NCBI RefSeq assembly: GCF_001874645.1
Contig: NZ_CP017886.1
Location: forward strand, 248,001 to 312,000
Direction of reading: 5' to 3'
DNA: 64,000 nt
Source: Pseudomonas frederiksbergensis
Lineage (GTDB): Bacteria > Pseudomonadota > Gammaproteobacteria > Pseudomonadales > Pseudomonadaceae
The notes beneath the pieces were generated by a model, which did not search any database, was not told where the DNA came from, and saw only the letters and a list, made by a program, of their open reading frames with translations. Of this stretch, positions 1 to 64,000 are shown piece after piece. Each line of letters opens with the position of its first letter. The first letter of the stretch is position 1. The translations under genes and the position numbers were made by a program.

Positions 1-720
1 CGCCGGGGCACCGGCAGACTTGGCGATCACTTCAAGGCGCGCAACGTGCTCGGCCAGGTCCGCTTCACTGGCGCGAATGACCCGCGTCGGCTGGCGATCG
101 GCGGGCAAACGACGGATCTCGCTCGCCCGATTGCCCGAACCCTCGCCCGAACCATTGCCGTCAGACGCGTTACCCGCCAGCGACAGACTGGTCTGACCGC
201 CGGTCATGGTCAGGTAAACGTCGGCGAGAATCTCGGAGTCGAGCAAGGCGCCGTGCAGTTCACGGCCGGAGTTGTCGACGCCATAGCGTTTGCACAAGGC
301 ATCGAGGCTGTTGCGCTGGCCGGGGTGACGCTCACGGGCCATCATCAAGGTGTCGAGGATCGAGCAATGCTGGGTGATATCCGCTCGATCCTGCTGACCC
401 ATCAGCGCAAATTCGTTGTTGATGAAGCCAACGTCGAACGCCGCGTTATGGATGATCAGCTGCGCGCCCTTGATGAACTCGAAAAATTCATCGGCCACTT
501 CAGCGAAGCGCGGCTTGCCCACCAGAAACTCGTTGGTGATGCCGTGGACGCCAATCGCGCCCTCGTCACTTTCCCGGTCTGGTTGCAAGTAAACGTGGAA
601 ATGCCGGCCCGTCAGGCGTCGACCGATCAACTCGACGCAACCGATCTCGATAATCCGGTGGCCGTCGGTCACCGGCATGCCGGTGGTTTCGGTGTCGAGC
701 ACCACCATCCTCTGAGCCAT
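1..720 (-). CDS. dnaQ: DNA polymerase III epsilon subunit (3'-5' proofreading exonuclease), partial
   Basis: Proofreading exonuclease of the replicative polymerase. 240 codons are present and the frame is open at base 1, so only a few C-terminal residues are missing (usual length about 245-250). The protein begins MAQRMVVLDTETTG, with the Exo I motif (DTETTG), then Exo II (HNAAFDVGF) and the Exo III-epsilon region (H..ALLDSEILADVY), in DEDDh order. The start at 718-720 places the metal-binding DTE motif about nine residues in, as in the family. The C-terminal tail is rich in G, S and N, as expected for the linker to the polymerase-binding segment. In related pseudomonads rnhA lies directly next to dnaQ. 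Here the ben/cat block separates them. Confidence 0.95.
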   Translation of the reverse strand, partial: MAQRMVVLDTETTGMPVTDGHRIIEIGCVELIGRRLTGRHFHVYLQPDRESDEGAIGVHGITNEFLVGKPRFAEVADEFFEFIKGAQLIIHNAAFDVGFINNEFALMGQQDRADITQHCSILDTLMMARERHPGQRNSLDALCKRYGVDNSGRELHGALLDSEILADVYLTMTGGQTSLSLAGNASDGNGSGEGSGNRASEIRRLPADRQPTRVIRASEADLAEHVARLEVIAKSAGAPA

Positions 721-794
721 CTTCTTTCAACCCCTCTTCGTGCCGTTTTGCATAAGGCGGCGATGTTAACACAGAGCTTGAAAGTGCCAGCGAC

Positions 795-817
795 AGCCGA
801 CAGGACAACTGTCGGCT
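795..817. terminator. Hairpin between benD and dnaQ
   Basis: A perfect 9-bp stem (AGCCGACAG / CTGTCGGCT) with a 5-nt loop lies 16 bases past the benD stop. No T-run follows on either strand, so it is either a weak terminator of the ben operon or a structure in the dnaQ leader. Confidence 0.4.
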
Positions 818-832
818 GCGGACGGCCGGGAC

Positions 833-1606
833 TCAGCCCTGATCACCGCCGCCGACCGGCATCACCAGCCCAGTGATATAAGCTGCATCGTCAGAGGCCA
901 GAAACAGGATCGCCCCGACCTGCTCGTCAATCGTGCCATAGCGTTTCATCAGGCTGCTGTCGACGGTTTGATCGACAATCTGCTGATACCAGACCTTCTC
1001 CTGTGGACTTTGCTCGGCACTGTTGCGCGGGATCCGCCGTGGCGGCGCTTCGGTGCCGCCCGGCGCGGTGGCGTTGACCCGCACGCCCCGCTCGGCGGTT
1101 TCAAACGCCAGGCACGTGGTGAGCGCATTGACCCCGCCCTTGGCCGCGCCGTAAGGCACGCGATTGACACCGCGCGTGGCAATCGATGAGACGTTGACGA
1201 TGGCGCCGCTGCCCTGCTCCAGCATGAACGGCAACGCGGCATGGCAGCACCACAGGGTCGGAAACAGCGAACGCCGGACTTCAGCTTCGATCTGCCGTTC
1301 TTCGTAGTGCTCGTAAGGCTTGGCCCAGATGGTGCCGCCGACGTTGTTGACCAACACATCCAGACGGCCAAAACGCTCGATGGCCGCCGTCATCACGCGA
1401 TGGCACTCGGCGTACTGTTCGAGGTCGGCAGTGAGGGTCAGCACCTCGCAGGTCTGCCCCAATTGTTCTTGCAGCTCAAACACCAGCTCGGAACGGTCGA
1501 CCAGAATCAACTGCGCACCTTCGGCGGCCATGCGCTCGGCGACGCGACGACCAATCCCTTGGGCCGCGCCGGTAATCAGCACGACTTTCTCATGGAATCT
1601 GTTCAT
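833..1606 (-). CDS. benD: cis-1,6-dihydroxycyclohexa-2,4-diene-1-carboxylate dehydrogenase
   Basis: Short-chain dehydrogenase (257 aa) that oxidises and decarboxylates the benzoate cis-diol to catechol using NAD+. Visible motifs are the Rossmann TGAAQGIG near residue 12, the NVGG segment, and the catalytic YGAAK (YxxxK) after a serine-rich strand. The start MNRFHEK at 1604-1606 is preceded by GGAGGG. A longer in-frame extension upstream is translated benC sequence and is not used. It overlaps the end of benC by 17 bp, indicating translational coupling as the last gene of benABCD. The neighbouring dioxygenase subunits separate it from other SDRs. Confidence 0.93.
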   Translation of the reverse strand: MNRFHEKVVLITGAAQGIGRRVAERMAAEGAQLILVDRSELVFELQEQLGQTCEVLTLTADLEQYAECHRVMTAAIERFGRLDVLVNNVGGTIWAKPYEHYEERQIEAEVRRSLFPTLWCCHAALPFMLEQGSGAIVNVSSIATRGVNRVPYGAAKGGVNALTTCLAFETAERGVRVNATAPGGTEAPPRRIPRNSAEQSPQEKVWYQQIVDQTVDSSLMKRYGTIDEQVGAILFLASDDAAYITGLVMPVGGGDQG

Positions 1607-2633
1607 CAAACCCTCCCGCTTGCGCAGCACTTGCAGCGAACTTTTCGTAGTAGAAGTTTTTCGGCGCGATGCCCTGCTCGCGGATGAACTGGCTGACTGC
1701 CTCAACCATCGGCGGCGGGCCGCAGAGGTAGACGTCGACATCGCCGTCGTTCAAGTGCCTGGGTTCGATGTGTTGAGTCACGTAGCCCTTGAGCGGGTGC
1801 GCGCTTTGCGGGTTGGCCACGCAGGTGCTGAAACTGAAATTCGGGATCCGCGCAGCCAAGGCTTGCAGTCGGTCCAGTTCCACCAGGTCAAAATCGTGGG
1901 TCACGCCGTAGATCAAGTGCAACGGATGCTCACTGCCCTGATCGGCAATTTTCTCCAGCATGGCGGTGAATGGCGCCAGGCCGGTGCCACCCGCCAACAG
2001 CAGCAACGGACGCTGAATATCGCGCAGGTAAAAACTGCCCAACGGTCCCGCCAGGCTCATGCTGTCGCCGGCCTTGGCGATGCCGGTGAGGAAGCTGCTC
2101 ATCAGCCCGCCCGGTACAGTGCGGATCAGGAAACTGACTTCACCGTCGCGTTGCAACGAGCTGAACGAATAGGCACGGGTCTGCTCGCTGCCGGGAACAC
2201 CCAGGTTGACATACTGCCCCGGCAGGAACGCCAGTTTGCTCAGGGCGTCGCCCTTGATCGAGAGCGCAATCGTGCTGTCCGACAGCTGACGCACCTGACT
2301 GATCGCCGCGCTGTAGCGGGTTTGTTGGGTGCGGCAGACGTCCGAGGATGCCGGCACGCGCACCACGCAGTCGCTGAGGGCGCGCATCTGGCAGGTCAGC
2401 ACAAAACCCTGTTCGGCCTCCTCGCCGCTGAGGGCGTCTTCGATGTACTCCTCGCCCAGATCGTAATGCCCGGCTTCGGCGAAGCATTTGCAAGTGCCGC
2501 AGGCGCCGTCGCGGCAGTCCAGCGGGATGTTGATGCCTTGGCGGTAGGCAGCGTCGGCCACGGTTTCGCCGGGATTGGCGTCAACGAATCGGGTGACACC
2601 GTCTTCAAAATTGAGTGCGATGGAATGAGTCAT
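1590..2633 (-). CDS. benC: Benzoate 1,2-dioxygenase electron transfer component
   Basis: NADH reductase of the two-component benzoate dioxygenase (347 aa), passing electrons from NADH through FAD and a [2Fe-2S] centre to BenAB. The N-terminal plant-type ferredoxin domain shows CRDGACGTC with a fourth Cys about 30 residues later. Next comes the FAD domain with RAYSFSS (RxYS), then the NAD domain with LLLAGGTGLAPF and a C-terminal CGPPPMVEAV motif. The start chosen is MTHSIALNF at 2631-2633. The nine-codon upstream extension has no support. It lies 10 bp after benB. Confidence 0.95.
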   Translation of the reverse strand: MTHSIALNFEDGVTRFVDANPGETVADAAYRQGINIPLDCRDGACGTCKCFAEAGHYDLGEEYIEDALSGEEAEQGFVLTCQMRALSDCVVRVPASSDVCRTQQTRYSAAISQVRQLSDSTIALSIKGDALSKLAFLPGQYVNLGVPGSEQTRAYSFSSLQRDGEVSFLIRTVPGGLMSSFLTGIAKAGDSMSLAGPLGSFYLRDIQRPLLLLAGGTGLAPFTAMLEKIADQGSEHPLHLIYGVTHDFDLVELDRLQALAARIPNFSFSTCVANPQSAHPLKGYVTQHIEPRHLNDGDVDVYLCGPPPMVEAVSQFIREQGIAPKNFYYEKFAASAAQAGGFDEQIP

Positions 2634-2643
2634 GACGGCCGCC

Positions 2644-3132
2644 TCACAGGTGGTAAACATCGATCACCTGACGAACGTAGTCGTTCTTCAGGATCACTTT
2701 CTTGGCCTTGATCAGCGGGCTGTCGCCACGCACGTCAAGGGTGTAGAAACTGCTGCCGAAATAGCTGTCGACGGTCTTGTAGCGAAAGCTCAGGGTGTGC
2801 CAGTTAAAGCGCACCTTGCACAGCCCATCGGCCTGTTCGAGCAGTTCGATGTTGCTGATGTTGTGCGAGGTCCGGGTGTCCGGCACGCTGGCGCTGGAGC
2901 GCTCGGTCTTGATCCGGAAAATGCGGTCTTCCAGGCCCGTGCGGTTGCCGTACCAGATCAGTGAAATTTCCCGTTGCGGGTCCTCGGTCAGCTCGTCGTT
3001 ATCGTCCCAGGACGGCATCCAGAAGCTCGCGTCCGCGGCATACAGCTCCAGCCAGTTGTCCCATTCCTTGTCGTCGAGGTAGCGCGCTTCGCGGTAGATA
3101 AAATCGCACACGGCGTCGTAAGTGATGCTCAT
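2644..3132 (-). CDS. benB: Benzoate 1,2-dioxygenase small (beta) subunit
   Basis: Structural beta subunit (162 aa) of the ring-hydroxylating dioxygenase. It has the SnoaL/NTF2-like fold of the family: [17 protein letters not shown] at the N terminus and conserved [11 protein letters not shown] and [15 protein letters not shown] segments. Length is normal. Its ATG overlaps the benA stop by 4 bp (ATGA), fixing the start and implying coupled translation and 1:1 subunit supply. Confidence 0.95.
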
Positions 3133-4493
3133 GACAACGCCTCCACCTTGATCAAGACCGACAGCTCTTCGCTCAACGCCTTGAGCATGGTTTCCTGCCA
3201 GTACTTGTGTTGCAGCACGAACAGGCCTTCGTCTTCGGTGCGCACGCCACTGAGCAACGGATGCAGATCAATCTCTTTGGCCGCCTCGTCGGCACCTTCA
3301 ACCCAGTGCGCGGCGCCACGGGACATGTCGTTCCAGGCGGTGGTGCTGCCCTGATAGCCCATCTGGCAGGAGCGGAATTCTTCGAGGTCGTCCGGGGTCG
3401 CCATGCCGCTGACATTGAAGAAATCCTCGTACTGACGAATCCGGCTCGAACGTGCACTGTCGCTTTCGCCTTTGGGAGCGATGCAGTAGATGGTGATTTC
3501 GGTGCGGTTGACCGAGATCGGCCGGGCGATGCGGATCTGTGAACTGAACTGATCCATCAGGTACACGTTGGGGTACAGGCACAGGTTGCGCGAATTCTCG
3601 ATCATCCAGTCGGCGCGAGCCTGACCGACATCCTTGGCCAGCTCATCGCGGCGCTCGTACAGCGGCCGGTCTTCAGGGTTCGACCAACGGGTCCAGAGCA
3701 GCATGTGGCCTTTGTCGAAGGAGTAGAACCCGCCGCCCTGCTTGGCCCAGGTGCCGGCGCTCATGGTTGGGTGCTCGTCACCGCATTCGCGCTGCTTGCG
3801 CTGGTTCTGGGTGGCTGCATAGTTCCAGTGCACGGAGCTGACGTGATAGCCATCGGCGCCATTCTCGGCGGTGAGTTTCCAGTTGCCTTCGTAGATGTAG
3901 CTACTTGATCCGCGCAGTACTTCAAGGCCATCGGCGGACTGGTCGACGATCATGTCGATGATCTTCGCCGACTCGCCCAGATGCTCGACCAGCGGCACCA
4001 CGTCGGCCTTGAGGCTGCCGAACAGGAAGCCACGATAGGATTCGAACCGCGCGACGTTGGTCAGGTCGTGGGAGCCTTCGCAGTTGAAGCTCGCCGGGTA
4101 GCCGGCCGACGCTGGATCCTTGACCTTGAGCAGCTTGCCGGAGTTGTTGAACGTCCAGCCATGAAACGGGCAGGTGTAGGTAGACTTGTTGCCGGTCTTG
4201 TGTCGGCAGAGCATCGCGCCACGGTGGCTGCAGGCGTTGATGAATGCGTTGAGCTCGCCGTCCTTGTTGCGCGCGATGAAGATCGACTGACGGCCCATGG
4301 TGGTGGTGTAGAAATCGTTTTTGTTCGGAATCTGGCTCTCGTGGGCGAGGTACAGCCAGTTGCCTTCGAAGATGTGTTGCATCTCGAGATCGAACAACCG
4401 TGGGTCGGTAAACATCTCCCGCTTGCAGCGGTAGAGGCCCTGGTCTTTGTTTTCTTCAAGCAGGGAGTGAAGGTATTCGGGTCGCAGGGACAT
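3129..4493 (-). CDS. benA: Benzoate 1,2-dioxygenase large (alpha) subunit
   Basis: Catalytic oxygenase subunit (454 aa), adding O2 to benzoate to form the 1,2-cis-diol. The Rieske site is visible as CSHRG (C-x-H) and CPFHGW (C-x2-H), 17 residues apart. The mononuclear iron site is DGYHVSSVH (D-x2-H-x4-H). The start [10 protein letters not shown] at 4491-4493 has GGAGG eight bases upstream. It is the first gene of benABCD and is preceded by a promoter with two BenR/XylS-type operators. Confidence 0.96.
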
Positions 4494-4529
4494 GGCCGCC
4501 GCCTCCATTGTTTTTATTCAGGCAGGCTC

Positions 4530-4592
4530 ATGCTAGGGCGGCTGATGCAGGGACAATATCCGCTGGGTGCAGACCTTTATCCGTTTTGTGCA
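4530..4592 (-). promoter_or_regulatory. Pben promoter with tandem BenR/XylS-type operators
   Basis: Reading on the minus strand, two direct repeats of TGCA-N6-GGATA lie at 4578-4592 and 4557-4571, with start-to-start spacing of exactly 21 bp. The last two bases of the proximal site form the start of a -35-like TATTGT (4553-4558). A -10-like TAGCAT (4530-4535) follows after 17 bp. This is the arrangement known for the Pm promoter of TOL plasmids, where XylS binds TGCA-N6-GGNTA repeats overlapping -35 by 2 bp. The sites are seen directly; BenR as ligand is inferred from the adjacent benR. Confidence 0.88.
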
Positions 4593-4631
4593 AAACGCAC
4601 ATAACCCTGCGGGGGCGCGTACACGGTCGGC

Positions 4632-4713
4632 GTAGGCGCTGGCGAAGCCTGCGATCTTTGGCGGTTTCCAGGCCGTCGAAGATCAAAAGATCGCAGCCTG
4701 CGGCAGCTCCTAC
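4632..4713. repeat. REP-type inverted repeat
   Basis: Two diverged arms, about 4632-4659 and 4685-4713, of the GTAGG-GCTG-CG-AG-CTGCGATC family face each other around a short spacer, between benR and the ben promoter. The same element recurs at least five more times in the window. It may end benR transcription. Confidence 0.75.
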
Positions 4714-4757
4714 GGGGGCAACGTACGCCCGTTAAAACAGGGGGCACACGGTCGGTA

Positions 4758-5714
4758 TCAGTGCCGGCGCTTGAGGGTGTCCGACGGCAATTCGCCGAAC
4801 TGCTTACGGTAGCTTTCGGAGAATCGTCCCAGATGCAAAAAGCCATAATCCATGGCCAGCTCGGTCACGTTGCGCACTGTGCAGGTCGGGTCGCTCAGGC
4901 AAGCGTTGACCCGCTCGAGCTTTTTCTGCCGGATGTAGTTTTTCGGGGTGGTGGCCGCATTGCGCTCGAACAACCCATACAGCGAACGCAGGCTCATTTG
5001 TGCCTGACGCGCCAGTTCTTCGCTGCAGATGTCCTGCTTGAGGTTGCGTTCGATGTAGTCGGCGATCAACTCGAAGTTCGCTGAACGCGAACCGAGGCTG
5101 AGGCGCCTGACATTGGTTTTCATCAAGCTGAGCATCTTGCTCACGACAATTTGCGTGTAATGCTCCTGAATACGCGGCATGCGCTCGCTTGCTTCAGCTT
5201 CCTGGCAGACCATGCCCAGCAAGTTGACGAAGCCTTCGAGTTCATCCAGTTGGTAGCGGTTCTCCAGAAACCGCACGCCCTGCCCCGGGTGTAACCAGCG
5301 TTGCTCCTGGCACACTGACTCCAGCAGGCTGGTGGGCATTTTCACGATGAATTTTTCGCAGTCGTCGGAGTACGTCAGGTCCACCGGATCGTCCGGGTTG
5401 ATCAACAGCAGCTCACCGGGAGCAAAGTAGTGTTCCTGCCGATGACCGCGCCACAGACAGTTTCCGCGTAATAGCACTTGCAGGTGGTAGATGGTTTCCA
5501 GCGCCGGCGAGGTCACCCGCACGCTGCCGCCATAGCTGATACGGCACAGGTCGAGGCTGGCGAATTTACTGTGATTGAGACTGGCCTGAGGGCTGCTGCT
5601 CCTGGACAAACGGATGCAATGGTTGCCGACGTGCTGATTGACGTAGCCCGACACTGCATAAGGGTCGGCCTGTTCAAACACTCTGCTGCGCTCACCCAAT
5701 AGATGCGCTTGCAT
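4758..5714 (-). CDS. benR: AraC/XylS-family activator of the ben operon
   Basis: Transcriptional activator (318 aa). The C-terminal roughly 100 residues carry two helix-turn-helix motifs in the AraC/XylS manner (ICSEELARQAQMSLRSLYGLF, then LAMDYGFLHLGRFSESYRKQFGE). The N-terminal half is the benzoate-sensing beta-barrel type found in XylS and BenR. It lies directly upstream of benABCD in the same direction, with two TGCA-N6-GGATA sites between. In P. putida BenR activates benABC with benzoate as effector, and the same role is inferred here. It follows the catBCA genes by about 150 bp. Confidence 0.9.
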   Translation of the reverse strand: MQAHLLGERSRVFEQADPYAVSGYVNQHVGNHCIRLSRSSSPQASLNHSKFASLDLCRISYGGSVRVTSPALETIYHLQVLLRGNCLWRGHRQEHYFAPGELLLINPDDPVDLTYSDDCEKFIVKMPTSLLESVCQEQRWLHPGQGVRFLENRYQLDELEGFVNLLGMVCQEAEASERMPRIQEHYTQIVVSKMLSLMKTNVRRLSLGSRSANFELIADYIERNLKQDICSEELARQAQMSLRSLYGLFERNAATTPKNYIRQKKLERVNACLSDPTCTVRNVTELAMDYGFLHLGRFSESYRKQFGELPSDTLKRRH

Positions 5715-5820
5715 AACCGCTCACTCTCATTGTAATTATCGGCTGCGGTATCGGTGCTGTTGGCCACGCACCCCAGCAAATCGGGCCTGGCCATTCTATG
5801 CAAGTCGCCGCAAAGCGGAA

Positions 5821-5854
5821 GGCCACGAAATCAACGGTCAGTTATCTCGTGGCC
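5821..5854. terminator. Stem-loop after catA
   Basis: GGCCACGA and TCGTGGCC form an 8-bp stem with an 18-nt loop between the catA stop and benR. No T-run is present. It could separate cat from benR transcription. Confidence 0.35.
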
Positions 5855-5871
5855 CGGGCCAACGCTGCTGA

Positions 5872-6801
5872 TCAGTTCTCCAGCGCGCGCACTCGCTCGT
5901 GACGGTGTTGCTCTTCTGGCTGCGCCGACGACTGCAGGGTGAAATCGAATTCGATCTCGGCAAAACGCCCACTGACGCCATGCTCACGTGCACGCTGCTG
6001 ATCATCACTGAAGGTGATTTTGGCGATCAACTCGTCACGGGTAGCGTAGGCGAAATCGTCATGCAGATACTTGTCACCGTCCAGGTTGATCTGGGTGGTC
6101 AGGTGACGGTGATCGTCAGCCGAGATGAAGAAGTGGATGTGCGCCGGACGCTGGCCATGGCGACCCAATTGATCAAGCAGCTGTTGGGTCGGACCGTCTG
6201 GTGGGCAACCGTAGCCCGACGGCACGATGCTGCGAAAACGGTAGCGACCTTCGGCGTCGGTGACGATCCGGCGACGCAGATTGAACTCCGACTGGCTGCC
6301 ATCGAAGTACGAATAAGTGCCACCCGTGTTGGCGTGCCAGACATCCACCACGGCGCCTGCCAATGGCTGGCCATTGGTGTCCTTGACCTGGCCCTGCATG
6401 AACAGCACCACGCCCGGATCGACGCCGTCGTCCAGCCGTGCTTCGCTGTTGGACAGCGGTGCGCCAGCCACGTACAGCGGGCCTTCGATGGTACGAGGGG
6501 TGCCACCGGTTTTACCGGTCTGCGCGTCTTCGGCATCCATCAGCAGGTCCAGATAGTGTTCCAGACCCAAGCCTGCAACCAGCAGGCCAGCCTCTTGCCG
6601 CGCACCCAATTCGTTCAGGTAGTTGACGGCTTTCCAGAACTCTTCCGGGGTCACTTCAAGGTCTTCGATGATGTTCACCGAATCACGCAGGATGCGATAG
6701 ATCAGCGCTTTGGCGCGCGGGTTACCACCATCGTTGAGCAGACCACTGGCGTCTTCAAGGAACTTCTGGGCGCTGGCAGTGTGGGAAATCTTGGCATTCA
6801 T
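5872..6801 (-). CDS. catA: Catechol 1,2-dioxygenase
   Basis: Intradiol Fe(III) dioxygenase (309 aa) cleaving catechol to cis,cis-muconate. An N-terminal helical dimer/lipid-binding domain (about residues 1-100) precedes the beta-sandwich catalytic domain. Iron-ligand regions are recognisable: Tyr in TIEGPLYVAGAP, Tyr in the YRFRSIVPSGYGCPPDGP stretch, and the two His of RPAHIHFF. Length is typical. It follows catC after 51 bp in the order catB-catC-catA, so the two halves of the pathway, ben and cat, run on one strand. Confidence 0.96.
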   Translation of the reverse strand: MNAKISHTASAQKFLEDASGLLNDGGNPRAKALIYRILRDSVNIIEDLEVTPEEFWKAVNYLNELGARQEAGLLVAGLGLEHYLDLLMDAEDAQTGKTGGTPRTIEGPLYVAGAPLSNSEARLDDGVDPGVVLFMQGQVKDTNGQPLAGAVVDVWHANTGGTYSYFDGSQSEFNLRRRIVTDAEGRYRFRSIVPSGYGCPPDGPTQQLLDQLGRHGQRPAHIHFFISADDHRHLTTQINLDGDKYLHDDFAYATRDELIAKITFSDDQQRAREHGVSGRFAEIEFDFTLQSSAQPEEQHRHERVRALEN

Positions 6802-6852
6802 GATTAATCCTCATCTTGTATTTATTAGAGTACAGAGCTGGCAAACAACGGC

Positions 6853-7143
6853 TCAGCGATCATCCTCATGAATAGAGGAAGGATGCCTGCACATCGCATT
6901 CACTTCGATAGCCATGTAGGGATAAAGCGGCAGTTGCATTAGCAGGTCGTGCAGTTCCTGCACACTGTCGACATCGAACACGCTGTAATTGGCGTAGAGC
7001 CCGGCGATGCGCCACAGATGGCGCCACTTGCCCTGCTGTTGCAGGCGCTGGGCCAGGGACTTTTCGTCGAACTTGAGCTGGGCGGCGCGCTCTGGGTCCA
7101 TGTCGACCGGCAGGTTCACGGTCATTTTTACGTGAAATAACAT
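6853..7143 (-). CDS. catC: Muconolactone delta-isomerase
   Basis: Small decameric isomerase (96 aa) converting muconolactone to 3-oxoadipate enol-lactone. MLFHVKMTVNLPVDMDPE at the N terminus and the RIAGLYANYSVFDVDSV core are characteristic. Its start lies 10 bp after the catB stop, consistent with a catBCA operon. Confidence 0.95.
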   Translation of the reverse strand: MLFHVKMTVNLPVDMDPERAAQLKFDEKSLAQRLQQQGKWRHLWRIAGLYANYSVFDVDSVQELHDLLMQLPLYPYMAIEVNAMCRHPSSIHEDDR

Positions 7144-7153
7144 GCGGTTCTCC

Positions 7154-8302
7154 TCAGGCGGGATGAATGGCAGTGGAGGTTTTGTCGCGGCGGAAAAACG
7201 CCAGACGCTCTTCGTCCAGGCTCAGGCCAAGGCCGGGTGCCTGCGAAACATGCAAATGGAAATCGCGGTAAACCGGCGGCTCGCTGAGGATGTCTTCTGT
7301 CAGCAACAGCGGGCCGAACAGCTCGGTATCCCAGCTCAGTTTGTTCAGCGTGAGAAAGGCATGGGCCGAGGCCAGCGTGCCAATCCCGCCTTCAAGCATG
7401 GTGCCGCCGTACAGGCCAATACCTGCCGCTTCGGCAATCGCTGCGGTACGCAACACTGCGCGGGGGCCGCCGTTCTTGGCGATTTTCAGTGCGAACACCG
7501 AAGCCGCGCCTTCGCGCGCCAGATTGAACGCATCTTCCACACACTCGATCGATTCATCGGCCATGATCGGCGCGGGGCTCATCGCGTTGAGGCGCACCAT
7601 GCCGCAACGGTTATTGCGCGAAATCGGTTGTTCGATCAGGTCGATGCCATTGCCACCGAGAATCCGGCAAGCCCGTAGCGCCACCGCTTCGTCCCAGGCC
7701 TGGTTGACGTCGACGCGCACACTGGCACGGTCGCCCAAGGCTTTTTTGATCGCAATGACATGAGCCAGATCGCGGTCGACTTCGCCGGCACCGATCTTCA
7801 ACTTGAAGATCCGGTGGCGGCGCAGGTCGAGCATTTGCTCGGCTTCGGCGATGTCCTTGGCGGTATCGCCGCTGGCCAGCGTCCAGGCCACCGGCAACGA
7901 GTCACGTACACGGCCACCGAGTAACTCGCTGACCGGCAGCCCAAGGCGCTTGCCGTGGGCATCGAGCAAAGCGGTTTCGATACCGGATTTGGCAAAGGTA
8001 TTGCCGCGAATGCTGCGCTCCAGGCGCAACATCGCCGCGTTGATGTTGCACCCGTCCTGCCCTAGCAGCAGTGGCGCAAAGTGTTTGTCGATGTTGGTCT
8101 TGATGCTGTCCGGGCTTTCATTGCCGTAGGCCAGGCCACCGATGGTGGTCGATTCGCCGATGCCTTCGATGCCGTCTTTGCTGCGCACGCGGATGATCAC
8201 CAGCGTCTGATTCTGCAGGGTGTGCATCGCCAGCTTGTGCGGGCGGATAGTCGGTAGATCGACGATGATCGTCTCGATCGATTCAATGGCAGAAGAAAGC
8301 AT
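7154..8302 (-). CDS. catB: Muconate cycloisomerase
   Basis: Enolase-superfamily enzyme (382 aa) that cyclises cis,cis-muconate to muconolactone. Catalytic features seen are KLKIGAG (KxK lysine), the metal ligands in RVDVNQAWD, LIEQP and MADES, and an acid/base Lys in FALKIAKNGG. Length is normal. It is the first gene of catBCA and is divergent from catR across a 127-bp region containing two 15-bp palindromes. Confidence 0.95.
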   Translation of the reverse strand: MLSSAIESIETIIVDLPTIRPHKLAMHTLQNQTLVIIRVRSKDGIEGIGESTTIGGLAYGNESPDSIKTNIDKHFAPLLLGQDGCNINAAMLRLERSIRGNTFAKSGIETALLDAHGKRLGLPVSELLGGRVRDSLPVAWTLASGDTAKDIAEAEQMLDLRRHRIFKLKIGAGEVDRDLAHVIAIKKALGDRASVRVDVNQAWDEAVALRACRILGGNGIDLIEQPISRNNRCGMVRLNAMSPAPIMADESIECVEDAFNLAREGAASVFALKIAKNGGPRAVLRTAAIAEAAGIGLYGGTMLEGGIGTLASAHAFLTLNKLSWDTELFGPLLLTEDILSEPPVYRDFHLHVSQAPGLGLSLDEERLAFFRRDKTSTAIHPA

Positions 8303-8364
8303 GTCGATACCCGTCAGGTTCTTGAAGTTCTGTGACGGATTCTCGTACGGCTTTTTTCAGGGTT

Positions 8365-8403
8365 CCAATATAGAATTGGTCTGGGTCGATACCTTAAAGG
8401 TAT
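8365..8403. promoter_or_regulatory. CatR-type recognition and activation sites in the catB-catR intergenic region
   Basis: Two perfect 15-bp interrupted palindromes are seen: ATACC-N5-GGTAT at 8389-8403, which contains the LysR T-N11-A core, and CCAAT-N5-ATTGG at 8365-8379. Their centres are 24 bp apart. P. putida CatR is known to use a recognition site of the ATAC-N7-GTAT type upstream of catB plus an activation site nearer the promoter. The pattern fits, with the first site distal and the second proximal to catB. Confidence 0.8.
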
Positions 8404-8429
8404 TCACCATCCTCGACTGTGGAGAGCTC

Positions 8430-9320
8430 ATGGAACTGCGTCATCTGCGTTACTTTCAGGTGCTGGGCCAAACCTTGAACTTCACCCGCGCCGCCGAACG
8501 CCTGCACATCGCTCAGCCACCGTTGAGCCGGCAGATTCAGCAACTGGAAGATGAACTCGGGGTGGTGTTGCTGGAACGTGGACGACCTCTGCGTCTGACC
8601 GAAGCCGGACGGTTTTTCCTTGAACACTCCAGCGCCCTGCTTGAGCAACTGAGCAAGGTCTGCGACAACACCCGACGTATCGGCTTGGGCGAGAAGACCT
8701 GGCTGGGTATCGGTTTCGCCCCTTCGACCCTTTATGGGGTGTTGCCGGAACTGATCCGGCGCCTGCGCAGTAATGAGCCGCTGGAGCTGGAGCTGGGCTT
8801 GTCGGAAATGACCACGTTGCAACAAGTGCAAGCGCTCAAGGCTGGACGTATCGATGTCGGCTTCGGGCGGATCCGCATCGATGACCCGGCAATCATTCAA
8901 ACCGTATTGAATGAAGACCGTCTGGTGGCGGCCCTGCCCGCCGGGCATCCGCTGCTGGCCGGCCCCATCAGCCTCACCGAGTTGGCCGATGAGCCGTTTG
9001 TGCTCTACCCTGGCAATCCCCGCCCCAGCTATGCCGACCATGTGATCGCGCTGTTCGAGTCCTACGGTGTGAGCATCAAGGTCGCGCAATGGACCAACGA
9101 ACTGCAAACCGCCATTGGCCTGGTGGGCGCCGGTATCGGCGTCACGCTGGTGCCGGCCTCGGTGCAGTTGCTGCATCGCGACGACATCGGTTTCACCCCG
9201 GTATTGGAAACCAATGCCACGTCGCCGATCATCCTGAGTCGACGTGTCGGCGATGTATCACCGGGGTTGAGTCATTGCCTGAAATTGATCGAAGCGTTAC
9301 GCCTGCGCGATCCGAAATGA
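8430..9320 (+). CDS. catR: LysR-type regulator of the cat operon
   Basis: LysR-family activator (296 aa). The N-terminal winged HTH reads MELRHLRYFQVLGQTLNFTR followed by AERLHIAQPPLSRQI. A periplasmic-binding-protein-like effector domain follows. It is divergent from catB, the usual position of CatR, which activates catBCA in response to cis,cis-muconate. The ATG at 8430 follows GGAGAG. The longer upstream open frame crosses the operators and is rejected. Confidence 0.9.
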   Translation: MELRHLRYFQVLGQTLNFTRAAERLHIAQPPLSRQIQQLEDELGVVLLERGRPLRLTEAGRFFLEHSSALLEQLSKVCDNTRRIGLGEKTWLGIGFAPSTLYGVLPELIRRLRSNEPLELELGLSEMTTLQQVQALKAGRIDVGFGRIRIDDPAIIQTVLNEDRLVAALPAGHPLLAGPISLTELADEPFVLYPGNPRPSYADHVIALFESYGVSIKVAQWTNELQTAIGLVGAGIGVTLVPASVQLLHRDDIGFTPVLETNATSPIILSRRVGDVSPGLSHCLKLIEALRLRDPK

Positions 9321-9333
9321 CCGCCTTTAGAAT

Positions 9334-9421
9334 CAAAAGATCGTCCGAACGCGGCCCGAACCTTCGGCAGCGCCTACGGGGACGCATTCCAGCGTAGGCG
9401 CTGGCGTAGCCTGCGATCTTT
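9334..9421. repeat. Degenerate REP-type inverted repeat
   Basis: The right arm (9393-9421) is a good match to the GTAGG...CTGCGATC element. The left arm (about 9334-9377) is diverged. It lies between the convergent catR and rnhA, where it marks the right border of the ben/cat block. Confidence 0.6.
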
Positions 9422-9430
9422 GCAGGTAGA

Positions 9431-9883
9431 TCAGTCCTGCTTGTAACCCCGAACGTCGTCAACGCCACGGTTGGCCAACTGGTCGGCGCGTTCGTTGCCG
9501 GGATGCCCGATATGGCCGCGCACCCATTTCCAGGTGACGTTGTGGCGATTGACCTGCTCATCGAGCAGCTTCCACAGGTCAGCGTTTTTCACCGGTTCTT
9601 TCGCCGCGGTTTTCCAGCCGCGCTTCTTCCAGTTGACCATCCATTCGTTGATGCCTTTCATCACGTATTGTGAGTCGGTGACCAGCAACACGTCGCAGGA
9701 ACGCTTGAGCTCTTCGAGGCCACGAATCGCGCCCATCAGCTCCATGCGGTTGTTGGTGGTATTGGCTTCGCCGCCCCAGAGTTCCTTTTCAACGCCCTTG
9801 CACACCAGCAGTGCGCCCCAGCCGCCAGGGCCAGGGTTGCCCTTGCAGGCGCCGTCGGTGAAGAGTTCTACGCTATCGCTCAT
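9431..9883 (-). CDS. rnhA: Ribonuclease HI
   Basis: Degrades RNA in RNA-DNA hybrids (150 aa). The catalytic carboxylates are visible in [14 protein letters not shown] (Asp), NRMELMGAI (Glu), VTDSQYV (Asp) and the [14 protein letters not shown] loop (His, Asp). Length is standard. It is followed, in the same direction but 8.7 kb away, by dnaQ, its usual immediate neighbour. Confidence 0.97.
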
Positions 9884-9988
9884 GCCAACCTATCCAGAAA
9901 ATGTCTGTGGCTTGCCGATCAATGATCAACAACGCCCGAGGCCGGGCAAGCCCGGCCGACCAATATAATAATTAAGAGAAAGAGTGTT

Positions 9989-10747
9989 TTACGGTTCCAG
10001 ATGACGACGATTGACCTTGGCCATCGGCAGCGGGATCAATTTGCCCATAGGCTCGCGGCGCACCTGGCGGACCGGTCGCAAGCCAACGACGATCTTGCGC
10101 GCCACCAATAGATAGAAGCCGCCACCGGACAGCTGCCAGTCACCGGCCTTGCGTTCCCAGCCGGCCAGGCGGGCTTGCCATGCCGGGGACGCAAGCGGCG
10201 GACGATAGCACCCGAAGCGGCGTTTCTCCAGCGCAAACCCCAGCAGGTTGAGCCAGTCGGCGACCCGCGACGGCGAAATGCAGCGCGCCTTGCGCAGGGC
10301 GTCGTGGGCAAACACGTGCCGCAGTCCCCAACTGCTCCAGGGGTTGATCCCGACAATCAACAGGTGCCCGCCGGGACGCACCGCGCTGGCGGCTTCACGC
10401 AGCAGGCCATGAGGCGACAGGCAGAAATCCAGCCCATGTTGCATCACCACCACGTCGGCAGCGTGCTCACTGATCGGCCAGGCCTGTTCTTCACAGACAA
10501 TTTCCACCCCCGGCAACGGCGCTCCCAGACGGACATTACGTTGCACCTGCCTCGCCGCCGGGGGTGTTTCGGCCGAAGGACCGTAATGCACCAGATACCC
10601 GCCAAAGAAACGCCCCAACTCGTCTTCGAGCATCTGGCGTTCTTCATTCAGCAAAAATTGCCCGATGGGACCTGACAGCCACTCGCGGGCGGCACTGATC
10701 AATGCCAGCCAGTCAGGATCAGCCTGAGCGAACGCTTTATCGGTCAT
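9989..10747 (-). CDS. Class I SAM-dependent methyltransferase
   Basis: 252 aa. The C-terminal half has the usual post-I motif features ([20 protein letters not shown], then [21 protein letters not shown]). The N-terminal part is helical. The position between rnhA and divergent gloB is conserved in Pseudomonas. No substrate can be read from the sequence. The start chosen is [13 protein letters not shown] at 10745-10747. A four-codon upstream extension is possible. Confidence 0.8.
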
Positions 10748-10812
10748 TGCATTCTCCAACTCGCCAAGAAGCTCTAAGATGCACCAATGTTTTCCGCTTG
10801 GCGAATCTCGCG

Positions 10813-11580
10813 ATGATACAGATCAGTGCCCTTCCCGCCTTCACCGACAACTACATCTGGTTGTTACAGGATCACCACAACCAGCGTTGCGCCGTGGTCG
10901 ATCCGGGTGATGCCGCACCCGTGCAGGCCTGGTTGACCATGCACCCGGGGTGGCGGCTCAGCGACATTCTGATCACTCATCACCACCATGATCACGTCGG
11001 CGGTGTCGAGCAACTCAAAAAAGCGACGGGCGCCACCGTCTACGGCCCGGCGAGCGAAAACATCCCTGGACGGGACGTGGCCCTGAACGATAACGACCGC
11101 GTCAGCGTACTCGGTTGGGAGTTCGATGTGTTCGCGGTGCCCGGCCACACGCTGGGCCATATCGCTTATTACCATCAAGGCTTGCTGTTTTGTGGCGACA
11201 CCCTGTTCGCTGCCGGTTGCGGGCGTTTGTTTGAAGGCACACCGGAGCAAATGCACCACTCCCTCAGCCGTCTGGCCGCACTGCCCGAAGACACACGGGT
11301 GTACTGCACCCACGAGTACACCCTGAGCAATCTGCGCTTTGCCGCGGCTGTCGAGCCGAATAACCCGGAGATTGCCGAACGACTCAAGAAGGTTTCCCAG
11401 TTACGCGAGGCCGGACACATGTCCCTGCCGTCGACCCTGGCGCTGGAGAAGCTCACCAACCCTTTTTTGCGTACCGGCGAAACATCTGTTAAAGAAAAAG
11501 CAGACGAACGGAATGGCCAGGATAACCGGGCTCCGAGTGAGGTTTTTGCGGCCCTGAGGACTTGGAAAGATACGTTCTAG
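10813..11580 (+). CDS. gloB: Hydroxyacylglutathione hydrolase (glyoxalase II)
   Basis: Zinc metallo-beta-lactamase-fold hydrolase (255 aa) that splits S-lactoylglutathione to glutathione and D-lactate. The binuclear site [10 protein letters not shown] (T-H-x-H-x-D-H) is intact, with further ligands in PGHTLGH, CGDTLF and YCTHEYT. The start [14 protein letters not shown] at 10813 gives the family N terminus. It is divergent from the methyltransferase gene. Confidence 0.95.
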
Positions 11581-11679
11581 ACGGGGCTACTATAGGTCCA
11601 AAAATTCTGAATGGTTGACCGCACCCCGTGCGCTTTCTAGAATCGCCCGACATTTTTGCCCGGAACTAACTTCCAGCCA

Positions 11680-13104
11680 ATGTCGTCAACTATTCGTAAA
11701 TCCATCAAATCAGACGCATTGACCCGCTTGGCTCAAGCCATCGCGGTGGCTGTGTCCGCCACCTTGGCGGGCTGCCAAAGCACCAGTCATGTGCCGCAAA
11801 CCGACGCGGCACATACGCTTTCCACCCGGACCAAGCAAAAACCTATCTGGCTCAGCGAAAAGCCATCGCCGCTAGCCGCGCAGGATGTCTGGGAGCGGAT
11901 GCGCCAAGGCTTCCAGTTGCAGGACGGGCTCGGCGTCAACCCGCGCATCGAGCAACAGCGCCTGTGGTTCGCCAGCAATCCATCGTTTCTTCAAGGCGCC
12001 AGCGAACGCGGCAGCCTGTACATCCATTACATCGTCGAACGCCTCGAAGAACGCAACATGCCGCTGGAGCTGGCACTGCTGCCAGTGATCGAAAGCGCCT
12101 ACAACCCGATGGCCTACTCGCGCTCCGATGCGGTCGGTCTGTGGCAGTTCATCCCGTCCACCGGGCGTTACTTCAACCTGCGTCAAACCCGCTTCTACGA
12201 CGGTCGTCGCGACATTACCGCGTCGACCATCGCGGCGATGGATTACCTGACCCGCCTGCACGACATGTTCAACGGTGACTGGCTGCTGGCCCTGGCGGCC
12301 TACAACGCCGGCGAAGGCACGGTCAGCCGGGCCATCGAGCGTAACGAAAAACTCGGCCTGCCCACCGACTACTGGAACCTGCCGCTGCCGGCAGAAACCC
12401 AAGCGTATGTGCCCAAGCTGCTGGCCTTGTCGCAAGTGGTTCTGTCGCCAGAAGCCTATGGCGTGAACCTCAACCCGATCGCCAACCGCCCCTACTTCGA
12501 AGTTGTCGAAATCAACCAGCGCATGGACCTGTCCAAGGTTGCCGAAGTGGCCAACATCGACGAAGACGAACTGTTTCAGCTCAACCCGGCCTTCAAGCAA
12601 CGCACCACCGTCGACGGTCCCCAACACTTGCTGGTGCCGACGTCCAAAGCGCAGTTGCTGACCGCCAGTCTGTCAACCATGAAACCCGAAGAGTTGATCA
12701 GCAAGCGTTCGCTCAAACCGGTGTTCGAAGGTGCTGACGACGGTGAGCTGGCAAAACTCAAGCGCAGCTATCGGGTCAAGCGCGGCGATAGCCTGACGCA
12801 GATCGCCAAGGCCAACAAGGTCGAGGTCAAGGACCTGCAACACTGGAACAAGCTGAACGGCAGGGACCTCAAGGTTGGCCAGACCCTGGTGATGCGAGAC
12901 ACCAGCAAGCGCAGCACACGCACCAGCACGGTGGTTGCGGCCAACAACAAGAAGCAGACCCAATACAAGGTCAAGCAAGGCGACTCGCTGTACATGGTCG
13001 CCAAGCGCTTCAACGTTGAGATGCAACACCTCAAGCGCTGGAACCCACGTGTTGGCCAGGCCCTCAAACCTGGGCAGATGCTGACCGTTTCTTCCCCGCG
13101 TTAA
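11680..13104 (+). CDS. mltD: Membrane-bound lytic murein transglycosylase D
   Basis: Lipoprotein (474 aa) cleaving peptidoglycan glycan strands. The signal peptide ends in the lipobox LAGC. The SLT domain shows the catalytic Glu in LPVIESAYNP, then GLWQFIPSTGR and AYNAGEG. Two C-terminal LysM repeats (YRVKRGDSLTQIAK and YKVKQGDSLYMVAK) bind the wall. The ATG at 11680 is used; a TTG eight codons earlier is also open. Confidence 0.93.
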   Translation: MSSTIRKSIKSDALTRLAQAIAVAVSATLAGCQSTSHVPQTDAAHTLSTRTKQKPIWLSEKPSPLAAQDVWERMRQGFQLQDGLGVNPRIEQQRLWFASNPSFLQGASERGSLYIHYIVERLEERNMPLELALLPVIESAYNPMAYSRSDAVGLWQFIPSTGRYFNLRQTRFYDGRRDITASTIAAMDYLTRLHDMFNGDWLLALAAYNAGEGTVSRAIERNEKLGLPTDYWNLPLPAETQAYVPKLLALSQVVLSPEAYGVNLNPIANRPYFEVVEINQRMDLSKVAEVANIDEDELFQLNPAFKQRTTVDGPQHLLVPTSKAQLLTASLSTMKPEELISKRSLKPVFEGADDGELAKLKRSYRVKRGDSLTQIAKANKVEVKDLQHWNKLNGRDLKVGQTLVMRDTSKRSTRTSTVVAANNKKQTQYKVKQGDSLYMVAKRFNVEMQHLKRWNPRVGQALKPGQMLTVSSPR

Positions 13105-13109
13105 AAAAG

Positions 13110-13183
13110 AAAAGATCGCAGCCTGCGGCAGCTCCTACAGGACGTGTGCTCGGCGTAGGAGCTGCCGCAGGCTGCGATCTTTT
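13110..13183. terminator. Perfect REP-type hairpin after mltD
   Basis: Two 29-nt arms (13110-13138 and 13155-13183) are exact inverse complements around a 16-nt loop, followed by a T-run. It begins six bases past the mltD stop, so this REP copy probably doubles as the mltD terminator. Confidence 0.85.
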
Positions 13184-13284
13184 TTTGTAGCTCTACGCGG
13201 CTTTCCGCCCCTACCTTTTTCCTGTGCATACAAGCTGTTACTGTACGGTCCACAAGCCCAAGCCGCCTGGACCGGATCTCTGCC

Positions 13285-15114
13285 TTGATACGCCCCCTCC
13301 TGCTCCTAATCAGTCTGGCACTGAGCTTTCCCGCAAGCGCAACGATCAGCGAAAGCCATGGTTATGCGCAGTTCGGCACACTCAAGTACCCGGCCAGATT
13401 CACCCACTTTGACTGGGTCAATCCGCAAGCGCCCAAGGGCGGTACGTTGCGGGTCATGGCGTTTGGCACCTTCGATACGCTCAACCCCTACACCTTCAAG
13501 GGCACCAGCCCGGTCGCGACCCCGAACTTTCTGCAGTACGGCATCAACGAGCTGAACGAACCGTTGATGGTCGGTACCGGCCAATACGCGCCGTCCGGCG
13601 ATGAACCCGCCTCCAGTTACGGGTTGATCGCCCAGTCTGTCGAATACAGCGAAGACCGCAGCTGGGTAGTGTTCAACCTGCGCCCGGAAGCGCGTTTTCA
13701 CGACGGTACGCCGATCACGGCCTACGACGTCGCGTTTTCCTATCGCTTGCTGCTCAAGGAAGGTCATCCGCAATACCGCACCAACCTTCAGGAAGTGCAG
13801 CGGGTCGACATCCTCAATCCACAACGCATCCGCTTCGTGTTCAAGCGTGCCGGTAATCCGTTGCTGATCCAGCGCCTGGGCGAGTTGCCAGTGTTGCCGC
13901 AGCACTACTGGGAAGGTCGCGACTTCAAGGCCACCACCTTCGAACCACCGCTGGGCAGTGGCCCCTATCGCATCACCGAGGTTCAGCCGGGTCGGCAGTT
14001 GGTGTTTGAACGGGTCAAGGATTACTGGGGCAAGGACCTGCCGGTCAATCGCGGCAAGTACAACTATGATCGCGTTGAAGTCGAGTTTTATCGCGACAGC
14101 GACGTGGCGTTCGAGGCATTCAAGGCCGGCGAGTTCGACATCTACATCGAGCACCAGGCCAAGAACTGGGCCAATGGCTACAACTTCCCGGCCGTGCGGC
14201 GTGGCGATGTGATCAAGGCGCAGATCAACCACCAGATTCCGACCCAGACCCAAGGCCTGTTCATGAACACCCGGCGCGGTACCTTTGCCGACGACAAGGT
14301 GCGTGAAGCCCTGGGCTTGATGTTTGACTTCGAATGGACCAACCGCACCCTGTTCAGCGATGCCTACAAACGGGCCATGAGTTACTACCCCAACAGCGAG
14401 TTCACCGCCTCAGGCTTACCGGTCGGTCATGAATGGCTGATGCTCTCGCCTTACCGCGATCAGCTCCCTGCCAGGCTGTTCACCGAGCCCTTCAGCCTGC
14501 CGCAGACCGACGGCCGCGGCATCCCCCGGCAAACCCTGCGCCGGGCGCTGGGTTTGCTCGCCGAGGCTGGCTGGAAGCTCAATGGTCAGCGCCTGCAGAA
14601 TGCAGCCGGACAGCCGCTGCGGTTCGAGATCCTGCTGGTCAATCCGAACCTGGAGCGCATTCTCCAGCCCTACGCCGAGAACCTCGCCAGTATCGGCATT
14701 GACGCGCACCTGCGCACCGTCGACCGAGCCCAATACAAACAGCGTCTGGACCAGTTCGATTTCGACATGATCCTGATGACCCTCGACCAAACTCTCAGCC
14801 CCGGACTTGAGCAGTGGCAGTACTTCCACTCGAGCCAGGCCTCGGTCAAGGGCAGCAAGAATTACGCGGGCGTTGCCAACCCGGTGGTCGATCATCTGCT
14901 GGAACAGCTGCTCGCGGCAAAATCCCGTGACGAGCAACTGGCGGCCGGTAAAGCGCTGGACCGGGTACTGCTGTGGCAGCACTACAGCATCCCCAATTGG
15001 TATATCGATTATCATCGCCTGGCGTACCGCAACCGGTTCGCCTTCGTCACCACGCCGCCCTACACCCTGGGACTGAATGCGTGGTGGCTGAAGACTTCGG
15101 AGAAAGCCCAATGA
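13285..15114 (+). CDS. nppA1: Peptide ABC transporter substrate-binding protein 1
   Basis: Periplasmic binding protein of the YejA/SBP_bac_5 type (609 aa). The signal peptide is MIRPLLLLISLALSFPASA. The mature part carries the hallmark DWVNPQAPKGGTLR near its start and LGSGPYRI in the middle. The start appears to be TTG at 13285: no in-frame ATG or GTG gives a signal peptide. It is first of five co-directional, overlapping genes matching nppA1A2BCD of P. aeruginosa in order, a system reported to import peptidyl-nucleoside antibiotics. Confidence 0.88.
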   Translation: MIRPLLLLISLALSFPASATISESHGYAQFGTLKYPARFTHFDWVNPQAPKGGTLRVMAFGTFDTLNPYTFKGTSPVATPNFLQYGINELNEPLMVGTGQYAPSGDEPASSYGLIAQSVEYSEDRSWVVFNLRPEARFHDGTPITAYDVAFSYRLLLKEGHPQYRTNLQEVQRVDILNPQRIRFVFKRAGNPLLIQRLGELPVLPQHYWEGRDFKATTFEPPLGSGPYRITEVQPGRQLVFERVKDYWGKDLPVNRGKYNYDRVEVEFYRDSDVAFEAFKAGEFDIYIEHQAKNWANGYNFPAVRRGDVIKAQINHQIPTQTQGLFMNTRRGTFADDKVREALGLMFDFEWTNRTLFSDAYKRAMSYYPNSEFTASGLPVGHEWLMLSPYRDQLPARLFTEPFSLPQTDGRGIPRQTLRRALGLLAEAGWKLNGQRLQNAAGQPLRFEILLVNPNLERILQPYAENLASIGIDAHLRTVDRAQYKQRLDQFDFDMILMTLDQTLSPGLEQWQYFHSSQASVKGSKNYAGVANPVVDHLLEQLLAAKSRDEQLAAGKALDRVLLWQHYSIPNWYIDYHRLAYRNRFAFVTTPPYTLGLNAWWLKTSEKAQ

Positions 15115-16952
15115 TGTGTTTGCGTACCCTGCTGGGTCTGGTCTTTGCGGGACTTGCCTGCACGGCCCACGCTGCCCCGCAGCACGCCTTGACCCTGTAC
15201 AACGAGCCGCCGAAATACCCGTCCGACTTCAAGCATTTCGACTACGTGAACCCGGACGCGCCCAAAGGCGGGGTCTTCCGCCAGGCCGGCTCCGGTGGCT
15301 TCGACAGCCTCAACCCGTTCATCAGCAAGGGCGTGCCGGCCGATGACATTGGCCTGATCTACGACACCCTGGCGAAACAGGGGCTGGATGAGCCGTTTAC
15401 CGAGTATGGCTTGATCGCCGGCAAAATCGAAAAAGCGCCGGACAACAGCTGGGTGCGTTTCTACCTGCGCCCCGAAGCGCGTTTTCATGACGGCCATCCG
15501 GTGCGTGCCGAAGACGTGGTGTTCAGCTTCCAGACCCTGATGAAAAGCGGCTCGCCGCTCTATCGCGGTTACTACAGCGACGTCGACAACGTGATCGCCG
15601 AAGACCCGTTGCGGGTGCTGTTCACGTTCAAGCACACCAGCAACCGCGAGCTGCCGCTGATCCTCGGACAACTGGCGGTACTGCCCAAGCACTGGTGGGA
15701 AAGCCGCGACTTCAGCAAGGGCAATCTGGAAATTCCACTGGGTAGCGGCCCGTACAGGGTCAGTGAGGTCAAGGCTGGACGCTCGATCCGCTATGAGCGG
15801 GTCAAGGACTACTGGGCTAAGGACCTGCCGGTCAATCGAGGCTTTTACAACTTCGACACCATGATCACCGACTACTACCGCGACAACACCGTCGCGCTGG
15901 AAGCGCTGAAGGCCGGGCAGTTCGATTACTGGCTGGAGATGAGCGCAAAAAACTGGGCCAACGCCTACAACACGCCGTCCGTCACCGAGGGTCGCCTGAT
16001 CAAGGAGCAGATCCCTAACGGCAACCCCACCGGCATGCAGGGCTTTGTCTTCAACCTGCGCCGCCCGGTGTTCCAGGATGTGCGTGTGCGCCAGGCCCTG
16101 AGCCTGTTGCTGGACTTCGAATGGACCAACAAGCAGCTGTTCAACGGTGCCTACGCGCGCACCCGAAGCTACTTCGAAAACTCGGAAATGGCCGCCACCG
16201 GCCTGCCGGATCAGGATCAACTGGCGATCCTCGATCCGTTCCGGGGCAAAATCCCCGATCAGGTGTTCAGCGAAGCGTTCCAGAACGCCTTCAGTGACGG
16301 CAGCGGAATGATCCGCGCCCAACAGCGCAAGGCCTATCAACTGTTGCAGGAAGCCGGCTGGCGGATCGTCGACGACAAGATGGTCGACACCACCGGCAAA
16401 CCGGTAAGCATCGAATTCCTGCTGGCGCAGACCGAGTTCGAGCGGGTGCTGTTGCCGTTCAAACGCAACATGAGTGACCTGGGGATTGACCTGGTGATTC
16501 GTCGGGTCGACGTGTCGCAGTACATCAACCGCGTGCGCTCGCGCGACTTCGACATGGTGGTTGGCAGCTTCCCGCAGTCCAGCTCACCGGGTAACGAACA
16601 GCGCGAGTTCTGGAAGTCCGAAAGCGCCGACAAACCCGGCAGCCGCAACTACATGGGCCTGAAAGACCCGGTAGTCGATCAACTGGTCGAAGCGCTGATC
16701 AACGCCGACTCACGCAAAAGTCTGATAGCTCATACACGGGCGCTCGACAGGCTGTTGCAATGGGGCTATTACGTGATCCCCAACTGGCACATCAAGACCT
16801 GGCGCGTGGCTTACTGGAATCACATTGGCCACCCGAACGTCTCACCGACCAATGACGTGGGTATATCCACCTGGTGGATCAAGCCCGGTGCAAAACCTGC
16901 GACCGAAGTGCAGACCAAAGAGCAAGCCGACCCTGCGGGCATGGAGCAATAA
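15111..16952 (+). CDS. nppA2: Peptide ABC transporter substrate-binding protein 2
   Basis: Second YejA-like binding protein (613 aa), clearly paralogous to its upstream neighbour: shared [33 protein letters not shown] and [11 protein letters not shown] motifs. The signal peptide ends about AHA. Its ATG overlaps the preceding stop by 4 bp (ATGA). A tandem duplication with divergence would give one permease two receptors with different peptide preferences. That is inference. Confidence 0.88.
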
Positions 16953-16953
16953 G

Positions 16954-18027
16954 ATGCTGGCGTATATTTTTCGGCGACTGTTGCTGATCATTCCAACCCT
17001 GTTCGGCATTCTGCTGATCAACTTCGTGATCATCCAGGCGGCGCCCGGCGGTCCGGTGGAACAGATGATCGCCAAACTCGAAGGCTTCGAAGGCGCTACC
17101 AGCCGCATTGCTGGCGGCGGAGCCGAAGTGTCGGTGGCCGGTTCCAGCTATCGCGGTGCCCAGGGCCTGGACCCGGCGCTGGTCAAGGAAATCGAGCACA
17201 TGTACGGCTTCGACAAGTCGGCGCCGGAACGCTTGTGGATCATGATCAAGAACTACGCCACCCTGGATTTCGGCGACAGCTTCTTCCGTGATGCCAAGGT
17301 CATCGACCTGATCAAGGAAAAGCTGCCGGTGTCGATCTCCCTCGGGCTCTGGAGCACGCTGATCATGTACCTGGTGTCGATCCCCCTGGGGATCGCCAAG
17401 GCCACCCGGCACGGCAGCCACTTCGACGTGTGGACCAGTTCGGCGATCATCGTCGGCTACGCGATCCCGGCGTTCCTGTTTGCGATTCTGCTGATCGTGG
17501 TGTTTGCCGGCGGCAGCTACCTGGACTGGTTTCCCCTGCGGGGCCTGACCTCGAACAACTTCAATGAGCTGAGCTGGGCCGGCAAGATCCGCGATTATTT
17601 CTGGCACATCGCGCTGCCAGTGACAGCACTGGTGATCGGCAACTTCGCGACCATGACCCTGCTGACCAAAAACAGCTTCCTCGACGAGATCAACAAACAG
17701 TACGTCGTCACCGCCAAGGCCAAGGGCCTGACCCGGCATCGCGTGCTCTACGGCCATGTGTTTCGCAACGCCATGCTGCTGGTGATTGCCGGCTTCCCGT
17801 CGGCCTTCATCGGGATTTTCTTCACCGGTTCGCTACTGGTGGAAGTGATCTTCTCGCTCGACGGCATGGGCCTGATGAGTTTCGAAGCGGCGATCAACCG
17901 TGACTACCCGGTGGTATTCGGCACCCTGTTCATCTTCACCCTGCTGGGGCTGGTGGTGAAACTGATCGGCGACCTCACCTACACCCTGGTCGATCCCCGT
18001 ATCGACTTCGAACACCGGGAGCATTGA
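16954..18027 (+). CDS. nppB: Peptide ABC transporter permease (YejB-like)
   Basis: Inner-membrane permease (357 aa) of the DppB/YejB family. An N-terminal membrane helix ([19 protein letters not shown]) is followed by a periplasmic insertion and the binding-protein-dependent transport domain. The EAA loop region reads [22 protein letters not shown]. It starts 2 bases after the nppA2 stop. Confidence 0.9.
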
Positions 18028-18028
18028 G

Positions 18029-19048
18029 ATGAACCTGTCCCCTCTCAATCGCCGACGTTTCGACCGGTTCAAGGCCAACAAGCGCGGCTGGTGGTCGCTG
18101 TGGCTGTTTTTGATCCTGTTTGGCGCAAGCCTCGGCGCCGAGCTGATCGCCAACGACAAGCCGCTGGCCGTGCATTACGACGGCCAATGGTATTTCCCGG
18201 TACTCAAGCGTTACCCGGAAACCACCTTCGGCGGCGAATTCCCGCTGGAAGCCAACTACAAGAGCCCGTACATCCGCGAACTGCTCAAGGCCAAGGACGC
18301 CTGGACCTTGTGGGCGCCGATCCCGTTCAGCTACCAGAGCATCAACTACGACCTGAAAGTCCCGGCCCCGGCACCGCCCTCGGCAGACAACCTGCTGGGC
18401 ACCGACGATCAGGGCCGCGACGTGCTGGCGCGGGTGATCTACGGCTTCCGGGTGTCGGTGCTGTTTGCGCTGACGCTGACCATTCTGAGCTCGATCATCG
18501 GCGTGATTGCCGGTGCCTTGCAGGGGTTCTATGGCGGCTGGGTTGATTTGGCCGGGCAGCGTTTCCTGGAGATCTGGTCGGGTTTGCCCGTGCTGTATCT
18601 GCTGATCATCCTCGCCAGTTTCGTGCAACCCAACTTCTGGTGGCTGCTGGGGATCATGCTGCTGTTTTCCTGGATGAGCCTGGTCGACGTGGTCCGCGCC
18701 GAGTTCCTCCGTGGGCGCAACCTGGAATACGTACGCGCCGCCCGGGCGCTGGGCATGCAGAACGGCGCAATCATGTTCCGCCATATCCTGCCCAACGCCA
18801 TGGTCTCGACCATGACCTTCATGCCGTTCATCCTCACGGGCGCCATCGGCACCCTGACCGCGCTGGATTTCCTCGGCTTCGGCCTGCCGGCAGGCAGCGC
18901 ATCGCTGGGTGAACTGGTGGCTCAGGGCAAATCCAACCTGCAAGCGCCGTGGCTGGGCATGAGCGCCTTTGCGGTGCTGGCAGTGATGTTGAGTTTGCTG
19001 GTGTTTATCGGCGAGTCCGCTCGCGATGCCTTCGACCCGAGGAAGTGA
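18029..19048 (+). CDS. nppC: Peptide ABC transporter permease (YejE-like)
   Basis: Second permease (339 aa), DppC/YejE type. N-terminal cytoplasmic RRRFDRFKANKRGWWSLW leads into helix 1. A long periplasmic loop precedes LLGTDDQGRDVLARVIYGFR, and the EAA loop is EYVRAARALGMQNGAIMFRH. The start lies 2 bases after the nppB stop. With NppB it forms the membrane channel. Confidence 0.9.
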   Translation: MNLSPLNRRRFDRFKANKRGWWSLWLFLILFGASLGAELIANDKPLAVHYDGQWYFPVLKRYPETTFGGEFPLEANYKSPYIRELLKAKDAWTLWAPIPFSYQSINYDLKVPAPAPPSADNLLGTDDQGRDVLARVIYGFRVSVLFALTLTILSSIIGVIAGALQGFYGGWVDLAGQRFLEIWSGLPVLYLLIILASFVQPNFWWLLGIMLLFSWMSLVDVVRAEFLRGRNLEYVRAARALGMQNGAIMFRHILPNAMVSTMTFMPFILTGAIGTLTALDFLGFGLPAGSASLGELVAQGKSNLQAPWLGMSAFAVLAVMLSLLVFIGESARDAFDPRK

Positions 19049-19049
19049 A

Positions 19050-20660
19050 ATGAATCAGGACAATCTGATCGAAGTGCGCGACCTCTCTGTCGAGTTTGTG
19101 GTCGGTGAGCATGTGCAACGGGTGGTGGAAGGCGTCAGCTTCGACATCAAGCGCGGTGAAACCCTGGCACTGGTCGGCGAAAGCGGTTCGGGCAAATCGG
19201 TGACCGCGCACTCGATCCTGCGCCTGCTGCCCTACCCTTTGGCACGGCACCCCACCGGCACCATCAACTACTCCGGGCATGACCTGCTGTCGCTGAAAGA
19301 GAAAACCATCCGTCACATTCGCGGCAACCGGATTGCGATGATCTTTCAGGAGCCGATGACCTCGCTGAACCCGCTGCACTCGATCGAGAAACAGATCAAC
19401 GAGGTACTGGGTATCCACAAGGGCCTGACCGGCAAGGTCGCGACCAAACGCACTCTGGAACTGCTGGAGCTGGTGGGCATTCCCGAACCGCACAAACGAC
19501 TCAAGGCCCTGCCTCACGAACTGTCCGGTGGTCAGCGTCAGCGCGTGATGATCGCCATGGCCCTGGCCAATGAACCGGAACTGCTGATCGCCGACGAACC
19601 GACCACCGCACTGGACGTGACTGTTCAGCTGAAAATCCTTGAACTGCTCAAGGAGTTACAGGCCCGCTTGGGCATGGCCCTGCTGCTGATCAGCCACGAT
19701 TTGAACCTGGTCCAGAGAATCGCGCATCGCGTATGTGTCATGCAGCGCGGCTGCATCGTCGAACAGGCGTCGTGCGAAGCGCTGTTCCGTGCGCCGCAGC
19801 ATCCTTACACCCGGGAGCTGCTGGCAGCGGAGCCTCGCGGCAACCCGGCAACCAATGTCATCGGCCCGCCATTGCTGCAAGTCGAGGACCTGAAAGTCTG
19901 GTTCCCGATCAAAAAAGGCTTTTTGCGACATACCGTCGATTACGTCAAAGCGGTGGACGGAATCAACTTCAGCCTGCCTCAGGGACAGACCCTGGGCATC
20001 GTCGGCGAGAGTGGTTCGGGAAAGTCCACACTGGGCCTGGCGATTTTGCGGTTGATTGCCAGCAAAGGTGCGATCCGTTTTGAAGGCAAGCAGCTGGACT
20101 GCCTGTCGCAGCAACAGGTAAGGCCGCTACGGCGGGAAATGCAGGTGGTCTTTCAGGACCCTTTCGGCAGCCTGAGCCCACGGATGAGTGTGAGCGAGAT
20201 CGTCGGTGAAGGCCTGCGGATACACAAGATCGGTACGACGGCTGAACAGGAACAAGCGATTATCGCGGCACTCAAGGAAGTCGGTCTGGACCCGGAAACC
20301 CGGCACCGCTATCCCCATGAATTTTCCGGCGGGCAACGGCAGAGAATCGCCATTGCCCGGGCTTTAGTGCTAAAGCCGGCGTTGATTTTGCTGGACGAGC
20401 CGACCTCGGCCCTCGACCGCACCGTGCAACGCCAAGTGGTTGACCTGCTGCGCACACTGCAAAGCAAGTACAACCTGACGTATCTGTTTATCAGCCATGA
20501 CCTGGCTGTGGTTAAAGCGCTGAGCCACCAATTGATGGTGGTCAAGCATGGCCAAGTGGTCGAACAAGGTGATGCGCGAGATATCTTTGCCGCACCGCAA
20601 CATCCCTATACACAGCAGTTGCTGGAGGCCGCTTTCCTGGCACCAGCCACTGCGCAATAA
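19050..20660 (+). CDS. nppD: Peptide ABC transporter ATP-binding protein, duplicated NBD (YejF-like)
   Basis: Fused two-domain ATPase (536 aa). Each half has Walker A ([11 protein letters not shown] and [11 protein letters not shown]), signature ([12 protein letters not shown] and [12 protein letters not shown]) and Walker B (LLIADEPT and LILLDEPT), each followed by an SHDL switch His. One gene therefore supplies both nucleotide-binding domains of the transporter. It starts one base after the nppC stop and is the last gene of the operon; fabI follows after 19 bp. Confidence 0.93.
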
Positions 20661-20679
20661 CCTGAAAGAGGAGCAACAC

Positions 20680-21474
20680 ATGGGTTTTCTCGCCGGTAAG
20701 CGCGTACTGATCGTCGGTGTCGCCAGCAAGCTGTCCATCGCATCCGGTATCGCTGCCGCCATGCATCGCGAGGGCGCTGAGCTTGCCTTCACTTATCAGA
20801 ACGACAAACTCAAAGGGCGTGTCGAAGAGTTCGCACAAGGCTGGGGTTCGAGCCCTGAGTTGTGCTTCCCGTGCGACGTGGCCAGCGATGAAGAAATCGC
20901 CAAGGTCTTCGAAGAACTGAGCAAGAAGTGGGACGGCCTGGACTGCATCGTGCACTCCGTTGGCTTCGCCCCGGGCGACCAACTGGACGGCGACTTCACC
21001 GAAGCCACCACCCGTGACGGTTTCCGCATCGCTCACGACATCAGCGCCTACAGCTTCGTAGCCCTGGCCAAAGCCGGCCGCGACATGATGAAGGGCCGCA
21101 ACGGCAGCCTGCTGACCCTGTCTTACCTGGGCGCCGAGCGCACCATGCCGAACTACAACGTCATGGGCATGGCCAAGGCTTCCCTGGAAGCGGGCGTACG
21201 TTACCTGGCCGGCTCCCTGGGCCCGGAAGGCACCCGCGTCAACGCGGTATCGGCTGGCCCGATCCGTACCCTGGCCGCTTCCGGCATCAAGAACTTCCGT
21301 AAAATGCTGGCCGCCAACGAAGCGCAAACGCCGCTGCGTCGCAACGTCACCATCGACGAAGTCGGCAACGCTGGCGCCTTCCTGTGCTCGGACCTGGCGT
21401 CCGGTATCAGCGGCGAAATCATGTACGTGGACGGCGGCTTCAACACCACCGCCATGGGCAATATCGAAGAGTAA
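20680..21474 (+). CDS. fabI: Enoyl-[acyl-carrier-protein] reductase (NADH)
   Basis: Reduces trans-2-enoyl-ACP in the last step of fatty-acid elongation (264 aa). Typical features are [13 protein letters not shown] (dinucleotide-binding), [10 protein letters not shown], and catalytic Tyr and Lys in YNVMGMAK (Y-x6-K), with the second Tyr in [13 protein letters not shown]. FabI is the classic triclosan target. A second, FabV-type reductase lies 7 kb away. GAGGAG precedes the ATG, and a strong terminator follows. Confidence 0.96.
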
Positions 21475-21492
21475 TCTTCGCGCGTTAACAAG

Positions 21493-21517
21493 AAACCCGC
21501 CGATTGGCGGGTTTTTT
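21493..21517 (+). terminator. Rho-independent terminator of fabI
   Basis: AAACCCGCC-GATT-GGCGGGTTT stem-loop running into six T residues, 18 bases past the fabI stop. Confidence 0.93.
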
Positions 21518-21533
21518 ATGGATGTAAGATCAA

Positions 21534-21598
21534 GAGATCGCAGGCTGCGCCAGCTCCTACGGGGTATTTGTGTACGCCCGTAGGAGCCTGCGATCTTT
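21534..21598. repeat. Asymmetric REP-type element
   Basis: The left arm (21534-21560) is full length. The right arm (21580-21598) lacks the internal CTGCCGCAG part and abuts the stop codon of the convergent LysR gene. Confidence 0.7.
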
Positions 21599-22452
21599 TA
21601 GACCAGGCACTGCGCAAACAATTGCTGGATCGGTTGTGTGCGCTGGCTGTAACGCTGCAGCAGCACAATTTCCCGATAGAACGTCAACTCGCCCAACCCT
21701 ATGACCCTGACCTTCGCGCCATAGTCCAGCCAGAGCCCCGCCTGGGGAATCAACGCCACACCCAGCCCGCACTCGACCATTTTCACAATCGCCTCCAGCT
21801 CATCCAACTCCAGCGCGACTTTTACCTCAATCTGCTGCTCGCGCAGAAAGCGTGTCACCAGACGGCCACCGAACGAGTTGCGGTCATAACGCACATGTGG
21901 ATGCGTGCTGAGCACCTGCAAAGGATCCTCACCTTCGAGGTCCGGCGGCACGATCAACACAAAAGGCTCCTGCCGAATCACTTGAGCAGACAGTTCCTTG
22001 GGCAACTCAAAGGGTGGCTTGATCAGGATCGCCAGATCGAGCTCGCCAGCGTCGACCTGACTCAACAGGTTGAGTGACACGCCAGGCACCAGTTTCGGCT
22101 CGAGCAACGGCGCCTGCTGGCGCAATCGCAGCAGTGCCTGGGGCAGCAAACCGGTCTGGGCCGTCGCCACAGCCCCGACTCTCAATTCGCCGCGAAACTC
22201 ACTGACATCGTCACTGACGGCCATGCGCTGAAAGGTTTCGAGGATTTCCCGGGCCATCGGCAACGCCCGCTGCCCCGCTGCGTTGAGGATCGCCTGACGC
22301 CCGGTGCGGTCAAACAGTCGAATACCCAGCGCCTGCTCCAGGTTGCGCATTTGTGCGCTGACGGCCGATTGCGTGAGGCCAATGTGCATACCGGCAGCGG
22401 CAAACGTGCCATAGCGAGTCACTGCGATGAAGGTTTTCAGTTCACGCAGCAT
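21598..22452 (-). CDS. LysR-family transcriptional regulator
   Basis: 284 aa. N-terminal winged HTH: MLRELKTFIAVTRYGTF, then AGMHIGLTQSAVSAQMRNLE. The effector-binding domain contains LRVGAVATAQTGLLP. The ATG at 22450-22452 has GAGG five bases upstream. A GTG two codons earlier is open. It is divergent from the VOC gene 22568-22993 across 115 bp that is AT-rich, so that gene is a likely target, though no operator can be assigned. Confidence 0.88.
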   Translation of the reverse strand: MLRELKTFIAVTRYGTFAAAGMHIGLTQSAVSAQMRNLEQALGIRLFDRTGRQAILNAAGQRALPMAREILETFQRMAVSDDVSEFRGELRVGAVATAQTGLLPQALLRLRQQAPLLEPKLVPGVSLNLLSQVDAGELDLAILIKPPFELPKELSAQVIRQEPFVLIVPPDLEGEDPLQVLSTHPHVRYDRNSFGGRLVTRFLREQQIEVKVALELDELEAIVKMVECGLGVALIPQAGLWLDYGAKVRVIGLGELTFYREIVLLQRYSQRTQPIQQLFAQCLV

Positions 22453-22567
22453 GAGCACCTCAATCGATCGATTTTATTTGAGCTGGAGGCAAAAATTATC
22501 GTCATTTAATCAAAAATAACAAGGCTAGAATCAGTCTCAACTTCCCCGTTGTCGAGGCTTGATCATC

Positions 22568-22993
22568 ATGCGTCTATCCCCTTTCCATCTGGCCATCCCG
22601 GTGTATGACCTTACCGCCGCGCGGCTTTTCTATGGCCAGGTGTTCGGCCTTGAGGAAGGCCGCTCAAGCGAGCATTGGGTGGACTTCAATTTTTTTGGCC
22701 ACCAATTGGTCATCCACGAACACCCGAAAACCGCCACCCAGGAATCCGCCCACACCAATGCCGTGGACGGTCACGACGTGCCGGTTCCACATTTCGGCGT
22801 GGTGCTGTCGATGGATGAATGGGAGTCCCTGGCCGAACGGCTCACGTCCCTGGGCACGCGTTTCGTGATCGAGCCCGGTATTCGCTTCAAAGGTCTGGTG
22901 GGCGAACAGGCGACGATGTTTTTGTTCGACCCGTGCGGCAACGCACTGGAGTTCAAGGCGTTCAAAGACATCGACCAGTTGTTCGCCAGGTAG
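22568..22993 (+). CDS. VOC-superfamily (glyoxalase/dioxygenase fold) protein
   Basis: 141 aa. Paired beta-alpha-beta-beta-beta modules of the VOC fold: [18 protein letters not shown] with the putative metal His near residue 7, the middle [29 protein letters not shown], and the terminal Glu in [10 protein letters not shown]. The substrate is unknown. The ATG at 22568 is chosen over the TTG three codons earlier. It is divergent from a LysR gene. Confidence 0.82.
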
Positions 22994-23013
22994 CCTATAG
23001 GCGCCGCCTCATC

Positions 23014-25182
23014 TCACACCCCCGCCAGTTGCAAGGGCAGTTCGCGCAACCGTTGCCCGGTCAGGGCAAACACCGCGTTGGCCACCGCCGGAGCCGTCGG
23101 TGGCACCCCGGTCTCGCCGATGCCGCCCGGTTTTTCAGTGCTGGGGACGATGTGCACCTCGACCTCCGGCATTTCATTCAGGCGCAGCACCTGAAAGTCA
23201 TGGTAATTGGACTGCACCACTTGCCCGTCCTTGAAGGTCAGCTTGCTGTGCAAGGTGAACCCCAGGCCAAAGGTGATGCCCGATTCCATCTGCGCGGCGA
23301 TGCTCGCCGGGTTCACCACAATGCCGCAATCGACCGCGCAGACCACACGGTGCACGCGGATCTTCAGGTTGTCCTGGGACACCTCGGCCACCTGCGCGAC
23401 GTAACTGCCAAAAGACTCATGCACCGCCACGCCCAACGCGTGCCCCGCAGGCAACGGCGCCTTCCAGTTGGCCTTCTCCACCGCAAGGTTCAGCACCCCC
23501 AGATGTCGCGGATACTCCTTGAGCAAGGTCCGTCGGTATTCCACCGGATCCTTGCCGGCCGCCGTGGCCAGTTCATCAACCAAAGACTCGACGACAAACG
23601 CCGTGTGAGTGTGCCCCACCGAACGCATCCACAGCACGCTGATGCCGGTTTTCGGCGAATGCAGATCGACCAGATGGTTGGCCAGCCCCTTGATGTACGG
23701 ACTGTCGGCCACGCCTTCGACCGAGGTGGCATCGACGCCATTCTTGACCATCGTCGCTTCGAATGAAGTGCCGGCCATGATCGATTGACCGACCAGTACG
23801 TGCTGCCAGGCCTGGGGCATGCCTTTGGCGTCCAGACCAATGCGCGCGTGATGGAGAAACGCCGAGCGGTAGTAACCCCCGCGTATGTCGTCCTCCCGCG
23901 ACCAGACAGTTTTCACTGGGCCGCCAGCGGCCTTGGCGACTTGCACCGCTTCACTGACAAAGTCCGAGGTCGGATTGGCTCGACGACCAAAACCGCCACC
24001 GAGGAATTCGGTATGAATCTCGACCTGCTCGGGTTTGAGCCCGGTGATTTTCGCCGCGACCATTTGGTCCAGCGTCTGGAATTGGGTGCCGGTCCAGATC
24101 TCGCATTTGTCCGGGGTGATCTTTACCGTGCAGTTAAGCGGCTCCATCGGTGCGTGGGCCAGGTAGGGAACACTGTACTCAACATCAATGGTCTTCACCG
24201 CCGTGCTCAACGCGGCACTGATATCCCCCGCCTGGCTGGCCGGGGTACCGGGGATCGCGGCAAGTTTGCGGAAGTTTTGCAGCAAGGCGTCGCTGTCCAG
24301 ATCAGCGTTGGGCCCCAGGTCCCAGTCGACTTTCAGCGCATCGCGGCCGAGCTTCGCGGCCCAATAATGATCGGCCACCACCGCGACACCCGTCGGCACC
24401 TGCACGACTTTATGCACGCCCGGCAGCGCCAGTGCCGCCGCGCCGTCGAATGATTTGACGCTGCCACCAAACACCGGCGAGCGCGCGACCATCGCCGTCA
24501 ACAACCCATCGAACTGCACATCCATACCAAATTTCGCCTGGCCGGTGATTTTTTCCGGGGTATCCAGGCGCTTGGTCGGTTTGCCGATGATCTTCCAGTC
24601 CTTGGCCTCCTTGAGCTTGATCGACGCCGGATCCGGCACTGGCAGTTGGCCGGCGTCATTGGCCAACTCACCGTAAGTCGCCCGCTGATCACCGGCGATT
24701 ACCACGCCCGGCTCGGTTCGTACTGTCGAGGGTGCAACGTTGAACCGCTTGGCGGCGGCCTCGATCAACATCAAGCGTGCGGCTGCGCCGGCCTGCCGGT
24801 AGCGGTCGAATTCCATCCAGGTCGAGGTCGAGCCGCCGGTGATCTGCATGCCACCGAAAGCCGGTAGACCATAATCAGCCGCCGATGCTGGTGCATGCTC
24901 GACGCGAATTTTCGTCCAGTCGGCATCCAGCTCTTCGGCAATCAACATGGTCAGGCCGGTCCAGATCCCCTGCCCCATCTCGGAGTGCCCCAACAACACC
25001 GTCACGCTGCCATCGGGGGCGATGCGCAAAAAGGCGTTGGGGGCGAACACTGCATCCAGTGTCGACGCCGCCTGCGCAAAACGATTGGCCCCCGGAATGA
25101 CAAACGCCACCACCAGGCCCGCACCGAGTACAGCACTGCCTTTCAGAAACTGCCGACGTGAAGTATCGATCACTGCGCTCAT
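23014..25182 (-). CDS. Xanthine-dehydrogenase-family molybdopterin-binding subunit (isoquinoline 1-oxidoreductase beta-like)
   Basis: Large molybdenum hydroxylase subunit (about 722 aa). The N terminus has a twin-arginine-type leader (RRQFLKGSAVLGAG), so export is likely. Conserved blocks are GHSEMGQGIWTGL, FLGGGFGRRA, and the C-terminal GGIGETGVPPTAPAVANAV with the Glu expected at the Mo site. The start at 25180-25182 has GGAGG seven bases upstream. An ATG two codons earlier overlaps the small-subunit stop. No FAD subunit is present, as in IorAB-type enzymes, which pass electrons to cytochromes. Substrate not determinable. Confidence 0.88.
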   Translation of the reverse strand: MSAVIDTSRRQFLKGSAVLGAGLVVAFVIPGANRFAQAASTLDAVFAPNAFLRIAPDGSVTVLLGHSEMGQGIWTGLTMLIAEELDADWTKIRVEHAPASAADYGLPAFGGMQITGGSTSTWMEFDRYRQAGAAARLMLIEAAAKRFNVAPSTVRTEPGVVIAGDQRATYGELANDAGQLPVPDPASIKLKEAKDWKIIGKPTKRLDTPEKITGQAKFGMDVQFDGLLTAMVARSPVFGGSVKSFDGAAALALPGVHKVVQVPTGVAVVADHYWAAKLGRDALKVDWDLGPNADLDSDALLQNFRKLAAIPGTPASQAGDISAALSTAVKTIDVEYSVPYLAHAPMEPLNCTVKITPDKCEIWTGTQFQTLDQMVAAKITGLKPEQVEIHTEFLGGGFGRRANPTSDFVSEAVQVAKAAGGPVKTVWSREDDIRGGYYRSAFLHHARIGLDAKGMPQAWQHVLVGQSIMAGTSFEATMVKNGVDATSVEGVADSPYIKGLANHLVDLHSPKTGISVLWMRSVGHTHTAFVVESLVDELATAAGKDPVEYRRTLLKEYPRHLGVLNLAVEKANWKAPLPAGHALGVAVHESFGSYVAQVAEVSQDNLKIRVHRVVCAVDCGIVVNPASIAAQMESGITFGLGFTLHSKLTFKDGQVVQSNYHDFQVLRLNEMPEVEVHIVPSTEKPGGIGETGVPPTAPAVANAVFALTGQRLRELPLQLAGV

Positions 25183-25184
25183 GG

Positions 25185-25646
25185 TCATGCCTCCCCGATT
25201 TGCGCAGCACGTTTGACCGCCGCACGAATCCGCGGATAGGTTCCGCACCGACAGATATTGCCCGACAGCGCCTGATCGATGTCGCTGTCACTCGGTGACG
25301 GGATTTTCGCCAACAAAGCTGCCGCTGACATGATCTGGCCTGACTGACAGTAACCGCATTGCACCACGTCGATCTCGGCCCAGGCACGTTGCACCGGGTG
25401 CGAACCGTCGCTCGACAGGCCTTCGATGGTGAGGATTTTTTGCCCGTTGGCGACAGCCGCCGCCGGGGTGATGCAGGAGCGCAACGGCGCGCCGTCGACA
25501 TGCACCGTGCAGGCGCCGCACTGGGCCATGCCGCAACCGAACTTGGTACCGGTCAGGTGCGCGACATCGCGCAATACCCACAACAGCGGCATGTCGCCGG
25601 GCACTTCCAGGGATTGGTCTTTGCCATTGATATTGAACGTCAGCAC
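25185..25646 (-). CDS. [2Fe-2S] subunit of molybdenum hydroxylase (IorA-like)
   Basis: Small electron-transfer subunit (153 aa) with two [2Fe-2S] centres: plant-type [15 protein letters not shown] plus C in SCITPA, and the C-terminal helical domain CGYCQSGQ...NICRCGTY. It is directly upstream of and coupled to the large subunit, forming a two-subunit aldehyde or N-heterocycle oxidoreductase. Confidence 0.92.
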
Positions 25647-25786
25647 GGCGGTCTCCTCAGCAACTCACGGTGTCCTTTCACGGCGTCACTGCGGCAACGA
25701 GTGCCTACGCGCGCCTCGGTTTATCCATTGAGCTAAGCGCAATTTTCCCGAGACCTTGATTGGCGCGACCACCGGTCACAAAAAAA

Positions 25787-25897
25787 ATGATGACCGACAA
25801 AGACTCGAGCAAGTCTCAGCGTGCCATGCAGGCCATGTTGCAGATGAAAAAAATCGACATCGCCACGCTTGAGCGAGCCTTTAACGACGAGAGCTAA
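25787..25897 (+). pseudogene. C-terminal remnant of a PhnB-like VOC protein
   Basis: A 36-codon open frame encodes SQRAMQAMLQMKKIDIATLE, which closely resembles the C-terminal tail of PhnB/3-demethylubiquinone-methyltransferase-like VOC proteins. The upstream bases in the same frame do not continue the family, so the rest of the gene appears lost. Confidence 0.6.
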
Positions 25898-25933
25898 TAC
25901 ACTCCCCACTGGACTGCCAAAGGACGCTCGCAG

Positions 25934-26767
25934 ATGAAACATGCCATTGCCAAAGATGCTGACAAAGCCCCACGCTTCTGGCGCGATAACGCACTGCCCT
26001 TCATCGAAGCGCGCTCCATCGCCGACGGCCGCGAAGTCTGCTACGCCCGACATTCTCACGAGCACTTTTCCATCGGCGCGATCACCGCCGGGCGCAGCAC
26101 CTATATCCATGAGCAAGCCGCGTTTGAAGTCGGCACCGGCACCGTGGTGCTGATGAATCCCGGCGATGTCCACGCCTGTAACCCGATCGACGATCAGCCG
26201 TGGTCTTATCGCATGCTGTATGTCGATACGCCGTGGCTGACCCACCTTCAGCATCAACTGGGGTTCAGCAAAGAGCTGGACTTCCGGCGCTTCTCCACCA
26301 CCCACTGCGACCATGCCGAGCTGTTTAGCGAGCTCAATCGGCTGTATGACATACTGCTCGACGAACAGCTGGAAACGCTGCAAAAACACAGCGCCGCCAT
26401 AGCGTTTTTTACTGACGTGCAGCTAAAGCTCAATCCGGCCGAACTGACCGTTCGCGAGCCCAACCTGAAGCTGGAACGAGCGGCCGATTACATCCGCGAC
26501 AACTGCACCCAGTCGCTGAAACTCGAAGACATCTGCGACGCGGCAGAGCTGTCGGCGTCGTACCTGATCCGCGCTTTCAAGCAGCATTACGGCATGACGC
26601 CCCATGCGTTTCTGGTCAACCGCCGCATCCAGTTCGCTCGTAGCCAACTACGCCGGGGCAAGCTGATTGCCGACGTGGCACTGGAAGCCGGGTTCTCCGA
26701 TCAGGCGCATTTTCAGCGAGCGTTCAAACAGCATCTGGCAGCGACGCCGGGGCAGTATCGCGGCTGA
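25934..26767 (+). CDS. AraC-family transcriptional regulator
   Basis: 277 aa. The N-terminal AraC-type cupin contains RHSHEHFSIGAITAG and MNPGDVHACNP. The C-terminal double HTH is EDICDAAELSASYLIRAFKQ and VALEAGFSDQAHFQRAFKQH. It is convergent with the LysE-family gene 11 bp downstream. AraC-LysE pairs with amino acids as inducers are common, so regulation of that exporter is plausible but not proven. Confidence 0.88.
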   Translation: MKHAIAKDADKAPRFWRDNALPFIEARSIADGREVCYARHSHEHFSIGAITAGRSTYIHEQAAFEVGTGTVVLMNPGDVHACNPIDDQPWSYRMLYVDTPWLTHLQHQLGFSKELDFRRFSTTHCDHAELFSELNRLYDILLDEQLETLQKHSAAIAFFTDVQLKLNPAELTVREPNLKLERAADYIRDNCTQSLKLEDICDAAELSASYLIRAFKQHYGMTPHAFLVNRRIQFARSQLRRGKLIADVALEAGFSDQAHFQRAFKQHLAATPGQYRG

Positions 26768-26777
26768 TGTCTGACAC

Positions 26778-27365
26778 TCAGGTCAACAGCAAGTAACCCG
26801 CGCTGACCGCCAGCAATGACGCCATCAACCGATTGAACAAGCGCATACCGCCGGCATTGCTCAGGTACTGCCGCAGAAAGGTCCCGGCATAGGCCCAGCA
26901 CGCCACCGAAAGGTAGCAGACCACCAGGTACACCGCCGCAAACTGCCAGACCAGTTGCGCCTCGCCGTCGGCAACAAAAGCCCCCATCCCAGCGACACAG
27001 GCCAGCCAGGCTTTAGGGTTGAGCCACTGCATCAGCGCGCCGTAGAACATTGTCGGCGCTTGCCCTGAATCACCCGCGCTGAGCCGACCATCGTCAGTAG
27101 CGAGTTTCCAGGCCATGAACAGCAAAAACGCCACCCCGAACAACTGCACCACCCGCGTCAGTGATGGCCACAGCTGCAGCAACTCATGCAGCCCCAACCC
27201 CATCAACACCAGCAGCAAAACAAACCCCAGCGTCGCACCCGCCACATGCCGTTGACTGGCACGAAAGCCGTACTGCGCGCCCGAGCTCAACGCAACGATG
27301 TTCACCGGCCCTGGGGTGATCGACGACGCCAACGCAAATGCGGCCATGGAAATGAGCAGACTCAT
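26778..27365 (-). CDS. LysE-family amino acid exporter
   Basis: Six-helix inner-membrane exporter (195 aa). The family signature ITPGPVNIVALSSGAQYGFR is near the N terminus and LNPKAWLACVAGMGAF (the NPK motif) in the second half. Length is normal. It is convergent with the AraC gene. The 274 bases upstream (27366-27639) hold no recognisable gene or site. Confidence 0.88.
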   Translation of the reverse strand: MSLLISMAAFALASSITPGPVNIVALSSGAQYGFRASQRHVAGATLGFVLLLVLMGLGLHELLQLWPSLTRVVQLFGVAFLLFMAWKLATDDGRLSAGDSGQAPTMFYGALMQWLNPKAWLACVAGMGAFVADGEAQLVWQFAAVYLVVCYLSVACWAYAGTFLRQYLSNAGGMRLFNRLMASLLAVSAGYLLLT

Positions 27366-27639
27366 TGCACACCTTCTTCAATAACTTCGGGACATTCCGG
27401 CGCTCAAAGTAGGAGAACGCTGACAGGCCTGTATTGAAGAAAAACACCCCGTGCAGCCCTCGACATTTCAGATCGAACGCGTCGGTCACACAGGTGTCAT
27501 TAATAGTAATGGGATCGCGGCCTCTGACCCTCCTCACACCGCTGAATGGGCAGCGAGTCCAGACAGTGCAGAGTCACCCATATGGATATAGCAAGTGACC
27601 CTCGCGCTACGCCGAAATCATTGCGAAGGAGATCCATCG

Positions 27640-27924
27640 ATGGTGACTCACTATAAGACTGCCGGGCATCTGGCCTGCGGCCGCCATGGCAGCAATCTCA
27701 CGTCTACGACTGAGTTTGCCCGCGTCAAATGCCGTAGCTGCCGTAATACCGACGCGTTCAAGGACGCCCGAAAAGACGCTCGCAACGCTGCACGCCGAGC
27801 GGCGCGCAGAGCCAAAGTCGCACATGCCTCGATTGACTGGCGCACGTCCTGGATCAAAAGACTCAGCGACATGCCGGGCCAGCAACGGCTCCCACGGGGA
27901 TTCAGTGGTCAGCCCTACGTTTAG
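27640..27924 (+). CDS. Small basic conserved hypothetical protein
   Basis: 94 aa with GAAGGAG before the ATG. C13, H16, C31 and C34 (LACGRHG, then VKCRSCRN) could bind one zinc ion, like a small zinc ribbon. The centre is an Ala/Arg-rich helix (DARNAARRAARRAK). I do not recognise a named family. Nucleic-acid binding is a guess from charge only. Confidence 0.55.
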   Translation: MVTHYKTAGHLACGRHGSNLTSTTEFARVKCRSCRNTDAFKDARKDARNAARRAARRAKVAHASIDWRTSWIKRLSDMPGQQRLPRGFSGQPYV

Positions 27925-27993
27925 GGTTGTGAACACAACGCCAAAGGAACGCCGATGGTTACCATCGGCGTATCCGGTTTGCGAATGGCCGAA

Positions 27994-28194
27994 TCAGTCG
28001 TGCTGCATCAGCCCTGAACTGTATTGATTAAAGCTGTTGCCGATCGGGCTACCACCAAAGCTCATCTTGTTGGCGCCCTGACCGTTAAACTGATGGCAGT
28101 CTTCTGAAAAACAGCTGCTGGTTGTCATGCCAGAGCACGCGCTCAACAACAACGTGCCAGCAATCAAGAAAGCTTTGACGAGGTTCAACTTCAT
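27994..28194 (-). CDS. Small lipoprotein
   Basis: 66 aa with a classic signal peptide and lipobox (LIAGTLLLSAC). The mature part is about 47 residues, with two further Cys (SCFSEDC). It is probably outer-membrane anchored. Function unknown. The 194 bases upstream (28195-28388) show no gene. Confidence 0.72.
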   Translation of the reverse strand: MKLNLVKAFLIAGTLLLSACSGMTTSSCFSEDCHQFNGQGANKMSFGGSPIGNSFNQYSSGLMQHD

Positions 28195-28388
28195 TTTTCA
28201 GTTCCCCTTGGCTGGAAACGAGGTGATGCACGATCCGAGTTAACCATCCTACGCCGACAGACCATCTGAAACATAATGAAACATTACCCTCGGACAGCAG
28301 GGGTTCAGCTTCTGAAGAAGCGCCATCCATTGACAACCCGCCCCCAGCTGCGTAAATCGGTGCTCTCTCCTGACTTCAAGAACTCGCC

Positions 28389-28718
28389 ATGGATATAGCA
28401 GCTATCCCGTTCGGCACAACCGACTGGTCAATCATCGAACCCACCGTCCACGCCGGTGAACGCGGCAGCGCCTATTGGCGCACCCGCCAGTTCGGCGCAA
28501 TTCGCGTCCGAATGGTTGAATACACCGCCGATTACCTGGCAGACCACTGGTGCTCGAAGGGTCACATCCTGCTGTGCCTTGAAGGCGAACTGCACACCGA
28601 GCTCGAGGATGGCCGCCAGTTCGTGCTCAAACCCGGCATGAGCTATCAGGTGGCTGATAATGCTGAGCCTCACAGGTCGTCGACCGTGACGGGGGCGAAG
28701 CTGTTTGTGGTTGATTGA
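28389..28718 (+). CDS. DHCW-motif cupin-fold protein
   Basis: 109 aa small cupin. The family-defining motif is present as ADHWCSKGH, followed by LCLEGELHTELEDG and MSYQVADNAEPH. Function unknown. Convergent with fabV, sharing a terminator. Confidence 0.85.
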   Translation: MDIAAIPFGTTDWSIIEPTVHAGERGSAYWRTRQFGAIRVRMVEYTADYLADHWCSKGHILLCLEGELHTELEDGRQFVLKPGMSYQVADNAEPHRSSTVTGAKLFVVD

Positions 28719-28746
28719 CCTCGCCTCGCTCGGCTGAATGCAAAAA

Positions 28747-28783
28747 GGGGCGGACTTATTTGCCACGCAAATAAATCCGCCCC
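28747..28783. terminator. Bidirectional terminator between cupin gene and fabV
   Basis: A 16-bp stem (one mismatch) GGGGCGGA...TTATTTG around CCACG. It is preceded by a run of A and followed by ATTTT, so it can end transcription from both sides. Confidence 0.85.
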
Positions 28784-28804
28784 CATTTTCGCTACTGCTG
28801 CGAC

Positions 28805-30001
28805 TTAAGCCTGGACCAGGTTGGAGATCTTGACGTCTGGATCGACGTCAGCCTCGTAGTCCACCCCTTCGATCCCAAAGCCGAACAGGCGCAGGAACTC
28901 CGCCTTGTAACCGGCAAAGTCGGTGAGTTCGTAAAGGTTGTCATTGCTGACCTGATCCCAGAGTTGCTTGACGCGCTCCTGGACTTCAGGCGCCAATTCC
29001 TTGTAATCCGCGCGCAGACGCCCTTCTTCATCCATGACGGGAGGATGGCCAAACAAGCTGTCTTTGTAGAGCGCGTAGACCTGCTCGATGCACCCTTCGT
29101 GTGTACCTTGCTCTTTCATGACCTTGAACAACAAGGACAGGTACAACGGCATGATCGGGATCGCCGAACTGGCCTGGGTCACTACCGCTTTCAATACCGA
29201 GACCCGCGCATCGCCGCCCAGATCCGCCAATTGCTCACGAATACTCAGGACTTTCTGATCCAGGTCTTTCTTGGCCGCACCAATGGAGCCATTCCAGTAA
29301 ATGTCGTGGGTCAGCTTCTCGCCCAGGTAAGTGAATGCCGTCGTTTTCGCCCCCTCGGCCAGAACGCCCGCGTCGTGCAGTGCGTCGATCCACATCTGCC
29401 AGTCTTCGCCGCCCATGACCTTGACGGTACCGTCGATTTCTTCCTGGGTCGCCTCGGCCAAGGTGGTCACGTTGACCTCTTCCTTGTCGGTGTTCAGGCC
29501 GCGCTGGGTAACCGACTTGCCGATCGGCTTGAGCGTCGAGCTGTAGACTTCACCGGTTTTCGGATCGGTACGACGCGGCGCGGCGAGGCTGTAGACCACC
29601 AGGTCGATCTTGCCCATGTCGCGCTTGATGGTCTCGATGGTCAGGCGCTTGACTTCATCGGAGAAGGCGTCGCCGTTGATGCTCTTGGCGTAGAGGCCTT
29701 CTGACTCGGCAAACGTGTGAAAGGCCGCGGTGTTGTACCAGCCGGCGGTGCCGAGTTTACCCTCGACACTTTCACGTTCGAAGAACACACCCAGCGTCTG
29801 GGCACCGCAACCAAAAGCCGCGGTGATGCGTGCAGCAAGTCCGTAGCCGGTCGATGCACCAAGCACGAGGACATTCTTTGGTCCATCGGTGATCTGTCCT
29901 TGAGCACGCACGTAGTCGATCTGATTCTTGACGTTGGCTTTGCAGCCAGTGGGGTGGGTAGTCACACAAACAAAACCACGAACGCGCGGTTTAACGATCA
30001 T
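28805..30001 (-). CDS. fabV: Trans-2-enoyl-CoA/ACP reductase (NADH), FabV type
   Basis: Large SDR-related enoyl reductase (398 aa) catalysing the same step as FabI. NADH binding: [13 protein letters not shown]. Active-site Tyr and Lys: [10 protein letters not shown] (Y-x8-K, diagnostic for FabV rather than the Y-x6-K of FabI). [11 protein letters not shown] is also characteristic. In P. aeruginosa FabV gives triclosan resistance. The upstream gap 30002-30387 shows no gene I can support. Confidence 0.96.
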
Positions 30002-30387
30002 AAATATCTCCCTCTTCCAAGATGCCGAGAGCCAACACTGGCTATAAAAGTCATAGACGCTGGGAAAACTGAAGCGTCACGGCGGCGGGCCTATTCATTG
30101 ACCTCACTGTCCGGGCCTATCGCGAATCCAGCGCATACCCTCGATGATTTGAGCGGCTGTTTCCAGTCCGAAATTGGCATTATTCAAAAACAACCTAACA
30201 TGGCGCGGTGACATTCTGGACCAACCCGTTTCCATTGCTAGCGTTATCCGTAGAAACACGTCAGGTCGTCAGGAGAAGTCCGGTGAGTAAGCCCATGGAA
30301 GAGCCTTATGGCAGTAGGCGCAGGACTTATCTGTTCAAACAGTCGCACCTGAGACCCCGGCGCCGACAAGTCACGACAGGGCGAACG

Positions 30388-30723
30388 TCATTTACGCGCC
30401 AACGTGTACCTGACGCACTCTTCATAGAAGCTCTGCCGGACAGCCTCGGGCTTGAACCTCGATTGACTGTCGTAGGTTTGCTCGGTAATTCCCAAGGCCA
30501 TCATTCGCATCCAGCCCTTGCTGAACTTGTAAGCCTGTATCTTCTGGCGAGCGGCATACAGTGAGACCCCTGACAGCTTGAGCTCCTGGGCCCTTGCCGC
30601 AGTACCCGCCCCCCAGCTGCACATAAACCGATCATTGGGCATCAACTCTTTTGCCTGGACACAGACAGCAATGCTCGCCAGTACAAGCGAGATCGGCATG
30701 ATCAATACATTCCGCATTTGCAT
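30388..30723 (-). CDS. Conserved secreted hypothetical protein
   Basis: 111 aa with a signal peptide (MQMRNVLIMPISLVLASIAVCVQA). Mature part: FMCSWGAGTAARAQELKLSG, then helical, with a second Cys near the C terminus. AGGCGG precedes the ATG at 30723; another ATG is two codons later. Family not recognised. Confidence 0.6.
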   Translation of the reverse strand: MQMRNVLIMPISLVLASIAVCVQAKELMPNDRFMCSWGAGTAARAQELKLSGVSLYAARQKIQAYKFSKGWMRMMALGITEQTYDSQSRFKPEAVRQSFYEECVRYTLARK

Positions 30724-30834
30724 TCCGCCTAACCACCTGAAAATAAAGTAATTTTGGCGGTAACCTTGAGGCTTCGGGGCCAGCAAAATGCCTTCTGTCC
30801 GACGTTGCGGGGATGACGTTTGCTGAGGTACAGA

Positions 30835-31224
30835 TTATTGCGGCTGAAATGTCTGAAGGTAGGTCAACAGGTTTTCGATCTTTTCCGGATCGCTGATACC
30901 CCAAAAAATCATGCGGGTCCCGGGGACTACTTTTTTTGGAGCTTCGATGTAGGCGGCCAGCGTTTCGCGGGTCCAGACGACGCCTGATGATTTCATCGAG
31001 GAAGAGTACTGGTAGTCCGTCGTGCTGCCAGCATGGCGCCCAAAAATGGCATTGAGCTGCGGTCCAAAAGAACCCCGTGCCGACTCCCCGACCTGGTGGC
31101 AGCCGCCGCATATCCGGTTAAAGAGTTTCTCACCCGCTTCAGCATCGCCGGCCGCTTCTGCGGGCGTGCTGAATACGCCTGTATTGAGCATCAAGGCAAG
31201 GGTTAGTACTGCGGCTTTCTTCAT
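30835..31224 (-). CDS. Periplasmic class I cytochrome c
   Basis: 129 aa: signal peptide (ending about AEA), heme-attachment site CGGCH, and the sixth ligand Met in PGTRMIFWG, in the order of cytochrome c2/c550. The start MKKAAVLTL is chosen over an upstream ATG with no signal-like sequence. No oxidase or dehydrogenase partner lies beside it. Confidence 0.9.
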   Translation of the reverse strand: MKKAAVLTLALMLNTGVFSTPAEAAGDAEAGEKLFNRICGGCHQVGESARGSFGPQLNAIFGRHAGSTTDYQYSSSMKSSGVVWTRETLAAYIEAPKKVVPGTRMIFWGISDPEKIENLLTYLQTFQPQ

Positions 31225-31288
31225 GTTCTGCTCCACATCAGGTGTTGCTTACCGCTTTGAAAAACTGCAGCGTGCGGTGTGCCAGCCG

Positions 31289-31420
31289 TCACCAGGATTT
31301 ACGGTCCACGAGGGGGCATGAAACCCTTTGATTAGAGGGTTCATCCCTGCGTTCGATCAAGTGCTGAGCGGCACAGCGGCCCATTTCGTAATACGGAACT
31401 TGCACGGTGCTCAGCGGATG
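31289..31420 (-). pseudogene. C-terminal remnant of a LacI-family regulator
   Basis: A minus-strand frame of 43 codons reads PLSTVQVPYYEMGRCAAQHL, with the ending RVSCPLVDRKSW before a stop. This is the usual C-terminal end of LacI/PurR regulators. A stop codon immediately precedes it in frame and no N-terminal part is found, so it is a gene fragment. The rest of the 31225-31587 gap holds nothing I recognise. Confidence 0.65.
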
Positions 31421-31587
31421 TCATGCTTGGCAAAAGCATGACAACACGATGCCAGGCAGCAGGCGGCACGAATGGAGTGCCAGGGGCGCTCAGCGCTTGA
31501 GATCGGTCAGGTTCCAGACAGTCACTTCCCCGAACACCCCACCCCATTGACCGCGAAAGCGCTGACAACAAGGCCAGGTCACTTGGG

Positions 31588-32394
31588 TCAGTCGTATTCC
31601 GCTTCCTGATGCTCTCCCAGCAGGCGCCGTTGACGTGGTGTCGCGGCGGCCAGCACGCTCGGATTGAAGCGCCAGTGCAGGTAAGGCGAGAACTTCTGCG
31701 CCACCATGCGTCGGCCGTAGTGTACCTGCAACAGGTAGCGCACGCGGTCGAGAGTTCGATTGTCGCTACCGGCGTGCCACAGTTCACTGCGTAACATCAG
31801 CAAATCCCCGGCTCGACACAGCACCGGCTTCGCTGTACAGCCATGCCACTGGATTTCACCGCGAGCAGGCGGCCGCCCGGCTCGGTGGCTACCGGGTATC
31901 ACCCGAGTAGGACTGAGGTCGGCATCGATATCGTCGAGGTAGAGTTGCGCGGTGCAGATCTGCATCGGCAACTCGAAGGCCGGGTCGACCAGCAGGCTTT
32001 GCGGCAGCTCCATCGCCAGGTAATCCAGATGCAATGGGGCCCCGACGAAGCCGGGATGGCAGCGCCAGGCGGTCTGGCCAATGACGTGACAATCGTCTCC
32101 CAAGGCAGCTTCGGCCAGTTCGATGATCCCGTTCAGGTCGAGAAACGGCAGCCAAAACGGATCGCGGTTGAACACGCACTTGTAATGATCGAGCCGGCCG
32201 CTGTAGTCCCAGTGCTCGGGTTTCAGACCATCGATTGCAGTGCGCAGCGCGGTAATCCGGGCGCTATCCAGCACGCCGGGCAGCACCACGAAACCTTCCC
32301 GGTGCAAGGCCCGCAGACGGCTGGCGGTCAGTGATGACAAGCGCTCGGTGGTACCCATGTTGCGCACTCGGCAAATGCGGAAACTCCCATTCAT
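31588..32394 (-). CDS. Phytanoyl-CoA dioxygenase-family Fe(II)/2-oxoglutarate oxygenase
   Basis: 268 aa. The iron triad is readable as HLDYLAM (H-x-D) and the distal His in SELWHAGSDNRT, with the 2OG-binding Arg a few residues later. VVLPGVLDSARITAL near the N terminus is typical of PhyH proteins. No Shine-Dalgarno is evident for the first ATG; MGTTERLSS at 32356-32358 is an alternative start. Substrate unknown. A LacI remnant lies downstream. Confidence 0.82.
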   Translation of the reverse strand: MNGSFRICRVRNMGTTERLSSLTASRLRALHREGFVVLPGVLDSARITALRTAIDGLKPEHWDYSGRLDHYKCVFNRDPFWLPFLDLNGIIELAEAALGDDCHVIGQTAWRCHPGFVGAPLHLDYLAMELPQSLLVDPAFELPMQICTAQLYLDDIDADLSPTRVIPGSHRAGRPPARGEIQWHGCTAKPVLCRAGDLLMLRSELWHAGSDNRTLDRVRYLLQVHYGRRMVAQKFSPYLHWRFNPSVLAAATPRQRRLLGEHQEAEYD

Positions 32395-32455
32395 ACTGGC
32401 ACTGCGCGAGGTGCTTCGCCACGTTTTCGTCCTGACGAAGCCTGAGCGAACGCCC

Positions 32456-33076
32456 CTATCGTGCGGTACCGTCGCGAGGCTTGTAGAAGAGAAATTTTTT
32501 GGTCTCGGCGGTCTTGATGTATTCCTTGGCCCACTCGGGCTTCACGTTCTTGCCGTGGAAATACATGGCGCCGTGGGTGCGGTCCGTGAGCTGGTGGTTG
32601 AGCGCTTTTCGCGCTATTTCCGTAGCAACCGCATAGGGAGCGTCTTCGTCGGCTTGATCCGAACGTCGATCACACCACCACGAAAACTGGCAGGCATGCT
32701 TTTCCGAACCTTGTTTGACCACCTCGCACACGGTACCCGGAAAACCTTCATGGCCGAGCCGGTTCAAAACAACATTGGCGACAGCTTCCATATCGGCCAA
32801 TTCCCCACCTTTGGCCTCCCAGAAAACAGTGCGTGAAAGGCAGGTAATTGCATCCTTTAAAGGTGCTTTGCCCGCCGGATCGACCGCCTGCGCTTCAGAG
32901 GGCGTAATCGCCTCGGCTTTGGGCACGGGCGACACACTGCCCTTATCTGCGGTTTTCTGTTCCAGGACCTGCGCCTTGTCCACCGCCACCTCCTTGTTTT
33001 GCTCTTGGTCAGCCGCGCTCACCTGGCCCCCGATAAGGGTTATTGCGAGGCAGGTGGCTATCCAGATCTGGCGCAT
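32456..33076 (-). CDS. SleB-like cell wall hydrolase
   Basis: 206 aa. Signal peptide (ending VSA), a Lys/Glu/Ala-rich linker, then the Hydrolase_2 domain: ARTVFWEA-type catalytic region (SRTVFWEAKGG), AVANVVLNRL, FPGTVCEVV, QFSWWCD. SleB-type enzymes are lytic transglycosylases acting on peptidoglycan. Periplasmic. Confidence 0.85.
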   Translation of the reverse strand: MRQIWIATCLAITLIGGQVSAADQEQNKEVAVDKAQVLEQKTADKGSVSPVPKAEAITPSEAQAVDPAGKAPLKDAITCLSRTVFWEAKGGELADMEAVANVVLNRLGHEGFPGTVCEVVKQGSEKHACQFSWWCDRRSDQADEDAPYAVATEIARKALNHQLTDRTHGAMYFHGKNVKPEWAKEYIKTAETKKFLFYKPRDGTAR

Positions 33077-33315
33077 GATCTAACCTTCTGACTGAGCCAT
33101 ATTGATGACTCCGCTTATTGGGTCGACACCGTACCCGTCCAATCATTCCAACAGACTGACCGCTGGCAACCACTGCCGCTGCGCATCATCCCGACTGTCC
33201 GCTCAGCCCTCTGCTTTGTGAGCAGATATGCCAACGACAGGGAACTCCTGACTGACGCCACACCTCCAAAATGATGTAACACATCCGTTGCTTCACCCTT
33301 TCGGAGGACGCCGTC

Positions 33316-33633
33316 ATGCGTCGCATACTGCTCATCTCTTCGCTAATGCTTTGTCTGCCCTTTGGTTCGGTCCTCGCCAAAGTAGATGCGGGCGATGTCG
33401 CCACCTCGGCAGGGGTTTCCGCATCGCTGTACTCAACGTTCAAGGACCACAAAATGATCATCCCTGCCCGCGATGACGCTTCCAGCTTTGTGGCGAGTGG
33501 AGGTGCAATACGTGGTGTCTATCTGGAGTCTGCGTTGAAGCAGATTCGCCACGATCATCCAGACCTTAACGCCAGTGACGATGAGCTGGCCAATGCGATC
33601 CTCATTCAAGCCGAGGCACCTGCTGATCACTAG
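33316..33633 (+). CDS. DUF2388-type secreted protein
   Basis: 105 aa: signal peptide ending VLA, then ATSAGVSASLYSTF and ARDDASSFVASGGAIRGVY, the pattern of the Pseudomonas DUF2388 family. GGAGG lies upstream. Function unknown. Predicted periplasmic. Confidence 0.75.
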   Translation: MRRILLISSLMLCLPFGSVLAKVDAGDVATSAGVSASLYSTFKDHKMIIPARDDASSFVASGGAIRGVYLESALKQIRHDHPDLNASDDELANAILIQAEAPADH

Positions 33634-33854
33634 AGAAAGACGCACATCTGTGATGAGCCTCGTTGGGCGTGACGAACGTTGCTTGTACTCGGCAACGGTG
33701 GATGGGCAAGTCTATGACCCGCCATCCACGGGAGCCTGCGTCCCGATTTCAGCCACGCGCAGGCCTGCCAGCCCGCCGCGCAATGCCACCTATACTCAAT
33801 TTCACCTCCCCCCTCGGGGCCTGCACTGCCAACAACAAGAAGCAGAGGTGGAAC

Positions 33855-35618
33855 ATGGTCTGGCAGCAAGTCTACGATCCCTTCGGTAACCCGGTGGTCT
33901 CGACCCTCGTGGCGGCGTTACCGGTCGTGGTGATGCTCACGTCCCTGGCGTTTTTTCATGTCAAGGCGCATCTGGCGGCCTTGCTGGCGCTGAGCACGGC
34001 GTTGCTGATCGCGATCTTTGCCTTCGGCATGCCGGCGAACATGGCCGGTTCCGCCGCGCTGTTAGGCGCCGCCACCGGTCTGCTGCCGATTGGCTGGATC
34101 GTGCTCAACATCATCTTCCTGCATCGGCTGACCACCGAGAACGGCTCCTTCAAAGTCTTGCAGGATTCGCTTGCGCGCATCACCGACGATCGCCGCCTGC
34201 AATTGCTGCTGATCGCCTTCTGCTTCGGTGCGTTCTTCGAAGGGGCCGCGGGGTTCGGCACGCCGGTGGCAGTGACCGGGGCCATTCTGATCGGGCTGGG
34301 TTTCTCGCCTCTGGCCGCGTCCGGTCTGGCGTTGATCGCCAACACCGCGCCGGTGGCGTTCGGTGCCTTGGGCACGCCTATCATCACCTTGGCCAAGGTC
34401 ACCGGGCTGGACGAAATGGAACTGTCGATGATGGTCGGCCGGCAGTTGCCGTTCTTCTCGGTGCTCGTGCCGTTCTGGTTGATCTGGGCCTTCGCCGGTT
34501 GGCGCAAGATGCTGGAAATCTGGCCGGCGATTCTGGTGGCCGGGGTCAGCTTCGCAGTGCCGCAGTTCTTCGTGTCCAACTACCACGGACCCATGCTGGT
34601 GGACGTGATTGCCGCGCTGATTTCCATGGCCTGCCTGACCGCTTTCCTCAAGGTCTGGAAACCCGCCCACGTGCACACCTCTGCCGCCTTGTCGGGGCGA
34701 GTCGACGACTCAAAAGTAGAGGAATCCCGAGACGAAAAACCGGCGGCCAGCGCAACCTTTGCCAGCGATGCCCGGCCCGCGGTCATGCGCGCGTGGATGC
34801 CCTGGATCATCCTCACGGTCTTTGTCTTCGCCTGGGGCACTCAAGGCTTCAAAAACATGTTCGACACCCGTCCGGCCATGGACCCGCAAACCCACTCGGC
34901 CAAGCTCGACCCCCAGGGTAAGCCCATGAGCGAGGCGAACCCGATCTTCGCGCCGGCCCTGACCTTCACCACTCTGCACTTGCAGGTCGAGAAGGTTCCG
35001 CCCGTCGTGCCGCAACCTAAGCCGGAGGAAGCGATCTACAAATTCACCTGGTTCACCAGCACCGGCAGCGGCATCTTGCTGGCGGCGATCCTCGGCGGAC
35101 TGCTGATGGGCTATTCCATCCCGCAGCTGGTGAGCCAATACCTGCGAACGCTGTGGGTGGTGCGCTATTCGCTCATCACCATCGCGGCGATGCTCGCCCT
35201 CGGTTTCATCACCCGCTATGCCGGCCTGGACGCGACCATGGGCCTGGCCTTCGCCGCCACTGGGATTTTCTACCCCATGTTCGGCACCCTGCTCGGCTGG
35301 CTCGGCGTTGCCTTGACCGGCTCGGACACGGCGTCCAACGTGCTGTTCGGCGGCTTGCAACGGGTGACCTCGGAACAACTGGGCATCAGCCCGATATTGA
35401 TGGCCGCCGCCAACAGTTCCGGCGGGGTCATGGGCAAGATGGTCGACGCCCAATCGATCGTGGTCGCCTCCACCGCCACCCGCTGGTATGGGCATGAAGG
35501 GGAAATCCTGCGCTACGTGTTTTTCCACTCCATCGTGCTGGCGATACTGGTCGGTGGGTTGGTCACATTGCAGGCGTATGTGGCGCCGTTCAGCCATTTG
35601 GTGGTGGGCGGGCATTGA
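33855..35618 (+). CDS. lldP: L-lactate permease
   Basis: 587-aa polytopic carrier (LctP family, lactate/glycolate:H+ symport). Signature regions are FCFGAFFEGAAGFGTPVAV and LLGWLGVALTGSDTASNVLFG, with GGVMGKMVDAQSI near the end. Start at ATG 33855 after AGAGGTGG. No lldD or dld gene follows; the next gene is a convergent MATE pump. Confidence 0.93.
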   Translation: MVWQQVYDPFGNPVVSTLVAALPVVVMLTSLAFFHVKAHLAALLALSTALLIAIFAFGMPANMAGSAALLGAATGLLPIGWIVLNIIFLHRLTTENGSFKVLQDSLARITDDRRLQLLLIAFCFGAFFEGAAGFGTPVAVTGAILIGLGFSPLAASGLALIANTAPVAFGALGTPIITLAKVTGLDEMELSMMVGRQLPFFSVLVPFWLIWAFAGWRKMLEIWPAILVAGVSFAVPQFFVSNYHGPMLVDVIAALISMACLTAFLKVWKPAHVHTSAALSGRVDDSKVEESRDEKPAASATFASDARPAVMRAWMPWIILTVFVFAWGTQGFKNMFDTRPAMDPQTHSAKLDPQGKPMSEANPIFAPALTFTTLHLQVEKVPPVVPQPKPEEAIYKFTWFTSTGSGILLAAILGGLLMGYSIPQLVSQYLRTLWVVRYSLITIAAMLALGFITRYAGLDATMGLAFAATGIFYPMFGTLLGWLGVALTGSDTASNVLFGGLQRVTSEQLGISPILMAAANSSGGVMGKMVDAQSIVVASTATRWYGHEGEILRYVFFHSIVLAILVGGLVTLQAYVAPFSHLVVGGH

Positions 35619-35651
35619 TCGACACGAGGCTGGCTTTTTCCCTGTAAGCCT

Positions 35652-35676
35652 ATGCCCGGGTTTGTCGCCCGGGCAT
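35652..35676. terminator. Hairpin between lldP and MATE gene
   Basis: Perfect 9-bp stem ATGCCCGGG / CCCGGGCAT with a 7-nt loop between convergent genes. A T-run is not evident. Confidence 0.5.
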
Positions 35677-35706
35677 GGAGCCTGGCGATCACCATCGCCC
35701 CCCCTT

Positions 35707-37065
35707 TTACACCAACCGCTCGATCTTCTGATGCTGCCAGACCCTTTTGTAATACGCCGTCTGCAACATCAGCATCCCCAGGTAGGCCACCGGAAACGCC
35801 ATCCATACCCCTTGCAATCCGAACCGCGCATCCAACACATATGCGACCGGCAACTGCACCCCAATCACGCACACGATTGCAATCGCCACCGGCACCATCA
35901 CCGTGCCGCTGGCGCGCATGATGCCGCCGATGACCGCCTGGAAGCCGAACACCAGCAGACTCCAGAGCATGATGTGCAACAGGTGTTCGGCCATGGCCTG
36001 GGTGGATGGATCGGTGAGGAACAACCCCAGCAACCAGTGCGACAGCAAGTAACCCAACACCACCAGGCCACCGGTCAGCCACACGTTGATCAACAGCCCC
36101 GTGCGCAGAATCGGCCCGATCCGCTCGATGCGCCCTGCCCCGATGGCCTGGGCCCCGAGGATCGACGCCGTGATCGCAATCGACAGCGCCGGAAATTGCA
36201 CGTAATTGACGATCTGCGTCACTGCCCCGTACGCCGCCGTCGCCTGGGAACCGTGCTGGTTGACCAGCGCCAGAATCACCAGCTCCGACAACGACAGCAC
36301 CACCATCTGCAACCCCGTGGGCAAACCGATGCGCAGCACTTTGCCGAGGATGTCCATGTCCAGCCGTATCGCCGCAAAAAACGCCCGATCCGGCGCCAAC
36401 GGATGGCCCTTGCGAATCAACCGCCACGCCAACAACCCCATCGCCGACAGGTTACCCGCCAACCCGGCAAACGCCGCACTCTGAATCCCCATCGGCGGCA
36501 GCCCAAACCACCCGAGAATCAACGCCGGCGTCAGCGCCAGCCCGACACACGTCGACACCACCAGCGCCAATAACGGCGACAGCGTATCGCTCACCCCTCG
36601 CAACAATTGCGTGAACAACACAAACACCAACAGCGACGGCAGGATCCACATCATCACCTGCGCATACGCCACCGCATCGTCCAGCACATCCGCTGGCGTC
36701 CCCAACCCCTGCAACGCCGGCCGTGCAAACACACTCCCCACCACCGCCGCCATCAATCCGATCATCGCCCCCAACAGCAACGTCGTCCCGGCAATCGCCT
36801 TCACCATCTGCGGCTCCCGCGCCCCCCACGCCTGACCAATCAACACCCCGGCACCCGCGCCGAGGCCGATGACCAGCGCGATGAAGAAGAACACGATCGG
36901 GAACATACCGGACACGGCCGCCAAGGCCTGAGTGCCGAGCATTTGACCGATGTAGATGCTGTTGATCGTGCCTGACATGGACTGCAGAAAGTTCGACAGA
37001 ACCATGGGCGCCAGGAACAGGAGATAGGTTTGCCAGAGGGGGCGATGGGTCGGGGGTGCTTGCAT
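35707..37065 (-). CDS. MATE-family efflux transporter
   Basis: 452 aa, twelve predicted helices in two related halves (MatE domains). N-terminal MVLSNFLQSMSGTINSIYIG and second-half IGLPTGLQMVVLSLSELVIL are typical. Start MQAPPTHRPL at 37063-37065; the longer open frame upstream lacks homology. Drug or metabolite:Na+/H+ antiport is inferred from the family. Confidence 0.9.
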   Translation of the reverse strand: MQAPPTHRPLWQTYLLFLAPMVLSNFLQSMSGTINSIYIGQMLGTQALAAVSGMFPIVFFFIALVIGLGAGAGVLIGQAWGAREPQMVKAIAGTTLLLGAMIGLMAAVVGSVFARPALQGLGTPADVLDDAVAYAQVMMWILPSLLVFVLFTQLLRGVSDTLSPLLALVVSTCVGLALTPALILGWFGLPPMGIQSAAFAGLAGNLSAMGLLAWRLIRKGHPLAPDRAFFAAIRLDMDILGKVLRIGLPTGLQMVVLSLSELVILALVNQHGSQATAAYGAVTQIVNYVQFPALSIAITASILGAQAIGAGRIERIGPILRTGLLINVWLTGGLVVLGYLLSHWLLGLFLTDPSTQAMAEHLLHIMLWSLLVFGFQAVIGGIMRASGTVMVPVAIAIVCVIGVQLPVAYVLDARFGLQGVWMAFPVAYLGMLMLQTAYYKRVWQHQKIERLV

Positions 37066-37323
37066 GGGTGAGTCTCGGGCGGGCAGGAAATCGCGGTTGG
37101 AGGAGTCTACGTCATGGGGAAATGCAGATGCATCGTAAAGGAGGCTTTGTTCGGCTAAAACCATGAGTCTCGTCCCGCCCACACGCCCTACATCAATCTC
37201 AGAAATGGCGCTCTAGTTACCCGCAGCAACAAAAACTATAGTCCCCTCGTCGCCTACCCAGCGACCAGGTTTGGCGACCTGTCGATCGGATCAGCCCTTC
37301 CAATCTGATTCGGAGTTCCACCC

Positions 37324-37596
37324 ATGGATAGATACATGCCCCTCACCGGAATCGACCTGATCCCGGCCTCCCTGCTCATCGACACTCAAGCCCCGCTCGA
37401 CGTGCTGCAAGCCACCGCCGACTACGGCATTCGCACGGTCACTCAGGTGCTGGAAAACATCGCTTTTCGTGTCGACATCGAGGGCGACACGGTGGTGTTG
37501 GCCGACTTCGCCAAGCTGCTGGCCATTCCGTTGCGCGATGGGTGCGATTTGATGGATGTGATCGGCAGGCGCTTGCGGGCGCAGGCGTCGAAGTGA
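37324..37596 (+). CDS. Hypothetical protein
   Basis: 90 aa, acidic and without a signal peptide or membrane segment: DLIPASLLIDTQAPLDVLQ, then VLADFAKLLAIPLRDG. Good third-position GC supports a real gene. Family not recognised. A perfect REP hairpin follows. Confidence 0.55.
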   Translation: MDRYMPLTGIDLIPASLLIDTQAPLDVLQATADYGIRTVTQVLENIAFRVDIEGDTVVLADFAKLLAIPLRDGCDLMDVIGRRLRAQASK

Positions 37597-37643
37597 ATGA
37601 AAACGGGCACTCTGAAGGCGTAATGCCAGTCCGTTAAGCGTTT

Positions 37644-37716
37644 AAAAGATCGCAGCCTGCGGCAGCTCCTACGTTGGGACTGTGTACACCCGTAGGAGCT
37701 GCCGCAGGCTGCGATC
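37644..37716. repeat. REP-type inverted repeat
   Basis: Arms 37644-37672 and 37692-37716 are exact inverse complements over 25 nt around a 19-nt loop. Same element as at 13110-13183. Confidence 0.85.
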
Positions 37717-37891
37717 CTGGCTATCTGGTAAAGGTAATCCATCACCAAAGGCAACAACCGACCCAAAGCCGTCGTTCGCTTCCACCGCAAGCAAACCCAA
37801 TCTGATGGTTTGCCGACGATCACATCTCTGCTATGCAAACATACAAAACTTGCGACAGCGAAAGTGTTGTGAGATCCATCGGAACGACGCG

Positions 37892-38182
37892 CTAATTGAT
37901 CTGCACAATCACCGGACCTTCCGTTACGATCGGCGGGTTCGCGTGGATATTCGAGGCATTTTTCTGAATCCAGTCGCGCGCGACTTTCAAGCTCGCATCG
38001 CTGCCGGCCTTGTCCGTGCAAACAGTCACTGCCGTACCGCCATCACCCGTATTCAGCAGTGTGTAGCTGACGAGGCCAGGCACTGTCCGCAGGGTAGCTT
38101 CGACGTCGGCGTTGCGCTCTTCTAAAAGATTGAAAAGCTGCTTTGCGCCAGCACCCAGGTAGGTTCTTATCACCGCATACAT
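37892..38182 (-). CDS. Small ABM-like (dimeric alpha-beta barrel) protein
   Basis: 96 aa beginning MYAVIRTYLGAGAKQLFNLL, with an AAAGGAG site before the ATG. PGLVSYTLLNTGDGGTAVTV matches the ferredoxin-like fold of antibiotic-biosynthesis-monooxygenase-type proteins. Function unknown. An 80-residue longer open frame upstream has no support. Confidence 0.72.
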   Translation of the reverse strand: MYAVIRTYLGAGAKQLFNLLEERNADVEATLRTVPGLVSYTLLNTGDGGTAVTVCTDKAGSDASLKVARDWIQKNASNIHANPPIVTEGPVIVQIN

Positions 38183-38382
38183 AGTCGTCTCCTTTGGGAG
38201 TACCGTCTTGATGCCAATCCAGATCCGCTGATGGCCACTCTCACTCAGGTTTCCGTTCGCCCGATTTATTAAGCTTAGCCAAACGCCGGCGACAAGCGAA
38301 ATGCAACGACCATCGGCCACTTTTGCCCGATTTCCGCCCATCACAACCGTCAGAGGTCGGTCAAAAGCGGCCAGTCAAATGT

Positions 38383-38445
38383 ACCTAGGGAATTGGGTTC
38401 GATTCAGAGCCGCGAAGCGGCTTCGGCATGAATGAACTGTTAGGC
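38383..38445. repeat. Degenerate integron attC-like site
   Basis: On the plus strand the right half GCCGCGAAGCGGCTTCGGCA followed by TGAATGAACTGTTAGGC closely follows the aadA-type attC consensus, ending in the core GTTAGGC (38439-38445). The left half (from ACCTAG at 38383) is eroded. No integrase or recognisable cassette gene lies beside it. Confidence 0.55.
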
Positions 38446-38524
38446 CGCGTTCTCGCGGTACGTGCCATCGGAATGCCTAGCCCAACCAGATTTGTAAATT
38501 CCGGTGGTGCTTCAGATACATAGA

Positions 38525-38686
38525 TCAGCTTTCAGAGCAAATGATTGAGTCGTGACTGGATTCAGCAGCTAGCTTCAATCGGTCAGCTTTACTGATGTAT
38601 TTAGACTTGCTTGGCGGTGCCAATTTGGCACTAGCCTTTTTGGCGTGAGCCTTTAATAGCTGTTTTATTTTTTTACGACGATTCAT
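38525..38686 (-). CDS. DUF2986-family small protein
   Basis: 53 aa, too short for usual gene-finding cutoffs. It begins MNRRKKIKQLLKAHAKKA and continues with SKYISKADRLKLA, the highly basic pattern of DUF2986 proteins (MNRRKKI start, KYISKADR block). Function unknown. It is the only gene in 38183-38842. Confidence 0.75.
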   Translation of the reverse strand: MNRRKKIKQLLKAHAKKASAKLAPPSKSKYISKADRLKLAAESSHDSIICSES

Positions 38687-38801
38687 ATTTTTCTACTTGG
38701 CATTGTAAATGCTTGAATGATATCAGCTTAAATATTGGACCAGATCCCTGATGCCCAGAGATCGACCAAAAGATCTCTTCGCACGAGTGCCCGCTTTTGG
38801 C

Positions 38802-38833
38802 CGATTTCGGTCAGTCACGACTGACCGAAATCG
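38802..38833 (-). terminator. 32-bp palindrome after the gamma-lyase gene
   Basis: CGATTTCGGTCAGTC and its exact inverse complement separated by 2 bases, 9 bases past the stop of the 38843-40021 gene. Likely terminator, although without a clear T-run on the minus strand. Confidence 0.55.
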
Positions 38834-38842
38834 ACCCACCAC

Positions 38843-40021
38843 TCACATCCGCGCCAACGCTTGGGCCAGGTCGGCGCGCAGGTCTTCGATATCCTCGACA
38901 CCCACTGACAAACGCACCAGCGCATCGCCGATGCCGAGCTGCGCACGGGTTTCTGCCGGGATGCTGGCGTGCGTCATGATCGCCGGGTGCTCGATCAGGC
39001 TTTCGACCCCGCCCAGGCTCTCGGCCAAGGCGAAGATCTGCACACTCTCGAGGAAACGCTTGGCGCCGGCCAGGTCGCTGTTCAGGTCGAGGGAGATCAT
39101 CCCGCCGAAACCGCGCATCTGCCGCCGCGCCAGTTCGTGCTGCGGGTGCGACGGCAGGCCCGGATAATAGACGCGCGCCACCTGTGGCTGACGCTCTAGC
39201 CATTGCGCCAGCTTCAGCGCATTGCTGCAGTGGCGCTCCATGCGCAGCGCCAGGGTTTTCACTCCGCGCAGGGTGAGAAAAGCGTCGAACGGCCCGGCGA
39301 TAGCCCCCACCGCGTTCTGCAAGAAGCCCAACCGTTCGCGCAGCTCGAAATTCTGCCCCACCACCGCTATGCCACCGATCACGTCGGAGTGGCCGTTCAG
39401 GTACTTGGTCGTTGAATGCAGCACGATATCGAAGCCCAGCTCCAGCGGGCGCTGGATCCACGGGCTGGCAAAGGTGTTGTCGGCCACACAGATGATGCCT
39501 CGCTCGCGACAGATGCGCGCAATAGCGGCGAGGTCAGTCAGGCGCAGCAAGGGATTGCTCGGCGTCTCGACCATGACCATCCGCGTGTCATCCTGCAGCG
39601 CCGCTTCGAATGCCGACAGGTCGGTCAGATCGACGAAGCTGAAGCGATGCCCGGCGCTGTGCCGGCGCACCTTGTCGAACAGTCGAAAAGTACCGCCATA
39701 CAGGTCGTTGCCGGAGACGATGTGCGCGCCACTGTCGAGCAGTTCGAGCACGGTGGAGATCGCCGCCAGCCCGGAGGCGAAGGCGAAGGCCTGGGTGCCG
39801 CCCTCAAGGTCTGCCACGCAACGCTCCAGCGCAAAGCGCGTCGGATTGTGCGAGCGCCCGTAGTCGAGCCCCTTGTGTACACCGGGGCTCTGCTGCAAGT
39901 AGGTGGAATTGGCGTAAATCGGCGGCATCAGCGCCCCGGTGGAAGGGTCCGGCGCCTGTCCGGCGTGGATCACACGGGTGGCGAAGGCGCGTGGTGCGGC
40001 GGTTTCATCGTGTTGACTCAT
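38843..40021 (-). CDS. Cystathionine gamma-lyase-type PLP enzyme
   Basis: 392 aa Cys/Met-metabolism PLP enzyme. The PLP lysine sits in [13 protein letters not shown]; the phosphate-binding [10 protein letters not shown] and [14 protein letters not shown] are typical. Coupled by a 4-bp ATGA overlap to a cystathionine beta-synthase gene, so the pair probably runs reverse transsulfuration, turning homocysteine into cystathionine and then cysteine. Gamma-lyase is preferred over gamma-synthase or beta-lyase from this context. Confidence 0.88.
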
Positions 40022-41394
40022 GTGAGGGATCTCCGCAAGTGATTGAGCATGTCGACTCGAGTAATCAGGCCGTGGAAGCCCGAGGCGTCTTTGATGATCG
40101 CCACCAGCCCACGGTCGAGCTCCGCCTGCAGTTCGGCCAGGCTGGCGCCGGGAGGCAGGGTTTCCAGCTTGTCGGTCATCGCGCTGGCCACGGTCATGCG
40201 AAAGTGCGAAGTGTCCTGGTGCACGTCAAGCAGAATATCGGATTCGTCAATCACGCCGACCAGCCGCTGGCCGTCCACCAGCACCGGCAGCTGCGACACA
40301 TCCGCCAGGCGCATGCGCTGGAAGGCGGTGAGCAGCGTGTCGTCCGGGCCTACGCTGATGACCCGGCCATCTTCGAAGCGTCGCGCGATCAGGTCGCGCA
40401 GATCACCGTAGCGCTTGCGCGCAAGCAAGCCCTGGTCGGTCATCCACTGGTCGTTGTAGACCTTCGACAGGTAGCGGGTGCCGGTGTCGCAGACGAAGCT
40501 GACCACCCGCTTCGGCTCGGTTTGCTCACGGCAGTAACGCAGTGCCGCCGCCAGCAAGGTGCCGGTCGAAGAGCCGCCGAGAATGCCTTCGGCGCGCAGC
40601 AGTTGGCGGGCATGATCGAAGCTTTCCTCGTCGCTGATCGAGTAGGCGTGGCGCACGCTGGAAAGGTCGGCAATCGACGGGATGAAGTCTTCGCCGATGC
40701 CCTCCACCGCCCACGAACCGGGTGTGCCGAGGGTCCCGCTGCGGCTGTATTCGGCCATCACCGAGCCGACCGGGTCGGCCAGCACCATTTCCAGGTTCGG
40801 CTGCACGCGGCGAAAGAAGCGGGTCAGCCCGGTCAGCGTGCCGGCCGAACCGACGCCGACGACGATGGCATCCAGATCATGCTGAGTCTGCGCCCAAATC
40901 TCCGGAGCGGTGCTGCACTCGTGCGCCAGCGGGTTGGCCGGGTTGTTGAACTGATCGGCGAAAAAGGCCTCGGGAATTTCTTGCGCCAGCCGCGCGGCAA
41001 CGTCCTGGTAGTACTCGGGATGGCCCTTGCCAACGTCGGAACGAGTGATGTGCACCTCGGCGCCCATCGCCTTGAGGTGCAGGACCTTCTCGGTGGACAT
41101 CTTGTCCGGCACCACCAACACCACCCGGTATCCCTTGGCGCGGCCGACCAGCGCCAGGCCGAGGCCGGTGTTGCCGGCGGTGGCCTCGACGATGGTGCCG
41201 CCGGGCCGCAGGCGGCCATCGCGCTCGGCGCCGTCGATCATCGCCAGGCCGATGCGATCCTTGATCGAACCGCCGGGGTTCTGCGATTCGAGCTTGAGAA
41301 ACAGCGTGCACGGGCCGGTATCGAAGCGGCTCACGCGAACCAGCGGCGTATTGCCGATCAGTTCGAGCACGGCGGGGCGGGAGTCGTTCGGCAT
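40018..41394 (-). CDS. Cystathionine beta-synthase
   Basis: 458 aa. N-terminal PLP domain of the cysteine-synthase fold: LIGNTPLVRV, NPGGSIKDR with the PLP Lys, EATAGNTGLGLALV, and GGSSTGTLLAAAL. A C-terminal pair of CBS motifs (RVISVGPDDTLLTAF, LPVLVDGQRLVGVID, LITRVDMLNHL) separates it from CysK/CysM. Start MPNDSRPAVLELIG at 41392-41394. Makes cystathionine from homocysteine and serine. Confidence 0.92.
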   Translation of the reverse strand: MPNDSRPAVLELIGNTPLVRVSRFDTGPCTLFLKLESQNPGGSIKDRIGLAMIDGAERDGRLRPGGTIVEATAGNTGLGLALVGRAKGYRVVLVVPDKMSTEKVLHLKAMGAEVHITRSDVGKGHPEYYQDVAARLAQEIPEAFFADQFNNPANPLAHECSTAPEIWAQTQHDLDAIVVGVGSAGTLTGLTRFFRRVQPNLEMVLADPVGSVMAEYSRSGTLGTPGSWAVEGIGEDFIPSIADLSSVRHAYSISDEESFDHARQLLRAEGILGGSSTGTLLAAALRYCREQTEPKRVVSFVCDTGTRYLSKVYNDQWMTDQGLLARKRYGDLRDLIARRFEDGRVISVGPDDTLLTAFQRMRLADVSQLPVLVDGQRLVGVIDESDILLDVHQDTSHFRMTVASAMTDKLETLPPGASLAELQAELDRGLVAIIKDASGFHGLITRVDMLNHLRRSLT

Positions 41395-41577
41395 GTCGTC
41401 ACCTCGCTGCGGGAATTCACCCTGGATGGACAGCAACCGGCGGTGAGCAACGTGCGCCGGTCGCAGGCAATGCGTCGCTTGGACCATAGGCCGGGATTGT
41501 GCTGCCCGCAACCTTGCACAGCCAGTCGGTAGCGTCGCCGTCGAAACGACAAGGCCCGTCGAATGGCGCGACGCCGT

Positions 41578-41670
41578 TCAGTCGAGCGTAGTTTCCGGTT
41601 CTTCCAGGTGATCGATGTGCTTGAAGCGCTCAACCAGGAAATCGATCAGGCTGCGCGCGCGCCGACAGCC
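41578..41670 (-). pseudogene. C-terminal remnant of a LysR-family regulator
   Basis: Minus-strand frame reading ARSLIDFLVERFKHIDHLEE and ending ETTLD before a stop is a typical LysR-regulator C terminus. An in-frame stop lies just upstream at 41683-41685 and no HTH part exists nearby. It is 184 bp upstream of the beta-synthase gene, on the same strand. Confidence 0.6.
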
Positions 41671-41784
41671 GAGTAATCGCCACTATCACTGGCGTTTCAG
41701 CCCATCGCGCCAAGTCATTGCACGGCCTGCTGACGGTCAAGCCAAAAAAAATCTGCCCCCCATTTCGCGCAACGAGCACAGACG

Positions 41785-41810
41785 AAAAAGCCCGGCTAAC
41801 CGGGCTTTTT
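41785..41810. terminator. Bidirectional rho-independent terminator
   Basis: AAAAAGCCCGG-CTAA-CCGGGCTTTTT: perfect 11-bp stem with A- and T-runs on both sides. It lies 39 bases past the stop of the lipoprotein gene on the minus strand. Confidence 0.92.
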
Positions 41811-41848
41811 CACGTAAGAGCGTACTCACCAGCAGACGGGTACTGCGT

Positions 41849-42184
41849 TTACTGAACGTTTTTCAGCTTGATCACGTCACCGGAGATCTTGGTGGTGTAA
41901 CCGGTCAGGACCCAAGCCCAGAACCAGTTTTCCTGTACCTGGGTGTTGATCATTGCGTCGCCGCCCTTGGCCTTGATCGCCGCGTCCTGAGCACGAACAA
42001 AGCGGCTGTTCTGCTGGATCGGGATGCAGCCAAACAGCAGGAGGCCAGTGGCGCTCGCTTCACTGTGACCCAGAACGGTGTACTGGGTGCTGTCATAGTG
42101 CTGGGTCTTCATCGAGGTGCCGGTGCAACCTGCCAGAACCAGGCCAAACAATACAACGGCAACAACTTTGCTGAGGTGTTTCAC
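41849..42184 (-). CDS. Lipoprotein
   Basis: 111 aa from a GTG at 42182-42184 with GGAG seven bases upstream; the longer ATG frame has no site and would bury the signal peptide. Lipobox VLAGC. The mature part contains a second hydrophobic stretch (ATGLLLFGCIPI) and WFWAWVLTGYTTKISGDVIK. Function unknown. Confidence 0.8.
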   Translation of the reverse strand: MKHLSKVVAVVLFGLVLAGCTGTSMKTQHYDSTQYTVLGHSEASATGLLLFGCIPIQQNSRFVRAQDAAIKAKGGDAMINTQVQENWFWAWVLTGYTTKISGDVIKLKNVQ

Positions 42185-42332
42185 TGAGTAACTCCATGAG
42201 AAAAGCCCGGGATCCATTTCTCGAGCGGTGCACACTCTAACTGATCAGATGGCCAATTGGCATCAACCGCAGATTCGGCTAAACAACCCGACACCTGTGA
42301 TAACAGTACCGTCCCTGCTTCTGGAAGTTGCC

Positions 42333-42713
42333 ATGGATCTCGCCACGCTCACACTATTCCTTCCCGCCTGTTTCGCCCTGAACATGGCGCCAGGCCCGAA
42401 CAATCTGCTGTCGGTCAGCAACTCGACCCGATACGGCTACCACGCGTCCTGTGTAGCCGGGCTCGGACGTTTGCTGGCGTTCGCCGGAATGATTGCGTTG
42501 GCCTCAGCCGGGCTGGCGGTGGTACTGCAAACCTCAGAACTGCTGTTTTACGGGATCAAGATTCTCGGTGCGGCGTATCTGTTCTACCTAGCGGTTCAAC
42601 TCTGGCGAGCCAATCCGCAGGCTGAAAGCGCAGTCGCCAGCGCGCCGATTGGCATCCTGGCGTTGGCCCGGCAAGAGTTTCTGGTGGCGGCAGGCAAGCC
42701 TAATGATGGGTAA
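42333..42713 (+). pseudogene. 5' part of an interrupted LysE-family exporter gene
   Basis: Codes MDLATLTLFLPACFALN, then MAPGPNNLLSVSNSTRYGYH, the LysE signature. It continues in family fashion to LARQEFLVAAG, after which bases 42698-42713 read into foreign sequence and stop. The family would continue NPKAILIFTAFLPQF, which is found at 45203. Joining 42333-42697 to 45205-45460 gives a 206-residue uninterrupted LysE protein. The 126-residue truncated product would lack helices 4-6 and is probably inactive. Confidence 0.9.
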
Positions 42714-42882
42714 TATAAAATTTCCGATGAGTTGCTATCGGCCGCGCCGGGGCTGCCCAAGCGCATCAAATGATGAGCTTGCATGATTTTACAATTTTAG
42801 TGCCCACCTAAATCCCAAAATTCAACGCCTTGATATCAACGTGCTACCTTAAAGCTCTTCTTAGTAAAATATTGAGGGATTT

Positions 42883-44040
42883 ATGGCTCATTGCATTTAC
42901 TGCCGTACGGACAAGGATGATTCAGAGTTCACCCTAGAGCACGTAATTCCACAGTTTTTAGGAGGTGCACATAGTCCCGATTTTTTGAAAACACGAGATG
43001 TGTGCAAAAATTGCAATAGCAACCTCGGCTTATTTGTAGATGCATCTTTTGAGAAGAACTGGGTCGTTTCCAATTGGCTCCGCGAGACATCTTCAGCACT
43101 CTATAACTCGGACAAGCCTGTTGGTGTGTCACTCATCTGCATGGGAAACAGTGACCTCTCCCCTCCAGAGCTTCCCGATGACCATGTCTGCGAACTGTGG
43201 CTAGGTCCACTTGGCGAACAAGTATTTTGGCTTCGTCCGCACGATGAAAGAATGTCCGCGTACGTTGGCGGAAATCCACGGACGATGAAGAGCGTTGAGA
43301 CACGAGCCTATTTCTTATTTTCAGAAAACTCGCATACAGATCCTCTCAAAACATGGCTGTCCTTTGAACAGGCATTCCAAGGGCGCAAGGTCAAAAAAAT
43401 CATGTGCACTGAGATCGATGGAGCTGATCCGGCTGACATAGGGTTCACGCAGGCTGATGAAATAGATCGATCACGTATTAAGTTTTTTCATGACAATAGT
43501 CATGGCACGTCAGAACGCAGCGTACAGGTTGTGGTGAACTCTCGGTTTGACCAACGATTCTTGTGCAAATTGGCAATAGGCGTCGCCTACTGCTTATTCG
43601 GGTCAAAGGTTCTAGATACCGATTATGGCAAGGAACTGCACAAAGGATTGTGGTATCGCGGAGACAATGAGGAACCGAATGTTCGTGGCACTGCACTGTT
43701 TTCCCATCCCAAAGATCGGGACATCAACAGCATCGTAGGCTTCCCTAATGCGGTAGCCATAGCGCTAATCTCTACTCCCGACGGCATAGCGATTAACCTT
43801 AACATCAGCTCGCAGCTGAATTGGACGATCCTGTGTGCGCCTATTGACACTCTTACGCATCAAGATCTTGCCAAAATTGGCGACGGTCAGATCATTGTGC
43901 TCGCACGCCCCCTCCAAACCGGTATCCACCTTGAACTCCCTGCATATCTGGCGCACTCGTTGGGGGCCACGCCACATCCCCAACTAAACGCGATCCAGGA
44001 ACGCGCAGAAAAAAACAAATCAGCCATTAGTCCGCCGTAA
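42883..44040 (+). CDS. HNH endonuclease-domain protein
   Basis: 385 aa. The N-terminal 50 residues form an HNH zinc-finger nuclease module: C4-x2-C7, E19-H20 in LEHVIP, and C41-x2-C44 followed by NSN. The remaining roughly 330 residues are a mixed alpha/beta region I cannot assign; they may bind the target or a partner. The gene is A+T-rich relative to its surroundings, suggesting transfer. TTGAGGG precedes the ATG. It is followed in the same insert and direction by a PLD-like gene. Confidence 0.8.
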   Translation: MAHCIYCRTDKDDSEFTLEHVIPQFLGGAHSPDFLKTRDVCKNCNSNLGLFVDASFEKNWVVSNWLRETSSALYNSDKPVGVSLICMGNSDLSPPELPDDHVCELWLGPLGEQVFWLRPHDERMSAYVGGNPRTMKSVETRAYFLFSENSHTDPLKTWLSFEQAFQGRKVKKIMCTEIDGADPADIGFTQADEIDRSRIKFFHDNSHGTSERSVQVVVNSRFDQRFLCKLAIGVAYCLFGSKVLDTDYGKELHKGLWYRGDNEEPNVRGTALFSHPKDRDINSIVGFPNAVAIALISTPDGIAINLNISSQLNWTILCAPIDTLTHQDLAKIGDGQIIVLARPLQTGIHLELPAYLAHSLGATPHPQLNAIQERAEKNKSAISPP

Positions 44041-44287
44041 TTTTTTCTCACCCCATAGATCCGGATCGATAACGCTCGTTTACCTGTAAGCGGTGTAGGT
44101 CCGACGCTCTGCAATGTGCACCTTGGAGTGTGAACTGAACCAGAAGATTGTCACCAGCAATCCTAACGATGCCCAAAATAAAATTTGGTCAGACAGCTTT
44201 GGGCCAGCTACGGTCATTCAGTGTTTACAGACTTCAGGGCGATTCAATGCTAGCTTTATGCCTTCTCTCTGAAAGGCCTAAGCCGCC

Positions 44288-45025
44288 ATGCCTATAGAAC
44301 CTGATCGCCTCTATCACGACCTCGGCTACCTTATTGCGGAAATGCCAGACATGGCCACCCATCAATGGCAGACCGCTGAAGGCCAGCGATGGCTAGGACG
44401 CGCCTCGGCTCTTCTTGAGCAAAGTGGCAGCATCATGGATGCGGCAACTTTCAACGCCGCTACAGAGCGTTTGAGTTCCAACGCCCTCATACCAGGCCAT
44501 CCTGAAGCCGTGCAACTAATGACAACTGTCCTTTATCGTGCCTTGGCCCGGGCAGAACTTCAGGCATCCCCTTCCACCCGCGGCGCCTTTATTCCTGTCG
44601 GAGAGACCTTCTCCGCGTTTACCGCCATATCGAAGATCCTGACCGAAGCCCGCAACACTGTGATGTTCGTCGACCCATATGCCGACGCCAACCTCCTGAC
44701 AGACTTCGCCGTCTTGGTACCCGAAGGTGTCACAATACTGATCTTGGCAGACACCAGCGGAAGGAAAGCAGCATTAGCTCCGGCGGTGAGACACTGGGCA
44801 CAGCAGTATTCGTCGGCACGCCCATTGGAAGCTAGACTTGCGCCAGATCGGTCGCTACATGATCGGCTGATCATCGTTGACGAGCTGGAGTCATGGAGCC
44901 TTGGACAATCCTTCAATGCACTAGCTGCACGTGCCCCTACCAGCCTAGTCCGTGCGGACTCCGAAACGGCCCAGCTTAAAATCCAGGCCCACAGCCTGAT
45001 CTGGCAGACAGCCGTTCCGATTTAG
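44288..45025 (+). CDS. PLD-like (HKD-motif) protein
   Basis: 245 aa. The C-terminal half resembles a single phospholipase-D-type domain: VMFVDPYADANLLTDFAVLV, then H191-x-R-x4-D198 in LHDRLIIVDE, then WSLGQSFN. The HKD lysine is replaced by Arg. The N-terminal 90 residues are helical and unassigned. One HKD copy implies a dimer if it is a nuclease, as in BfiI or Nuc. Paired with the HNH gene. Confidence 0.65.
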   Translation: MPIEPDRLYHDLGYLIAEMPDMATHQWQTAEGQRWLGRASALLEQSGSIMDAATFNAATERLSSNALIPGHPEAVQLMTTVLYRALARAELQASPSTRGAFIPVGETFSAFTAISKILTEARNTVMFVDPYADANLLTDFAVLVPEGVTILILADTSGRKAALAPAVRHWAQQYSSARPLEARLAPDRSLHDRLIIVDELESWSLGQSFNALAARAPTSLVRADSETAQLKIQAHSLIWQTAVPI

Positions 45026-45202
45026 TGAATTCGTTACGTAAGCACAAGGGGCCCGCGGCTTGGCTGATGTTGTCGAGTACCGCAGCCTAATACTGTCGCC
45101 GGACTCCTTTCTACCCATCACAACGGGCTGCTCTGAGTCGAACGCGGCGTCCCGCTCCGGCTCCGCCCGCCTAGCTGCTGTGAAATCAAGCTAGGCCCCA
45201 GT

Positions 45203-45460
45203 AACCCCAAAGCGATTTTGATTTTCACTGCATTCCTCCCGCAGTTCGTCGACCCGACGAAAGCCGTGACGCCGCAGTTCGCGGTACTGGGTGCGTTGTT
45301 TTTGTGTCTGGAATGGATCGCCATCAGTGCCTACGCCTACATGGGTTTGCACATGCGTCGCTGGTTTGCCGAGCCACGTGGCAAGCAGATTTTCAATCGT
45401 TGCTGCGCCGGGCTGTTGTCGGCAGCGGCGTCGATGTTGCTGATGGCCCGTCGTGCCTGA
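45203..45460 (+). pseudogene. 3' part of LysE-family exporter gene, copy A
   Basis: Codes NPKAILIFTAFLPQFVDP through to LLMARRA and stop. In frame with the 5' part at 42333-42697 if the insert is removed. It is repeated at 52946-53203 with about 15 differences in the last 246 bases (about 94% identity by eye). Confidence 0.9.
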
Positions 45461-45561
45461 CGCTTGGGCTTCAGGGTGCCATTTTTCTGGTCCCCCGTTG
45501 CCTTTTTGAAGTCCCCATTTTGCAGCGCACCGACCTTGCTCCAGCGCAAAGCTGATCGTTG

Positions 45562-46041
45562 CTAATGAACAACGACAACCAGCCCCTCCCCCTCACCCGG
45601 AATGCTGAAGTAGCGTGTGATCAGATCAAACTCGGCGTCCGTTGCTGCGAAATCATGTAAGCCCTCCGCGTTCCGTACGTGCAATCTGGCGCGGCAAGTC
45701 TCCTCGTCAACATCCAGATAGTGCAGACAATGCTGCGTCTGCGTTTGATCTGCCAAGGTGCGCAACCACTCGCGATCAGAGACGGTGTTTGCAGGAAAAT
45801 CCAGTACCACGCAAACACCTGCCGCAAGCAGGCTGACAACCAACGGCCCCAACACCCCACGAATGCGATGTGCACACCGCACATAATCGGTCACCGAGCG
45901 GATCTCTCCCGGATAAAGCATCGAAAGCCAATGGTCTTCGCTGAGTAGAATGGCAGCGTGGTTGTCGGCAAGCACTTTTGCCAATGTCGATTTACCAGAC
46001 GCGATTTTGCCGCACATCAAATGCAACGTAGGTGTCGTCAT
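45562..46041 (-). CDS. Small P-loop kinase (AAA_33/zeta-like fold)
   Basis: 159 aa. Walker A GKIASGKST at residues about 11-19, LLSEDHWL (conserved Asp), VVLDFPANT and a Walker-B-like hhhD. Resembles small nucleoside-kinase-like ATPases found as orphans in many genomes. It is shorter than zeta toxins and has no antitoxin gene beside it. Substrate unknown. Confidence 0.75.
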   Translation of the reverse strand: MTTPTLHLMCGKIASGKSTLAKVLADNHAAILLSEDHWLSMLYPGEIRSVTDYVRCAHRIRGVLGPLVVSLLAAGVCVVLDFPANTVSDREWLRTLADQTQTQHCLHYLDVDEETCRARLHVRNAEGLHDFAATDAEFDLITRYFSIPGEGEGLVVVVH

Positions 46042-46209
46042 GGGATACGTTCCTTCATATCGGACAACGGATAGTGCCCAATACTGGCTGCCGGCGCGAT
46101 AGCGCCGCAGCCCTTGTTAGCCATCAGATTACTTTGATCCGGTTTTATCCGGCGCCGTGGCGATGACACTGCCCGCAACACGCAGCAACCGCAACCAAGT
46201 CGTGCGTGA

Positions 46210-47094
46210 CTATTGTGTGTGGGTTGTGTGAGCTTCGAACGCGCAGACGATGCCATCAATCATTGCTGCGATGCGCGCGGTATGCCGAAGGTCTTGATGC
46301 GTGACAAGCCAGACTTCGTAGACCGCCCCACGTGCGGGTTCCGGCCATATCTGCACGAGGCCGTCGTGTTCAGCCAGATGTATCGGAAGCTCACCGATGC
46401 CGATACCGGCCTTTACCGCAGTACGCAGCATGAGGCTAGAGTTGAAGGTCGATACGATGCGCCCCGCGTGTATCGGTTCGCCAGCAAGCGTCGGTGATCG
46501 ATTGCTCGTCCAATTTCCCTGGTAGACGACAAGATCGTGGCCCGCGAATGCAGAGCCAACGGCGGGCTTGCCGTGTTGCTCGAGATAAGCATTCGATGCA
46601 AAGAGCGCCATGGGCCAGCGAGCCAGGCGCCGTGCGACAAGATCGGGATTATCCGGCCTGACTGACCGGACCGCGATGTCCGCTTCACGCTTTGCCAGAT
46701 TCAGCATGCGCGTCGAGGTGTCCAGCAGAACGCGCACTTCGGGATGCACGGCATGCAGGCGTTCGATGGCGGGAAGCAGGAATTCGAGCGCGATCGAGTC
46801 GGTGCTGGTGACTCTCACGTCCCCCGCAAGCCGTGTATCCGTGCCTTGAGTTCGTCTGACAAGTTCGTGTGCCGAGTGCTCCATTTTCTCCGCTGATCTC
46901 AGCGCGATCTCGCCTGCGGTGGTCAACGCGTAACCCTCAGAGGTGCGCAGAAAGAGCGTTGCACGTAGAGCGTGCTCCAGTGCTGCAATCCGTCTGCCGA
47001 CCGTCGCCTGATCGAGATTGAGCGCCCTGCCCGCTCCACGGAGCGTTTTTTCGCGCTCCACCGCTAGAAACACTCGCGCATCATCCCAATTCAT
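46210..47094 (-). CDS. LysR-family transcriptional regulator
   Basis: 294 aa. HTH: MNWDDARVFLAVEREKTL, then AGRALNLDQATVGRRIAALE. The effector domain starts LAGDVRVTSTDSIALEFLLP. Start at 47092-47094. Divergent from a quinone-oxidoreductase gene with a 152-bp intergenic region (47095-47246), so it likely controls that gene, as in other LysR/QOR pairs. The 168-bp gap on its other side (46042-46209) shows nothing. Confidence 0.87.
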   Translation of the reverse strand: MNWDDARVFLAVEREKTLRGAGRALNLDQATVGRRIAALEHALRATLFLRTSEGYALTTAGEIALRSAEKMEHSAHELVRRTQGTDTRLAGDVRVTSTDSIALEFLLPAIERLHAVHPEVRVLLDTSTRMLNLAKREADIAVRSVRPDNPDLVARRLARWPMALFASNAYLEQHGKPAVGSAFAGHDLVVYQGNWTSNRSPTLAGEPIHAGRIVSTFNSSLMLRTAVKAGIGIGELPIHLAEHDGLVQIWPEPARGAVYEVWLVTHQDLRHTARIAAMIDGIVCAFEAHTTHTQ

Positions 47095-47246
47095 CGTGCC
47101 CACTCCTGATGCAAATCTGCATCTCACCCTATGAATAATGCTGCACGTCAGCATCAGTGTCGATATCTATACTTCGCTGACTTGGGGGCCTCGCTCAATG
47201 ATCCGCCCGGATCAATCGAGCCTCATCTATTGAAGGAGTGGTAGCT

Positions 47247-48278
47247 ATGTCGGCTTCAACTTATCGCGTGCCGTCGTCCATGACGGCCATTGAAATTAAA
47301 CAGCCCGGCGGTCCTGAGGTCCTGGTGCCGACTACGCGCTCGGTGCCGACGCCAACCGCCGATCAGGTTCTGATCCGCATCCACGCGGCGGCCGTGAACG
47401 GCCCAGACGTTTTCCAGCGCAAAGGGCTGTACGATGCACCCGCTGGAGTTACGGACATTCCAGGGCTGGAAGTCGCAGGTCAGGTGGTCGCCATTGGCTC
47501 CGACGTGTCCAAATTCCGGATCGGCGAACGGGTGTGTGCATTGATTCCCGGCGGTGGCTACGCAGAATATGCAGTTGCGGACGCCTGCAACACGATGCAT
47601 ATCCCCAAAGGCCTGACGTTGGTGGAAGCGGCGGCCATGCCTGAAACGTTTATGACGGTGTGGCTGAACGTTTTCCAGCGCGGCAAGCTGGTTGCTGGTG
47701 AATCAGTGTTGATCCATGGCGGTGCGTCAGGTATCGGTACCACGGCGACCATGCTGGCGAAGGCATTCGGCGCTGCGAAGATCATCACGACCGTTGGCTC
47801 GCAGGCACATCGGAAGGCCAGCCTGGCGCTCGGCGCAGACCTCGCGATAGATTACCGCGAGGAAGATTTCGTCGCCGAAGCGAAGCGTTATACCGATGGA
47901 AAAGGTGTCGACGTGATCCTCGACATCATTGCCGGCGACTACGTGGCTAGAAACTATGCCGTAGCCGCCATGGATGGCCGGATCCTCCAGGTGGGCGTGA
48001 TCAAGGGGCCGGCGAAGGATCTCGACGTCGTGCCTATGATGATGAAACGTCTAACGCACATGGGCTCAACATTGCGATCGCGCACCTCCGCGGAAAAGGC
48101 GAGCATCATCAATGAACTCGAACAGCTGGTCTGGCCGCACATCGAGAGCGGCAAGATCAAGCCGGTTATCTACAAGACCTTTGCGCTTGCCGACGCTTGC
48201 GGCGCTCACGAGCTGATCGATTCCGGCACACACTTTGGAAAAATCGTCCTGACGACAGGTGCCGATCTCATTGGCTGA
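47247..48278 (+). CDS. Zinc-type alcohol dehydrogenase-family NAD(P)H:quinone oxidoreductase
   Basis: 343 aa MDR-superfamily oxidoreductase of the PIG3/QOR group. N-terminal GroES-like domain with AAAVNGPDVFQRKGLY and GLEVAGQVVAIG; Rossmann motif LIHGGASGIGTTATMLAKAFG. No structural-zinc Cys cluster. ATG 47247 has GGAG eight bases upstream. Its role may be quinone or enal detoxification; substrate not determinable. Confidence 0.88.
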   Translation: MSASTYRVPSSMTAIEIKQPGGPEVLVPTTRSVPTPTADQVLIRIHAAAVNGPDVFQRKGLYDAPAGVTDIPGLEVAGQVVAIGSDVSKFRIGERVCALIPGGGYAEYAVADACNTMHIPKGLTLVEAAAMPETFMTVWLNVFQRGKLVAGESVLIHGGASGIGTTATMLAKAFGAAKIITTVGSQAHRKASLALGADLAIDYREEDFVAEAKRYTDGKGVDVILDIIAGDYVARNYAVAAMDGRILQVGVIKGPAKDLDVVPMMMKRLTHMGSTLRSRTSAEKASIINELEQLVWPHIESGKIKPVIYKTFALADACGAHELIDSGTHFGKIVLTTGADLIG

Positions 48279-48501
48279 AGCCTGGCTTGCCGCTTTCGTT
48301 TTTGATGCTGTAAAGCAACGTATTTGTGTCGGCTTACATCAGCTACGCTTCCACATTGGGTATCAACTAGGCTGATGAGGGCGAGTGTCGCACGACTGAA
48401 ACCCAACCGGCTGGAATCCAGGTCGGCGACTGGAGAATATGAACGCAAAGCCAGTGTCGCTTGCCTATTGGGGAGGCGGATGAATGATAAAGGGGGGACA
48501 C

Positions 48502-49956
48502 ATGCCTGAATCCACTGCCCGCAAGCGCAACAAACCTGCTACGGAACCTACTGATCCGAAAACCCTGGCAGCACAAGAAGACCCGTCCACGCTGTTTGCG
48601 GGGCGTGCCTCTTTGGCGTCGCGCATCGGACAGGGCAAAGCGGCGCGCGCAAAGGTGCCGCGCGCGAAGCTGGCGGACTGCAAGATCGAAGATCGGGACC
48701 CCATTGCGCTGCTCGACGCGTCCAACGTGGGTCGGGTGACAGAGCTGATACCCATTCGCTACGGACGTATGGTTGCGAACCCATTCGCGTTCTATCGTGG
48801 TGCGGCTCCGCTGATGGCATTCGACCTGTCGAAACTGCCTCATTCCGGCCTGATCGTGCAACTGGGCGGCGATGCGCATCTGGCCAATTTCGGACTGTTC
48901 GCAAGCCCCGAGCGGCGCATTCTTTTCGGACCCAACGACTTCGACGAAACACTGCCCGGCCCCTTTGACTGGGATGTGCGCAGACTGGCTACATCGTTCG
49001 TGATTGCCGCGCGCGAACGCGGACTTGCGACGCGTGATCAGCGCGCCTTGGTGCGCCGGCTATGCGAGACGTTCCGGCAACAAGTCGCCGAGTTCAGCCG
49101 GATGGACACGCTCGACGTCTGGTACTACCAGTTCAAGGCGTCAAGCATGCTGGCCATTGCCGATTCGACGGAAGAAAAGAGAAAAGAACTGACCGTCATC
49201 GACAAGGCGAGGCAGCAGTCGTCGCGTTCCGTGACGGCTCATGCCACCGAGCTTGTCAACGGCAAGCTGCGCATCAAGGACATGCCGCCGCACGTTTATC
49301 ACGCCCCACTGGAGAGCCGGCACGATCAAAAGCAATACGATGCACTGGTCCGGCGTTTCTTCGCCGACTACCGTTTGACTCTGCCCGATGACAGGCGCGC
49401 ACTGTTCGATCGCTATGAACTGGTGGATGTCGCCATTCGCGTAGTGGGCGTTGGGTCGGTGGGGACGCGCTGCTACGAGGCGCTTTTCATGGCCGACGGA
49501 GAGTGCCCATTGTTCCTTCAACTCAAGGAGGCGCGGGCTTCTGTACTGGAGAGTTATCTGCCGCCGAGTCGTTATTCCAATCACGGTCAGCGTGTGGTGA
49601 ACGGGCAGCGTCTACTGCAATCGGCCAGCGACATTTTTCTCGGATGGTCGAAGATGCGTCATACGGGCAATGACTTCTACGTGCGGCAATTGCGCGACAT
49701 GAAGGGTGCGTTCGATTTCACCCGCTTCGACGTTAAAGATCTCGGCGAATATGCGGTTTCCTGCGCTCACGCGCTGGCCCATTCGATGGCGAAAGCGGGA
49801 GACCCTGCGTTGCTCAGCGGATACGTTGGAAAGTCGGATGCATTCGACAAGGCCATCGAGCGATTCGCACTCGCTTATGCGGATCAGAATGAGGCCGACT
49901 GGGCGGTTTTGAAAGCAGCAGTCAAGGCTGGACGCATCCAGGTGATTCGTGAATGA
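48502..49956 (+). CDS. DUF2252-family protein
   Basis: 484 aa. Family landmarks: YGRMVANPFAFYRGAA, QLGGDAHLANFGLFASPE, GPNDFDETLPGPFDWDVRRL, and YYRQL-type FYVRQLRDMKG. GDAHLANFG followed by FDWD resembles the catalytic-loop and metal-binding motifs of aminoglycoside-phosphotransferase-like kinases, so a small-molecule or protein kinase-like activity is possible (inference). ATG 48502 follows a GGGGGG site. The flanking gaps 48279-48501 and 49957-50203 hold no gene. Confidence 0.85.
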   Translation: MPESTARKRNKPATEPTDPKTLAAQEDPSTLFAGRASLASRIGQGKAARAKVPRAKLADCKIEDRDPIALLDASNVGRVTELIPIRYGRMVANPFAFYRGAAPLMAFDLSKLPHSGLIVQLGGDAHLANFGLFASPERRILFGPNDFDETLPGPFDWDVRRLATSFVIAARERGLATRDQRALVRRLCETFRQQVAEFSRMDTLDVWYYQFKASSMLAIADSTEEKRKELTVIDKARQQSSRSVTAHATELVNGKLRIKDMPPHVYHAPLESRHDQKQYDALVRRFFADYRLTLPDDRRALFDRYELVDVAIRVVGVGSVGTRCYEALFMADGECPLFLQLKEARASVLESYLPPSRYSNHGQRVVNGQRLLQSASDIFLGWSKMRHTGNDFYVRQLRDMKGAFDFTRFDVKDLGEYAVSCAHALAHSMAKAGDPALLSGYVGKSDAFDKAIERFALAYADQNEADWAVLKAAVKAGRIQVIRE

Positions 49957-50203
49957 GTGTGGAGCACCCTCATCGTTTTTTTTGCGCACTCGCAATGGCT
50001 GCTCGCCTGGCATCAACGGCAAAAAGAAATACCGGCGGCGCAGTGGGTGGCTTCTGATCCGGGCGTAGCTCTTCAACGGGCAATCGATACGTGCTACGGC
50101 ATCCTCTAATGTTGGTGCATGGAGCGAAACAGGACGGCACAGGCCGAGAAAAAACTTAACGTCGTGTCCGGGATTAGTTGACCACTACAACACAGCAAGG
50201 CCT

Positions 50204-52558
50204 CTATCGACGAAAACCACCACCGCCACGCTCGGTCTGGGTGTAGCGTCGGCTCTGGGCTGCACCTCGGTGTCGATTCTGCATGTCCTTATTCAACTCG
50301 CTCACAGGCACCTGTCCGCTGGGTCTGCTATAGCCGCCCGCAGTATTTTGTGGAGTGCCCCCACTTGGCCTGTTCGCAGTCGATGGCGCCGGACGCTGCT
50401 GTTGACTGCTCTGCGTTCTTTGCTGAGCGGTCGCAGAATTGTTGGCTTGAGTAGTAGTGGGGCGCGGTTGTTGAACACTCTGCGCTGTCGGTTGCGTACC
50501 CTTCGGCGTGGGTTTGTTGACCGATGACCAGGAGCCATTGTCGTATTTCTGCCAGCTACCATTGGTGTTCTTGTAAACACTGCCGTCACGCCCGGCGTAC
50601 ATATCGCCGTTCGCGGTTTTGCCCGCCGCCGCGCGCCCGTTGACGCTCGTACTGGTAATGGCCTTGCCGCCGGCCGAATTCTGATACGTACCGACCGTCC
50701 CGCTGGCCGTCGTCGTATGCTGCGTCGCCGCCCACTGGTTGCCCTTCGTGACGACAGAACTTCCCCACTGGCCGTACGCGTTCGAGCCTTGGCGTGTCGC
50801 CGCATAGGCACCGGTGTAGGGATTGTAGGCCTGCGCAATACCGGCGCTGCCGTACCGTCCGGAAGCAGCCGCGCCGCGTGCATAGGTACCAGTGTTCGGG
50901 TTGTACGAGGTGCCCCATTGCGCGCTGCCGTTCGGTCCGTAAGCGCCCCCTCTCACGCCGCTGGCTCCCGTGTAAGGGTTGTAGGTGCGATAGCCGTAGG
51001 GCACCGGACGTGGATAGTAAACCGGGTAACGTCCGGGTCCCCGAGCGATATAGGGCGGATAGTAATACCCGTTGCCGTTCGCAATGATCGCGCCGACCGC
51101 CGCACCGACGATAAACGCGCCGACATACCCCGCCGTGTAACTTGCCTGCACGCTGCCGCTGGGGGTGACCTGTTGCGTGACATAGGTCACGTTATAGACG
51201 GGCGAACTAGGCGGGATCGTATAGATAACCGGGGGCACAGACGTGGTGGTTTGCCAGGGGCCGGCGGGGGACGAAGCATCGAACCACACGCCTTTAGTGC
51301 AGACATAGTAACGATTGTCCACCTTGATCACTTTGTCAGGTGTGTTCGTTGCGTACGCGAGCGCAGTACCTTCAATCGGCTGGAACTCGGGTTCGCCGTT
51401 GTACGAAACCTTGACCTCGCTCGCCGCCGCAGCAGGATCCACCTCGACGGTTGTCGGGATCTGTGCGAGCAGAACAGCATCTGCGGCTTCCGGTGTCCCG
51501 GGTACGGAACTGAGGACCCAGGCGGCCGCGCTGTCGCGCGGAATCTTCGCGAAATCGGGCGGTAACTGATTCGTCGCGAACGTCCACGGTCCGCCCAGTG
51601 CGGGCGCAGAAAACCACCGGCCGCCAGTCAAATAGTAGAAAGTCTTGGTCGGTGAAAAGACGAATACATCACTCTCGGTATTCTTGGCGAAGACCAGCCC
51701 AGTGCCGGGAATCGGTGCGTAGACCGGCTGCCCGCCGAAGGCAATCAGCTCAGCCGGGGCACTGCTGAAGAACACCCCTGGCGCCTTGGTTTTTTGCGCT
51801 TTAGGTGGCGGAATGTAGGGTTTCAGGTCTGCCCAGGTGGGGTCGGAAGGAACCTTGGACATCGTGGCGGGCAGCACTTTCGTTTCTGCCCATCCGCTTT
51901 TCGGGTCGGTCGATGTCATCCATGACTGTCCGGTAAACAGGTAGTACTGGTGGCTGGCGTTGTCGGTAAACAGCGGCCAGTTGGCATTGACCACGAATGA
52001 AAGGTCTGAATCCTGAATCGGCGCGAGCGTCGGTTCGCCGTCCACAACCAGCAGGATCGCCGGCCCGTAACTCACGAAGATCGCCGGCGGATCGTTCTTG
52101 ACCTCGGCAACCGGAGGCGCTTTTTTGCTCTCCACGCTCGCGACCAGGCGGTCGACTGACAGGGTCAGCGAAGCCTGCGGATTGAGAAACTCGCGCACGA
52201 GTTGATCCAGCTTTTGGCTCGTTGCCTGGTCCGCACCGGGGAATGCGGTACTGACAATTTGCGGGTTGCTTAATAATGCGTTGCGACTGTCTATATCCAC
52301 ATCGGTATGCGTTTGCAGCGTGACCACGCCTACCTGTGGTTTGCCCCCGGGCGGGGTGATGTTTATCGCCATTCGACCGGTCAGTTGCTTGAAGTCCGTC
52401 CAGTCGTCGATCTGAGGCTGGTAATAGGTAAGGGTCGCGCCGTCCCGGACAACTTCACGCGGCCAACCGGGGTCCAGGGTCGCGGCGCGGATCGGCTGGA
52501 TGGCAGACAATGCCAATGCCAGCGTTAATGCTCGGATGGGCAGTCTTGACGCTGTCAT
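50204..52558 (-). CDS. Large secreted protein with repeats, function unknown
   Basis: 784 aa, signal peptide ending about IRA. The N-terminal 430 residues contain recurring modules of the type GEPTLAPI/GQPVYAPI/GEPEFQPI, each followed by an FxxNxxWP- or YYxxTG-like strand and a Trp-rich GPW (WFSAPALGGPW, WFDASSPAGPW), suggesting tandem beta-propeller or WW-like units. A glycine zipper-like hydrophobic stretch (GAFIVGAAVGAIIANG) follows. Then come three YNP(Y/N)TG repeats and a low-complexity Q/T/S tail ending GGGGFRR. Convergent with the DUF2252 gene. The 402-base gap upstream shows no gene. Confidence 0.7.
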   Translation of the reverse strand: MTASRLPIRALTLALALSAIQPIRAATLDPGWPREVVRDGATLTYYQPQIDDWTDFKQLTGRMAINITPPGGKPQVGVVTLQTHTDVDIDSRNALLSNPQIVSTAFPGADQATSQKLDQLVREFLNPQASLTLSVDRLVASVESKKAPPVAEVKNDPPAIFVSYGPAILLVVDGEPTLAPIQDSDLSFVVNANWPLFTDNASHQYYLFTGQSWMTSTDPKSGWAETKVLPATMSKVPSDPTWADLKPYIPPPKAQKTKAPGVFFSSAPAELIAFGGQPVYAPIPGTGLVFAKNTESDVFVFSPTKTFYYLTGGRWFSAPALGGPWTFATNQLPPDFAKIPRDSAAAWVLSSVPGTPEAADAVLLAQIPTTVEVDPAAAASEVKVSYNGEPEFQPIEGTALAYATNTPDKVIKVDNRYYVCTKGVWFDASSPAGPWQTTTSVPPVIYTIPPSSPVYNVTYVTQQVTPSGSVQASYTAGYVGAFIVGAAVGAIIANGNGYYYPPYIARGPGRYPVYYPRPVPYGYRTYNPYTGASGVRGGAYGPNGSAQWGTSYNPNTGTYARGAAASGRYGSAGIAQAYNPYTGAYAATRQGSNAYGQWGSSVVTKGNQWAATQHTTTASGTVGTYQNSAGGKAITSTSVNGRAAAGKTANGDMYAGRDGSVYKNTNGSWQKYDNGSWSSVNKPTPKGTQPTAQSVQQPRPTTTQANNSATAQQRTQSSQQQRPAPSTANRPSGGTPQNTAGGYSRPSGQVPVSELNKDMQNRHRGAAQSRRYTQTERGGGGFRR

Positions 52559-52945
52559 GCTTCGCTCCTGGCCTGCCTCAATGGCACTTCCGCTGCGCGG
52601 CCAGACCCATGGACGGAAGGCGATTTAGCAGACACTGGGTTGATCCTGATGGTCGGGTCACTATCGCCGTCAGGTATGCAGATCTATAAACATAGGTTGA
52701 CTACAGCGCGCCTGCAAGATATTGGGTAGTGATCGGAAATTGTGATCCGCGATAACCTCTTACCAGTGCAAGACTGTCGAGCAGCGGCTCGTAGCCGGAT
52801 GGCGAAGAACGATCAAGGTTTGACCAGAAAATGGTCCAGCAGCAGGTAGGTGTATGCCTGTATGTATGCCCATAACCTAGAAACGCTTGAATGAAACAAG
52901 GGGCTACAGGCAGCAATAGCGAGGCGATTCAGGATCGTTTCAAGG

Positions 52946-53203
52946 AACCGGAAAGCCATTTTGATTTTCACTGCGTTCCTCCCGCAGTTTGTCGACCCGA
53001 CGAAAGCCGTGACGCCGCAGTTCGCGGTACTGGGTGCGTTGTTTCTGGGTCTGGAATGGATCGCCATCAGTGCCTACGCCTATATGGGTTTGCACATGCG
53101 TCGCTGGTTTGCCGAGCCACGCGGCAAGCGAATTTTCAACCGTTGCTGCGCCGGTTTGTTGTCGGCAGCGGCGTCGGTGTTGCTGATGGCCCGCAGGGCC
53201 TGA
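52946..53203 (+). pseudogene. 3' part of LysE-family exporter gene, copy B
   Basis: Homology to copy A begins at the same codon (AAC of N-P-K, here N-R-K) and runs to the stop. The preceding bases are unrelated to lysE. It has no 5' part. Because the EamA gene follows at once, this may be the original lysE 3' end displaced by integration. Confidence 0.85.
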
Positions 53204-53236
53204 ATCCCATTGAACGTTAAGGCACTGAAAACCCAC

Positions 53237-54277
53237 ATGAACCTGAGCATTTTCTACGCCTTGAGCGCGGCCGCACTGTTTGGCGCCAGCACCCCGCTGG
53301 CCAAACTGCTGGGCGTGGATGTCTCGCCAATTTTACTGGCGGGGTTGCTGTATCTGGGTAGCGGCATCGGCTTGACCCTGGTCCGGTTTATCCGCGACCG
53401 CGGCTGGCAGGCAACCGGTCTGACGGCCGGCGAGTGGCCGTGGCTGATTGGTGCCATCGCCTTCGGCGGGGTGCTTGGGCCTGTGGCATTGATGTTCGGT
53501 TTGACCCTGACTTCAGGGGCGGCGGCCTCGCTGATGCTCAATCTGGAATCGGTACTGACGGCGCTGCTGGCCTGGCTGGTGTTCAAGGAGAACGCTGATC
53601 GGCGAATCGTCGCGGGGATGTTGGCCATCGTCGCTGGCGGGGTGTTCCTTGCCTGGCCGCAAGACTCGACTCAGGCGCAAGGCTGGATCGGCCCGTTGGC
53701 CGTAGCGCTGGCGTGTGCCTGCTGGGCCATCGATAACAACCTGACCCGCAAGATCTCGGCGTCCGATGCCCTGTTCATTGCCGGTATCAAGGGGCTGGTC
53801 GCGGGGGCGGTCAACTGTACGCTGGCGCTATCGTTGGGGGCCAAACTACCGAACATTGCCACGCTCGCGCCGATACTCCTGGTCGGCTTTCTGGGTTACG
53901 GCATCAGCCTGGTGCTGTTCGTACTCGCTCTTCGCGGCCTGGGCACGGCGCGCACCGGCGCATACTTTTCGACCGCGCCGTTTCTGGGGGCGGCGATTGC
54001 GATTCTGATCCTCGGCGAACCGGCTTCATTGACGTTCTGGATCGCTGCCCTGCTGATGGGCATTGGCGTCTGGATTCACCTCACTGAAAGCCATGCGCAC
54101 GAACACCAGCACGAGCCGCTGATCCATGGTCACCGGCATGTTCACGATGAACACCATCAGCATGAGCACGACGTTGAATGGGATGGCAGCGAACCCCACA
54201 GCCACGTTCACCAGCATCTGGCGATCCGGCACAGCCATCCGCACTTCCCGGACATTCATCACCGGCACAAGCATTGA
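53237..54277 (+). CDS. EamA-family transporter with histidine-rich tail
   Basis: 346 aa. Ten-helix DMT permease: two EamA repeats (SAAALFGASTPLAKLLGVD, and IDNNLTRKISASDALFI), ending about residue 285. The last 60 residues are a cytoplasmic tail with over twenty His in HEHQHE, HGHRHVH, HHQHEH and HHRHKH clusters, a likely Ni/Co/Zn-binding segment. ATG 53237 has only a weak upstream AAGG. A chromate transporter gene follows after 38 bp, suggesting a metal-related unit. Confidence 0.88.
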   Translation: MNLSIFYALSAAALFGASTPLAKLLGVDVSPILLAGLLYLGSGIGLTLVRFIRDRGWQATGLTAGEWPWLIGAIAFGGVLGPVALMFGLTLTSGAAASLMLNLESVLTALLAWLVFKENADRRIVAGMLAIVAGGVFLAWPQDSTQAQGWIGPLAVALACACWAIDNNLTRKISASDALFIAGIKGLVAGAVNCTLALSLGAKLPNIATLAPILLVGFLGYGISLVLFVLALRGLGTARTGAYFSTAPFLGAAIAILILGEPASLTFWIAALLMGIGVWIHLTESHAHEHQHEPLIHGHRHVHDEHHQHEHDVEWDGSEPHSHVHQHLAIRHSHPHFPDIHHRHKH

Positions 54278-54315
54278 CCGCTTGCTCGCCGCGTTTGTGA
54301 AAGAGGAACAACCCA

Positions 54316-55674
54316 ATGAGTAAGGTTTCTCCAGCACTCGTTGAAGCGGATCTGCCAAGACCTGAGGCGATCAGTTTCCGCGAGGCGTTCTGGTTCTGGC
54401 TCAAGCTCGGTTTCATCAGTTTCGGCGGGCCGGCCGGACAGATTTCGATCATGCACCAGGAGCTGGTCGAGCGGCGGCGCTGGATTTCCGAACGACGCTT
54501 TCTGCACGCCCTCAACTACTGCATGTTGCTGCCGGGGCCGGAGGCTCAGCAGCTGGCAACCTACATCGGCTGGCTAATGCATCGGACCTGGGGTGGCGTC
54601 ATCGCTGGGGGGCTGTTTGTACTGCCCTCGTTGTTCATCCTGATTGCCTTGTCGTGGATGTATATCGCCTTCGGCGACGTGCCGGTAGTGGCTGGGCTTT
54701 TCTATGGCATCAAACCCGCCGTGACCGCCATCGTGGTGCAGGCCGCTCATCGAATCGGTTCACGCGCACTGAAGAACCATTGGCTGTGGGCCATCGCGGC
54801 GGCGTCGTTCGTGGCGATATTTGCATTTGATGTGCCCTTCCCGCTGATCGTGCTGAGTGCTGGATTGATCGGCTATGTGGGCGGCCGCCTGGCGCCCGAG
54901 AAATTCAGGATCGGCGGCCACAGCGCAGCCAAAAACTCCTATGGCCCGGCCTTGATCGATGACGACACCCCTACCCCTGACCATGCCCGATTCAGCGGGT
55001 TGAAACTGGCGCTGCTGGCACTCATCGGCGCCGCGTTGTGGGCGTTGCCAATGGGAATCCTGACCGCGCTCTTTGGCTGGGAAGGCACCTTGACCCAGAT
55101 GGGCTGGTTCTTTACCAAGGCGGCGCTGCTGACTTTTGGCGGTGCCTATGCGGTGCTCCCGTATGTCTACCAGGGCGCGGTCGGTCACTATGGTTGGCTG
55201 ACACCGACACAGATGATCGATGGCCTGGCACTGGGGGAAACCACGCCGGGGCCGCTGATCATGGTGGTGGCTTTCGTCGGCTTTGTCGGCGCCTATGTCT
55301 CACAGGTGTTCGGTGCCGATCAGGTGTTTCTGGCGGGTGCCCTCGCGGCCACGCTGGTGACCTGGTTCACCTTTCTGCCTTCGTTCCTGTTCATCCTCGC
55401 CGGCGGCCCGCTGGTGGAAGCGACTCACAACGAACTCAAGTTCACCGCGCCGCTGACCGGGATTACTGCCGCGGTGGTTGGGGTGATTCTTAATTTGGCG
55501 GTGTTCTTCGGCTATCACGTGCTGTGGCCCAAAGGGTTCAGCGGCACCCTCGATTGGCCCTCTGCGCTGATCGCCATTGCCGCAGCGATTGCCTTGTTTC
55601 GCTTCAAGCGTGGTGTCATTCAAGTACTGATGGCCTGCGCGCTCATGGGTTTGGCCGTGCATCTTCTGCGCTAG
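54316..55674 (+). CDS. chrA: Chromate transporter
   Basis: 452 aa CHR-family, long-chain type with two homologous halves: KLGFISFGGPAGQISIMHQE in the first and FFTKAALLTFGGAYAVLPYV in the second, plus GLALGETTPGPLIMVV. Exports chromate, probably by exchange with sulfate-like gradients. No chrB regulator is beside it. Confidence 0.93.
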   Translation: MSKVSPALVEADLPRPEAISFREAFWFWLKLGFISFGGPAGQISIMHQELVERRRWISERRFLHALNYCMLLPGPEAQQLATYIGWLMHRTWGGVIAGGLFVLPSLFILIALSWMYIAFGDVPVVAGLFYGIKPAVTAIVVQAAHRIGSRALKNHWLWAIAAASFVAIFAFDVPFPLIVLSAGLIGYVGGRLAPEKFRIGGHSAAKNSYGPALIDDDTPTPDHARFSGLKLALLALIGAALWALPMGILTALFGWEGTLTQMGWFFTKAALLTFGGAYAVLPYVYQGAVGHYGWLTPTQMIDGLALGETTPGPLIMVVAFVGFVGAYVSQVFGADQVFLAGALAATLVTWFTFLPSFLFILAGGPLVEATHNELKFTAPLTGITAAVVGVILNLAVFFGYHVLWPKGFSGTLDWPSALIAIAAAIALFRFKRGVIQVLMACALMGLAVHLLR

Positions 55675-55775
55675 CGAGCGTCCTGCGCGAAAGTTTGAGC
55701 GCAAGAGACCGGGTGCGATCCTGCGGGCAGACCTTTAATCTGCCTGCAGTACCTGAACGTCTGTGCGGAATCTCC

Positions 55776-56387
55776 ATGCCCTATCACCACGCCAGCCAAT
55801 GCCTATCCACCATCGACCCGGACTGGGCGCGGCACATCGCAGCCATCGGCCCGTGCCTGCATCAGCCAAAACCGGCTCGCGATCCCTATGAAGCGCTGGT
55901 TCGGGCAGTTGCTTATCAGCAACTCCATGCCAAGGCCGGCGATGCCATTCTCGGGCGTTTGATTGCGCTGTTTCCCGACTCGCCTTTTCCGACGCCCGAG
56001 CAATTGCTGGCCTGCGAATTCGAGGTGTTGCGCGGCTGTGGTTTCTCCCGCAGCAAGATCGCCACGCTTCAAGGTATCGCCCAAGGCGCGCTGGAGGGTC
56101 TGGTGCCGGATCGTTCAAACGCGTTGTCGATGAGCGACGACGGATTGATTGAACGCCTGACCCGGTTACGCGGTGTCGGCCGCTGGACTGTCGAGATGCT
56201 GCTGATCTACACCCTGGAACGCATGGACATCCTGCCCGCCGACGACGTTGGCGTGCGCGACGGCTACCGCCGTCTCAAGGGGCTGGAGCAACAGCCGAGC
56301 CGCCAGCAGATGGTCGATATCGGTCAGGCATGGAGCCCCTATAGAACCGTGGCGGCCTGGTATTTGTGGCGAGTGCCAAACCCATGA
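55776..56387 (+). CDS. DNA-3-methyladenine glycosylase II (AlkA-like, short form)
   Basis: 203 aa HhH-GPD base-excision glycosylase. YQQLHAKAGDAILGRL at the N side, helix-hairpin-helix LRGVGRWTVEMLLIYTL, and the catalytic Asp in PADDVGVRDG. Lacks the N-terminal domain of E. coli AlkA, as is common in this subfamily. Overlaps the next gene by 4 bp (ATGA), an Ada-type zinc-domain protein, pointing to alkylation repair. Confidence 0.88.
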   Translation: MPYHHASQCLSTIDPDWARHIAAIGPCLHQPKPARDPYEALVRAVAYQQLHAKAGDAILGRLIALFPDSPFPTPEQLLACEFEVLRGCGFSRSKIATLQGIAQGALEGLVPDRSNALSMSDDGLIERLTRLRGVGRWTVEMLLIYTLERMDILPADDVGVRDGYRRLKGLEQQPSRQQMVDIGQAWSPYRTVAAWYLWRVPNP

Positions 56388-56683
56388 AACGCTTTGTGTT
56401 GCTCAACGCTCAGGGCGAACCGCTAGACAACGCCGAACCCGGACAATTGGGTGGCCATCGACGATCACGGGTCTACGGTCGACTGGACTGCCCTGCTGCG
56501 CTGCGGGCCATTGCCCGTGGCGGCTATGTTGCGCATCGAGTGTTTTTTGCCGATGAAACCACGGCCCGTGCTGCGGGTTATCGACCGTGCGCAGTGTGCT
56601 TACCGCGGGCTTATGCGCAGTGGAAAAAATGCGCTGCGCCACCTCCGCTAAACGGCCCCAAGGGCAGGCGCAACACCGTCTAA
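56384..56683 (+). CDS. Ada-like metal-binding domain protein
   Basis: 99 aa, essentially one Ada N-terminal zinc domain: SRVYGRLDCPAALR, then FFADETTARAAGYRPCAVCLP. In Ada four Cys bind zinc and the first (Cys38) accepts methyl from phosphotriesters. Here the position of that first Cys is Gly (YGRLDC), leaving three ligands, so direct methyl transfer in the Ada manner is unlikely. Coupled to the glycosylase gene. Confidence 0.8.
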   Translation: MKRFVLLNAQGEPLDNAEPGQLGGHRRSRVYGRLDCPAALRAIARGGYVAHRVFFADETTARAAGYRPCAVCLPRAYAQWKKCAAPPPLNGPKGRRNTV

Positions 56684-56769
56684 TCTGAGTAGAGCACCAC
56701 CACAAACACGCCTCTAGCCTCTTGATACAGGGGCTTCTTGATACAGGGGCTTCTTATAGGGGAAGGGGG

Positions 56770-57069
56770 ATGACCGGGAAAACAGCGCGCCAATGCTTGT
56801 CATGGGGCCTACCCTCCCTGCTCGCCATCAGCCTGGTGCTGACAGCGGGATGTGCAGGCAAAACTGCCACGGCTCGCTATTCGGCCTCAAGCACAGGCTC
56901 AAGCTGCTATGCAAAAGCGCTACCCACTGCCGGCGAGGGCGGCCTGGCTTGGGGCTCCACCTTGAGCATCGCTCGCCAAAAATCCCTGGATAATTGCATA
57001 CGCTATGCCAGCCAATCCGGTGGCACGCCGAGTACCTGCAAGGTGGTGTTGGCGGAGTGCAAAAATTAA
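56770..57069 (+). CDS. Small lipoprotein
   Basis: 99 aa: signal peptide with lipobox LTAGC, GGGGGA before the ATG at 56770. Mature part has SSCYAKALP, AWGSTLSIARQKSLDNCIRY and STCKVVLAECKN, whose Cys pattern recalls DUF4189-like exported proteins. Function unknown. Confidence 0.7.
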   Translation: MTGKTARQCLSWGLPSLLAISLVLTAGCAGKTATARYSASSTGSSCYAKALPTAGEGGLAWGSTLSIARQKSLDNCIRYASQSGGTPSTCKVVLAECKN

Positions 57070-57174
57070 TAGAGCCGTAGCGAAGCGGGCCGTTCGGATA
57101 GCCTCGCAGGCTCGACAGCTGCTACGGGCGTTTATACTTGCCGACTTGGCCTTCGTCGCGGGCTACAACGCCTG

Positions 57175-57435
57175 GTGTTGCCGGAGACCAAGCAATTGTT
57201 AGCCGACCGACGTCCCGGCTGCATTTTCGTCATTGCGCCCGACGTCGACTCTGAAACCCTGCTGGCCCACGCCTGCGAAACCCTCGCCTCGGCCAATGTC
57301 ATGGCCAGCGATCTGGCGTTCGAGCTCGAAGGCCCCAAGCGCAATACCGCGCTGGCGATTCAGCAGATGATTTCGCTGGCTGAATTGGCGGTGAATCGCG
57401 CGCTGGATCACCTCGATCCGCCTGAACCGGCGTAG
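57175..57435 (+). pseudogene. 5'-truncated DUF6124-like gene
   Basis: 86 codons (first possible starts GTG 57175 and TTG 57178). The sequence FVIAPDVDSETLLAHACETL, SANVMASDLAFELEGPKRNT and ELAVNRALDHLDPPE matches the C-terminal part of the short Pseudomonas DUF6124-type proteins. The N-terminal 35-40 residues these proteins carry are absent upstream, so it is probably a decayed paralogue; short expression cannot be excluded. Confidence 0.55.
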
Positions 57436-57451
57436 TCGCCGGAGGTTGGGC

Positions 57452-57525
57452 AAAGATCGCAGGCTGCGCCAGCTCCTACGCGGGACACGTCATTCGGCGT
57501 AGGAGCTGCCGAAGGCTGCGATCTT
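57452..57525. repeat. REP-type inverted repeat
   Basis: Arms 57452-57479 and 57499-57525 with a few mismatches, between the truncated gene and convergent glsA, just past the glsA stop. Possible shared terminator. Confidence 0.8.
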
Positions 57526-57545
57526 TTGATCTTGATTTCTGGGCC

Positions 57546-58454
57546 TTAGAACACCGACCAGCCAATGCGCTGACTCAACAATTCCAGCGCCGCCATGCCG
57601 GCCAGCGAGTTACCCGCCGGGTTCAGCTCCGGCGACCAGACGCATACGGTAAAGCGCCCCGGCACCACGGCCACGATGCCACCGCCCACGCCACTCTTGC
57701 CGGGTAGACCCACGCGATAGGCGAAGTTGCCGGCTTCGTCATACAGACCGCTGGTGGCCATGATGGAGTTGACCTGTTGGGTCTGGCGCGCGGTGAGGAT
57801 CTGTTCGCCGCTGTGCTTGCAGAAGCCGTCATTGGCCAGGAAACAGAACGCCCGGGCCAGGTCGACGCAACTCATGCGCAGCGCACAATGGCTGAAGTAG
57901 CTGCGCAGCACCGCTTCCACATCGTTATGAAAGTTACCAAACGACTGCATCAGATAGGCCATGGCCGCGTTGCGCGCACGGTGCTGGTACTCCGACTCGG
58001 CGACTTTGCTGTCGACCATCACTTGCGGGTTGCCGGACAACCGCCGCACAAAATCACGCATCGACAGCGCCGGTGCGGCAAAGCGTGACTGGTTGATGTC
58101 GCAGATCACCAGCGCCCCGGCATTGATGAACGGATTGCGCGGCCGACCGCGCTCAAACTCCAGCTGCACCAGCGAGTTGAACGGCTGACCGGAAGGCTCG
58201 TGACCGAGTCGTTCCCAGATCGCCTCACCAGAATGGTCGATGGCCTGCACCAGGCTGAACACCTTGGAAATGCTCTGCACCGAAAACGGCGTGTGTGCAT
58301 CGCCTGCGCAATACAGTTCGCCGTCATTGCCATACACCGCAATGCCCAACTGATCGGCCGGCACACTGCCCAGCGCAGGAATGTAATCAGCCACCTTGCC
58401 CTGTCCGATCAGGGGGCGAACCGTGTCAAGAATCTCGTTCAACAGCGCTTGCAT
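57546..58454 (-). CDS. glsA: Glutaminase
   Basis: 302 aa serine-dependent glutaminase (glutamine to glutamate and ammonia). Catalytic Ser-x-x-Lys in [21 protein letters not shown], and the Tyr-containing [25 protein letters not shown] near the C terminus. The ATG at 58452-58454 gives the standard length; the ten-codon extension upstream is not conserved-looking. Confidence 0.93.
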
Positions 58455-58624
58455 GGCGGGTTCCGAATTCACGCCCCGTACCACTGCGGGGACACAAACG
58501 CTAGACGCCGCGCGCGCGCGTCAAAGCACAGTTTTCCGCTCAACTGCCAAGCCCCCATGCGCTGGCAAGCCACAGGCGTCCTTTGAACAGCGGTTACCGC
58601 TGCTCGCAGAACGCCTGAGCCATC

Positions 58625-59884
58625 TCAGGCCATTTCTGCCTGTTTGACCACGGCCGTTGTCTGCACCTCAAACCGATCCGCCAGGAACGGTGTGATGTCC
58701 AGCGGCAACGCCTCGTTGTTCACCAGCTTGTCCAGTAACACCCCGGTGATCGCCGACGTCAGGATGCCGGTACGGAAATGCCCGCAGGCATTGAGATATC
58801 CCTGAACCCCTTTCATCGGCCCGAGAATCGGCAATTCATCCGGTGAGCCGGGTCGCAGCCCCGCCCAGCAGCGCTTGAGGTTGATGTGTTCAAGCTCTGG
58901 AATGCAGCGGATCGCGCCTTGCACCAGCCCATTGATTTCCGGGTAGGTGGTGGTTACGTCGAAGCCTTTGTCTTCAGTGGTGCTGCCGATCAGGATCTCG
59001 CCGTTGTCCTTCTGCGCCAGATAGCAATCACTGGTCGTCAGGCAACCGCGCAAGATCTTCGGCATGCGCTCGGTCAGCAAAATCTGACCCTTGACCGGAT
59101 TCACCGGAATGCTGATGCCCGTGGCTTGCAGGCTGAGCTGCGCAGCCCAGGCACCGGCGGCGTTGATCAAGGTGTCGCAACGGAACTCGCCGGCTTCGGC
59201 AGTCTGTACACCAACCACCCGCGAACCCTGGCGCAACACGTCAGTGACGTTAGTGTTGAAGTACAGGTCGACGCCATTCTGCCGGGCGCCTTCGGTGTAG
59301 GCGTCCGCCAGGCGGAACGGGCTGACCTGATGGTCGCAGAGAAACTCCAGCGCCCCACGTGCTTCATGGCTGACGCTCGGCTCGGCCTCGCGCAACGCGG
59401 CCTGGTCCAGCCAGCGCACCTGATCGGCGAGGTGCGGGATGCAGGCGACGATGTGCTCGGCGTACAAGCGATCCTCATCGTCGTAGATCACGAACTTCAG
59501 CCCGGTTTTTTCGAACTTGAAGTCCATGCCGTGGTTTTCCTGCAACTCGCGGTGCAGGTCCGGGTACATCGCATTCGATTGCAGGGCAAAGTCAAAGAAC
59601 GACTCCGGCAGGATGTGCGGCGTGCTGGAATCAACCGCCACCGCCGTGCCTTGAGTGTCGCGTTTGCGGTTGGCCGACATCATGCGAAAGAAGATGACCC
59701 CGCAGCCCAGCCCGACCGACTCACCAATCGCCCAGAGGCCGCCTGCCGACGCACGGGTCGCGTTGCCGGGACGCTTGGCATCGATCAGGGCGATTTTCAG
59801 GTTTTTGCGTTTCGACAGTTGATAGGCACAAGAAGCCCCGATCACACCGCCACCGGCAATCACCACATCGTAGAACTTACTCAT
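58625..59884 (-). CDS. hcnC: Hydrogen cyanide synthase subunit HcnC
   Basis: 419 aa FAD-dependent amine oxidase-like subunit (DadA/glycine-oxidase family). N-terminal VVIAGGGVIGASCAYQLSKR binds FAD; GNATRASAGGLWAIGESVGL and the C-terminal GYLNACGHFRTGILTSAITG are characteristic of HcnC. With HcnA and HcnB it oxidises glycine to HCN and CO2 at the inner membrane. Starts 8 bp inside hcnB. Confidence 0.95.
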   Translation of the reverse strand: MSKFYDVVIAGGGVIGASCAYQLSKRKNLKIALIDAKRPGNATRASAGGLWAIGESVGLGCGVIFFRMMSANRKRDTQGTAVAVDSSTPHILPESFFDFALQSNAMYPDLHRELQENHGMDFKFEKTGLKFVIYDDEDRLYAEHIVACIPHLADQVRWLDQAALREAEPSVSHEARGALEFLCDHQVSPFRLADAYTEGARQNGVDLYFNTNVTDVLRQGSRVVGVQTAEAGEFRCDTLINAAGAWAAQLSLQATGISIPVNPVKGQILLTERMPKILRGCLTTSDCYLAQKDNGEILIGSTTEDKGFDVTTTYPEINGLVQGAIRCIPELEHINLKRCWAGLRPGSPDELPILGPMKGVQGYLNACGHFRTGILTSAITGVLLDKLVNNEALPLDITPFLADRFEVQTTAVVKQAEMA

Positions 59885-61286
59885 GATTCAACGCATCCGT
59901 GCCGAGGTTCTGGAAAGCCGAAAAAGGAATCGGCTCGATGGGAAAACGCGGTCGCAACCAACCGACATCCTGGCGGCCGGTGGCTTCACGCAAGCGGTCG
60001 CTGCAATAACCGACACACATCCGCCCCTGACAATCGCCCATGCTCACCCGCGTGCGCATTTTCAGGCTGGCCATGTCTTGAACGCCTTGGGACAGCGCCC
60101 GATCGATATCGGCGCGGGTGGCGTTTTCGCAGCGGCAGATCACCGTATCGGCAGCCGGCAACGCCGTCTGCCCGGCACCGCGTTCGGTGTAGCGATCCAC
60201 CGCCGCGCGAAAGCGCACGATGGACTTGAGCTTCGCCAGATAGCGCTCACGCAATGGCAGCGCCTGTTCGGTGCTCAGCACATCACGCTGCACAAGGATC
60301 GACAACGCAGCGATTCGACCGCTGAACATCGCTGCTTCGCCGCCGCGAATCCCGCCCATGTCACCGGCCAGGTGAACGTGCGGTTCGCTGCTTTGCTGCC
60401 AGATATTGGCCGTGGCGCGCAGATAACCATCATCACTGAAGCCATGCTCCAGCCCCATTTGCTGACTGAGCTGAGTACGCGGAATGAAGCCATAGCCCAC
60501 CGCCAGGGTCTGCGCCGCAACCTGCTCGGCGCGACTCAGGTCTGGCTGCCAGCTGCTGGAATACGGTGCGACCGTCACGTTGCGTAATTCGCCCTCGCCT
60601 TGTGCCTCGACCACACCCCAACCGTAACGCATCGGGATCCGGTGCAATTTCAGGTACGCGAGCATGCTCAGCCCGTCGAGGAACAGTTGCGGTTTGTTCA
60701 GCAGTGCCAGGCTTTCCTTGGCGATCTTGCCGAACGCGCTGGCTTCGAACACTCCGGCAACCTTCACCCCGGATGCGTGCAATTGACAGGCGACCAGCGG
60801 TAACAGCGGACCGGTACCGGCGATCACCACCGGGCTTTGCGGCTTGACCACGCCACTCTTGATCTGCAACTGCAAACCACCCAGCAATATCACGCCCGGC
60901 AAGGTCCAGCCGGGGAACGGTACGCTGCGCTCATGGCATCCGGCAGCGAGCAACAATTGCGGATAGGTGATTTCCTGCACGCGTTCGCCTGCGTCCAGCA
61001 TGACCAACGCCCGAGTCCCTTCTGCACCGACGACCCGAGTGTTCAAACACACGTCGATCAGTGCACAACGGTCCTGAAAATCGCCATGCAGCCTGGCCAG
61101 AACCTCGGCGTAACGCGGCCCCAGATAGTCCAGGTGCACACCGTCGCGCAACGGCCCGCGATACACCACACCGCCCAGTCGGGAAGCTTCTTCAAGTAAC
61201 GTGCAGTGCACGCCGTGTTCGGCCAGTTCAATGGCCGCCGCCATACCCGCCGGGCCACCACCGACGATTACCGGATGCAGGCTCAT
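59877..61286 (-). CDS. hcnB: Hydrogen cyanide synthase subunit HcnB
   Basis: 469 aa FAD/NAD-fold subunit. Dinucleotide motif VGGGPAGMAAAIELAEHG at the N terminus, a second GTGPLLPLVACQL, and a C-terminal Cys-rich BFD-like segment (ICRCENATRADID, then GRMCVGYC) able to hold an Fe-S cluster. Overlaps hcnA by 4 bp and hcnC by 8 bp. Confidence 0.95.
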   Translation of the reverse strand: MSLHPVIVGGGPAGMAAAIELAEHGVHCTLLEEASRLGGVVYRGPLRDGVHLDYLGPRYAEVLARLHGDFQDRCALIDVCLNTRVVGAEGTRALVMLDAGERVQEITYPQLLLAAGCHERSVPFPGWTLPGVILLGGLQLQIKSGVVKPQSPVVIAGTGPLLPLVACQLHASGVKVAGVFEASAFGKIAKESLALLNKPQLFLDGLSMLAYLKLHRIPMRYGWGVVEAQGEGELRNVTVAPYSSSWQPDLSRAEQVAAQTLAVGYGFIPRTQLSQQMGLEHGFSDDGYLRATANIWQQSSEPHVHLAGDMGGIRGGEAAMFSGRIAALSILVQRDVLSTEQALPLRERYLAKLKSIVRFRAAVDRYTERGAGQTALPAADTVICRCENATRADIDRALSQGVQDMASLKMRTRVSMGDCQGRMCVGYCSDRLREATGRQDVGWLRPRFPIEPIPFSAFQNLGTDALNHE

Positions 61287-61597
61287 AGGGCCTCCTGCTC
61301 GGCAATACGGTTGACCACCGTTTCAACCTGCATACCTGGCTGCACCAGCGTCTGGCAGGCGCGGCGCTTGTGTCGGCCGTTGATTTTCACCAGGCAGCAT
61401 TGGCACACGCCCATGCCGCAATAGGCCCCGCTGATCTGATCGTGATCATTGCGTGCGACCTGGCGCACGCCGAGGGATTGAATGACCGTCAGCACAGTTT
61501 CGCCAATCGCGGCGCTGACCCGCTGGCCATTGAGTTCGATGGTCATGTCCGCCCGCACAAGCGGCTGGATGTCAAAGGTACGGTCTAGGCGTTGCAT
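61283..61597 (-). CDS. hcnA: Hydrogen cyanide synthase subunit HcnA
   Basis: 104 aa [2Fe-2S] ferredoxin-like subunit: CGMGVCQCCLVK (C-x4-C-x2-C) with the fourth Cys in RRACQT. Start MQRLDRTFDIQPL at 61595-61597 is chosen because the ATG four codons upstream lies inside the RsmA/RsmE hairpin sequence. That upstream ATG cannot be ruled out. First gene of hcnABC. Confidence 0.92.
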   Translation of the reverse strand: MQRLDRTFDIQPLVRADMTIELNGQRVSAAIGETVLTVIQSLGVRQVARNDHDQISGAYCGMGVCQCCLVKINGRHKRRACQTLVQPGMQVETVVNRIAEQEAL

Positions 61598-61604
61598 GGC
61601 ATGT

Positions 61605-61616
61605 TTCATCCGTGAA
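61605..61616 (-). promoter_or_regulatory. RsmA/RsmE-binding hairpin in the hcnA leader
   Basis: Minus strand reads TTCACGGATGAA: a 4-bp stem with GGA in the loop, overlapping the ribosome-binding region. The same 12-mer core was used in the published RsmE-hcnA RNA structure from P. protegens. It implies Gac/Rsm post-transcriptional control of cyanide production. Confidence 0.9.
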
Positions 61617-61747
61617 AAGTCATTGAGGGTTGGCAGCATCATGCTGCGGTCGTGCAACGACGTAACATCGCTGCGCCAAGGCAATGTCGCTGAGGGTGCT
61701 ACAAGGCCCTGGATCTTTTACGTTACGTGATAGGCCAAAGCGAAACA

Positions 61748-61761
61748 TTGATCCAGGCCAG
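61748..61761 (-). promoter_or_regulatory. Possible ANR/FNR site upstream of hcnA
   Basis: Minus strand CTGGC-N4-ATCAA: one half matches the ANR consensus TTGAT-N4-ATCAA, the other is poor. A -10-like TAACGT at 61720-61725 would put the site centre near -41.5. hcn operons are known to be induced by ANR at low oxygen. Confidence 0.5.
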
Positions 61762-61844
61762 TGAACTGCACCCCGCGGTCCATCTGACACGCCCATGAAA
61801 AAAACCGCATCTATTGACGCTGATGCCGGTGTCGCGCAACTCCC

Positions 61845-61974
61845 GTAGCAGCTGCCGAAGGCTGCGTTCGGCTGCGAAGCAGTCGTGAAATCAGGCACTG
61901 CGGTTTATCAGGTGAACCGTGGACACAGGTTTACGACCGCTGCGCGGCCGAACGCAGCCTTCGGCAGCTGCTAC
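61845..61974. repeat. Long inverted repeat with 28-bp perfect arms
   Basis: Arms 61845-61872 and 61947-61974 (GTAGCAGCTGCCGAAGGCTG...) are exact inverse complements around a 74-base centre. This is a sequence variant of the REP family (GTAGCAGCTGC instead of GTAGGAGCTGC) between hcnA and the response-regulator gene. Confidence 0.8.
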
Positions 61975-62130
61975 AGAATGCGCGGTGTCTGAAGGTTTGC
62001 TGGCTCCAGCGAAGTCGCTAACGCCTTGTCTGAAGGCGGTCTACCCTATATGAAAGTTTTTTTAGAACCCTCGCCGGCATTTCTTGGCACACTGCCGCCC
62101 GTGTACTTCATTCACTCTCAGGCAAGCCCC

Positions 62131-62814
62131 ATGACCCGAATCCTGACCATTGAAGACGACGCTGTCACCGCACAGGAGATCGTTGCCGAGCTGAGCAGCC
62201 ATGGCTTGCAGGTGGACTGGGTCGCCAATGGTCGAGAAGGTCTGGCGCGGGCGGTCAGCGGTGACTACGACCTGATCACCCTGGACCGCATGCTGCCGGA
62301 GCTCGATGGCCTGGCGATTGTCACCACCTTGCGAACCATGGGCGTGTCGACGCCGATTCTGATGATCAGCGCCCTGTCCGACGTCGATGAGCGGGTTCGC
62401 GGCCTGCGCGCCGGCGGCGACGATTACCTGACCAAACCCTTTGCCACCGACGAAATGGCCGCCCGGGTCGAAGTCCTGTTGCGACGCCAGAACACCGTCA
62501 AGGACTACACCACGACGCTGCGCGTGGCCGACCTTGAGCTCAACCTGATCAGCCGCGAAGCCAGCCGCGCCGGACAGTTGCTGAGCCTGCTGCCGACCGA
62601 ATACAAACTGCTGGAGTTTTTGTTGCGCAATACCGGGCAGATCCTCTCGCGGATGATGATTTTCGAAGAAGTCTGGGGCTATCACTTCGACCCGGGCACC
62701 AACCTGATCGATGTGCACATCGGACGTCTGCGCAAAAAGATCGACCCACCGGGCCAACTGCCGCTCATACGGACTGTGCGAGGCTCGGGTTATGTCATTG
62801 CTGAACCCGTCTAA
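62131..62814 (+). CDS. OmpR-family response regulator
   Basis: 227 aa. Receiver domain: acidic pair in TIEDDAV, phospho-acceptor Asp in LITLDRMLPELDG, Thr/Ser in MISALSDVDE, Lys in YLTKPF. C-terminal winged helix with LLPTEYKLLEFLLRNTGQIL and VHIGRLRKKID. ATG 62131; an upstream frame exists but adds no domain. Overlaps the sensor kinase gene by 23 bp. Signal unknown. Confidence 0.93.
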   Translation: MTRILTIEDDAVTAQEIVAELSSHGLQVDWVANGREGLARAVSGDYDLITLDRMLPELDGLAIVTTLRTMGVSTPILMISALSDVDERVRGLRAGGDDYLTKPFATDEMAARVEVLLRRQNTVKDYTTTLRVADLELNLISREASRAGQLLSLLPTEYKLLEFLLRNTGQILSRMMIFEEVWGYHFDPGTNLIDVHIGRLRKKIDPPGQLPLIRTVRGSGYVIAEPV

Positions 62815-64000
62815 AGGCTGGCGCTCCTCCAGCAGCCGCTTGCTGGCGCTCTACAGTTCGCTGTTCGTGGTCTGGAGCGGCCTGCTCATGGGGGTGATGT
62901 ATTACGAGGTTTCCAGCTACCTGGAGAACCTTGCCAAACATTCACTGATGCAACGCCAGCACCTGTTTTCACGCTTCCACGGCGAGCAACTGGATGAGGC
63001 GCTGATCGCCAGCATCACCTTCGATCAACGTGGCATCGACGCCTACGGGCTATTCGACGAGCGGCTCCGGCCCCTGCACGGGCTGATCCGCAAGATCCCC
63101 GCCGGTCTGCCGCTGGACGGCAAGATCCATGAACTGCACGACTGCGCCGACCCGGATGACGCCAGCATGCCGTCCGACAGCTGCGACGCCGTGGCGACTC
63201 ACACCCTGGATAACCGCTGGCTGGTGCTGGTGCGTGACAACGGTTCGTTGTTCGCTGTCACGCGGATCATCCTGTATGCCCTGTTCTGGGGCGTCTCGCT
63301 GACCATCATCCCCGGCATCGCCGGTTGGCACTTGTTGCGCCGTCGGCCGCTGCGGCGTATTCGCGCCCTGCAAGCGAGCGCCGAAGCCATCGTCGCCGGC
63401 AACCTGAACCACCGCTTGCCGCTGTCCAGCCGCCGCGATGAGTTGGACATGCTCGCCGCCATCGTCAACGCCATGCTCGAACGCATCGAGCGTTTGGTGA
63501 ACGAGGTCAAAGGGGTTTGCGACAACATTGCCCATGACCTGCGCACCCCGCTCACCCGGCTACGCGCGCAGCTTTACCGCATTCAACAACAGGCCGCCGA
63601 AGGTTCTGCCGAGGCGTTGCAGCTGGATCAGGTGATCGCCGAAACCGACACCCTGATGGCGCGTTTTCGCGGGTTGCTGCGGATTTCCGAGCTAGAGGAT
63701 CAACAACGGCGTTCGGGCTTTGTGCTATTCGATCCGTTGCCGTTGCTGCAAGAACTGCACGATTTTTACCTGCCGCTGGCCGAAGAAGGTCAGCTGACAT
63801 TAAGCCTGCAAACGCCACACACCCTGCCTGCGCTGACCGGCGACCGGGCGTTGTTGTTTGAAGCCCTGTCGAACTTGCTGAGCAACTCGATCAAGTTCAC
63901 CCCGGCGGGCGGTCAGGTCATCGTGCGGGCGAGCAACAACGCCGGCAGCACACGCATTGAAGTCCTCGACTCCGGACCCGGCATCCCGGCGGACAAACGC
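62792..64000 (+). CDS. Sensor histidine kinase, partial
   Basis: 403 codons, open at the right edge. N-terminal helix LLALYSSLFVVWSGLLMGVM, a periplasmic domain of about 120 residues with two Cys, a second helix (ALFWGVSLTIIPGIAGW), a HAMP linker, H-box NIAHDLRTPLTRLR, N-box EALSNLLSNSIKFTP and the start of the G1 box (VLDSGPGIPADK). The ATG lies within the regulator gene. The Asp/Cys-containing sensor loop gives no clear ligand. Confidence 0.92.
   Translation, partial: MSLLNPSKGWRSSSSRLLALYSSLFVVWSGLLMGVMYYEVSSYLENLAKHSLMQRQHLFSRFHGEQLDEALIASITFDQRGIDAYGLFDERLRPLHGLIRKIPAGLPLDGKIHELHDCADPDDASMPSDSCDAVATHTLDNRWLVLVRDNGSLFAVTRIILYALFWGVSLTIIPGIAGWHLLRRRPLRRIRALQASAEAIVAGNLNHRLPLSSRRDELDMLAAIVNAMLERIERLVNEVKGVCDNIAHDLRTPLTRLRAQLYRIQQQAAEGSAEALQLDQVIAETDTLMARFRGLLRISELEDQQRRSGFVLFDPLPLLQELHDFYLPLAEEGQLTLSLQTPHTLPALTGDRALLFEALSNLLSNSIKFTPAGGQVIVRASNNAGSTRIEVLDSGPGIPADKR

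Follow-up and report, generated by a model that had tools for sequence, protein, structure and literature searches.

Codons 121-122 of the transporter gene lysE in Pseudomonas frederiksbergensis probably form the attB of prophages that carry a large serine recombinase, and the first insert at this codon would be a row of two cargo units deposited there by phages. The reading draws, at the level of sequence, on a breakpoint shared between genomes, an unintegrated attP that has the same P' arm, a lysE prophage accompanied by a cassette, attB-like RE arms and similar rows elsewhere. The locus lies in a window of 64,000 nucleotides (NZ_CP017886.1, positions 248,001 to 312,000), with the features listed in Table 1.

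Table 1 Features of the lysE locus in the window and, for comparison, of the insertion in genome G334. Positions of the inferred AA core are given in brackets.
Feature	Position	Strand	Basis
lysE 5' part, truncated at codon 121-122	42333..42697	+	PF01810 match; alignment with intact lysE
Putative attL: lysE B arm - AA (42696-42697) - phage P' arm	42675..42720	+	junction recurs elsewhere
Cassette E1 (P' arm ... RE arm, 1462 bp)	42698..44158	+	ends aligned to other units
HNH_5 endonuclease-like gene, 385 aa	42883..44040	+	PF14279 1.2e-16
E1/E2 joint: RE arm - AA (44159-44160) - P' arm	44137..44181	+	P' pattern, 2 mismatches
Cassette E2 (P' arm ... RE1 arm, 1042 bp)	44161..45202	+	ends aligned to other units
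PLD-like protein, 245 aa, candidate defence family PDC-S05	44288..45025	+	PADLOC PDC-S05 1.7e-13
RE1 arm - AA (45203-45204) - lysE B' arm of A; attB-like	45183..45226	+	RE1 pattern, 1 mismatch
lysE 3' copy A, probable foreign allele	45203..45460	+	repeat; allele comparison
Insert 2	45461..52945	.	ORF list, Pfam matches
Insert 2: AAA_33 kinase	45562-46041	-	
Insert 2: LysR	46210-47154	-	
Insert 2: zinc-type dehydrogenase/quinone-oxidoreductase-like	47238-48278	+	
Insert 2: DUF2252	48484-49956	+	
Insert 2: 784-aa protein	50204-52558	-	
RE2-like arm - AA (52946-52947) - lysE B' arm of B	52928..52970	+	RE2 pattern, 5 mismatches
lysE 3' copy B, probable native end	52946..53203	+	runs on into EamA as in HK44
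EamA transporter, right flank of site	53237..54277	+	PF00892; 99% aa identity in HK44
G334: lysE 5'	C7:20894		
G334: RE1-AA-P'	21895		phage genes follow
G334: recombinase	61243-62865		
G334: P arm/lysE 3' joint	near 62900		

The 5' part of lysE (ATG at 42333) can be aligned to the intact gene of relatives up to the codon at which the 3' copies A and B both begin. The copies form a direct repeat of 261 nt (45200-45460 and 52943-53203, 93% identity, spacing 7743) and are the only lysE 3' matches across the window genome. From the AAC codon onwards they differ at 18 of 258 bases. The repeat confirms the common starting codon described in an earlier note, and our recount agrees with its 15 differences over the last 246 bases. 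The NPK motif that it placed at both starts is not found in copy B, which reads AAC CGG AAA (N-R-K), and the HNH/PLD insert that it treated as one piece contains an internal junction at 44159. Two copies of the left-end motif are present in the window, and none appeared in 100 shuffles. A conserved peptide in place of a DNA site was rejected: by eye, the three window-genome copies vary at all codon positions. A 6-bp spacer, AANCCN, was replaced by an AA core plus arm bases.

The break is not confined to the window. At least 10 of 398 sampled Pseudomonas genomes, the window genome included, share the exact base at which lysE breaks off as well as the end of about 20 bp that follows it, and nine of ten LysE-bearing viral contigs are broken at codons 119-124. 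These counts bear out the proposal that a family of cargo elements uses the lysE codon for attachment. The attL junction of the window is also present in viral contigs L333 and L335 and in L129. Intact lysE reads AAYCCN at the site in 80 of 80 genes, a set composed of the best 80 of 534 relatives and thus selected in favour of intact genes; the left joints read AAG, with the P' base, in 8 of 11 cases. A first junction search matched at least 121 of the 398 genomes, mostly by chance, with similar counts for the reversed control. Twenty of its sites, chosen by eye, comprise nine lysE junctions (supported by tblastn in six, by blastn in G186 and by reading in G129 and G044), five other P' or P'-like sites and six that are neither. 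A second search with the P' pattern gave 38 sites in 31 of 398 genomes versus three for the reversed control; several of the 13 regions retrieved are apparent chance matches in genes (L240, L243, L247-L249). Some P' sites are located away from lysE.

Prophages integrated at the lysE codon use a large serine recombinase of about 550 aa, found at the lysE joint in L331, L332 and L334. In these three proteins the Resolvase domain scores above its cut-off, and matches to the recombinase and zinc-ribbon domains fall below theirs; the recombinase also matches a PHROG integrase. In L343, an unintegrated attP, P-AA-P', lies next to the recombinase gene. Genome G334 contains a complete insertion of about 42 kb in the order lysE 5', recombinase, lysE 3', with one cassette between the lysE 5' part and the prophage. 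Its attL and attR were identified, with the attP halves exchanged. Larger versions with a recombinase beside a lysE 3' end, suggested earlier as a target for searching, are seen in viral contigs and in G334. The P arm resembles the P' arm (z about 6), indicating dyad symmetry. The conserved end at lysE is the phage P' arm, with AA as the putative central dinucleotide.

Nine viral loci carry the recombinase: three abut lysE, one has an intact attP, two (55% identical) have other flanks and three lack that flank. G334 is the only one of 20 P'-bearing genomes in which a close recombinase stands at lysE; in G186 a 60% one lies elsewhere. No such serine recombinase was found in the window genome, nor, among the ORFs listed and by motif pattern, any recombinase inside the inserts viewed. 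The L331 protein is 56.6% identical to the recombinase of Burkholderia phage JC1, a large serine recombinase phage that integrates in rimO (PMC9144972). As in JC1, attP is immediately upstream of the recombinase gene and the insertion falls within a protein gene; unlike in JC1, the target is lysE and the cargo units form rows, of which the available passages on JC1 make no mention (PMC9144972).

Insert 1 consists of two cassettes, carrying HNH and PLD genes. Each opens with a P' arm and closes with an arm that scores as attB, and the row closes in a site of attB make-up, RE1-AA-B'. The RE1 and RE2 arms score as B-type (attB) and not as P-type (attP). For RE1 this test is moderate (z 2.8 and 3.3, with the P' arms themselves at z 1.7 against B), and the RE2 set includes the copy B junction of the window. 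The B/B' matrices use fixed slices, at least 1 of 80 being shifted, and the P'/RE matrices were trained on picked sites, for which the scores are not independent. The RE1 pattern fits the 45203 junction better than its other matches in the window, which have six mismatches; the lowest score in the set, 20.1 bits, belongs to the RE arm at the E1/E2 joint. Rows of P'-cargo-RE units are also present in L179, L181, L237 and L333, with up to four units, several of which carry defence-like genes. A search of phage records with an 88-bp unit gave no match. The RE-P' joint was matched in 15 plasmid records, all only in the stretch read as an IS end, and the HNH and PLD proteins in four and two plasmid records, all below 60% identity.

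The E1 HNH protein is 69% identical to a protein beside the lysE 3' junction of viral contig L336 and has no PADLOC match. The E2 protein has no Pfam match of its own; its homologues are named as phosphatidylserine/cardiolipin synthase family, some with PF13091, and its gene resembles a candidate anti-virus gene (PDC-S05). Twenty cargo proteins, not all from units with both ends known, were compared with PADLOC: nine match with E <= 1e-10, one more by a short motif, and ten are unmatched.

Insert 2 does not fit the P'-cargo-RE scheme, as its 7.5 kb contain no P' or RE1 match and no recombinase. Copy B and EamA form one continuous 94% match to HK44. Of eight informative sites, six have the 48H11 base in A and the HK44 base in B; one shows the opposite and one fits neither pattern. 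This supports foreign (48H11-like) alleles in A and native (HK44-like) alleles in B, in line with the earlier assignment. The accompanying idea, that the elements import a replacement 3' end, is not supported: insert 1 leaves lysE truncated, prophages split the gene without restoration, and insert 2 is devoid of a P' arm and a recombinase. Overall, the earlier interpretation is partly supported: its site claim holds, its replacement mechanism is unproven. We give an even chance to insert 2 and the duplicated 3' end having come from a different strain, whose DNA recombined with the resident lysE by homology, without a mobile element. Copy A would be the donor 3' end and the 7.5 kb the donor's downstream DNA, its other edge being joined elsewhere. 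This agrees with the different lineages whose alleles A and B follow, with the ordinary-looking genes of an insert without a P' arm, and with L089 and L095, where intact lysE is followed by a shorter lysE 3' remnant. However, copy B is cut at the same codon, immediately preceded by an RE2-like arm. The arm has five mismatches and sits exactly at the joint; the window also contains a chance site, away from the joint, with four.

For insert 1, deposition could proceed as follows. A phage would carry a P'-cargo-RE unit beside its own attP. At excision, the partner of attR would be the inner RE-AA-P' joint and not the outer one. The cargo would then stay in place together with a restored attB, at which the next phage could integrate, and the row would grow. 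The window cassettes may have been left behind by such phages. It is less likely, though conceivable, that E1 and E2 are the P'-end genes of successive lysE phages, the rest of which was deleted with no site-specific deposition. A relative of the HNH gene beside the P' end of the phage-like lysE contig L336 is consistent with such decay, as is the lack of the recombinase in the window genome. However, deletion would not produce such non-random right ends, with RE arms found again and again exactly at AA in the tandem joints (11, and three more) of different genomes.

It is very improbable that the units are cassettes of an integron-like or GInt/SE/Tn554-like type, mobilised by a tyrosine recombinase. 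SEs, GInts and rulB integron-like elements of Pseudomonas carry two or three tyrosine recombinases, and share with the lysE units site-specific insertion in Pseudomonas genes and variable crossover bases, the latter described for SEs (PMC10214605, PMC5385486, PMC4542609, as far as the available parts show). Unit sizes also fit, and in L239 a P' site and a Phage_integrase protein lie 2 kb apart. Unlike in those elements, no tyrosine recombinase was found at the units: in eight site-bearing genomes, which do not include L239, no PF00589 match is listed within 6 kb of known P' sites. At integrase loci L282-L298, no P' or RE site exceeds the lowest score in training, about 20 bits. SE/GInt/Tn554-type elements were rejected on the absent nearby integrase together with the serine recombinase at the lysE joint, which also lies beside attP. 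An integron attC was rejected as well, the five joints having no consistent fold (z -0.88, -2.17, 0.12, 0.45 and 0.64; one of five below -2). Tandem duplication of lysE followed by insertions would give two 3' ends at one locus but is scarcely credible, given that HK44 and other relatives have just one lysE, intact and next to EamA, that A and B are different alleles, and that breaks at the same codon occur in other genomes.

Integron gene cassettes form rows of short, mostly single-gene units with fixed direction, precise joints and a folded attC. The lysE-type units are likewise short, mostly single-gene and precisely joined in rows of one direction, but have linear double-arm sites, a phage-borne serine recombinase, and P' and B-type arms as bounds. 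SCC/SCCmec composite islands of staphylococci combine serine recombinases, one target gene and tandem insertions, with some units free of a recombinase. All of this applies here, but the present units have a length of about 1-2 kb and are linked to prophages. As in phage and satellite defence hotspots, defence genes appear as phage cargo; the available parts of that report do not mention units left through a second attL (PMC9122126). Our literature search, which included few subscription papers, found none that describes such units or a serine-recombinase site in lysE.

Beyond deposition at this locus, there may be a phage-run cassette system, about as probable as not, in which cargo genes, often defence-like, are deposited and can be picked up again, successive phages building an integron-like row at the lysE codon. 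If true, this would be a simple, testable route for prophages to seed chromosomal defence islands, with docking site, enzyme, unit boundaries and cargo all defined by sequence. The span from P' arm to B-type arm would serve as a boundary rule for finding further short defence-like genes. A locus resembling mere gene decay would gain an explanation, and its rows could be a serine-recombinase counterpart of those of integrons.

Interruption of lysE at codons 121-122 recurs across Pseudomonas. We compared each of 80 intact lysE loci (the best 80 of 534 relatives) with itself and found additional lysE remnants in four (L086, L089, L095 and L129). Two of the four end at lysE nucleotide 368, the breakpoint in the window, and the sequence that follows in them is the one found there in the window. 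A joint pattern run over 398 genomes, with 20 sites fetched, revealed lysE cut at the identical base and joined to the identical end in at least nine further genomes, so that the proposal of the earlier note that this codon is an attachment site is correct. The site reads AAYCCN in all 80 intact genes, whereas AAG is present at 8 of 11 left joints. The lysE 3' end restarts at the same codon 3.4 and 4.2 kb further on in G277 and G304, and about 15 kb on in G331. After 8 kb, G017 and G322 have a complete lysE, a 5' counterpart of the doubled 3' end in the window. In L246 (G247), the junction of the phage arm P' with lysE lies near codon 95 and not 121, in a similar context (GGCGGGC-AA). L089 and L095 carry short lysE 3' remnants with other start points, 1-4 kb past the intact gene. 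A second route may make the lysE 3' side a hotspot. By eye, a deaminase-like ORF separates the intact lysE of L089 from its remnant.

Ten loci on viral contigs bear LysE; the matches start at codons 119-121 in seven and stop at codon 124 in two. L331, L332 and L334 each encode a protein of 550-597 residues directly at the lysE joint. All three match Resolvase above the cut-off and Recombinase and a zinc ribbon below the cut-offs, and the L331 protein is a PHROG integrase. L343 contains an unintegrated attP, P arm-AA-P' arm (AA being the inferred central dinucleotide), which adjoins the recombinase gene; the sequence beyond its P' side is that of the chromosomal left ends. The larger versions with a recombinase beside a lysE 3' end that the earlier note had suggested looking for do exist: G334 is a complete case, in which terminase, portal, baseplate, tail and repressor genes follow a 1-kb cassette. 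The search for the recombinase covered 25 genomes, of which 20 have P' sites and 5 an intact lysE; six match. A full-length relative is found only in G334 and in G186 (60%, located away from lysE), and none in the window's own genome. The recombinase of phage JC1, for which integration into rimO is reported (PMC9144972), is related to the L331 enzyme, with 56.6% identity. The class of enzyme using the lysE site can be named, a serine recombinase. In L336-L339 the P' arm adjoins lysE 3' rather than lysE 5', with TT on that strand; these are possibly phages with the opposite core orientation. L239 (G175) encodes a Phage_integrase protein of 220 aa, 2 kb from a P' site that is itself located away from lysE.

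Coordinates of lysE copies, joints and neighboring features
Feature	Location	Position	Remark
lysE 3' copy A	window	45200-45460	
lysE 3' copy B	window	52943-53203	
REP-like stretch	window	50135-50192	about 55 bp
lysE 5' part	G334, C7	20894	
RE1-AA-P' joint	G334, C7	21895	
Recombinase	G334, C7	61243-62865	78% identical
P arm and lysE 3'	G334, C7	near 62900	
Third P' site of own genome (L005/L043)	G000, C1	466 kb	RE1-AA-P' joint
lysE 3' remnant	L089	11779-11865	
lysE 3' remnant	L095	13983-14028	
Unit without cargo, between P' and RE arms	L200 (viral contig)	6711-6799	88 bp

The inserted units have defined ends. The left end is AA followed by the P' arm, with the consensus GCCTAACGATGGGCAATATAAA (30 sites). 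This pattern is enriched: it occurs at 38 sites, spread over 31 of 398 genomes, vs 3 for the reversed pattern, although some of the 38 look like chance matches inside genes. Right ends form two groups, RE1 (14 sequences) and RE2 (9). We collected 11 RE1-AA-P' joints, including that between the window cassettes E1 and E2, which has the weakest RE arm; L333 gave three more. Also among the 11 are the third site of the own genome (L005/L043) and joints in L179, L181, L237, L241, L242, L132 and a viral contig, L200. When scored with matrices built from lysE and phage arms, RE1 arms are B-type, i.e. like lysE arms (z 2.8 and 3.3, reached by 5 and 2 of 2000 shuffles). They do not score as P-type (z 0.7 in both cases). 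RE2 arms are likewise B-type (z 4.3 and 3.9, 0 of 2000 shuffles; P-type z 0.5 and 1.6). On this scale P vs P' gives about 6, B vs B' 2.3-2.4 and P' vs B 1.7. Since both groups score as B-type, RE-AA-P' is composed like an attL and RE-AA-B' like an attB. Where both ends are defined, the units of the window are 1462 and 1042 bp long, and those at other loci range from 1001 to 1976 bp.

Several neighbors of these sites were named by eye. IS30-like and other IS or MITE ends within a CTGCTTTCGGCC palindrome adjoin the P' or RE arm in L005/L043, L177, L178, L189 and L237, in the last next to a transposase-like ORF. Next to the RE1-P' joint of L043 lie a further HNH gene, a number of insertion sequences and Hcp/VgrG-like genes. 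L179, L194, L189, L333 and L338 have rulA/rulB-like (UmuD/UmuC-like) genes, or pieces of them, near P'/RE sites.

The E2 protein matches PADLOC PDC-S05; the E1 protein is HNH and has no PADLOC match. Beside other P' arms we found a CAP12/Pycsar-type TIR protein (PDC-S35; G334), a Ptu/Toprim-type ATPase (G304), a trypsin-like protein together with one of 1355 aa that matches NACHT below the threshold (both G017), SEC-C and SLFN AlbA_2 proteins (G079), AriA/AriB-like proteins (L333) and a viperin-like protein (G297). PADLOC matches at E <= 1e-10 were obtained for 9 of 20 scanned proteins, some of which are not in units with both ends known. Relatives of E1 are rare, with matches in 6 of 298 genomes, 4 of them over most of the length, own genome counted. 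E2 has a good match in the own genome only, a weak one in one other of the 298, and 346 relatives in a large protein set.

The lysE 3' end is present twice in the window (93% identity), from the same codon as the earlier note had claimed, and a genome search found no third copy. Counted from the AAC codon, 18 of 258 bases are different between copies A and B; for the final 246 alone the figure is 15. The alignment of the window lysE 5' part to the intact lysE of relatives reaches this codon. P. fluorescens HK44 (L069) represents the empty site: intact lysE is directly followed by EamA (99% at the amino acid level), and the flanks match on both sides. As copy B and EamA form a single 94% match to HK44, copy B is the native end. 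Eight positions are informative in that both pairs, A and B as well as HK44 and 48H11, differ there. At six of them A agrees with 48H11 and B with HK44; one is reversed, and at the other A agrees with HK44 and B with neither.

Insert 2, between the two copies, contains ordinary-looking genes, and neither a P' arm nor a recombinase was found in it. G129 has DNA with 91% identity to its LysR-oxidoreductase block; the rest of the insert does not align there. At the right joint, the AA of copy B is immediately preceded by an RE2-like arm with 5 mismatches, compared with 4 at a chance site elsewhere. One possible history, which is a guess, is that an RE2-ending cassette first lay before copy B and that recombination then brought in foreign DNA comprising lysE, cassettes, copy A and the genes downstream of it. 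Separately, the insert holds a stretch that is REP-like, judged by its spread: many Pseudomonas genomes share it at 92-100% identity.

The earlier note had proposed that such elements bring a replacement lysE 3' end; those of insert 1 do not. The layout in G334 is B-P'[cassette]RE-P'[phage]P-B'. Serine recombinases require a directionality factor for the attL x attR reaction. Excision at the outer attL would remove the cassette together with the phage. Excision at the inner attL would leave behind B-P'[cassette]RE-B', which is how insert 1 is built, there with two units. We infer that cassettes are deposited in this way. The remainder would offer an attB to the next phage, and repeated rounds would produce rows of cassettes; L333 has four P' sites, beginning at lysE 5'.
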